Virus record (IMG/VR): IMGVR_UViG_3300035698_005160
Span: 1 to 32,155 of that record
Reading direction: 5' to 3' (one strand)
Origin: a virus
Length of the DNA stretch: 32,155 bases
In this document: piece by piece, positions 1 through 32,155 of the stretch
Position numbering within the stretch: the stretch's first letter is position 1
Layout: the number at the start of each line of letters is the position of its first letter
Notes under the pieces: model-generated
Database searches by the model: none
Told to the model about the DNA's origin: nothing
What the model saw: only the letters and a program-made list of their open reading frames with translations
Program-made: the position numbers and the translations under genes

Positions 1-28
1 GAACCTGTCAAATCAGATTCAATTACTG

Positions 29-232
29 TTATTTCAGGTCTATTACAACCTCAATCCTGCCTACTGTCTTTGGCTCTTTTCTCGCCCACCGTGAGGCGAT
101 TAGTGCCGTATCGTCAGGGCTTAGTAAACATACCAGGTATCTGCACCCTGTTCCGCGTGGTAGCGCGTCAAGGTTCCTAACATCAAGGTCCCTACTATTC
201 TTGATTATAGAGCCGCCCTTGTGCGTTTTCAT
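29..232 (-). CDS. Hypothetical 67-residue protein, first gene of a leftward unit
   Basis: The ATG at 232 follows a good Shine-Dalgarno AAAGGAAG. The protein is small and basic at its N terminus, with no motif, signal peptide or membrane segment that I recognise. It is the first gene behind the 255-306 promoter and lies beyond the terminator that closes the lysis genes. It therefore probably opens a separate transcription unit that continues out of the window to the left. That promoter resembles the one in front of the plus-strand island, which suggests shared timing of expression (inference). Confidence 0.6.
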   Translation of the reverse strand: MKTHKGGSIIKNSRDLDVRNLDALPRGTGCRYLVCLLSPDDTALIASRWARKEPKTVGRIEVVIDLK

Positions 233-254
233 TGTCAGCTTCCTTTCGAACTAC

Positions 255-306
255 CCCTCACTTACAATTACAGTATAGCGCGACGCGAGTAGAAGGTTAT
301 GACATT
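255..306 (-). promoter_or_regulatory. Leftward promoter, copy 1 of a duplicated 52-bp promoter
   Basis: Read on the minus strand, this block starts AATGTCA, has GCTATACT (a -10 TATACT at 277-272) and ends AAGTGAGGG. It aligns without gaps to plus-strand 13891-13942 with 39 of 52 bases identical, including the whole -10 region and the downstream AAGTGAGGG. No good -35 hexamer is visible at normal spacing. Two conserved copies, each in front of a gene start, make the promoter call likely. Confidence 0.6.
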
Positions 307-354
307 ATCCTTACAAATTTCTGACATTCTCTTGACGAATCACCGTCGCCAACA

Positions 355-410
355 TTCTTTAGTGAATCACTAAACAACTGCGGGCTTGGGCGATTTCGCG
401 AAATAATTTC
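355..410 (-). repeat. Dispersed CCAAG element, copy a
   Basis: This is the most diverged intergenic copy. The minus strand reads ATTTCGCGAAAT, then CGCCCAAGCCCGCAGTTG, then the perfect inverted repeat TTTAGTG-3-CACTAAA at 374-358, then GAAT. The core matches the consensus AATTCACCAAGTCC at 10 of 14 bases. It lies upstream of the 255-306 promoter in the same order as seen at 13806-13942: core, inverted repeat, promoter. Confidence 0.65.
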
Positions 411-433
411 TTACATTTTGCCCTATACCGCAA

Positions 434-469
434 AGCGCCCCACAAGACTGTAAAGTCCCGCGGGGCGCT
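434..469 (-). terminator. Hairpin terminator closing the lysis genes
   Basis: AGCGCCCC pairs with GGGGCGCT (8 bp), and inside the loop GACT pairs with AGTC around GTAA. It follows the stop codon of the leftmost membrane protein gene. There is no strong U tract after it, so its strength is uncertain. Confidence 0.6.
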
Positions 470-496
470 GAAATATCTCAAGCCGTCTACTGTTGT

Positions 497-820
497 CTAG
501 ATTTTACCCCTAGCCTTCTGCGCTCCGTGCTTGAGAGTCGCCGCAGAAAACGCGATAGAAGCGTAAACAAACGACGTACTAAACCAGGCCAAAAAACTGA
601 TAGGCGCTGGGACTGCCGTTGCTAGAACCGCGGCCAGATATACGAACTGTACCAAAACGAACGAAACGATAGCCAACAGCACACGCTTCAGCTCAATGTC
701 AAGTGCGATTAGAATAGGCCACATGGCTTCGATTTTCAGCCAAACGTAGAAAACCGCAACTCCCATTGATCCGTTGCCTAGTAGTGCGGTTAGTGCTTCC
801 TGTAGAGTGATTGCGTTCAT
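497..820 (-). CDS. Small multi-spanning membrane protein, candidate holin
   Basis: A 107-residue protein with about three hydrophobic segments (roughly residues 18-35, 45-68 and 72-93) and a short basic C-terminal tail ending KARGKI. Size, topology and tail fit class I phage holins, which open the inner membrane to release the lytic enzyme. The start has AGGAGAC nearby and lies 11 bases from the preceding phosphoesterase gene. It is the last gene before the 434-469 terminator. The family is not identifiable by eye; the call rests on topology and position. Confidence 0.55.
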   Translation of the reverse strand: MNAITLQEALTALLGNGSMGVAVFYVWLKIEAMWPILIALDIELKRVLLAIVSFVLVQFVYLAAVLATAVPAPISFLAWFSTSFVYASIAFSAATLKHGAQKARGKI

Positions 821-830
821 TTGCTGTCTC

Positions 831-1661
831 CTATGAAAACTTAATAGTCACGTCAATTTTTTTCTTGTCGGGTATGATGGTTAGCTCTACATACCCCATT
901 GCTACCGCCGACATATCCTTGCTCTCTGCGTATTGCATATCGCTGCATAGTGGCGGGATATTTATAGTGTGAATCTTGGTTATTGTAGAACTCACCCGCC
1001 CGATGCGGTGTTTTGCGATTGGCACATACATTCCCTTGTGCGTATGGCCCTGAATCATTACGTCGATTCCGTCTGCTGATTTCGCTAAATCCTCCAATCT
1101 GTTCGCTGTGCTCCCCGGCCGTCTGCCACCGTTGCTCCCGTGCGTTAGGTGCATTCTAGTTGACCATACACTCGATCCCTGTCTTTTGAACTGTAGCGTC
1201 AAGAACCCTCGATGACCTAGCTTGTGTTCGATTTTACTGCCGCGCGGTGCTTTTAGCCTGCCAATAATGCGGTCGTATACGTTATACTCTGAGTGCTTGG
1301 CTAAACTGTCCTCGTGGTTGCCTGAGCATAGCGCAAGCCATTTGTTATTAGTGCCGTGCATTATCTCGAGGAATTTCGTTGTCTCCGCCCACGCTATATC
1401 GCTCAATGACTCCCCTGCGTCCTGGTATAGCCAGCTTGCCAGTTCTCTAGGGTCGAACCTCGGATCTGACATAACGACATACTCGCAGTAGTCGCCCAGT
1501 CCTATCGCGTATGTGTTTTCTTCTGTTCTTAGCCGTTCGGCCAACATGTTTAGCGTTTTCTCGTCGCAATGCTTGTTGCCCAGGTGAGTATCACCGATTA
1601 CTAGTATTTTGAACTCGTCTGCTCTGCTGGCGTACGGTATCGTTCTGGTTATGCACCTCAT
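831..1661 (-). CDS. Calcineurin-like metallophosphoesterase
   Basis: A 276-residue protein with the full metal-binding pattern of the calcineurin-like phosphoesterase superfamily: GDTH at 23-26 (Asp24, His26), GLGD (Asp57), GNHED (Asn115, His116), a His at 174 and GHTH at 205-208. It should be a two-metal phosphoesterase or nuclease; the substrate cannot be read from sequence. I chose the ATG at 1661, which overlaps the TGA of the preceding gene as ATGA, over an upstream in-frame start that runs into that gene. It sits between two small membrane proteins, an odd place for such an enzyme. It may hydrolyse a host nucleotide or wall intermediate late in infection (inference). Confidence 0.85.
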   Translation of the reverse strand: MRCITRTIPYASRADEFKILVIGDTHLGNKHCDEKTLNMLAERLRTEENTYAIGLGDYCEYVVMSDPRFDPRELASWLYQDAGESLSDIAWAETTKFLEIMHGTNNKWLALCSGNHEDSLAKHSEYNVYDRIIGRLKAPRGSKIEHKLGHRGFLTLQFKRQGSSVWSTRMHLTHGSNGGRRPGSTANRLEDLAKSADGIDVMIQGHTHKGMYVPIAKHRIGRVSSTITKIHTINIPPLCSDMQYAESKDMSAVAMGYVELTIIPDKKKIDVTIKFS

Positions 1662-1978
1662 AAGTATCCTAGTATCCCCATGACTACCGCCGTTAATATT
1701 GTGGCTGGGACGCCACCTATAACGGCGCCCACTATGCCCCACTTTGTACCGTTCACTGCTACTGTTGTTATCAGCCCCGCCACCTTTTCTTCTAGTGTTT
1801 TCATGCGTATTACATTATTCGAGGCGCGGGCTATGTCCTCCCGATAGGGGCATAGCGTCCCATGCAAGTTTGCTACCGTTTCAATCGCTGTAATGCGCTG
1901 TAGCACTTCGTCTAGCGCTCTGTCTACTTTTTCATTGTGCGCCATAGCCATTTCTACAAATCTACGCTCTGTATCCAT
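1658..1978 (-). CDS. XhlA/holin-like protein with one C-terminal membrane anchor
   Basis: A 106-residue protein. The first 75 residues are hydrophilic and helical, with coiled-coil character (RRFVEMAMAHNEKVDRALDE, then ITAIETVANL). The last 30 form a Gly/Ala/Val/Ile-rich membrane segment ending GILGYL. This layout resembles XhlA-type hemolysin/holin accessory proteins. The start codon overlaps the stop of the glycoside hydrolase gene (TAATG), so the two are translationally coupled. That pairing of a wall-degrading enzyme with a membrane protein supports a role in lysis. Confidence 0.55.
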   Translation of the reverse strand: MDTERRFVEMAMAHNEKVDRALDEVLQRITAIETVANLHGTLCPYREDIARASNNVIRMKTLEEKVAGLITTVAVNGTKWGIVGAVIGGVPATILTAVVMGILGYL

Positions 1979-3132
1979 TATAGCATATTCTCCAGCTTAT
2001 ACAATAGCTGGATTAGGGATAATCTGATTTTGTTGGCACGTACTGCGTTTCCTTGCTCTCGTTCCCGCTGCTCTTGCTCCATCCACCATCTGCACTTTTG
2101 TGCAATGATCTGCGGGTCTCTCGACATTTCATCTTCTGGTAGTGGTTCCTTGCTGTTCCCTCCGTGCTTGTCTGCCATTCGGCCAACGACTTCCGAGGTA
2201 ACAACAAACGGATACCATTTACTGTCGGGATTAGTAGTGAACGGCGAAAAAGCCACAATCTCGTCAACTGACAAATAATCAGCGTCCTGCCTGTCGATGT
2301 TACGCCAAAACAACTCTTCAGTCATACCGCCTTGGGGCGACAGTAGACCGAAGCACTCGGCCCCAGTATAGGCGTAGCCGCTCCAATCCTTCCAGCCAAT
2401 TTTAACGCGCTGTGTATTCCAGGGCGGTTTATTCCAGTTTATTATTCCGCCGTCGATTCCGCCCTCGGATACCCAAACTCTTAGGGTTCCTCTGGGGATT
2501 CCCACTCTGGCTAACGTTTCAAGCGCCCTGACTACTCTCATTCTGTGCCAGCCAACGTCTCTTAGAACACAGGGCGCAGAATATTCATGCAGCGACCACC
2601 CCCCGCCAGCCTTAGACGCCAGTAGAATACTATTGGCCATGTATACAAGAACCTCAAACTCCGGGGTTCCCGTGGAATTACTGAACACCCAAGGCTTTAA
2701 CCCGTAAGCAATGCAAAGCCGCGCCCACTCATAGAAGAATTCTGAGATTATTTTCCAGTCGTTTATATATTCTACCGGACTATCATTGTGTCCCCGTTCG
2801 CTATTCGGTTCGTTGGGGCCTTCCACGTCCAGTATACCCAGACTAATCAGCTTATCATATCTTGGCTGGAGCATTGCGAAATATAGCCGCGCTCCAGCTG
2901 CGCCTGCCATATAGAACTCTTTTTCCCATTGGTCTCCCCTTTTCCCCTGTGTTTCAATCCACAGTCGGGCGAGGATTCTTTTGCCGTTGAATGGACTTCC
3001 GCCTAGTTGGTCGGCGTCCATTACCTTTACCCACTCCATATTAGATCTGGCTACAATATTGACGCTATCGTTCTTGTCTGCCTTCCATTCTGGTTTTGTC
3101 TGGTAATGTACTGCAAACTTGCTATTGGCCAC
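1978..3132 (-). CDS. Clan GH-A-like glycoside hydrolase, candidate endolysin or virion glycanase
   Basis: A 384-residue protein. GPNEPN at 105-110 supplies the Asn-Glu-Pro signature of the acid/base strand of clan GH-A TIM barrels (Glu108). VWVSEGG at 219-225 gives a matching nucleophile strand (Glu223), and SLHEYSAP at 180-187 looks like another barrel strand. The C-terminal 60 residues are charged and helical. There is no signal peptide. Family knowledge predicts retaining beta-glycan hydrolysis; the polysaccharide is unknown. Because membrane proteins follow directly, it may be the lytic enzyme, but proximity to fibre genes also allows a tail-bound depolymerase. No amidase, lysozyme or peptidase gene is seen elsewhere in the window. 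Confidence 0.6.
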   Translation of the reverse strand: MANSKFAVHYQTKPEWKADKNDSVNIVARSNMEWVKVMDADQLGGSPFNGKRILARLWIETQGKRGDQWEKEFYMAGAAGARLYFAMLQPRYDKLISLGILDVEGPNEPNSERGHNDSPVEYINDWKIISEFFYEWARLCIAYGLKPWVFSNSTGTPEFEVLVYMANSILLASKAGGGWSLHEYSAPCVLRDVGWHRMRVVRALETLARVGIPRGTLRVWVSEGGIDGGIINWNKPPWNTQRVKIGWKDWSGYAYTGAECFGLLSPQGGMTEELFWRNIDRQDADYLSVDEIVAFSPFTTNPDSKWYPFVVTSEVVGRMADKHGGNSKEPLPEDEMSRDPQIIAQKCRWWMEQEQREREQGNAVRANKIRLSLIQLLYKLENML

Positions 3133-3146
3133 TATTCACCCCTTGT

Positions 3147-3473
3147 CTATGCTATCTCCTGGTAAATTTCTAGTTTACTATATCCAGATGTCGGCACTGT
3201 CTGTATATTGCCGTCCGCATCGGTTATTTCCCACTCGAATAGATATTTTCCCGCTGTATTGGTCTCCCCTGCGGCCCAGTCGTATCTAACCGTTCCTGAT
3301 GCCGCGGTTACGATTTCGGCCTCCTGACTATCGACCTTTATCTTCCGTTTGCGGCCCCGATTGTCTGGCCACATAGAAAACAATACAGTACACCCAACGA
3401 GTGATATAGCATCGCCGTCCCCGGCCCATTGCGCGCGCCTATGAGTGCCAGCGTGACCAACGACGACCCGCAC
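3147..3473 (-). CDS. Ig-like baseplate/fibre accessory domain protein (BppU N-terminal-like)
   Basis: A 108-residue protein from a GTG start. It contains a beta-sandwich pattern common in small phage tail proteins: VVVGHAGT, then AISLVGCTVLFSMW, then TVRYDW, then GKYLFEWEITDADG, ending with short strands. This resembles the DUF2479/BppU N-terminal domain that caps or joins baseplate parts. It overlaps the end of the upstream gene by 136 bases in another frame. The start is set by the domain beginning, because the family usually opens with a short strand followed by a VGDxGT-like turn. Confidence 0.5.
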   Translation of the reverse strand: MRVVVGHAGTHRRAQWAGDGDAISLVGCTVLFSMWPDNRGRKRKIKVDSQEAEIVTAASGTVRYDWAAGETNTAGKYLFEWEITDADGNIQTVPTSGYSKLEIYQEIA

Positions 3474-3706
3474 CCAAGCCTAATGACAGGAGACCGCCCC
3501 GCAATATACGGGTTAATCGCAAACGACAGTAATTCATCTGAGCCCAGTGGTAAGCCATCGTCTCCTGTGCTCCCAAGTTTATTGGTAATGCGTCTATAGT
3601 TTCCGCCGCCCGCGCTATACGCAATTGGCTTTATGTTCACTGTGTCTCTGTACCTTCCATCGCCTAGTGACTCGCGCTCCGTTGTTGGCGTTATTATTTC
3701 GCTCAT
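3338..3706 (-). CDS. Hypothetical tail-region protein
   Basis: A 122-residue protein whose start overlaps the preceding stop as ATGA. The segment RYRDTVNIKPIAY and the block INPYIAGRSPVIRLGCG have the beta-rich look of phage fibre or baseplate proteins. The last 45 residues (136 nt) overlap the next gene in another frame and have an unusual composition rich in Cys, Leu and Gly. They may be a tail tolerated by the overlap, or a sign of a frameshift. I cannot assign a function. Confidence 0.5.
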   Translation of the reverse strand: MSEIITPTTERESLGDGRYRDTVNIKPIAYSAGGGNYRRITNKLGSTGDDGLPLGSDELLSFAINPYIAGRSPVIRLGCGSSLVTLALIGARNGPGTAMLYHSLGVLYCFLCGQTIGAANGR

Positions 3707-4704
3707 TTCCCTAATCCTTTATAGTTCCATTCTGCCGTTATGTGCAGTATTATATCCATGTCTGCCGCGTCTCGTTCTATCTGTTCTATTCTGCTTGCTA
3801 GGTCCGGCGTCACTGATACGGTCGCCGATGGTTCACGCGTTGGGTATGGTGTATATGTCGGCTGCGTAGTATATTCCGGCCGTGGTGTGTTTATCGGCCG
3901 CCTAGTGTATGTCGGATACGGTGTATATGTTGGGTATCTCGTTTGCGTCGATTCTCTGGTCGCTATTACTGTTATCACTGGTGTGCTTGGCGGGTTTGCG
4001 CCCGTCTCTGTTAGATACCACACTACATAACCATTTGCCTCAAATGTATTCGGTTCTGCTCCCGACCGCGGCCAACTGTCGCCGTCCATGCTTATTGGCA
4101 GTACCGTACCGCCGCCCCCGCTCCTGTAGGTCCAAAGGAACCTATCTGGCTTGTGTTCTACTGGCGACGCCATTATTATCGCGTATGGCTCATCTTCATT
4201 CGGTATATGCGTTCGCCTTGGCGTTGGGCTTGGCCCATACGTCTCCGTTACTGTTGGCGTCGGTGCAACGGTGCTGGTTACTGTTGGCTCCGGGGCTCCG
4301 ATTTCGCCTACTAGGTCAACATAGACGTATTCGGTATTCTCCGGCCATGCAAGGTATGCCTCTGTTCCTTGTATCCAAGCACTGCCGTTCTTGTTTGTTA
4401 CCTTTATTACGCTGCCCCTTGTAAACCATACCTGTGTAGCGCGCTGGTCTAAGCCTACGCACCATAACGTTGTTCCGCTGCTGCCCGTGCTTTTTGTCGC
4501 TCCTCCACGGCGTGCTATATAAACGTCCTGCATTTTGGCGCCACCTGCATTATATGCCGTTACTATGATGCACGTTTGCGTTACGTCGCCCTTCAAACCA
4601 ACCGTACTCGGCCGTTCAAAAGGCGGTATGCCGTCCGGAGACTGTGCAGAAACGGGGAAAACCAGAACCAACATACATAGGAAGCAAAGGAAAAACGTTT
4701 GCAT
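3703..4704 (-). CDS. Secreted protein with Pro/Tyr/Thr repeat linker
   Basis: A 333-residue protein with a Sec signal peptide: MQTFFLCFLCMLVLVFPVSA, with likely cleavage after VSA. A beta-rich domain (about 25-130) follows, then a short Thr/Pro linker, a second globular part (about 170-240), and a repeat region with YPTYTPYPTYT and PTYTPYPT. A helical end follows (ASRIEQIERDAADMD). Export means it acts outside the cytoplasm in the infected cell, perhaps on the envelope, rather than as an ordinary virion part. Linkers of this type are frequent in secreted Chloroflexota proteins, so it is the best host clue here. Start and stop codons overlap those of both neighbours. Confidence 0.65.
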   Translation of the reverse strand: MQTFFLCFLCMLVLVFPVSAQSPDGIPPFERPSTVGLKGDVTQTCIIVTAYNAGGAKMQDVYIARRGGATKSTGSSGTTLWCVGLDQRATQVWFTRGSVIKVTNKNGSAWIQGTEAYLAWPENTEYVYVDLVGEIGAPEPTVTSTVAPTPTVTETYGPSPTPRRTHIPNEDEPYAIIMASPVEHKPDRFLWTYRSGGGGTVLPISMDGDSWPRSGAEPNTFEANGYVVWYLTETGANPPSTPVITVIATRESTQTRYPTYTPYPTYTRRPINTPRPEYTTQPTYTPYPTREPSATVSVTPDLASRIEQIERDAADMDIILHITAEWNYKGLGK

Positions 4705-5180
4705 TACCTGTTGCTCCTTCTCGGTAAAACATAGCCGGCGCTAATAAACGGTAGATATGAACCATAGTATTCAATAACGGGGTCTGGCTGAGGCGCATCG
4801 GAGTCAGCTAACCATATCCAAACGCTAACCAGCCGCATCCCCTTCGTCCATTGCGTTCTAACAGAATTCCCTTCTATGTACGCCTTACAAAGTCTATCGC
4901 CGGTTATGCAATACGCATCAAGTATAATGCCGTCTACTGTGAACCTCGCCCCATGAGTGCCGTCGCTTACTACCCAGTACGCTTGGCCTAGCTCGGTTGT
5001 TGGCCATGCGCTTGTATTGTATGTTACCTCTGCGTTGCTTATCCTAACCGTACTATTTGCTATTGCAGTGCCGTCTTTTGCGTATAAACGACCAAGTATA
5101 AGTGTCCCGCGGCCAGCGTCCGCATGTGCAGTTGAAGCGAATAACAGCAATAGACATACAAAAACTAGTAGGCGCCTCAC
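4704..5180 (-). CDS. Small secreted protein, beta-rich
   Basis: A 158-residue protein with a clear signal peptide (MRRLLVFVCLLLLFASTAHA, with likely cleavage after AHA). The mature part begins with strands like those of carboxypeptidase-regulatory-like beta-sandwich domains (GTLILGRLYAKDGTAIANST). It ends in an aromatic-rich stretch (IEYYGSYLPFI). It contains two Cys residues (CITGDRLC) that could form a disulfide after export. Its stop and the start of the next secreted protein overlap as TAATG, so the two exported proteins are made together and may form a pair. Confidence 0.6.
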   Translation of the reverse strand: MRRLLVFVCLLLLFASTAHADAGRGTLILGRLYAKDGTAIANSTVRISNAEVTYNTSAWPTTELGQAYWVVSDGTHGARFTVDGIILDAYCITGDRLCKAYIEGNSVRTQWTKGMRLVSVWIWLADSDAPQPDPVIEYYGSYLPFISAGYVLPRRSNR

Positions 5181-5452
5181 TCCGCAGTAGCCAACGGCAA
5201 ACTGTTTGGCCCCTCGTAAGCGACGACCCCATTATTTAGCTCCGTTATGAATCCTAGCACTGTCGCCTGCATTTCTATGAATCGCCCCACTGTGATTACC
5301 TGTGCAACCTCGGCCTGTGCTTCCGTCGATAGCATTAGGTATTTACTTGCGGCCATGTCGCACGCATCATTAACATTTATCAGGTTCGACAGTATAGGCC
5401 GCACCACATTCGCCACTTGCACTTTTTGTCTCGCGCCCGGAGTAAATGCCAT
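5177..5452 (-). CDS. Hypothetical 91-residue protein
   Basis: A mostly helical, mildly acidic protein without signal peptide or membrane segment. It starts at the TAATG overlap with the upstream gene and ends in an ATGA overlap with the secreted-protein gene. It is therefore part of one tightly coupled unit downstream of the fibre gene. No family recognised. Confidence 0.6.
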   Translation of the reverse strand: MAFTPGARQKVQVANVVRPILSNLINVNDACDMAASKYLMLSTEAQAEVAQVITVGRFIEMQATVLGFITELNNGVVAYEGPNSLPLATAE

Positions 5453-5841
5453 TACTCTGTATCCTCCTCGATAAAAAAATCACCAAGCGCCCAAACGACA
5501 TCGCCAGTAATAGGCTCGTCACCGAGGGCCTTAACAGTAATAGACCAGTCTATATCGTGCTCAAACGCAAGCAACTCGTCTAGATCGGCTCTATATGCAG
5601 CCTCATCCTCTGGACTCGCAAATACCGCAAGCCCATCTACAGAAACGACCTCACCGCTCTCTTCTAGTGTCGCGTGCCGTTTTAACAACTCTATTCGCAT
5701 ATCCTCTGTGTCGTCAATTACTGTTTTTACTTGTCTCGCCCCGTAGCGTAGCCCGACTGCCGTGCCTACGCTTACCCTCCGCTTCATTATGATTTTTAGA
5801 GCCTCGAATAGGTTGGCTGCGTCTTTCCCCTGTAGCTTCAT
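5452..5841 (-). CDS. DUF1617-like phage protein
   Basis: A 129-residue protein starting MKLQGKDAANLFEALKIIMK. The layout is a helical start, a long charged helix, a middle segment with GEVVSVDG, then an acidic helix and an ending of the type DVVWALGDFFIEE. This resembles DUF1617 proteins found among tail and fibre genes of siphoviruses (weak recognition by eye). I prefer the ATG at 5841 because GGGAGA precedes it at good spacing, while the ATG at 5853 has no ribosome site. It is the first gene behind the 5875-5902 promoter. Confidence 0.5.
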   Translation of the reverse strand: MKLQGKDAANLFEALKIIMKRRVSVGTAVGLRYGARQVKTVIDDTEDMRIELLKRHATLEESGEVVSVDGLAVFASPEDEAAYRADLDELLAFEHDIDWSITVKALGDEPITGDVVWALGDFFIEEDTE

Positions 5842-5874
5842 GCTGTCTCCCATCTATACTATAGTATTACTATC

Positions 5875-5902
5875 AGTATACACCACTCTATGTATATTGC
5901 AA
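5875..5902 (-). promoter_or_regulatory. Sigma70-like promoter inside the late region
   Basis: On the minus strand TTGCAA (5902-5897), 16 bp, then TATACT (5880-5875). It lies in the 70-base gap between the fibre gene stop and the next start. It could give extra expression of the accessory and lysis genes. Confidence 0.5.
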
Positions 5903-5911
5903 GTGTTTACG

Positions 5912-8900
5912 TTATGATATGGTTATCCCCAGGTTTCCGGCGGCGCCTCCGCCGATTCCTGTCAGTGCGTTGTGCGTATGTGTTCCTGTGTTTACCTGCA
6001 TTAGTACTCCTGCTCCCGTATTATTTACCAGTCCAGTCGCCGCAACCCAATATAGCGCGTTTCCTGACGCGTCTCTCACCGGGGTGTTGCCTGCTGGCGT
6101 AAAGTAGCCAACGTGCCCGGTCATTGTCAGCGACCTGGGGCTGTATCTGGTTCCGTCACCACCGAGTACTTTTGTATTGGAGTTGTCAGTGAATACCAGT
6201 CCCTTGCCGGTTCCTATTGTTATGTCGCCCGTATAGTTGCCAGCTATGCCGTATATGCTTGTCCAACGTTTCGCCGAGGTGCCGAGCCCCGACACGGCCG
6301 CATAATCATAAAGGCGGGTGCCATCGACCACAATTACTGCGCTGCCCACTCTTAGCGAGACGTAGCTACTCCCGTAGAGTGCTACTTGGTTTCCTCCAGT
6401 TGCCTCGGCATAGTTTGTTGTTCCGCCGAATTCTAAGCGCGTCGCCCGTATATAGCCGCTGGCATCTGTTCTTACTACGCTATCCGCGGCGCTTGTCACT
6501 GTTGTCGTGTGCCATACTGGGGCGAACGGCGTACTACCCGTTTTTAGTACCTGGTGTTCCGCTGTACCGTTTCCTATGCTTGTTAAGCCCGGTGCAACCC
6601 ACGCTAAGGTTATCGCGCTTCCGCTAACCGCGCCTGCTGTCAGTATGTCTCCTGTGTCGGCGTCTGCTAGCGGCCACGTTATAACGTAGTTTCCTAGTGT
6701 CGTTGTCGCTGCTGGGTCAAGGTATAGGCTTCCTGTGTCGCTGCTTAGTGTCCACACTGCCGAACTCCCGTCAGCTTCAGGGGAGCCTAGTACACTAACG
6801 CCATTTCTAAAACTCGCCCACTCCAGGTCGCCATGCAAATGCAGCGATTCCACGTCGTCTACTTGGAATGAGATTGATCCAGAACTTTGATTGTTTATTA
6901 CGGCTATTCCACTGTCTATTATTGCGAATTCAGCATGCACTCCCGCCGCAGCTTCTGCTATCATTCCGCCCCAGCCGCGCAATACGTCAGTCACGTGCAG
7001 TTTACCATCGCCCGCTGTTTCGGCGCTACCTATATATACGTCGTCTCCGAAATTCGCCTTTCCTGTATCGCCCTGCATCCATATTCTATCTTCGTCTGAG
7101 GCTGATTTCAGTCTTACGTCGTCTAGGTAAGTTGTAGGCCGCAGATACCAGTCTTCAGCTTCTGTTGGGTCATTATCCTCTCTCGTCCAGTATCCTGTAA
7201 AGTCCCCTGTTGTTATTGCCTCCCAACTAACGTCTGTTCCGTCTGACTTCAGGAATTTCCCAGCGTCTCCGATTGCGTGTGCTGCCCAAGCTGGAGTTGC
7301 ATTGCCAACGATTATACTCCCGCGTACTGCTGGCCCCGCCACGCTATCGCTGTGTGTCGCACTTAGTACGTTATGGGCCAGTCCTGTAACGTCGCCTGCT
7401 GCTATTGTATCCCAACTAATATCTGTTCCGTCTGACTTCACATATTTGTTAGCCGTACCTATTGGCAAGCGTTCCCACTTGGGCGTCGCGTTACCTATGA
7501 TTATATCACCACGGACTGGACTCGCCACGACAGTATCGCTGTGCGTTGCGCTTAATACGTCGTGATTTATCAGCGTTCCAATTGCTTTGATTTTTATTAC
7601 TTCGTATTCGACTGTGGCGATTGTTTGTGTCGTCGCCTCCGTTTCTACATAGGTGCCGTCACCTACTAGCGTTCCTGTATTGTCTGAATGAAAATCTGCA
7701 AGTACATTGTCTTCGTCTCTTAGCGCCTTGATAAAATCCTTGCCGCTTGGTAGATCGTCGTGCACTCTACCGCCCTTCAGCTTATCTGTGAATTTTGGCA
7801 CTGGGTCGCCAAATACTAGCTCTATGTGCTCCACTTTGCTGTCGTCAAAATATACGGTCGCTTCCGCTATATCCGTGTCTACTGCTGCGTATTGGAAGTA
7901 TTGATTCTCGTATGTGATTTTGTCGCCCACATTAAAGTGAGTAAAAAACTGTAACCACTCGGTTTCTTTAAAGTTCTGCACATAACTTATCATCGGTCTG
8001 CGCTCGTGTAGCTCGTCTGTGATAAAATCAGGCCCGGCGTGTGAGCTTACGCCCTCTATTCTACCGAGGTTTGTCTCTGCCGTCGTGTCAGTGACCTCGC
8101 TCTTGTTCCTTATGTCTATTCTGCTTGTTTGCGTGTCCAACAGGTCTATGTTAATGTCAGCTTCGGTTACGTTATCCCCGGCGTCGTTTATTACGATTGG
8201 ATCGTTGTCATCCGTGTTGCTTTCGGTTCTGTCCTCTCCTCTGCGCGGATAATACGGCGTGAATAGTGTATCGTATGCGTCTCCACTCGCTACGAATGTA
8301 ACATCGAAGTCTACGTTTAACGCTGCCCCTCTGCGCTGGAATAGGTCAAATATGTTTTGCTTTGTTGAGTTCAAGGCTACGTCATCTGGGTATGCTGCCA
8401 CGTCAGCCGCTGCACTGAACCCTGTCACAACGCGCGTTCTACCATTAACGGATAGCGGTGCTAGGCTGCCATGTGTCCTATTTACGGTCCAGTTGAATGC
8501 GTCGTCAAGTTTTTGCTCTGTTGTCAGTTCTTCCGCCGGCGCTATCGGTAGGCCGTATCTATCATGCAGCATCCAAGCCAGAGCGCGGCCCGCTACGTTT
8601 ATGTATTCCGTTCTGTGGCCGTCTGCCGTATATCTGCGTTCCATGTGCTCGATACGTCCGCAGAACCTCTGTACTCCATCGCGCAATACTCTTATGTATC
8701 GTCTAACGGGGTCTGGTGCTCCCATCGCCGTTTTTAACGACTCGGCGAATGCGTCCTGCTCATGTAGAGAAAAACTGAATTCTCCTTGGCCGAACAATTG
8801 TATTTTATACCGCAATTTACTGGCATTCTCCAATATGCCCAGTGATTTGCGGTCGGCACCTAATAGCTCTAGTTGGGTATCCTCCCATAGATGACCCGCT

Positions 8901-8914
8901 GGCCAATTAACCAT
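5912..8914 (-). CDS. Tail hub and fibre protein: Gp37-like N-terminal part fused to a repetitive fibre
   Basis: A 1000-residue protein. The first roughly 370 residues resemble siphovirus Gp37-like tail-associated proteins: YKIQLFGQGEFSFSL, then YIRVLRDGVQRFCGRIE, then INVAGRALAWML. The middle has two repeats of about 62 residues (HDVLSATHSDTV and HNVLSATHSDSV, each followed by RGDIIIGNATPKW-type and KSDGTDISW-type segments). The remainder is a Gly/Ser/Thr-rich beta fibre ending in GGGAAGNLGITIS. The start MVNWPAG at 8914 is chosen because it lies just after the Dit stop and has GAGGGGG upstream. Its role is as tail tip and receptor-binding fibre; the host receptor is not predictable. Confidence 0.75.
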   Translation of the reverse strand: MVNWPAGHLWEDTQLELLGADRKSLGILENASKLRYKIQLFGQGEFSFSLHEQDAFAESLKTAMGAPDPVRRYIRVLRDGVQRFCGRIEHMERRYTADGHRTEYINVAGRALAWMLHDRYGLPIAPAEELTTEQKLDDAFNWTVNRTHGSLAPLSVNGRTRVVTGFSAAADVAAYPDDVALNSTKQNIFDLFQRRGAALNVDFDVTFVASGDAYDTLFTPYYPRRGEDRTESNTDDNDPIVINDAGDNVTEADINIDLLDTQTSRIDIRNKSEVTDTTAETNLGRIEGVSSHAGPDFITDELHERRPMISYVQNFKETEWLQFFTHFNVGDKITYENQYFQYAAVDTDIAEATVYFDDSKVEHIELVFGDPVPKFTDKLKGGRVHDDLPSGKDFIKALRDEDNVLADFHSDNTGTLVGDGTYVETEATTQTIATVEYEVIKIKAIGTLINHDVLSATHSDTVVASPVRGDIIIGNATPKWERLPIGTANKYVKSDGTDISWDTIAAGDVTGLAHNVLSATHSDSVAGPAVRGSIIVGNATPAWAAHAIGDAGKFLKSDGTDVSWEAITTGDFTGYWTREDNDPTEAEDWYLRPTTYLDDVRLKSASDEDRIWMQGDTGKANFGDDVYIGSAETAGDGKLHVTDVLRGWGGMIAEAAAGVHAEFAIIDSGIAVINNQSSGSISFQVDDVESLHLHGDLEWASFRNGVSVLGSPEADGSSAVWTLSSDTGSLYLDPAATTTLGNYVITWPLADADTGDILTAGAVSGSAITLAWVAPGLTSIGNGTAEHQVLKTGSTPFAPVWHTTTVTSAADSVVRTDASGYIRATRLEFGGTTNYAEATGGNQVALYGSSYVSLRVGSAVIVVDGTRLYDYAAVSGLGTSAKRWTSIYGIAGNYTGDITIGTGKGLVFTDNSNTKVLGGDGTRYSPRSLTMTGHVGYFTPAGNTPVRDASGNALYWVAATGLVNNTGAGVLMQVNTGTHTHNALTGIGGGAAGNLGITIS
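7190..7565 (-). repeat. Two-copy protein repeat inside the fibre gene
   Basis: Two adjacent repeats of about 62 codons each begin with H-x-V-L-S-A-T-H-S-D and end with K-S-D-G-T-D-x-S-W plus a GDxTG turn. Such ATHSD repeats are common fibre-shaft units. The DNA copies have diverged but keep identical blocks, which suggests an old tandem duplication. Confidence 0.75.
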
Positions 8915-8915
8915 A

Positions 8916-10202
8916 TTAAAAAGCCCCCTCATAGTAAGCATAGTAAACAACCGCAGCTGTTACGACGCCACTCGTAGCAGTAAGCGTTAGGTTATAAGTA
9001 CCCACGGGTAATGTAATAAACTTGGCACCACTGGGAAACGGCCAAGGCGTCCCGGAACCCGCTCCATTTTCGTAGTATTTTATGCCCCTGTATCCTGGTC
9101 TGCAATCAAATACTATCGTATCGTCAGCATTGACACTAGCCCCGCTCGTTTCAATATATTCACTATCGCTATTGGTTACCCTCGGTGTGTTGCATATCCC
9201 TGTAATGGTAATAACTGGCCAGGACGGTACGTCGCCAGCCACAAGGCAAGACGCCAATAGTGAAGTCCTCATAAGCGTAACAGTATCGAAATACGCCACG
9301 CCAGCAGCATTCGGCGCGTGAAACTTGATATAAAGCGAGACGCAATCAGTAGGCACCACAAAACTAGACGTAACCACAGCATACGTCGCAGCAGTGACGC
9401 CAGTATCAGATAACGCCACAATATCGGCGGCATTTGTAATATCGTATACTAGGAACTGGCCCTGTTCTGTGGCGTCGCCTCTAGTATAAAACGATAGTTT
9501 GATTGTCTCTCCTGGAATCACAGTTATAGCGGCAGATTGTATGCTCGTTTGCGCTGTTGCGTATGTTAGCATGGCTGCATAATCCCCAGCCTGTGCCGTT
9601 GCTGTCGCTTCCACTTTATCGCCGCTAGGGTCATCTACCCCGTCGTTTGTCCAGTTGTCTAGTGTATCGCTCGTTCCGTCGTCCTCTGTTCCCGTTATTG
9701 CCGCAAAGTCCCCGTTTGTTACTGCGATTGCAGTATTCATACCAGCGTTCACCGTCGTTGGTGTTTCTGTGCGGAAAAAAGGATTCGGCCCGATATACTG
9801 TTGGTTTACGGTTTCTACGATTACGTTACGATCTATAAACTCCGGTTTCATTGGTATGCAGTCAAGTATACGTGTATCCCCTCCGTGTGATATGATCTTT
9901 AGTTGTCCCATGCCGCGCCGTGTCGCGTGCCAGTTTACCCAAGTTTTCCTGATTGCTTCAAGCCCGGCCGGTGTTCTTGTGTCCGGATATAGTCTGTATG
10001 TCGCGCTCACCAGCCGTGGCGTGTATGCCGTTGTCCTGTATCGTGACGCATATAGGTTTGCGGTTGGCTCGATTATATGCTCACTGTCCAGTGCGTCAAG
10101 GCCCTGTTCGTTATCTTGTAGTATATATTGGTTTGCTGCTGTGCTGTCGTATAGCGTGCGCGTATTACTGTCGCCGTCTATGAAATATCGTTTATTAGCC
10201 AC
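8916..10202 (-). CDS. Distal tail protein (Dit-like) with inserted carbohydrate-binding domain
   Basis: A 428-residue protein directly after the tape measure, the usual Dit position; the first 8 bases overlap the tape measure end. Residues 1-150 look like a Dit belt domain (YFIDGDSNTRTLYD, then TPRLVSATYRLYPDTRTPAG). Residues about 160-310 look like an inserted beta jelly roll of the CBM4/9 kind (DNWTNDGVDDPSG, then IPGETIKLSFYTRGD, then CVSLYIKFHAP, then AYFDTVTLMR). The C-terminal 110 residues close the Dit core. Evolved Dit proteins with inserted CBMs are known to bind cell-surface sugars. Confidence 0.7.
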   Translation of the reverse strand: MANKRYFIDGDSNTRTLYDSTAANQYILQDNEQGLDALDSEHIIEPTANLYASRYRTTAYTPRLVSATYRLYPDTRTPAGLEAIRKTWVNWHATRRGMGQLKIISHGGDTRILDCIPMKPEFIDRNVIVETVNQQYIGPNPFFRTETPTTVNAGMNTAIAVTNGDFAAITGTEDDGTSDTLDNWTNDGVDDPSGDKVEATATAQAGDYAAMLTYATAQTSIQSAAITVIPGETIKLSFYTRGDATEQGQFLVYDITNAADIVALSDTGVTAATYAVVTSSFVVPTDCVSLYIKFHAPNAAGVAYFDTVTLMRTSLLASCLVAGDVPSWPVITITGICNTPRVTNSDSEYIETSGASVNADDTIVFDCRPGYRGIKYYENGAGSGTPWPFPSGAKFITLPVGTYNLTLTATSGVVTAAVVYYAYYEGAF

Positions 10203-13200
10203 TAAAGCCCCCTAGTCCGGCCACTACATGAATTCCCTCTACCAGGTCGGTATTCTCCTGTATTGTCATTGTAGCTCCCTTTCCGTCCGCATCTCCGCCC
10301 GTGAGTACTGTTATTGTTATTCCATTGCTTGTGAATCCATTTAATGCGTTTGTAAACGCGTCCATTGCGATGCTTACGCCTTGGGGCAGGTTTCCTGAAC
10401 CGCCCGCGCCATAGTCAGCAATGCTGCTTGCGGTGCTTCCCTGTGTCCCGCCGTTTACAGTCTCCAATTGTGCCATTATTGCCTGCGCGTTGCCGACATT
10501 GATTCCGCCTATGTCTGCTGTGGCCTGTATGCTTTGGGCTAGCTCCCCTATGCCCTTCCATAGCCCTGCCTGTGCGCTTACTGTCTGTTGGGCTATAACT
10601 AGGTCAGCCCCGTACTCCGTGTGTATTCTCATTAGTTCTGGCATGGCTATGTCTGTGACTTCGCCTAGTGCTGACACGTTCTCTATGAGACGGTTTTTCC
10701 ACCCTCTTTGTGGCGCGTCTACGTCTGGCGCTGTTGTTACCAAGTCTATTAGGCTCTTGAAGTGACCCGATGTTACCGCGTATTCTGCATACAATGCCCG
10801 CGTATCGCTGTCTAGCCCCTCCATCAGCGACGCAGCCCCGGCTATCATATCCTTTTGCAGTTGTATGTTGGCCGGTAGCGCTGCTGTGGCTAACGCAGCC
10901 TCTGTTGCCGTTGGCATCTTGTCTGTGCCAAGGTCGAATAGCTTGTATAGCGCACTAAGGTCTGTTGCTACTAGCGCCTCTTCCTTCAACAATGAGCGAG
11001 TCTCTTGCGGTATTCCCACCATCCAATTATGTGCTGCTCCCGTTGCGTCTTTTGCTTGCTTTACTATTATTGGTAGGTCTTGTGCCCAGTCGCCTTGATA
11101 TGTTGACATTTCGTTCACGTCGCCGAAGGCGTCGTATAGTTTACCCAACAATTCTGTGGTCTTTGCGCCCTCTTCGAGTAGCGCCAGTGCGTCTTCTTTG
11201 CTGCCTACCATGTCCGGGTACAGTTTTTGTATCCGGTTCGGGACGTCGGTCGCCCACTGGAGCAGAACGCTTGTAGCTTCTTGCCCCTGCTGTGTGACTT
11301 TTTTCAGTGTGTCACTGTATTCTGCCCCCGCCGCCTTCAGTGACCGAGGATCAAATGAGAATAGTTTGGTAAGGTTGGCCAATGGTGCTAGCGAGGATTG
11401 TATCTCCGCTAGCTTTTTCTTCGTGTCGTTTTCGTTTAGTGTGTCCCACATAGAGCTGGCTGCTTCTGTCCAGAATTTACCCATCTCTATAAAGCCCTGC
11501 TTCATTTCAGGACTGAATACTACACCGGGGAGATTCAACATGGCTTCCTTGCCAGCCTCTATGCCCTCTGCTATATCTTTGCTAACGTCTGCTAACGCTC
11601 GGCTTACTGGCTCCTTCGCTCCCGTTACTCCGCCCGCTATACCGTCGCCTATAGCCGATCCGACTCCTGTAGCCACCTCTCCGGCCGCTGCGAGTATTTC
11701 GTCTAGTACGCCAGCCATCTCCGCCTGAATATCGGCAAATATACCCTCTGCGCCTGCGGCCCCGCCGCCGCCTTCCGCTCCCGCATTTCTATAGGCGTCT
11801 ATGATCTTTAGGCTTGACATACTATGCTCTTTTTGAGCGTCCAGTGCCTTCTTGTATGCCGCCGTCCGTTGCTTATGCTCCTCTAAATTCCAGATGCCGT
11901 TTATCTTGTACACGCCCTGTCCTGTGGCGTTGGTTATACCGAATTCGCCCATTGCTTGCGCTTGCATAGCTTTGAATGTATCGGCGCTGAATTCTCCGCG
12001 GTCTACTAGGTTCTGTAGGTATGCCATAAGCGCGTCACGACGCTGCAAGAGTTGGCTCTTCTTTAGGAGCAACTCCTGCATTTTATTGCTTTTGTTTGTG
12101 CTTTGTTCTTGTCGGCTATAGTTTTCGTCTAGCGCCGCCACTTCCGCCTCCTGTCCTGTGGCGATTAGTGCGGCCCTGTCAGCCTCATATTGTGCGCGTG
12201 CGGCTATCTGGTCTACTTGCTGAGTGAATAGCATATCCTGCTGTGCATAGGCCGCGTCTTGCGCTTGTGTTGTCTGTTGTGTAGCATAGTCTAGTTCTAT
12301 CGCCGCGAGTGCGTTCTTATGCTCTGTTCTAGCTGCTAGCTCGGCCGCATAGTATGCCTGCTTGCGCGTTGCATTTGCGGCGTCCATTTCCGAGTCCTGC
12401 GTTGTCGTCGCAGCTTTTAGGTCGCCCATGCCTAGTGCGGCAGGGCCCTCTAGCGCATTCCGCTCTCTCATGGCGGCCATCTCGCCGCGTATCGCTTTTT
12501 CTGATTGTTTGGCCGCGCTGGTTAGTGCTGCTTCCCCTGTTGCAGCCCTTCCAGCCACAGGGTTTATTTTAGCTAGTTCTGCGGTTAGCTCTTCTACTGT
12601 CATGGCGCCAAACTCAAAGCGAGTGAATAGCGCGTCGTAGCCAGCTTCTTGCACTTGTATCTGCTCGAACGTAAGCGCGCCCAGTTTTTTCTGTTCTTTT
12701 AGGCTTTTCGCGAAAGCATCCATTATAGGTCGGCCTTGTGCAATCTTCCCAAAGTGGCCTGCTATTTTACCGAGGCCCGTGGCCATTGCGCCTACGCCCT
12801 CCCCGGCTGCGCCGGTTCCCATTGTTGCCCCGAAATTTGCTTTTAGGTTCATAAAGCTAGCGGATAGTGCTTCTATGTTGCCGGCTTGGTCTCTTGCTGC
12901 GTTTCCTGCGGCCTCTAACATTTCTGCGCTGCTGCCCATAATCTCGTTTACAATGGCCTGCTTTTCCTCGACTTGTGTGAGCAGGTCTACTGTCGTTCCC
13001 ATTTCTGCCGCGTAGTTTATATACGCCTGCTCTGTATCCAGGACAATTCCCAGATTGTCAAGAATAGGCGCTGATTGTCGGCCTATACCTGTCACCAGGT
13101 CATTAAACGCCGCGCTTGTGCTCATTCCCATTGCTTTGCCGCGCGCCGCGGCCACCTGCATTAGCTTACCAAGCTGTTCGGCGTCGTCGGATACTTCGAG

Positions 13201-13569
13201 TAGTGCCGCTCTGTTGCTTGCCAGCATCAAGTCACTGTCTGTTATCGTGCCCTGGCTAGCAGCCCTTAGACTCTCCAGCGCAGCTATACCTTGCGATACG
13301 CCCCCCTGCATTTGATTGAATCCGGTTGTGACCCTTGTTAATCCTGCGCCGAGTTCTGCCATTTCCCACGCATACTTGGCGACTTCTCCGGCAACGAACT
13401 GTTTACGCAAGCGCCCGAACCGCTCGTTCATTGCGTTGGTAGCCTGTGCTGCTACCGACGTATTTTTACCAAGAGTCTTTAGTGCGGTGCCAAGTTTTTT
13501 AAATCCTTTTGACGCCTTGTCCTCTGATCTGATAATGAGGGAAAGTATCTTTTTACTGCCTGCTGCCAT
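10195..13569 (-). CDS. Tail tape measure protein
   Basis: A 1124-residue protein, helical and Ala/Gln/Glu-rich, starting MAAGSKKILSLIIRSEDKAS, the usual opening of siphovirus tape measures. A hydrophobic Gly/Ala-rich stretch lies around residues 630-660 (VATGVGSAIGDGIAGGVTG). The ATG has GGAG six bases upstream. At about 0.15 nm per residue the tail would be near 170 nm (a family rule, not measured). Unusually, it is separated from the assembly chaperone genes by a plus-strand gene island and must have its own promoter, probably within 13570-13830. Confidence 0.9.
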   Translation of the reverse strand: MAAGSKKILSLIIRSEDKASKGFKKLGTALKTLGKNTSVAAQATNAMNERFGRLRKQFVAGEVAKYAWEMAELGAGLTRVTTGFNQMQGGVSQGIAALESLRAASQGTITDSDLMLASNRAALLEVSDDAEQLGKLMQVAAARGKAMGMSTSAAFNDLVTGIGRQSAPILDNLGIVLDTEQAYINYAAEMGTTVDLLTQVEEKQAIVNEIMGSSAEMLEAAGNAARDQAGNIEALSASFMNLKANFGATMGTGAAGEGVGAMATGLGKIAGHFGKIAQGRPIMDAFAKSLKEQKKLGALTFEQIQVQEAGYDALFTRFEFGAMTVEELTAELAKINPVAGRAATGEAALTSAAKQSEKAIRGEMAAMRERNALEGPAALGMGDLKAATTTQDSEMDAANATRKQAYYAAELAARTEHKNALAAIELDYATQQTTQAQDAAYAQQDMLFTQQVDQIAARAQYEADRAALIATGQEAEVAALDENYSRQEQSTNKSNKMQELLLKKSQLLQRRDALMAYLQNLVDRGEFSADTFKAMQAQAMGEFGITNATGQGVYKINGIWNLEEHKQRTAAYKKALDAQKEHSMSSLKIIDAYRNAGAEGGGGAAGAEGIFADIQAEMAGVLDEILAAAGEVATGVGSAIGDGIAGGVTGAKEPVSRALADVSKDIAEGIEAGKEAMLNLPGVVFSPEMKQGFIEMGKFWTEAASSMWDTLNENDTKKKLAEIQSSLAPLANLTKLFSFDPRSLKAAGAEYSDTLKKVTQQGQEATSVLLQWATDVPNRIQKLYPDMVGSKEDALALLEEGAKTTELLGKLYDAFGDVNEMSTYQGDWAQDLPIIVKQAKDATGAAHNWMVGIPQETRSLLKEEALVATDLSALYKLFDLGTDKMPTATEAALATAALPANIQLQKDMIAGAASLMEGLDSDTRALYAEYAVTSGHFKSLIDLVTTAPDVDAPQRGWKNRLIENVSALGEVTDIAMPELMRIHTEYGADLVIAQQTVSAQAGLWKGIGELAQSIQATADIGGINVGNAQAIMAQLETVNGGTQGSTASSIADYGAGGSGNLPQGVSIAMDAFTNALNGFTSNGITITVLTGGDADGKGATMTIQENTDLVEGIHVVAGLGGFSG

Positions 13570-13635
13570 GTATTCTCCAGTCTGACTGATGCCGTCGTTG
13601 TTTTTCCCGTTAAAGGATTGCGTATTCTATCTCTA

Positions 13636-13650
13636 TGCGAACTTTTGCGA
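13636..13650 (+). repeat. TGCGA decamer array, outer part
   Basis: Two TGCGA motifs spaced exactly 10 bp (TGCGAACTTTTGCGA). This is the same unit as in the larger array at 13746-13790, on the far side of the CATATA hexamer tract. It lies in the 395-base gap between the tape measure start and the plus-strand island. Confidence 0.7.
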
Positions 13651-13672
13651 TACATATACAACTACAACTATG

Positions 13673-13700
13673 TATACATATACATATACATATACATATA
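13673..13700. repeat. CATATA hexamer tract
   Basis: About four to five copies of a CATATA/TATACA hexamer in a row, wholly A/T plus one C per unit, lying between two TGCGA arrays. Such a tract melts easily. In this setting it may be an unwinding element or a spacer, or simply slippage. Confidence 0.75.
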
Positions 13701-13745
13701 CCAGAAGTTTTTCTTGATGTTTCATTTGTTCGCAATGGAGTCTCT

Positions 13746-13790
13746 TGCATACCTTTGCGAACTTTTGCGAACTTTTGCGAGTCCATGCGA
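13746..13790 (+). repeat. TGCGA decamer array, 10-bp phased
   Basis: Successive decamers ACCTTTGCGA, ACTTTTGCGA, ACTTTTGCGA and GTCCATGCGA are preceded by a degenerate TCTCTTGCAT, so TGCRW recurs five times at exactly 10-bp steps. One inverted copy (TTCGCA) sits at 13729-13734. Ten-base phasing places the motifs on one face of the helix, as for multimeric protein binding (inference). A replication-type iteron cluster or an operator array are both possible. Confidence 0.7.
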
Positions 13791-13805
13791 ACCAGAACAT
13801 ACAAT

Positions 13806-13864
13806 CGCGAAATAATTTCGTGAAATTCACCAAGTCCGCAATTCTTTAGTGGCTTGCTAAAGAA
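13806..13864 (+). repeat. Dispersed CCAAG element, copy b
   Basis: It contains CGAAATAATTTCG (a perfect inverted repeat), the exact core AATTCACCAAGTCC at 13824-13837, CGCAATT, then an imperfect inverted repeat TTTAGTGGCTTGCTAAA and GAAT. It lies between the tape measure and the island, so it could serve both directions. Confidence 0.75.
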
Positions 13865-13890
13865 TACACGCTATGATAATTTGTCATTAA

Positions 13891-13942
13891 AATGTCACAA
13901 TATTTCGCTCGCATAGTGCTATACTATATATGCAAGTGAGGG
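13891..13942 (+). promoter_or_regulatory. Rightward promoter of the island, copy 2 of the 52-bp promoter
   Basis: TGCTATACT at 13918-13926 supplies an extended -10 (TG-N-TATACT at 13920-13925). The block runs from AATGTCA to AAGTGAGGG and matches 39 of 52 bases of minus-strand 306-255. The first island gene begins 22 bases after the block. The conserved AAGTGAGGG would lie at the very start of the transcript. Confidence 0.65.
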
Positions 13943-13964
13943 ACACAAAAAGTCAGGGGGCACA

Positions 13965-14153
13965 ATGAAAGGCTTCATGCAATGCACGGCACTGGTAGCC
14001 AGGACTCGCAAAGTCTACACAGAGCGGTTTATGCTATACTACAACAGCAACATGTGCTCGACAGTAGCCTACGCCAAATGGTGGGCCAAAACGGATACCA
14101 TGCGTATTCTGGATCTGTCGCGATACTCGGTTAACCAAGCTATAGCAGAATAA
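13965..14153 (+). CDS. Island protein 1: single three-helix module
   Basis: A 62-residue protein with ribosome site GGGGG. Residues 11-62 fit the island module: a first helix with spaced Tyr residues (VYTERFMLYY), a short turn, a second helix with Ala and aromatics (AYAKWWAKT), and a last short helix after LDLSRYSVNQAIAE. The match to the other copies is weaker than that among modules 3, 4b and 5. It is the first gene behind the island promoter. A DNA-binding role is inferred from the HTH-like ending only. Confidence 0.6.
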   Translation: MKGFMQCTALVARTRKVYTERFMLYYNSNMCSTVAYAKWWAKTDTMRILDLSRYSVNQAIAE

Positions 14154-14165
14154 CGGGAAAACAAG

Positions 14166-14378
14166 ATGATAACCTTCAAAAGAAATACGCAATATGAAGT
14201 CGAAGTATACGGGCCAGCTAATGAGCTAAACAACTATCTTGAGGCACTGATAGCCTCAGAAGAAGTTGATTCAGCGACAAGGGCCACTAACGACAACAAC
14301 GCGGCCGTGGTGTATTTCGGAGCAACGAACCCAATCGTCAGTAAGCTGCCCCCAATCGGGTCAGTATGGACAAGCTAA
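14166..14378 (+). CDS. Island protein 2: unrelated 70-residue hypothetical
   Basis: A 70-residue protein, the only island protein that does not show the three-helix module. It starts with strand-like sequence (MITFKRNTQYEVEVYG), then a helix (ELNNYLEALIASEEV) and another strand segment (AAVVYFGA), an alpha/beta mini-domain. It is spaced 12 bases from gene 1 and gene 3, in the same operon. No family recognised. Confidence 0.6.
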   Translation: MITFKRNTQYEVEVYGPANELNNYLEALIASEEVDSATRATNDNNAAVVYFGATNPIVSKLPPIGSVWTS

Positions 14379-14390
14379 CAGGAGAAAACG

Positions 14391-14570
14391 ATGAATATCT
14401 CGGCTAGACTGTCAGATCGCGTATATAGGCTCTATCGGGCGCACTATAATGCAAAACTTGCCGAAGGATATACGCCATGCACGGCGCGCTATATCGCGCG
14501 TGAAAAGACTGCGAAAGCCTTCTATATCGACATTGAAACCGTGACCAACGCAATTTACAGGAGTAAATAA
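14391..14570 (+). CDS. Island protein 3: single three-helix module, 59 residues
   Basis: This short gene runs ATG at 14391 to TAA at 14570 with GGAG at good spacing. The protein has helix one RVYRLYRAHYNAKLAEG, then TPCTARYIAREKTAKAFYID, then IETVTNAIYRSK. It shares the A-R-Y-x-A...TA-x-x-[FY]...V-x-x-A-[IV] pattern with gene 4 (second half) and gene 5. The last two helices look like an HTH, but no known HTH family was recognised. The next gene follows after one base with its own GGAG. Confidence 0.7.
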   Translation: MNISARLSDRVYRLYRAHYNAKLAEGYTPCTARYIAREKTAKAFYIDIETVTNAIYRSK

Positions 14571-14571
14571 A

Positions 14572-14922
14572 ATGACTAGCCTAGCAAAAGTATACGAACA
14601 ATATACAACGCACTTGGCGCGCCAGCAAGGATTCTCGCCACAAACGTCTATCATGCGAGCGACGATGAAAACCGCAGATCAATACTCGCTGTCGTATCGC
14701 CAAGCATCCGAATTTATCAGAATGGGGAAAACAATGCCTATGTCGGCGAGACTCAAGAAGACCATGCTCAACGAGTATAATCGGTGGTATCATCGCCAAG
14801 TCGCCAAGGGGAGCCTGCGCGGCCTAGCACGTTATACCGCAGTCCAAAAGGTCGCGGAATTCTACGACGTGACGCCAGAAGAAGTGAGCGCGGCGGTCAC
14901 GGATGCAGAAAACAATGAATAA
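14572..14922 (+). CDS. Island protein 4: tandem three-helix modules
   Basis: A 116-residue protein made of two modules. Residues about 3-52 (LAKVYEQYTTHLARQQGF, ending YRQASEFIRMGK) are followed by residues about 59-111 (MLNEYNRWYHRQVAKGS, then ARYTAVQKVAEFYDVTPEEV, then SAAV). The second module is closest to island protein 5. Twice the usual length suggests fusion by tandem duplication of a single-module gene. Two HTH-like units in one chain would suit binding to repeated DNA sites (inference). Confidence 0.7.
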   Translation: MTSLAKVYEQYTTHLARQQGFSPQTSIMRATMKTADQYSLSYRQASEFIRMGKTMPMSARLKKTMLNEYNRWYHRQVAKGSLRGLARYTAVQKVAEFYDVTPEEVSAAVTDAENNE

Positions 14923-15100
14923 CAGCAGGGTAAGTGACGAAGCAATAATAGGAGAATACTTGCGGCGATATTGTATCTTATTGCATACCTGGTTCGGGCA
15001 AAAGTTCGCTAGGCGGACGGCAATGGAGCACACCGCAAATCACTGTGGAATGACAGTAGAAGAAGTAGCCGCTATGATAGACGCGAGGAGAAAGCGATGA
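14903..15100 (+). CDS. Island protein 5: single three-helix module
   Basis: A 65-residue protein (61 if the ATG at 14915 is used; neither start has a clear ribosome site, so translation is probably coupled to gene 4, which it overlaps). Segment ARRTAMEHTANHCGMTVEEV lines up with ARYTAVQKVAEFYDVTPEEV of protein 4, the clearest evidence of common descent within the island. It ends AAMIDARRKR, a basic tail. The gene overlaps the next as ATGA. Confidence 0.65.
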   Translation: MQKTMNNSRVSDEAIIGEYLRRYCILLHTWFGQKFARRTAMEHTANHCGMTVEEVAAMIDARRKR

Positions 15101-15288
15101 AGGCTACAGTACACCCGGCAGTAAGTGCCTCGAAAATTCGCGACGCGTACAGGGAGCAAATGAAGGCACACAAGCATAGAAGCGTTGGCGCCCCACCAGA
15201 ATTGTTGCGAAGACTAATTATTCACCGGCTAGCAAAGCGATTTAAACTATTCGAGTCCACAATAGCGGAAGTAACAGAAGGATTGTAG
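15097..15288 (+). CDS. Island protein 6: single three-helix module, basic
   Basis: A 63-residue protein with GAGGAG before the ATG and an ATGA overlap with gene 5. The module reads KIRDAYREQMKAHKHRS, then PPELLRRLIIHRLAKRF, then FESTIAEVTEGL. It is rich in Lys, Arg and His, in line with nucleic-acid binding. A strong intrinsic terminator follows within 10 bases, so it ends the first island operon. Confidence 0.65.
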   Translation: MKATVHPAVSASKIRDAYREQMKAHKHRSVGAPPELLRRLIIHRLAKRFKLFESTIAEVTEGL

Positions 15289-15296
15289 CATAGACT

Positions 15297-15325
15297 GGCC
15301 GGGGTCAACCCTCGGCCTTTTTTTT
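15297..15325 (+). terminator. Rho-independent terminator of island operon 1
   Basis: GGCCGGGG pairs with CCTCGGCC (one G-U) around a five-base loop and is followed by a run of nine T. Position directly after gene 6 fits. Confidence 0.9.
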
Positions 15326-15332
15326 GTTTTTT

Positions 15333-15360
15333 GCGCGAAATTCACCAAGTCCGCAGTTGT
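15333..15360 (+). repeat. Dispersed CCAAG element, copy c
   Basis: GCGCGAAATTCACCAAGTCC, then GCAGTTGT; exact core at 15339-15352. The inverted repeat half is not well kept here. It lies between the terminator of island operon 1 and the promoter of gene 7. Confidence 0.7.
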
Positions 15361-15407
15361 TTTGATTGTCGATCAGGTTAATAAAGTATTGGGGTCTTTT
15401 TCTCGAT

Positions 15408-15435
15408 TTGACAGATTCTGGAATCATGGTACAAT
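15408..15435 (+). promoter_or_regulatory. Strong sigma70-like promoter of island gene 7
   Basis: TTGACA (15408-15413), 16 bp, TACAAT (15430-15435), with TG in the extended -10 position. This gives the last island gene its own transcript. Confidence 0.8.
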
Positions 15436-15473
15436 ATGATTGTAACGATACACTAGTCGAAGGAGAAAACGAA

Positions 15474-15803
15474 ATGATGAGCGCAAGAAATAAGGAAATG
15501 GTTCGTGAGTCTTACGCCGTATATCTGAAGCGATATACCGACCGAGGGGGGTTCACGACTGCATCATCGGAAGAAGCCGCAATGTGGCACACTTGCCTAT
15601 TCCACGCAATCTCCGAGACGGCATTCCGCAAGGCGATGCTCACCAAAGAGCAAGTGAGGGAGGAATACCGCAGGCGCCTCAAGCTCTACAAGGGGCAGAC
15701 GCTCTGGACCGAGGACCGATGCAGACGAACGGCCCGCGAGTGGATTATGGTGCAACACGACCTAACCGAAGCCGAACTGATGGACTTCTTGACTAGAGAC
15801 TAG
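15474..15803 (+). CDS. Island protein 7: tandem three-helix modules
   Basis: A 109-residue protein; ATG at 15474 with AGGAG upstream is preferred to in-frame starts that precede the promoter. It has two modules: residues about 5-55 (EMVRESYAVYLKRYTDRGGF, ending ETAFRKAMLT) and about 56-109 (EQVREEYRRRLKLYKGQTLW, then DRCRRTAREWIMVQHDLTEA, ELMDFL). Both open with the same V-R-E-x-Y motif, so the halves are repeats of each other. It has a separate promoter and the convergent terminator at 15822-15853. Confidence 0.75.
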   Translation: MMSARNKEMVRESYAVYLKRYTDRGGFTTASSEEAAMWHTCLFHAISETAFRKAMLTKEQVREEYRRRLKLYKGQTLWTEDRCRRTAREWIMVQHDLTEAELMDFLTRD

Positions 15804-15821
15804 GCAATACCGCAATGGAGC

Positions 15822-15853
15822 ACAAGCGAGGGGCAATTTGGCCCCTCGCTTGT
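15822..15853. terminator. Bidirectional terminator between island and tail operon
   Basis: A perfect 13-bp stem (ACAAGCGAGGGGC with GCCCCTCGCTTGT) and a six-base loop, placed between two converging genes. It ends transcripts from both strands and isolates the island from the minus-strand tail genes. Confidence 0.85.
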
Positions 15854-15856
15854 TGT

Positions 15857-16120
15857 TTATGTCAGTCGTTTGGTTGTGGCCCGCTTCGATAGACGAATTA
15901 TCAGTTCATCTATGTATTGTGCTGGCTGTTGCTGTATTTGCCAGTAGTCCATGCCGGTTGCTTCGAGTATGTCCAGCTCGTTTGTGTACTGTGCTGATAC
16001 CATGCGTTTCCTCCCGTTCTTGTATAGCTGTTCATACTCTATTCTAACGCGCCTTGCCCATTGCTCTAGTGTACCGTCTAGAGCACCAAAGTAGGGTTGC
16101 GGTCTGCTATTTCCCCACAA
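15857..16120 (-). CDS. Tail assembly chaperone, downstream reading frame
   Basis: An 87-residue frame that begins inside the end of the first chaperone gene in the -1 frame. This is the arrangement of the lambda G/T pair, where frameshifting makes a longer GT protein. The sequence WGNSRPQPYFGALDGTLEQW is typical of such second frames. The only early start is a TTG with a weak ribosome site, so it may be made by a -1 shift, by reinitiation, or both. The -1 frame is closed upstream by a TAA, so any shift must occur within the last 15 or so codons of the first gene. No canonical X-XXY-YYZ heptamer lies there; a P-site slip at C-CCT is one option. Confidence 0.6.
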   Translation of the reverse strand: MWGNSRPQPYFGALDGTLEQWARRVRIEYEQLYKNGRKRMVSAQYTNELDILEATGMDYWQIQQQPAQYIDELIIRLSKRATTKRLT

Positions 16121-16458
16121 ACTTTATCCCACAATGGATCATCTATGTCGATTCTAGTAAAGGTTTTCGAGCTAAACGGCACTGGCTTATCGTCATCTAC
16201 GATATTCCAGGCTGTGACAGCAAGGCGTAGTAGGATCATAACCCTGTCTTCTGGTCTGTATTGGCGTTCTAGTACGGTGTTTGTCTCCTCTTCGCCAGTC
16301 TCCTCGTTGAGTTCGGTTTTCTCCACGTTTGTCCAGTTCCATAGCGCGCCATTGAATTTTGCGCGGTCCTCTAGTGTTAGCTTCGCTTTAATCTCGACCC
16401 AATCGCCTGAATCGTCTACGCTAACCTTTACTGCCGTATCGCTTACAAATCTACTCAT
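16078..16458 (-). CDS. Tail assembly chaperone, upstream reading frame
   Basis: A 126-residue acidic protein starting MSRFVSDTAVKVSVDDSGDW, with a central acidic segment (NEETGEEE) and DRVMILLRLAVTAWN. It lies right after the tail tube gene, the usual place of the G-like chaperone that keeps the tape measure soluble during tail assembly. The 43-base overlap with the next frame supports the assignment. Confidence 0.65.
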   Translation of the reverse strand: MSRFVSDTAVKVSVDDSGDWVEIKAKLTLEDRAKFNGALWNWTNVEKTELNEETGEEETNTVLERQYRPEDRVMILLRLAVTAWNIVDDDKPVPFSSKTFTRIDIDDPLWDKVCGEIADRNPTLVL

Positions 16459-16471
16459 TCTGCCCTCCTGT

Positions 16472-17479
16472 TTACGGTAGTGCTGCCAATGTGTTTACGT
16501 TAATGAATTGTAGTTGTGTACTATCCGAGTCCACTATATTGTACTCGAATGTCATGGTGTCGTCTCCATCGTCCTCTTCTAGGCCCGGGACGTTTGTTGG
16601 GACTCCCGCCATGTTTATCTGTAGCGTCTTGTATATATAGCTACTGCCTGCTGTCGTGAACGCCGAGCCGGTGAAACTCATTCTGATTAGCTGTACTGTG
16701 CCGGCTTGTGCCGCTGCTCGCAGTGCTTCGCCGTTTGCGTTGTGTCGCATAGTCAAGCTAACAGTAGGCGCGTCTGTAGGACTCCAGATTGGAGAAGTAA
16801 AGTATAGCGAACCGTCGGCGGCAAACAATGGCAAGTAACCAGTCGGGACCGCCAGAGAGAATCCCAACCAGGAGGCGGTTTTGGCCGTTGTGCCTATTGT
16901 GCCGCCGGCTGCGTCCATTGTCAGTATTCCCTTATTGAATAGAATCTCTTCGACTGTTGGCGCCGTTTGTCCAGCAGTGAAGGCGCAGTCTGTTAGTTGT
17001 CGGCCCCTCCACGTTCCCTCGACTGTAACCGACTCGTTACGCGCGCCCGCTAGTGTGAACGTCTCGACGAACGCGTATTCCATTTCGTCCGACTCTTGTG
17101 TGTTGCCGCCCTCGATTGTATAGTATTCTAGTGTCGCCGCGCTCGTGTTGGATACGTCGTGCTGCCATATTTTTCCGCTGCCGCCTGTGTCCGTTGCCGG
17201 TGTTCCCACGCGTTCTACTCCCGCCTGGAACCAATAGCCGATTTGCTCAAATGTCGCTGGGTGTGTCGGAACCTCAATCATTGCGGCCGTGTTCGGTCTA
17301 TAGTGGCGACCTTTGCCGAATCGCTGTCCTGTAGCTTCGTCTTCGACAAGCTCCACTATCCCCTCGTCAATCATAACCGCGCCGTCTCTAGGCCAGCGCA
17401 TTACGGTTGTTGCCGCTACTGCAGTCCCTGCTGTGGCCTCTGTTCCGAACTGAACTTTTCTCAATACTGTTGCGCCCAT
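16472..17479 (-). CDS. Major tail tube protein
   Basis: A 335-residue beta-rich protein opening MGATVLRKVQFGTEATAGTA, a form common in siphovirus tail tube proteins. Its first half has the repeating strands of the tube fold, and a second beta domain follows (LPLFAADGSLYFTSPIW and later). Position between neck genes and assembly chaperones fits. The start is preceded by AGGACAC directly before ATG. It polymerises as rings around the tape measure to form the tail shaft. Confidence 0.8.
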   Translation of the reverse strand: MGATVLRKVQFGTEATAGTAVAATTVMRWPRDGAVMIDEGIVELVEDEATGQRFGKGRHYRPNTAAMIEVPTHPATFEQIGYWFQAGVERVGTPATDTGGSGKIWQHDVSNTSAATLEYYTIEGGNTQESDEMEYAFVETFTLAGARNESVTVEGTWRGRQLTDCAFTAGQTAPTVEEILFNKGILTMDAAGGTIGTTAKTASWLGFSLAVPTGYLPLFAADGSLYFTSPIWSPTDAPTVSLTMRHNANGEALRAAAQAGTVQLIRMSFTGSAFTTAGSSYIYKTLQINMAGVPTNVPGLEEDDGDDTMTFEYNIVDSDSTQLQFINVNTLAALP

Positions 17480-17496
17480 GTGTCCTTCTTTCTAGT

Positions 17497-18762
17497 CTAT
17501 TCGACTCTCTTCCATGCTACTAATCCACTCTGCATACTGTCCTTTTGACCGCCGACGCTTACGCTATAGCCAAGTGCTTCTAGGTGCTCTGGATAAACCG
17601 CGCCTTGATGCCGCTCGTGTTCGTTGCCGTATTCTGGCCCCTGTTGTGTTCTTCCCCACGGCGCGCCAACTATTACCAAGCCGCCCGGTCTTGTGGCAAT
17701 CTCTAGGTTTCTTAGTGCTTTTTGCAGGTCTTGCTCTGCTACATGTTCCGGTCCGTGCCACCAGAATACAGTATCATACTGACCTTGGATAGAATCAACT
17801 ATACTTCCGCAAAAAGTACTGGCAAATAGTCCAGTATTCGCGTTGTATAGTGCGTTGGCTGGGTCTATTTCTAATAAGTGTAGCGTCCAGCCCGCGGCTT
17901 TTAACTCTCTTGCATAATTCTGCCGCCATTTGTTAGCGCCTACGTATAGGATGTCTCTATTATTCTGTGGTGTGAATATCTCGCCTACGGTTTCTTTCAG
18001 TTGAGCGAGTCTTGTCTGGTATACGTTCCTGCCCCACTTGAATTGTGGCGATTCCTGGAATGTGTGCCACGTTTGCGGCGTGATATAGTTTTCTGCCATG
18101 TGAGGCGATGTTATGCGTGTGTCTACATAAATTTGCACCCCGGCCTCTTTACACCTGTTACTAAATGTTATGTCCGGCCCCGCGAACTTTACCTTGATTA
18201 GGTCGTCTATTGTACATTCGGGCCAATTGGCATAGTCTGGAAGCGGGTATTCATAGGCGAACCACGGGAATCGCAGTTTTTTGAATACGTCTACGCTCAT
18301 GCACAAGCTTGCCGCGCCCACTACGTCCACCTCGACTATTCCGGGCGTCCATTGTGCTATAGCGTTATGGTTGCCTTCCGCGTCGTTTACAAACGCGCAA
18401 GGCTCGTATGGTTCCGTTCTTCTAAAGTTTAGGCCGCTCATTACGAGTGCCTCTGGTTTTTCTCTAAGTGCCCGCTCAAATAGCTGAACCAGGTCTTTTG
18501 GATGTTTATGGTCTATATCCAAGTGTAGCATATGCGTTACTGTTAAATCCTCGCGGCCGCGTGCTCGCATAGTCTCGTTATGTTTTAGTGTCGCTACTGC
18601 GGCGTCAAGGTGTGCTAGGTCACACCTCTTCGCTGGCCCCGTCAGTGTTCCCGCTCCCCTTGCTGTCAGTGCCATTATATTGTCTGCTGTCTGCCAACTC
18701 ACTGTCCCCGTCCGTTCCCATAGCGGCGTCACCATTATCCGTGGCCATTGAAGGCTCTCCAT
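17497..18762 (-). CDS. Glycosyltransferase-methyltransferase fusion
   Basis: A 421-residue protein with two enzyme parts. Residues 1-230 are GT-A-like: MVTPLWERTGTVSWQTADNI, the DxD motif LDID at 81-84, VVGAASLCMSVDVFKKL at 147-163 and a closing CKEAGVQIYVDTRI at 204-217. Residues about 268-421 form a class I SAM-dependent methyltransferase: DILYVGANKW (motif I, 270-279), LLEID (296-300) and RPGGLVIVGAPWG (358-370). The ATG at 18762 has GGAG; it overlaps the upstream gene by 143 bases. Within a tail operon it may modify virion proteins or surface sugars (inference). Substrates are unknown. Confidence 0.8.
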   Translation of the reverse strand: MESLQWPRIMVTPLWERTGTVSWQTADNIMALTARGAGTLTGPAKRCDLAHLDAAVATLKHNETMRARGREDLTVTHMLHLDIDHKHPKDLVQLFERALREKPEALVMSGLNFRRTEPYEPCAFVNDAEGNHNAIAQWTPGIVEVDVVGAASLCMSVDVFKKLRFPWFAYEYPLPDYANWPECTIDDLIKVKFAGPDITFSNRCKEAGVQIYVDTRITSPHMAENYITPQTWHTFQESPQFKWGRNVYQTRLAQLKETVGEIFTPQNNRDILYVGANKWRQNYARELKAAGWTLHLLEIDPANALYNANTGLFASTFCGSIVDSIQGQYDTVFWWHGPEHVAEQDLQKALRNLEIATRPGGLVIVGAPWGRTQQGPEYGNEHERHQGAVYPEHLEALGYSVSVGGQKDSMQSGLVAWKRVE

Positions 18763-18898
18763 AGTTTTTCTCCAGTGTTGTGTATTCTGCCATGCCGAAT
18801 TTAACCAGTCTGCTCTCTGTTACGCATGTTGTATCAATAATGGTCCCCTCGGCCAGTGAACCCCATGTTCCTGTCATATTGTGCAGTAATTTAATCAC
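18620..18898 (-). CDS. Small neck-region protein with acidic low-complexity tail
   Basis: A 92-residue protein from a GTG that overlaps the preceding TAG. Residues 1-40 (IKLLHNMTGTWGSLAEGTII, then TESRLVKFGMAEYT) show a small beta-hairpin pattern that I have seen in short phage head-tail proteins: strand, G-rich turn, L-x-x-x-G-x-A-E. The C-terminal half is rich in Asp, Gly, Ser and Asn, and lies in the 143-base overlap with the GT gene, where the other frame probably dictates the sequence. Confidence 0.55.
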   Translation of the reverse strand: MIKLLHNMTGTWGSLAEGTIIDTTCVTESRLVKFGMAEYTTLEKNYGEPSMATDNGDAAMGTDGDSELADSRQYNGTDSKGSGNTDGASEEV

Positions 18899-19338
18899 TA
18901 ATCGAATGCCTCCTCGTATTTTACTGGGATGTCGAATACCCAGGCTGTTGTGCTGATTGCTCCATTTCCCCATGCGACGTGCTCTAGTCTGCCCCTTAGT
19001 GCTTGCCCTTGCCCTATATTCATCGCCACGCCGTCAAGCGTCGGATCTGACCAAATGGCCTTTGGAATACTGATAGCGAACCCGTTAGCCCGCTCTATAG
19101 CCGAGGGCATGTCAGTTCTCGCTACGTGAAGCTGAACGGATACAGTAAAATGGAATTCACACCGCCCTGGGTATGTATCGACGTTAAGGTCGGTAGCCAA
19201 CAGTAGAAGAAACGGAAATTCATGAATAGACTCCGGCGGATGGTCGGGCGCTGCCTGGATGCCGTCTACGTTGTCGGTTATCTGCTGTCTTAGTGCCTCA
19301 ATTACTTCGTCTAGTGTATATTTTGTCAATTTGACCAC
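18898..19338 (-). CDS. Tail terminator-like protein
   Basis: A 146-residue alpha/beta protein: an N-terminal helix (TLDEVIEALRQQI), then strands with a long hairpin (RCEFHFTVSVQLHVART), ending VFDIPVKYEEAFD. Size, pattern and place between the gp10-like neck gene and the tail tube gene fit tail terminator (gpU-like) proteins that cap the tube. Start overlaps the end of the gp10-like gene by 13 bases. Confidence 0.55.
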   Translation of the reverse strand: MVKLTKYTLDEVIEALRQQITDNVDGIQAAPDHPPESIHEFPFLLLLATDLNVDTYPGRCEFHFTVSVQLHVARTDMPSAIERANGFAISIPKAIWSDPTLDGVAMNIGQGQALRGRLEHVAWGNGAISTTAWVFDIPVKYEEAFD

Positions 19339-19745
19339 TCTTTTGCTATCTCTAGTGCTGCTTCCATTAGTGCATCGTCTATCGCTCTTGGGTCTCGTTT
19401 GTCTGCGTCAGTGAACCAACCCTGCGTTCTTGCACCTATCCACGGCCCCTTTGCGTAGTGATACGCCGGGTTCTCGTCTAGTACTGCTGGGTAGCTTGCG
19501 CCATTGTGGGCTACTCTCGTTCCGATTTCGAGCGAGGGTTCTTGTATGTCTAGCATCCAAATGTTGCCAGCGCCGCCCTTCTGTGTCGATTTGCGCGTGG
19601 GTCCATATTTGACCGGCGCTAGTTTCTCCTGTATTGTGGACAGGTTTCGACCAGCCTCTTCTAGTCCCATGATCTGTCCCTTTAGGATTATTCGACTCTC
19701 TAGCGTTCTAATCGCTGATACTATGCCCTTCCAGGTGAATGACAT
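19326..19745 (-). CDS. HK97 gp10-like head-tail joining protein
   Basis: A 139-residue protein with an N-terminal helical part (RNLSTIQEKLAPVKYG), a central strand region with IGTRVAHNGASYPAVLDE (the usual gp10-like pattern of a strand followed by G-x-x-Y-A/P-x-x-x-E) and a C-terminal helix (ALMEAALEIAKEW). This family forms part of the neck and helps tail attachment. It follows the connector gene with a four-base gap. Confidence 0.7.
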   Translation of the reverse strand: MSFTWKGIVSAIRTLESRIILKGQIMGLEEAGRNLSTIQEKLAPVKYGPTRKSTQKGGAGNIWMLDIQEPSLEIGTRVAHNGASYPAVLDENPAYHYAKGPWIGARTQGWFTDADKRDPRAIDDALMEAALEIAKEWSN

Positions 19746-19749
19746 TATT

Positions 19750-20649
19750 CTATATCCTAACCCTGGGCCATACTCTTTTCAGCATTGCGGCCGCTTCTGG
19801 CTCCATTTCCTTAGTATACGTCACTACTCCAAGCTCCGGCATACCCAACGCATCCTGATACCCGCCTTGTGCCTTTTTGTACCATCTACCGCATAGTATT
19901 CTAGCTGCCCTTGTGACCGCTCCCGGCGGCGTCGAACTGACTCCGAACGCTGCTACAACTTTTACTGTCTGTTGGCCTGCCGTAAACCCGTACTTGGTCG
20001 TGTTGCTTTTTCTACTCACTACTAGCGCCCTGACGGGTTCACCCATTGCGCTTGCCTGCGCTGGCCACTTGAATACGGCTGTCTCTAGTGTCCAGGCCGT
20101 ATATGTGCCTGTTGTCTCTTCTACTGATACCGAGGTGATTGTAACGGCGGGGTCTATCTGGCATACCTGCGTATCATCTACCGAGTAATATCTTGTGCTG
20201 TCTGTTGCCGCGTTGTATGATCCAGCCTCAACGCCCTTGTATTGATCAATTACTCTGCTGGCGTCTACCGCCATTTCCCATAGTGCATGCTCTGACTCTG
20301 GCCCAAGGCTTGCTCTACCGGCGTCTGCTATCAATAGTTCCTGCCTCACGTCGAATGCCGATATATACGCGCACTTTGTATTATTCTGCCGCGCTGTGCT
20401 GGCGTCGCCATCAGCATCACCGTCGTATAGTTTCGCTGTGTACCAAGTCGTCGCGGCTGCTGCCGTGTCCAGTACTGCATAGCCCGTCGTGGCGTCCACT
20501 AGGTCTAACGTGGCGACTAGGGCGTATGTGCCGTCTTCTGTGGCCGAGCTATAAAAACGTATCTTCTCATACGCGCTCATGGCCATTGTAATGTCATCTA
20601 CGGTCGCGTAAACTATTCCATCATTCACCGCCCTAATCGTTGGTTTCAT
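19750..20649 (-). CDS. Head-tail connector (adaptor) with N-terminal fibronectin-like domain
   Basis: A 299-residue protein. Residues about 1-85 look like a fibronectin III-type beta domain (IRFYSSATEDGTYALVATLD, then TTWYTAKLYDGD). Residues about 100-299 match gp6/gp15-like adaptors: ALWEMAVDASRVIDQYKG, then a beta insert, then PPGAVTRAARILCGRWYKK and a C-terminal GVVTYTKEMEPEAAAMLKRV. The adaptor ring docks below the portal. The extra N-terminal domain may be displayed on the outside of the neck (inference). Start follows GAGG and the stop of the preceding gene. Confidence 0.65.
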   Translation of the reverse strand: MKPTIRAVNDGIVYATVDDITMAMSAYEKIRFYSSATEDGTYALVATLDLVDATTGYAVLDTAAAATTWYTAKLYDGDADGDASTARQNNTKCAYISAFDVRQELLIADAGRASLGPESEHALWEMAVDASRVIDQYKGVEAGSYNAATDSTRYYSVDDTQVCQIDPAVTITSVSVEETTGTYTAWTLETAVFKWPAQASAMGEPVRALVVSRKSNTTKYGFTAGQQTVKVVAAFGVSSTPPGAVTRAARILCGRWYKKAQGGYQDALGMPELGVVTYTKEMEPEAAAMLKRVWPRVRI

Positions 20650-20922
20650 CTAGTCCTCTATTTCTGGCTCGTCGATTACCCACACGGGAAGCTTGTCCTC
20701 GTCCGAGTCGAAAACTTTGCTCTCGTCCGCTTCCATAATAGCTTTATTAATTTCCGGCGCAGTCTTGGCCTTGCGATTACGGGTTTTCTTCGGTCTCTCG
20801 AAGCACTCCGGGGCGTCTCGCAATAGGTACGCCTCAATGGCCTCATCTGCATTTACTGTTCGTCCCGCCTTGTATACTAGCCCGCGCGCGCCGTTTCTAT
20901 AGTTCATTAGCACTTTTAGCAT
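20650..20922 (-). CDS. Small head-completion-region protein
   Basis: A 90-residue protein: a short beta/helix domain at the start (MLKVLMNYRNGARGLVYKAG, then DEAIEAYLLRDAPECFE) then a basic stretch (RPKKTRNRKAKT) and an acidic end. Such small proteins between capsid and connector genes are common in siphoviruses; function is unknown. Its leader carries GAGAGGACACA. It is the first gene after the 21007-21024 terminator and element copy d. Confidence 0.6.
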   Translation of the reverse strand: MLKVLMNYRNGARGLVYKAGRTVNADEAIEAYLLRDAPECFERPKKTRNRKAKTAPEINKAIMEADESKVFDSDEDKLPVWVIDEPEIED

Positions 20923-20950
20923 TTGTCGTGTGTCCTCTCGTAAATCACAA

Positions 20951-21005
20951 TATTATTTCGCGAAATTCACCAAGTACGCAGTTGCTGAGTAGATTACTAA
21001 AGAAT
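20951..21005 (+). repeat. Dispersed CCAAG element, copy d
   Basis: TATTATTTCGCGAAATTCAC, then CAAGTACGCAGTTG, with core 20964-20977 (one mismatch), followed by AGTAGATTACT and AAAGAAT. Read on the minus strand it lies between a terminator hairpin and the next gene. Confidence 0.75.
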
Positions 21006-21006
21006 A

Positions 21007-21024
21007 GGGGGGCTCTCGCCCCCC
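21007..21024 (-). terminator. Terminator after the decoration gene
   Basis: GGGGGGC pairs with GCCCCCC around TCTC. On the minus strand the hairpin is followed by TATTCTTT. It separates the decoration-protein unit from the connector unit. Confidence 0.75.
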
Positions 21025-21037
21025 AACTATTCTACTG

Positions 21038-22456
21038 TTAGCTGGCCCAATTGATGATACTGGACACTACTAGTCGGCCGTCTGGCATGACTAGCACTAG
21101 GTACATTGTGTCCGCGCCATTATCCTCGATTGTAAAGTCAACGTCGCCGTCTGCTTCGCTGACCATCCATCCGCTAAGGTCTGCTGTCCACTCCAGCAGT
21201 AGCCCATCTGTCGAGATTGCAATGCCGCCAGATGGTGCGCCGTTGGCTATTGCTGCGCCCGCTGCGTCCTCTGACAGATACCACATGCAGCCCGCCGTTG
21301 TTGCCAGCGCTGTGCCTGCAATATCGTTAAACTGGACTGTTATAGTAAACACGTCGCCCACTATAGATGGAACCGTGATTACTGCGTCGTTTAGCTGTCC
21401 TACCACGCCCATATCTGTTGCTGTGATTAGAACGTCGCCGTCTGTCTCGTTTGAGATTGTTTCGCCGTTCTCTAGTCGGATGTCCGCCGTGTTAATGGCT
21501 GCTGCCGAAAAGTCAATTCCATAGTCGAATGCGTCGGTCGTTGCCGATGTCGCATAGTTGCTCTCCACATAGATAGCAGCGTCTGCGCCCGTTCCTGTTG
21601 TGCTGTCGCTGCGCACATACAACGCGTATTCTTCTGTCGGCTCTGTGGCTGACTGCCGCATAATGCGCAGGTCTGCGGCCGCTAGGAAGTCGTCAACTGC
21701 TGCGTTGTTTTGTGTATTACCATACAGTGCGACCATCGTTCCCACGTCGCCCGCGCTTGTGTCGCTTTTGGCTGTGGCACTTACTCCGTATAGGTTTGTA
21801 ACCGTGCCGTCTGGATTGTCTGCCTTCGCTTCGATGTCAGCGCCACGTAGAACTGTTCCGGCCGTTGTCGTTACTGCCTCTGTGTCTACTCTAATCTTTA
21901 GTCCTGCTTCGTCATGGTCGCCGCTATCCAGTTCGCTACCGGCTTCGCGGGTCATTTCGATTACCAGGCCATAGTTACGGTCTTTTGTGCCCGTTCCCGC
22001 CATGACTCCCTCAATATGAACCCATTCATCATAGCTCGTCGTGTCTGCATCTACGCCCGCTACTGTTATCTCGACGTGACCATCAGTTGACACGGCAAAT
22101 TTATCGTCGCCTGCGCTATTCTCCACTACTAGTATGTCAGCCGTCTGTGTAGTGGAGCCCTGTGCTGTTAGCTGCACAACGTCGGTCGCGCCATCAACCA
22201 TAACGACGGGCACGTCCAGTGTACCCTCCGAATCAATGTTGCCAGTAGCAGAATCCAGTGATAGAGTCTGCGTACTAAGGTCGTCACTATAGAAAATCAG
22301 GTCATACCCATTAGCAATGAAGCTGTTAGCAGATTTCGCATAAATAGCGATCTGCTCGCGAACGGCCCCAGCCCCCGATATAGGGGTCATAACCGCCCCG
22401 GCCAACAGTAGAATAACAAGCACAATTCCGAGTGCTGTCTTGTTTCGTTTTGTCAC
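21038..22456 (-). CDS. Candidate head decoration or virion surface protein with N-terminal hydrophobic segment
   Basis: A 472-residue protein from a GTG start. Residues 8-29 form a strongly hydrophobic segment with basic residues before it and a GAGA end (ALGIVLVILLLAGAVMTPIS), like a signal peptide or anchor. The rest is acidic, Asp/Thr/Ala-rich and beta-like, with DILVVENSAGDDKFAVSTDG, a unit seen in fibre-like surface proteins. It lies alone between two terminators right after the capsid gene, which suits a separately dosed decoration protein, but the exported N terminus is unusual for that. Call is by position and composition. Confidence 0.45.
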   Translation of the reverse strand: MTKRNKTALGIVLVILLLAGAVMTPISGAGAVREQIAIYAKSANSFIANGYDLIFYSDDLSTQTLSLDSATGNIDSEGTLDVPVVMVDGATDVVQLTAQGSTTQTADILVVENSAGDDKFAVSTDGHVEITVAGVDADTTSYDEWVHIEGVMAGTGTKDRNYGLVIEMTREAGSELDSGDHDEAGLKIRVDTEAVTTTAGTVLRGADIEAKADNPDGTVTNLYGVSATAKSDTSAGDVGTMVALYGNTQNNAAVDDFLAAADLRIMRQSATEPTEEYALYVRSDSTTGTGADAAIYVESNYATSATTDAFDYGIDFSAAAINTADIRLENGETISNETDGDVLITATDMGVVGQLNDAVITVPSIVGDVFTITVQFNDIAGTALATTAGCMWYLSEDAAGAAIANGAPSGGIAISTDGLLLEWTADLSGWMVSEADGDVDFTIEDNGADTMYLVLVMPDGRLVVSSIINWAS

Positions 22457-22478
22457 CTATTCTGTGTCCTTTCGTTTT

Positions 22479-22536
22479 GAAAATTATTTGCTGAAATTCA
22501 CCAAGTCCGCAATTGTTTACGTTCTTGGTAAACAAC
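22479..22536 (+). repeat. Dispersed CCAAG element, copy e
   Basis: Exact core at 22495-22508, then GCAA and a perfect 8-bp inverted repeat TTGTTTAC-7-GTAAACAA at 22513-22535. The inverted repeat keeps its pairing while differing in sequence from the other copies, which argues that the structure matters. Confidence 0.8.
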
Positions 22537-22556
22537 CTAAGAAAAGATCTCAAGAA

Positions 22557-22574
22557 GGGGCGGGTTACCGCCCC
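22557..22574 (-). terminator. Terminator after the capsid gene
   Basis: GGGGCGG pairs with CCGCCCC around GTTA; on the minus strand it is followed by TTCTTGAGATCTTTT. It would lower transcription beyond the capsid gene. Confidence 0.7.
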
Positions 22575-22589
22575 CTATTGTTTTTTCGA

Positions 22590-24005
22590 TTAGACCAGAA
22601 TGTTCATGATTCCAGCAGTGTGCGTTGCGCTCGCGCGTGTACCGTGTGCTGCCAGTCCCTGTCTAAACGAGGTTACCATGAGATACATTCTCTTTTGAAT
22701 GTCTTTATCCATTTCTATCAGTAGGTTGCGCCAGAAGCCGACGTACCACATATCGCGATGGAAGCAACTAATCTGTCCTAGTGTGTTGTTGCCTGCTGTC
22801 GTTGACACTTTACCATCGGCCATAGTCAACGGCGACTCACCGGACAAAACGACAGGAATACCGCGATACTTGCTAATCTCGCCAGTCAACAGTACGGCCT
22901 GCGGCCCAAACTTGTCAAGAGTCATAACGCCGTCAAGAGACTGCAAACCCTTGAAATAGGTTGACACGTCGCAAGTCATCACTGTTCTGTCCAGGTCTGC
23001 CCCGTATTTGCCCAATAGTACGAGCATATCTGCCACGTCTGTATCGGCCAGCGCGTTGCCTCCGGCGTCTACGGTTTGTGTGTCGTAGTCTACTAGCCAT
23101 TGGTGACGAATACCGTCCTGCCCATCTGATAGGTAGTATGTTGTGGCTGCTGGGTCTGCATCGTCCAGGTTAATGTTTCCTGTACCTGCGTCTGTGCTGT
23201 CTGCGTTCAAGAAGAACGCGTCCATCTTGGCGGCGCCAGACCGAATTACTCCGGCTCGCATTGCGGGGATCATGGCTATAATGCTGTCTTCGTCCAGCGT
23301 ATACGACCAATTCTGCTCTGTCATAAGCTCGGTCGCGGTCATGGTACTCCTGGCAGTTGCCATTGTACTAGCTGTGGCTGCGGTATTCTCTGTTCCCTTG
23401 GTCCATGTTGGATCTCCCAGGCCAATAGGCAAGTTATATGGGTTCGTTGGCGGTGTAATAGGCATGGCTAGGCTGACCAGCTTACTCGCCAGGAAAAAGT
23501 CTTCCCATAGCGTTGCTGCTAGGCCAGTTGGCACCAGCTCGTCTCCTGTGGTGCTGCCTGTGCTGGTCATGTTTGCCTTAATGTATTCTACGGCCTTGCA
23601 TAGGTCGTCACTCGCCGCGTCCGGTCTTTGACCGCTGGTAGGAATCCAGTTGTCAATTTGTGTATCCATCATCATTTTAGCAAGCCACAGGTCCATTGGC
23701 GTATAGACGCTCATACCAGAGCGGTAATACCCGTCCTTTTCAAAGCCCTGCGCCATTCTGTAGTAGCGGCTATCCTTCGTTACCATCGAACTAGTGTCGC
23801 CTGCCTTGTGAGCGTCGCCAATCGCGCTATAGTTCGCCATCTTAGCTAGTTCTGCTGTCACCTGCGCCTCAACGCGCTCCTCTACTCTTTTCTCGAATGC
23901 CTCAAGCGCGGCGGTGTTGTCTGGCGTGTTTTTCTCTTGTCGTGTGCGCTCAAGCTCAAGGAGCTCTGTCATTTGTTGTGTTAGCTGGTCCATTTGATCT
24001 GTCAT
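22590..24005 (-). CDS. Major capsid protein, HK97 fold
   Basis: A 471-residue protein. Residues 1-60 form a charged helix (LTQQMTELLELERTRQE) typical of the scaffold-like delta domain removed by the prohead protease. The remainder has the HK97-type order: an N-arm, E-loop region, spine-helix region with DLCKAVEYIKANM, a long middle with LPTGLAATLWEDFF-like sequence, and an axial domain with VMTCDVSTYFKGLQSL and YRGIPVVLSG. The protease gene is four bases upstream. It builds the icosahedral head. Confidence 0.85.
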   Translation of the reverse strand: MTDQMDQLTQQMTELLELERTRQEKNTPDNTAALEAFEKRVEERVEAQVTAELAKMANYSAIGDAHKAGDTSSMVTKDSRYYRMAQGFEKDGYYRSGMSVYTPMDLWLAKMMMDTQIDNWIPTSGQRPDAASDDLCKAVEYIKANMTSTGSTTGDELVPTGLAATLWEDFFLASKLVSLAMPITPPTNPYNLPIGLGDPTWTKGTENTAATASTMATARSTMTATELMTEQNWSYTLDEDSIIAMIPAMRAGVIRSGAAKMDAFFLNADSTDAGTGNINLDDADPAATTYYLSDGQDGIRHQWLVDYDTQTVDAGGNALADTDVADMLVLLGKYGADLDRTVMTCDVSTYFKGLQSLDGVMTLDKFGPQAVLLTGEISKYRGIPVVLSGESPLTMADGKVSTTAGNNTLGQISCFHRDMWYVGFWRNLLIEMDKDIQKRMYLMVTSFRQGLAAHGTRASATHTAGIMNILV

Positions 24006-24008
24006 TCT

Positions 24009-24710
24009 TTACGTTCTCCCTTGTGTCAATAATTGTCGTAACGCTAGGTAATTTGTAACAAGGTCCAGTGCTTCAGCCTGTTTTAGATTGTATGCAGCCA
24101 CGGCGGCCTCGGCTTCCGTCTCTTGCTGTTTCATAAGTTGGCCTGCTTCCGACTTCGCTTCTTCGGCGTCGGATAGTGCCGCTGTCAGTGTGACCACCTC
24201 CTCACGCAAGGTTGCCAGCGTTTCGCCGTCGTCTGCGGTCAAGCCCTTGTATGCTAGGCGTAGCGCCTCTGCGTTTGCCGGCACTGGTACTAGTGACCAT
24301 TCCAATAGATTCCAGTCGGTAAAATCGTATCCGTTGTCGTCATTCTGCGTATATCCGTTGTCGTTTACGTCGAACCCTATGCTGGCTGTCTTGATCCAGC
24401 CTCCCTCCCACAATAGCCTAATAATGTGCATTGGGTCCGCTTCGCTTGCGGCCGGTCGCAGTGTAAACTCGGCTATCCATTTGTTGTCTTCGGCCGTGAG
24501 GCTGGTTGTATTACCTATGGTTGCCCAAGGGTCTCTGTAATTGTGGCCCCATTGAACCACGGGGTTCTGCATATACTGCGCTATTTTAGCGCCCGTTGCT
24601 ACGACTCGATCATTTTGCCTGTCTAGTGAACCCGTCGTGATTATAATGCGTCCGCCGTCAGCCGTTGCCTGTTCTACCTCAAAGTCGAACGTTTTAACTT
24701 GTTTGTCCAT
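24009..24710 (-). CDS. HK97-family prohead protease (peptidase S78)
   Basis: A 233-residue protein. VVQWGHNYRDPWATIG at 51-66 supplies the catalytic His56, and IKTASIGFDV at 106-115 supplies Ser110. LLEWSLVPVPANAEA at 135-149 gives the acidic third position (Glu137) and the typical end of the protease domain. The last 70 residues form a coiled coil (LREEVVTLTAALSDAEEAKS) that may scaffold or bind the capsid delta domain. It processes the capsid during head maturation and digests itself. Confidence 0.9.
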   Translation of the reverse strand: MDKQVKTFDFEVEQATADGGRIIITTGSLDRQNDRVVATGAKIAQYMQNPVVQWGHNYRDPWATIGNTTSLTAEDNKWIAEFTLRPAASEADPMHIIRLLWEGGWIKTASIGFDVNDNGYTQNDDNGYDFTDWNLLEWSLVPVPANAEALRLAYKGLTADDGETLATLREEVVTLTAALSDAEEAKSEAGQLMKQQETEAEAAVAAYNLKQAEALDLVTNYLALRQLLTQGRT

Positions 24711-24727
24711 CTCACCTCCACAGAAAT

Positions 24728-24759
24728 AGAGCCCACTGGGGTTTATTCCAGTAGGCTCT
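24728..24759 (-). terminator. Hairpin upstream of the protease gene
   Basis: A 12-bp stem with one wobble (AGAGCCCACTGG with CCAGTAGGCTCT) and an eight-base loop in the 65-base gap before the protease start. The U tract is weak (TATTT), so it may act as an attenuator or RNA-processing site between early head genes and the protease-capsid pair. Confidence 0.6.
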
Positions 24760-24775
24760 GTGGCTCTAGTTTGGA

Positions 24776-24991
24776 CTATTGTTTTTCGTACCCGACGCTT
24801 GACTTGACTAGTAACATCCAGTCTATTGCGGTGAACGCTACCTCTACCTTACGGCGCTTGTCCCATAGCCATAGTATGCCGTCCTTTACTCTTGCTAGCT
24901 TTGCCGTGCTGTATTCCGATGTTAGCCACCCGTTACTATCAATATTCAATACTTTCCGTTTTGGTTCATTTGTTTGTATAATCTTTACCAT
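24776..24991 (-). CDS. Hypothetical 71-residue protein
   Basis: A small basic beta-rich protein (KVLNIDSNGWLTSEY, then GILWLWDKRRKVEVAF) without recognised family. It follows the coiled-coil gene by two bases and precedes the hairpin at 24728-24759. Confidence 0.55.
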   Translation of the reverse strand: MVKIIQTNEPKRKVLNIDSNGWLTSEYSTAKLARVKDGILWLWDKRRKVEVAFTAIDWMLLVKSSVGYEKQ

Positions 24992-24993
24992 TG

Positions 24994-25992
24994 TTATTCA
25001 CTATCGTTCAATTCTTCACCGCAGTATGGGCACGAATACCATTGTCCATCATCCGAGCGCCGTATTGTAACGTTGTCTACCATTGCGTCGCATGTATGTG
25101 TGTCGTTTGCGTCTAGCGTGTTCGTATGCTCTGCCACGCGGCTATCTAGCAGGTCGATGATTGCTCTAAGGTGCTTTATCGTCTTCTCGGTTTCAAGCGC
25201 GCGCCTACAGTTTGCTACGACTCCATAACCATTTGACACGGCTTGCTCTTCGATGTCTACTGCGCGTCTATCCTGTGTATCGGCTCTGTTCGTTAGCCCC
25301 TCTATTGCGCCGCGAAGCTCTGTTACATACTCGGTTGTAAACCCTTCCGTCTCGTTCAGTCGTTGTGTGTTGTCGTCTATCGTTTCGAGCGCAGATTCAA
25401 GGTTTTCTACCGCCTCTACGAGATATTCTTGCTCTTCTACCTTCGTCGCCAAATCTTTCTCTACCTTTATGATTCGGTCGCGGTCCAGCGCCGCGTAGTG
25501 CTCCAAGTGCGCCCGGTTCCTGAACTCTCCCTCGTTATGCTGCGTATTCAGCGCGACTTGCAACAATAGGTCCTTGTTGCGCCGCTCACTAAGCTCTAGC
25601 CGTTCAGTCAGTACTTCCACGCCGTCCTTTAGACCGTCTTGTTCGTGCTCAATGTCGGTTAGTCTATCTGGCGATATTCTGCGGTTTTCCCGAACCCCTA
25701 GCCGTTCGGCCAGGTTCTTTACGGTTTCTTGCAGTTCGCCGAGCGCCGCGCTCTTCGCCCGTCCGCCCTCGACTGCGGCTTCTACCTTACTTATAAGCCC
25801 GCTTAGTGTTTTGTGGTGTAGATTAACTCGCTCTTCGATTTTCTGCGCCCACTCCCGTTTCTTGCGGGCTTTGTCTTCCACTTCCAACAATCTAGCCCAG
25901 AGCGTCTTCATATCCAGTTGTTCCATAGCTATGCCGGCCCTTATCTTAGAAATGGTTTCCTTATTGGCTCTTGCCAGTTTACTACTAAACAT
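24994..25992 (-). CDS. Long coiled-coil protein with C-terminal CPYCG motif
   Basis: A 332-residue protein that is nearly all charged helix with heptad-like Leu/Val spacing (LGELQETVKNLAERLGVREN, VEAVENLESALETIDDNTQR). It ends in a short beta part with QWYSCPYCGEEL, a CxxC knuckle. Only one clear CxxC is visible, though Cys residues at VANCRR and HTCDA could complete a metal site. It could be a scaffold, an internal head protein or an adaptor. The gene overlaps the zinc-ribbon miniprotein gene and lies just before the prohead protease region. No family recognised. Confidence 0.6.
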   Translation of the reverse strand: MFSSKLARANKETISKIRAGIAMEQLDMKTLWARLLEVEDKARKKREWAQKIEERVNLHHKTLSGLISKVEAAVEGGRAKSAALGELQETVKNLAERLGVRENRRISPDRLTDIEHEQDGLKDGVEVLTERLELSERRNKDLLLQVALNTQHNEGEFRNRAHLEHYAALDRDRIIKVEKDLATKVEEQEYLVEAVENLESALETIDDNTQRLNETEGFTTEYVTELRGAIEGLTNRADTQDRRAVDIEEQAVSNGYGVVANCRRALETEKTIKHLRAIIDLLDSRVAEHTNTLDANDTHTCDAMVDNVTIRRSDDGQWYSCPYCGEELNDSE

Positions 25993-26155
25993 TCGGCTCC
26001 TCCGTCTTGCTGTTGCTGTTAAGCCTGACTGTTACCACCACTCCCGTTGTTGGGCATTTGAAGACCCACAACTCCATCGCAAGCCCTGGGTATACGTTCA
26101 CTAACTCTACTTCGTGGTTTTCGCCACACGCCGAACATTCCTGTACACTATGCAC
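25985..26155 (-). CDS. Zinc-ribbon-like miniprotein, 56 residues
   Basis: A GTG start at 26155 overlaps the stop of the Ntn hydrolase gene, and the stop overlaps the start of the coiled-coil gene. The frame fills exactly the gap between the two genes, which strongly supports it. The protein begins HSVQECSACGENHEVELV and continues MELWVFKCPTTGVVVTV: one CxxC knuckle and a later CP, a reduced zinc-ribbon pattern in which the fourth Cys is replaced. It may pair with the CPYCG of the next protein. Function unknown. Confidence 0.65.
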   Translation of the reverse strand: MHSVQECSACGENHEVELVNVYPGLAMELWVFKCPTTGVVVTVRLNSNSKTEEPNV

Positions 26156-26708
26156 CTGTGTTCTCCAGTTTAATGACGGTAATGTCGCCGCCTACCGATA
26201 CTGTGTGACGCGCCGCTGCTTCTATCGCCATTCCGATTCGTCCTGCTTTATCTTGCCCTTCGCTAGCGTACATTGCGCCCTCCGCGACTTTTGCCCCGCT
26301 ACCTATCGCCACATAGTTTCCGATGGACTCTAGGACTGAATAGTCCGTCTGAACCTCGAATAATCGCCCCTTATAGCCGATTAGGAATGGCCCGCCCTTT
26401 TCTTCGCCGCTCTCGTTTCGTGAGAACCCGTTGTCGTCGAATAGCTTTCTGATACAGTCTATAATAGTATCTACCATATACTCTAGCGCGTCTACGTTAT
26501 TCTCGTTTGCTGGCACGTCCAGTCGATATCGTAACAGTTGGCCCATCCTGAATGACCAGGTATACCCTATAACGAACTTTTCCCCATGTGTCTCTAGTGC
26601 GAACACTTTCGGGTGCGCGTTCACCATTTTACTGTCACCAGCAGTGCCCTGACTATCGCCGCCTATCCAGACTCCCTCTTCATTACAGTATCCTACAATG
26701 CAGGTCAT
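26148..26708 (-). CDS. Proteasome beta/HslV-like Ntn hydrolase
   Basis: A 186-residue protein beginning MTCIVGY. If the first Met is removed, Thr becomes residue 1. Counting from it, Asp17 (in IGGDSQGT) and Lys33 (in HPKVF) fall exactly at the positions of the proteasome catalytic residues. HslV-like GDxQ-T-G, KFVIGYTWSFRMGQLLRYRL and the late GSG, SVGGDITVIKLE segments follow, and length matches HslV. So an active threonine peptidase is likely. It lies between portal and capsid genes and has its own consensus promoter. It may act in head maturation or degrade host proteins. No HslU-type ATPase is in the window. Confidence 0.85.
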   Translation of the reverse strand: MTCIVGYCNEEGVWIGGDSQGTAGDSKMVNAHPKVFALETHGEKFVIGYTWSFRMGQLLRYRLDVPANENNVDALEYMVDTIIDCIRKLFDDNGFSRNESGEEKGGPFLIGYKGRLFEVQTDYSVLESIGNYVAIGSGAKVAEGAMYASEGQDKAGRIGMAIEAAARHTVSVGGDITVIKLENTGA

Positions 26709-26747
26709 AGGCTCTTGGCTCCCCTCACTAAAGCTCGACTCAATGAC

Positions 26748-26776
26748 ATTATATCATAAACCCAGAACCTTGTCAA
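26748..26776 (-). promoter_or_regulatory. Consensus sigma70 promoter of the Ntn hydrolase
   Basis: TTGACA (26776-26771), 17 bp, TATAAT (26753-26748), with TGA before the -10 box. Both hexamers match consensus exactly. AGTGAGGGG at 26729-26721 follows downstream, as in the two 52-bp promoters. It would allow expression by host polymerase early and independent of the terminase-portal unit. Confidence 0.9.
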
Positions 26777-26778
26777 GT

Positions 26779-28938
26779 TTACGGCTTAACCCAGTACAAT
26801 GCGCACCGACAATGTATAATCTCCTTTGGTTCGCGGCCTAGTCCCGGCGCTTGCATTTTATCTGTGCCTATTAGAAAGTCATCGTTTGGCCCTATTGGGT
26901 TCTGAGCATAGTCTATATGTGCCTGTACGTGTGTTCTGCGCGTCGTGTCGTCTAGTGCTGCTATCCAGCCCTTTTTCAAGCGTTCTCCGCTCTGGCGTCC
27001 TGCCTCAAGCGTGCCTGTCGAGCTGGCTTTGTTCATTTCCGTTCTTGCTATTCTTCTGGTTTCGTATGGTGTTTTTCTCACATTAAAGACTAGGCTGATT
27101 CCTTCGTATATCAGTTGTCTAATCTCTTCTGTGCTTAGGTTGTTATCATCCCCGTACTGTAGAATTTCCCTAACCTTGTCTGCCATGCGTATCTGCGTTG
27201 TAGCGTTTATGTCCCTAGCGAACTGTATAACCATTTCTTTAATAGCGGCTTGCACAAACGGGCTTGATTCGTCGAACGACTTGCTTCTTCTCAAGTCGTT
27301 TGCTGTCTGCTCCCCGAAATACCTGACGGCCTCGGTATAGCGTGGTGTATGTATCCTGACCAACATTTCGGTTTCTTCTTGCCAATTCACCAAGTCCCCG
27401 ATTATAGTCTGCTGCGCTTTTTTGTGGTCGGCCACCATTGCCCGCGTGTAGGCCATGCCCTTTTGCGCTTTTAGGTTGGTTTGTGCTTCGTTCTGCTGTC
27501 TCTGGAAGTCGCGCTGCAATTGACGAACCATCGACCTAGTATGCGGGTCGAGCCGCTTAACGTGCATGTCCCATAACGTTTTATGCTGTTGACTGCCGTA
27601 TATTACGTTTTTTTTTGCGACGCCCTTGGTTTCGTCGTCTTCCTGTTCCGTATCGTCTTCCGGTTCATTGTCGTCTACTGGAGTCATGTCAGGCATAGGC
27701 TCCGGCTCTGCTGCCGCTTGCGTTATAGGTACTACACTGAACGGCACGAACCCCACGTCTCCGCTCTCTATCGGCCCTGTACCGAGGTTCAGCCCCTCTT
27801 CGAGTTGGTTGTATGATACGCCCATTGACCATAGCCCTTTGGCTACTTCTACCTTTGGCAACAGTTCTTCTTGCAGCGCCCCGACTCCGCTATAGTCTGT
27901 TGCCACCCTCTCGCCTGGGGCCAGTAGTGGACGGCTTCTTGTGAACATGTGCGTTAGGCTGCGGTCCCTGCTATCGCATAGTGATTTTAATGTTAGCTTC
28001 CAGAACCAACTATGCGCGTCTCCATAATTCTCGTATGTATCCCTGCCGTATCCCATAACCTCGTCTGGTACGCCGAATATTGCGGCTACTTCGTCTCTAG
28101 CGAACTCACGTTGTAGCAGCCATTCCGTGTCTTTTGGAGTGAATGACATTGTTTTAATGTCGGTTATGCCCTCTTCCAGTACAATAGGCAACCCTGCCTT
28201 TTTCATCAGGTTATAAATGATCTCGTCTTTTTCGGTCCTTGTGATTCCTTGCGGCGCTATTATCGCATAATCTGGTCTGGCATTGTTTTGTAGGAACCAT
28301 TTCGACCATGCCTGCGCGAATGCGTCTATCTGCACTCCTTCACGCACTGCCGAGAGCACGCTGATTCCTGTCCAGGGGTCTGTAGGATTTACAAACCTAT
28401 CATACCATATATCGCCTGGGTCAATTATGATGTTGGATTTGTCATATCTGTACCCGCCGATGCGCGGAAATCGCTTTGGATCGAATGTTGTATCCTCTAG
28501 TATTTCCATTAGGTCTGTTCTACGGTGCCATAGCTCCAGGGGCTGCCCTAGCATGTTATCTACAACCTCGAAGAAACTCATGCCCGTAAGCAACTTGCTT
28601 ATAATCCATTGCTCCCAAATAGTGTCCTGGGAGTTGGTCGCGTTGCCATTACTGAGGAGCGGCGTTAGTACGTGCCCCTCCACAAACTTATCGTTTTTGT
28701 CCTTTACGCCAACAGGTAGCGGGGTTATCGACCGTTGAATAACAGTGATTGCTTTCCTTACCCAGGTATGATACTCGTATATCTTAGACGCCGATTCAAA
28801 CGTATCTTGCGTAGGCGCCGCGTTTCTTCCGCTTGCGCCTGTACTGAAGATATGTTCTCTGTCCTGTATGTATGTCGGTAGCGCGGACTTGCCGCGCGCC
28901 GCGTCGTATTCAAGTTTAATGCGGTCTATTAGCTTCAT
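26779..28938 (-). CDS. Portal protein fused to MuF-like C-terminal domain
   Basis: A 719-residue protein. The first roughly 420 residues are a portal: YEYHTWVRKAITVIQRSI, then GDIWYDRFVNPTDPWTGISV, then REFARDEVAAIFGVPDEVMG. An acidic linker follows (PDMTPVDDNEPEDDTEQEDD). The last roughly 220 residues form a MuF/minor head domain with RRIARTEMNKASSTGTLEAG and EIIHCRCALYWVKP at the end, including the conserved His-Cys-Arg-Cys pattern. Family knowledge: the portal is the DNA entry ring, and MuF proteins are minor head parts sometimes ejected with DNA. Start overlaps the preceding stop as ATGA. Confidence 0.9.
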   Translation of the reverse strand: MKLIDRIKLEYDAARGKSALPTYIQDREHIFSTGASGRNAAPTQDTFESASKIYEYHTWVRKAITVIQRSITPLPVGVKDKNDKFVEGHVLTPLLSNGNATNSQDTIWEQWIISKLLTGMSFFEVVDNMLGQPLELWHRRTDLMEILEDTTFDPKRFPRIGGYRYDKSNIIIDPGDIWYDRFVNPTDPWTGISVLSAVREGVQIDAFAQAWSKWFLQNNARPDYAIIAPQGITRTEKDEIIYNLMKKAGLPIVLEEGITDIKTMSFTPKDTEWLLQREFARDEVAAIFGVPDEVMGYGRDTYENYGDAHSWFWKLTLKSLCDSRDRSLTHMFTRSRPLLAPGERVATDYSGVGALQEELLPKVEVAKGLWSMGVSYNQLEEGLNLGTGPIESGDVGFVPFSVVPITQAAAEPEPMPDMTPVDDNEPEDDTEQEDDETKGVAKKNVIYGSQQHKTLWDMHVKRLDPHTRSMVRQLQRDFQRQQNEAQTNLKAQKGMAYTRAMVADHKKAQQTIIGDLVNWQEETEMLVRIHTPRYTEAVRYFGEQTANDLRRSKSFDESSPFVQAAIKEMVIQFARDINATTQIRMADKVREILQYGDDNNLSTEEIRQLIYEGISLVFNVRKTPYETRRIARTEMNKASSTGTLEAGRQSGERLKKGWIAALDDTTRRTHVQAHIDYAQNPIGPNDDFLIGTDKMQAPGLGREPKEIIHCRCALYWVKP
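27384..27397 (+). repeat. Dispersed CCAAG element, core copy g inside the portal gene
   Basis: An exact 14-base match to the element core (AATTCACCAAGTCC) in the MuF part of the portal gene, with partial likeness continuing (C-C-x-ATTAT). The inverted repeat is absent. It encodes DLVNW on the minus strand, so it could be coincidence or a co-opted site. Confidence 0.4.
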
Positions 28939-29084
28939 TCACCGCTCCCTATGCTGTATCCCGTTATTGCGACGTACCAAATAAACTTACAATACCGCAC
29001 TGTACACCCAACGACCAGCCCCAAAACGAAAGGAACCGCCCCCAACAACGCATTAGCACACCTGCGAATTACTGTTTTTATCAT
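28935..29084 (-). CDS. 49-residue single-span membrane protein
   Basis: Start ATG overlaps the terminase stop as ATGA, and the stop overlaps the portal start as ATGA. The protein has a basic start (MIKTVIRRCANALL), a hydrophobic span (GAVPFVLGLVVGCTV) and a second partly hydrophobic aromatic stretch (YCKFIWYVAITGYSI). I choose this start over a longer in-frame one that would run within the terminase gene. Function unknown; a membrane peptide between terminase and portal is unusual but seen in some phages. Confidence 0.6.
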   Translation of the reverse strand: MIKTVIRRCANALLGAVPFVLGLVVGCTVRYCKFIWYVAITGYSIGSGE

Positions 29085-30331
29085 CTTCTTCCCCTCGTGT
29101 ATAGCCACATGCGCAGCGCGTCTATTGCGTGATTGTTCAAGTCTAGCGGCTTCTCTTGGTGTTTTTTGCCCTCTGGCGGATACTTGTATCCCGCCATCAT
29201 TTCGTCTACTAGCTTTGGGCATCGCTTAGAGTTTACCATCAGCGTCCGGTGTCCGTTGCCGTCTAGTACCATTTTCCGCATGTGAGTAATGCCGTCTACG
29301 ATGCCGTGCGTTCCGCCCCTAGCCACTATGTCGGCGCGGCGCAATTTGTCTTTAAACGCTGCCGACTCGCTGCCTATGATAGCCATTTCCGGTAGGGGCC
29401 AGTCTTCTACGCCCCATCCTATCTTTAGCCTGTCTATTATGTCCTTGATTGTATGCTCTGGTTGCCGTCCACTATGGTATATTTCGTCGAATACCAGTAT
29501 TCTAGTCGGCTGTCGCTGGATGAAAAGAACCGCACAAGGGTCTACATAACCCTCATCAATTGCGATTTCTATAGGCTTTTCTGGGTCTGGTTCGTCTGTT
29601 GTAAAGTTTTCTGTGCCGAACTGGTCAAACACCAAGTCCTCTGCGCCCGCGTACCAGTCTCCATGTAACCATGCTTCTCGTAGCGGTCCCGCTGGCATCG
29701 TCTCCAGTTCATGCCAGTATGATTCGCTTAGATGCGGGTTATCCCTTGGCAGTGCTGCCAAGAATGCAAATTGATCGGCGTCTGCTTCTAGTTCCTTTGG
29801 CAGCCGTTTTTCTACCCAGTAGTCGCGTACCCAACACGCCGCCGGGTTTGTTGCGCCTACAAACTGGGTATATTCCACTCCAGGCCAGCGCAGTGAACCC
29901 CTCAATGTGTGGAATGTGCGTTCTGGGTTCTTCGTCAGTTCGTCAATGGCTATGCCTGCGAACTCTGCTGACATATACTTGGATGGGTTGTCTAGGTTCC
30001 GTAAAGCAATGATTCCGCTACCGTATTCTGGCTTTAGTACGAATTCGTTACGGTTGCTTCGGTATTTGCCCAGCCATGTCGGAAATTCTGTTACAATCTT
30101 CTCTATTTGCCTGTCGTATAGACTCGGATAGTCTTCACACGCCAGCATGAATCTAGCCCCGACTATTCCTGCGGCGCCTAGTCTCAATAGCTGTCTTAGC
30201 ACGTACCATCGTAACCAGTACGATTTTCCGGGGCCTCTTGATCCGCCGTATAACATATATCGTTTTTTGTCCGCTATCTGTGTTGCCTCCAGCTGCTTTG
30301 CCGTGAAGTCGCAAATTTTACTGAGCTTCAC
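29081..30331 (-). CDS. terL: Terminase large subunit
   Basis: A 416-residue protein. The ATPase half has a Walker A variant GGSRGPGKSY at 29-38, Walker B IAIDE at 127-131 and a coupling motif GATNP at 159-163. The nuclease half has IAIDEGY (Asp259), a second acidic strand VFDEIYHSG (near 280-288) and HAIDALRMWLY near the C terminus, which is common in the TerL RNase H-like fold. It cuts and pumps DNA into the head. GTG start directly abuts the small subunit stop. Confidence 0.95.
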   Translation of the reverse strand: MKLSKICDFTAKQLEATQIADKKRYMLYGGSRGPGKSYWLRWYVLRQLLRLGAAGIVGARFMLACEDYPSLYDRQIEKIVTEFPTWLGKYRSNRNEFVLKPEYGSGIIALRNLDNPSKYMSAEFAGIAIDELTKNPERTFHTLRGSLRWPGVEYTQFVGATNPAACWVRDYWVEKRLPKELEADADQFAFLAALPRDNPHLSESYWHELETMPAGPLREAWLHGDWYAGAEDLVFDQFGTENFTTDEPDPEKPIEIAIDEGYVDPCAVLFIQRQPTRILVFDEIYHSGRQPEHTIKDIIDRLKIGWGVEDWPLPEMAIIGSESAAFKDKLRRADIVARGGTHGIVDGITHMRKMVLDGNGHRTLMVNSKRCPKLVDEMMAGYKYPPEGKKHQEKPLDLNNHAIDALRMWLYTRGRR

Positions 30332-30730
30332 CTAGAAGTCTACTGTTACGCGTAGCGGTGCATCTATGTTTATGTCGGTTGGTTGCGTTGCCTTGCCCAA
30401 CTCCCATTCTATAATCTCGGTGGCTGCGGCCTGTCGCACTTTTTCTACTTTGCTGTCGAGCCCCTTAATCTTTACCGCCATAGCCTTCGACAGGGCGACC
30501 GATCTCATGTGTATTGCGGTCGTTAGTGGTTCAATCTCGGCAAGTATGATGGCTCGCTTTATTTTACCAATTACGTCTTTCGGCCAGTGCGACCTCGTTT
30601 GATATGCTATCCCTATAGCTTTGCACGCGGCCCTATTGGACGTGTGCTCTGTACGTGCGACAACAAAGCGCACTTGTTCTGGAGACAAGCCGCTTAGTAT
30701 CTCTTTTAGTTCATTAGTAGGTTGGTCCAT
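30332..30730 (-). CDS. terS: Terminase small subunit
   Basis: A 132-residue protein. The N-terminal half has an HTH-like part typical of small terminases: LSPEQVRFVVARTEHTSNRA, then ACKAIGIAYQTRSHW. A long helix follows (EIEPLTTAIHMRSVALSKAM, then VRQAAATEIIEWELG) and a short beta tail that usually interacts with the large subunit. It sits directly upstream of terL, as in most tailed phages, and recognises the packaging site. Confidence 0.8.
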   Translation of the reverse strand: MDQPTNELKEILSGLSPEQVRFVVARTEHTSNRAACKAIGIAYQTRSHWPKDVIGKIKRAIILAEIEPLTTAIHMRSVALSKAMAVKIKGLDSKVEKVRQAAATEIIEWELGKATQPTDINIDAPLRVTVDF

Positions 30731-30929
30731 TCTCCCTGGTCTTTCCCGGTTTTGTAGGCACGACTGTTACCATCAGCATCGTACCCATCCAGTCCGTGAG
30801 TTTCTTACGCTCCTTATGTTCGCTCTTGGGTATGTCTAGCTGGATACGCCAGGAGTCGCCTCCCGCCTTGATTGCTGTCATAATGTCCGGAAATTGACAC
30901 ATAAATGTCGCGCTCTGCGGTTCTACCAT
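30714..30929 (-). CDS. Hypothetical 71-residue protein
   Basis: A start ATG inside the end of the preceding gene (overlap of 7 bases) gives MVEPQSATFMCQFPDIMTAI. The protein continues with a beta-like WRIQLDIP and a basic SEHKERKKL, then MLMVTVVPTKPG. It overlaps terS by 17 bases. I chose this start over an upstream in-frame one that lies within the preceding gene. No family recognised; small DNA-binding-like proteins of this size often precede terS. Confidence 0.55.
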   Translation of the reverse strand: MVEPQSATFMCQFPDIMTAIKAGGDSWRIQLDIPKSEHKERKKLTDWMGTMLMVTVVPTKPGKTRENGPTY

Positions 30930-31144
30930 ACTGGCGGCTCTGGTATATGATACTCTGCGTAAGCATACACTGTTCCAAGCATTGGCGCGGCATAGTGGTC
31001 TTCCACCCACTCGCCATCGCTCCACTCGGCTTTCTTGACGTATTGCGCCGTCGTGTACACCCAATACTCGCCGTCTGACTCTGGGTTTCCGTATGCTGCA
31101 ATGCGCCAGCGCGATACCTTACTACGCAGAATTGGCCTTGTCAT
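30923..31144 (-). CDS. Hypothetical 73-residue Trp-rich protein
   Basis: First protein gene after the tRNA cluster, with ribosome site GGGGGAA. The sequence is rich in Trp and Tyr (ESDGEYWVYTTAQYVKKAEW, then YAYAEYHIPEPPVW), suggesting a small beta domain. No family recognised. It leads the terminase-portal unit behind element copy f. Confidence 0.6.
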   Translation of the reverse strand: MTRPILRSKVSRWRIAAYGNPESDGEYWVYTTAQYVKKAEWSDGEWVEDHYAAPMLGTVYAYAEYHIPEPPVW

Positions 31145-31185
31145 TCGTTTCCCCCTGTTGGCTCACGAAATAATAAAAAAAGATC

Positions 31186-31230
31186 TGAAATTCACCAAGT
31201 CCGCAGTTGTCGAGTAAATCACTAAACAAT
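31186..31230 (+). repeat. Dispersed CCAAG element, copy f
   Basis: Exact core at 31189-31202, then GCAGTTGTCGAGTAAATCAC and TAAACAAT with partial inverted pairing. It lies between the tRNA cluster and the first protein gene of the terminase unit. Confidence 0.8.
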
Positions 31231-31237
31231 TGTGTAG

Positions 31238-31310
31238 TAGCGGGGGGCGGGTTCGAACCGCCGTATAATAGCGTATGAGACTATGGCCTTGACCTCTTGG
31301 CGACCCCGCT
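31238..31310 (-). tRNA. tRNA with anticodon CAT (Met or lysidine-type Ile)
   Basis: Acceptor AGCGGGG pairs with CCCCGCT, T arm GGCGG-TTCGAAC-CCGCC, anticodon loop CTCATAC on stem ATAGT/GCTAT. Discriminator A; CCA is not encoded. It lacks the mismatched first pair of initiators, so elongator Met or AUA-reading Ile2. Confidence 0.8.
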
Positions 31311-31317
31311 ATGCAAG

Positions 31318-31391
31318 TAGCCCCACTTGGATTCGAACCAAGAACCTGCACCTTATAAGAGTGCTGCTCTAACCATTGAAGCTATAGGGCT
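31318..31391 (-). tRNA. tRNA-Ile(UAU)
   Basis: Acceptor AGCCCTA with TGGGGCT, anticodon loop CTTATAA on stem GCACT/GGTGC, T arm CTTGG-TTCGAAT-CCAAG. Reads AUA directly, which is rare in bacteria and not unusual in phages. Confidence 0.85.
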
Positions 31392-31401
31392 AGTAAAATA
31401 G

Positions 31402-31472
31402 TGGACCAGCAGGGAATCGAACCCTGACCACTACAATGCAAATGTAGTATCATCCCTTTAGAACACAAGCCC
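31402..31472 (-). tRNA. tRNA-Ala(UGC)
   Basis: Anticodon loop TTTGCAT on stem CTACA/TGTAG, T arm CAGGG-TTCGATT-CCCTG. The acceptor (GGGCTTG with CTGGTCC) has one T-T mismatch and two wobbles, and the D arm is weak, so it is a degraded-looking but recognisable gene. Confidence 0.7.
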
Positions 31473-31477
31473 ACAAG

Positions 31478-31549
31478 AGCGAGTATAGAGAATCGAACTC
31501 TATTGACTAGTTTGGAAGACTAGTGCCCAACCAAATAGGCCATACTCGC
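31478..31549 (-). tRNA. tRNA-Gly(UCC)
   Basis: Acceptor GCGAGTA with TACTCGC, anticodon loop CTTCCAA on stem CTAGT/ACTAG, discriminator U. All stems pair well. Confidence 0.85.
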
Positions 31550-31560
31550 AAGTAAAAGAG

Positions 31561-31634
31561 TGAGAGTGGAGGGAGTCGAACCCACAGAATCATAGTTCTA
31601 AGCCATGCACGTCTACCAATTGCGTCACACTCTC
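31561..31634 (-). tRNA. tRNA-Leu(UAG), short variable loop
   Basis: Acceptor GAGAGTG with CACTCTC, Leu-type D arm GACGCAATTGGTAGACG, anticodon loop CTTAGAA, discriminator A. The variable region is only five bases where Leu tRNAs usually have a long arm. The T stem has one mismatch. Confidence 0.8.
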
Positions 31635-31640
31635 AAGAAG

Positions 31641-31714
31641 TGGAACCGGCGGGAGTCGAACCCGCAGCAAAGGAGGTTTAAACTCCCAACGTCTACCAAT
31701 TGCGTCACGGTCCC
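31641..31714 (-). tRNA. tRNA-Leu(UAA), short variable loop
   Basis: Acceptor GGGACCG with CGGTTCC, the same Leu-type D arm, anticodon loop TTTAAAC on stem GGGAG/CTCCT, discriminator A, five-base variable loop, T arm GCGGG-TTCGACT-CCCGC. Confidence 0.8.
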
Positions 31715-31720
31715 GAAAGG

Positions 31721-31794
31721 TGGGAGCGGCGGGAGTCGAACCCGCAAAAACAGAGGTTTGAGCTCTGCGCGTCTACCAATTGCGCCACAGTCCC
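31721..31794 (-). tRNA. tRNA-Leu(CAA), short variable loop
   Basis: Anticodon loop CTCAAAC on stem CAGAG/CTCTG, D arm GGCGCAATTGGTAGACG, T arm as in tRNA-Leu(UAA). The acceptor GGGACTG with CGCTCCC has one C-C mismatch. Sequence likeness to its neighbour shows recent duplication. Confidence 0.8.
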
Positions 31795-31800
31795 GAATAG

Positions 31801-31874
31801 TAGCCTCAAATGGAATCGAACCATTGACCTTGCCCTTATCAGAGGCACGCTCTAACCAACTGAGCTACAAGGCT
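31801..31874 (-). tRNA. tRNA-Ile(GAU)
   Basis: Acceptor AGCCTTG with TGAGGCT, D arm GCTCAGTTGGTTAGAGC, anticodon loop CTGATAA on stem TGCCT/GGGCA, T arm AATGG-TTCGATT-CCATT, discriminator A. Confidence 0.85.
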
Positions 31875-31885
31875 ATAAACAATAG

Positions 31886-31956
31886 AGACACGGGCCGGAA
31901 TCGAACCGGCGTCCTAAGATTTGCAATCAAATACCTATCCTCTTGGCTACCGTGTC
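31886..31956 (-). tRNA. tRNA-Cys(GCA)
   Basis: Acceptor GACACGG with CCGTGTC, discriminator U as expected for Cys, D arm GCCAAGAGGATAGGT, anticodon loop TTGCAAA. The anticodon stem has T-T mismatches, so folding is imperfect. Confidence 0.75.
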
Positions 31957-31970
31957 AAAGCGTAGAATAG

Positions 31971-32044
31971 CTACCCTAGCGGGAGTCGAACCCACTACAA
32001 CCTGCTTAGAAGGCAGGTGCTCTATCCGAATGAGCTATAGGGTA
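31971..32044 (-). tRNA. tRNA-Arg(UCU)
   Basis: Acceptor TACCCTA with TAGGGTA, anticodon loop CTTCTAA on stem CCTGC/GCAGG, discriminator G. All stems pair well; reads AGA/AGG. Confidence 0.85.
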
Positions 32045-32050
32045 GAAAAG

Positions 32051-32122
32051 AGCCACCGGCTGGATTCGAACCAGCGTCTTCGCATTACAAAAGCGAAGCT
32101 AAACCATCTCAGCTACAGCGGC
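32051..32122 (-). tRNA. tRNA-Thr(UGU)
   Basis: Acceptor GCCGCTG with CGGTGGC, anticodon loop TTTGTAA on an extended stem (T-T at the top pair), T arm GCTGG-TTCGAAT-CCAGC, discriminator U. It is the last complete feature; the remaining 33 bases of the window show nothing definite. Confidence 0.8.
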
Positions 32123-32155
32123 TTGGTGTTAGTGTCTGTTTTTGCGACCGTTCCC

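Follow-up and report, generated by a model that had tools for sequence, protein, structure and literature searches.

Phage accessory or moron loci have been discussed before (PMC7067206), and the locus described here resembles moron genes in being an extra unit with its own promoter and terminator, read on the opposite strand among late genes, and in that relatives lack it at this site or carry something else there. It differs from them in comprising seven genes in two transcription units dominated by one duplicated module, and in using promoter/leader segments and repeated segments (R elements) that are common to other units of the same genome. A second described system, the stoperators of cluster A mycobacteriophages, consists of 13-mers present in more than 20 copies per genome whose orientation follows transcription (PMC9283540). 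The R element is like such operator/stoperator sites in that an asymmetric conserved site recurs between genes throughout the genome. It is unlike them (PMC9283540) in its length of ca. 50 bp, in having seven known copies and in not keeping one orientation relative to transcription.

The window, i.e. the whole 32,155-nucleotide stretch of an IMG/VR virus record that was analysed, carries a siphovirus-like structural gene cluster on the minus strand. PHROGs matches were obtained for TerL (29081-30331), portal (26779-28938), maturation protease (24009-24710) and tape measure (10195-13569), all on the minus strand. Position and relatives point to a putative major capsid protein (22590-24005), a putative tail tube (16472-17479) and a putative tail chaperone pair (15857-16458) on the same strand. 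The last comprises two overlapping frames that follow the tail tube gene and have the look of a chaperone pair, where a programmed frameshift is possible. Within the head gene cluster, 26148-26776 may be an Ntn-hydrolase or proteasome-like gene, judged from the start of its sequence and with no Pfam match, and is preceded by a perfect 12/12 sigma-70 promoter (26776-26748, minus strand). A second contig, L004, belongs to the same phage (99.9% identity across 12,986 bp), to which it adds ca. 4.4 kb. At least 14 tRNA genes are arrayed in the phage, at 31237-32122 of the window and 3996-5350 of L004. Scanning genome contigs with TerL for a host or prophage returned none.

The stretch that separates the tail chaperone genes from the tape-measure gene holds seven plus strand ORFs (P1 to P7), i.e. 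backwards to the structural genes, at exactly the coordinates given in an earlier sequence-only reading of this DNA. Judged by the phage's own codon usage, the annotated frame scores best of the six frames in 7/7 cases, and a clear AGGAG/AGGGG-type Shine-Dalgarno site lies upstream of five of the seven. The first two ORFs encode a basic protein of 62 aa (P1, 13965-14153, pI 9.6) and an acidic one of 70 aa (P2, 14166-14378, pI 4.4). They are followed by P3 (14391-14570, 59 aa, one module) and P4 (14572-14922), which holds two modules, P4a (14572-14733) and P4b (14734-14919). The last 20 nt of P4 are shared with P5 (14903-15100, one module), for which an ATG at 14915 is an alternative start, and the first 4 nt of P6 (15097-15288, a probable module) run across the P5 stop. 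P7 (15474-15803, ATG start) is a tandem module pair, P7a (15474-15638) and P7b (15639-15800).

Homology among the modules was assessed by comparing pairwise BLOSUM62 scores with those of 1000 shuffles. The highest value was obtained for P3 and P4b (z 9.7) and not for P4b and P5 (z 5.7), which had been put forward as the clearest pair. P6 and P7b gave z 4.8. P4 and P7 had both been called tandem duplicates; the halves of P7 are directly similar (z 5.1), whereas those of P4 are not (z 0.6, p 0.27) and are linked only through P3 (P3 and P4a, z 5.2). We further used a jackknife of leave-one-out profile HMMs, with 3000 shuffles and 1159 background ORFs as the reference. Here P3, P4b, P5, P7a and P7b outscored all shuffles and all background ORFs, and the score of P4a was reached by 1/3000 shuffles and no background ORF. 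P6 was weak (reached by 95/3000 shuffles and 14 ORFs), P1 was not significant (343/3000 shuffles, 17 ORFs) and P2 behaved as unrelated (1562/3000 shuffles). Profile-profile comparison with hhalign joined {P3, P4a, P4b, P5} to {P7a, P7b} with an E-value of 8.8e-7 and a probability of 91.5. P6 aligned in register across 46 columns with E 0.0029, at a probability of only 10.6, P1 gave E 0.081 across 17 columns and P2 gave E 0.68. The top outside match of the four-module profile among 2945 ORFs was P7, with both halves; a module search of the window recovers all seven modules, six or seven of which had built the profile.

Six modules in four proteins (P3, P4a, P4b, P5, P7a and P7b) are thus one paralogous family, whose members find one another in the shuffle, jackknife and hhalign comparisons alike. 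Six of the seven genes and eight modules had been claimed. That count holds for these six modules and probably for P6; P1 has a module-like layout without established homology, and P2 is rejected as a member on its jackknife result and hhalign E-value.

Relatives of the module were sought in IMG/VR, INPHARED, plasmids, Pfam, PHROGs, NCBIfam, PADLOC and the PDB, and none were found, so the earlier statement that the module matches no named family held in every library searched. Searches of viral contigs with P4, P7, P3 and a P3/P4b/P5 profile yielded no accepted relative, the contigs of related phages lacked the modules, and no homologue of known function was found for the module proteins. Two loci returned for P3 (L027 and L028) share only a YNAKLAEG stretch inside an unrelated ORF, and a profile match at 31464-31769 of G005 was judged non-homologous.

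AlphaFold2 models were produced for P3 and P7 with the paralogues as the sole alignment rows. The P3 model (pLDDT 93.7) has helices at residues 5-24, 29-44 and 48-58, i.e. of 20, 16 and 11 residues. The P7 model (pLDDT 91.8) has helices at 4-24, 29-44 and 48-55, followed by 58-73, 80-95 and 99-106. A tight turn of 3 residues joins helices 2 and 3 in both models. P3 and both P7 halves are confidently predicted as the same three-helix unit of ca. 55 residues, as would be expected of the shared fold that had been proposed. The paralogue rows partly build this agreement in, so that it does not test the homology claim quite independently, although the alignment for the second half of P7 contained essentially only the sequence of P7b itself. 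Using Foldseek, no significant natural fold match was found for P3 and nothing significant for P7. The best PDB match to P3 was 7dns, a de novo designed all-alpha protein (H5_Fold-0), with a TMq of 0.82 and an rmsd of 1.7 over 56 columns; at E 0.63 and with a designed protein, evolutionary or functional inference is impossible. The best viral structure match was an unnamed 69-aa protein (E 0.2).

The island is organized as two transcription units, P1 to P6 (unit 1) and P7 (unit 2). A probable start region for unit 1 lies at 13915-13950 (plus strand), where alignment with another upstream region revealed a -10-like TATACT followed by a conserved AAGTGAGGG; this layout recurs ahead of the gene lying furthest left in the window (reverse complement of 226-397). 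This promoter call is tentative because a good -35 hexamer is absent. Unit 1 ends in a strong intrinsic terminator (15297-15325, plus strand; GGCCGGGGTCAACCCTCGGCC then TTTTTTTT). P7 has an 11/12 sigma-70 type promoter (15408-15435, plus strand; TTGACA-16-TACAAT, with TG before the -10), and a terminator-like hairpin (15822-15853) separates it from the convergent tail chaperone genes. The promoter and terminator expected of morons are accordingly found, as the P7 promoter and the terminators of both units, with the unit 1 promoter tentative. The P7 promoter and leader (15404-15472, 69 bp) are 93% identical to positions 186-254 of L004. The two genes behind this segment are unrelated to each other, a pattern like that of a copied regulatory cassette. 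In the L004 extension, the shared-promoter gene is followed by DNA cytosine methylase and sigma-r4-like genes. From promoter similarity alone, we infer that the island would be expressed early.

Further repeated DNA is found in the R element, which spans ca. 50 bp and combines a 19-bp core, GAAATTCACCAAGTCCGCA, with a dyad that is a perfect 8-bp one in two copies and imperfect in the rest. Six copies lie in the window, at 354-407 on the minus strand and at 13803-13866, 15328-15362, 20943-21006, 22474-22537 and 31168-31231 on the plus strand, and one lies in L004 (134-180). At up to 3 mismatches the core occurs 5 times in the window, compared with 0.00 expected, and a scan of IMG/VR for the exact core found it only in the other contig of the same phage. 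All seven known copies sit at transcription-unit borders, several directly after a terminator, and their orientation relative to the following gene is not constant. The copy at 13803-13866, which falls in repeat family D2/D4, precedes both P1 and the divergently oriented tape-measure gene, and the copy at 15328-15362 is upstream of P7. Short TTGCGAACTTTTGCGA repeats and a (TACATA)n run occupy 13635-13780, between the tape-measure start and the first of these two copies. No repressor gene was identified in the examined sequence of this phage. Together, the shared promoter/leader and R segments indicate one regulatory segment reused for several transcription units.

In contiguous relatives (L029, L030, L032/L033 and L035), an opposite-strand island between the chaperone and tape-measure genes is absent. 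In a further relative, G002, the site is occupied by a different plus strand ORF (L016 7745-8212), whose 155-aa product has a hydrophobic N-terminus. Since the site is empty in the former and differently filled in the latter, the most suitable reading of the island would be that of an accessory cassette inserted where the gene content varies.

Concerning what the module proteins do, they might be helix-turn-helix (HTH) transcription regulators that autoregulate or control the phage through the R elements at unit borders. The modules resemble tri-helical HTH domains (homeodomain, cI/XRE) in their three helices, the 3-residue turn between helices 2 and 3 and an HTH-like residue spacing, A-x(4)-A-x(4)-[VIL]-[TS]-x-E-x-V, across this turn. 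Moreover, R lies beside both island units and five further borders, as phage operators or stoperators can (PMC9283540). The modules depart from such domains in the length of helix 1 (20 residues) and helix 2 (16 residues), and Foldseek alignments to homeodomains reached a TM of only 0.46-0.49, i.e. below 0.5. The sequence-only reading had looked for a basic recognition helix, but almost every module has an acidic or neutral helix 3, with a net charge of -3 to +1 (P4b, P7b and P6, -3; P5, -2). No HTH family in the Pfam, PHROG or NCBIfam models matched with a meaningful score, although the same Pfam library recognised sigma-70 region 4 in L004 (3023-3229), the sole HTH-like gene nearby. Finally, the best match of the module profile outside the island proteins, a partial one to a cI-like HTH protein in L029 (20215-20580), aligns C-terminal to the predicted HTH of that protein and was judged non-homologous. 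Because of the charge of helix 3, the lack of an HTH family match and the position of this outside match, we regard the regulator reading as possible and partly supported, but do not favour it. The nearby regulatory segments could equally well be targets of the modules themselves.

We consider it rather doubtful that the proteins act as accessory factors by binding RNA or DNA without sequence specificity through the basic face of helices 1 and 2, e.g. on tRNA, mRNA or replication intermediates. All member proteins are basic (pI 9.0-10.6), the positive charge lies in helices 1 and 2, with a mostly basic helix 1 (net charge 0 to +4), and the number of tRNA genes in the phage would fit such a role. 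However, small phage proteins often have a basic pI, and neither a homologue nor a fold match was found among nucleic-acid-binding families. Far less probable is a role as virion or tail-assembly components of the neighbouring tail genes: the position between the tail chaperone and tape-measure genes would suit it, yet the island is on the opposite strand, has its own promoters and terminators and is missing at this site in relatives. Chance likeness, in which small basic helical proteins of a generic kind happen to share residues, is scarcely credible. P1 and partly P6 speak for it by failing the jackknife when taken singly, but it is rejected for the six modules by five of them outscoring every shuffle and background ORF, by the profile-profile E-value and by the equal helix lengths and turns in the P3 and P7 models.

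The paralogy of the six modules, their one predicted fold, the anatomy of the cassette, its absence from the site in relatives and the shared promoter/leader are the ground on which our own reading is placed. We propose that the island is a moron-like accessory cassette which sits where the tail-chaperone and tape-measure genes of a siphovirus-like phage meet and is read in the opposite direction to the structural genes, with regulatory segments of its own of the kind found ahead of other non-structural genes of the phage. It would encode phage-private basic three-helix domains of ca. 55 residues, a set presumably grown by repeated duplication that includes two tandem-duplicated proteins. Expressed early, the module proteins would most likely bind and modify host or phage machinery, in host takeover or counter-defence. 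Binding, to protein or in a non-canonical manner to nucleic acid, would take place through the positive face of helices 1 and 2 or through protein contacts, and not through helix 3 inserted into DNA in the manner of a classical HTH. We assign a probability of about one half to this reading as a whole, an accessory cassette with a duplication-grown orphan family of early host-directed or counter-defence factors. The molecular function of the module proteins is inferred, and host takeover or counter-defence by duplicated orphans is a plausible candidate role.

Small accessory phage proteins are mostly single orphans. A paralogous set within one genome allows function and target range to be compared between siblings, and the six-module family provides a seed profile for finding members elsewhere. 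Tentatively, and with the odds against it, the modules might even be a new fold-level effector family private to one phage lineage, which diversifies by intragenomic duplication in a portable early-expression cassette and in which each paralogue would have a different host or defence target.
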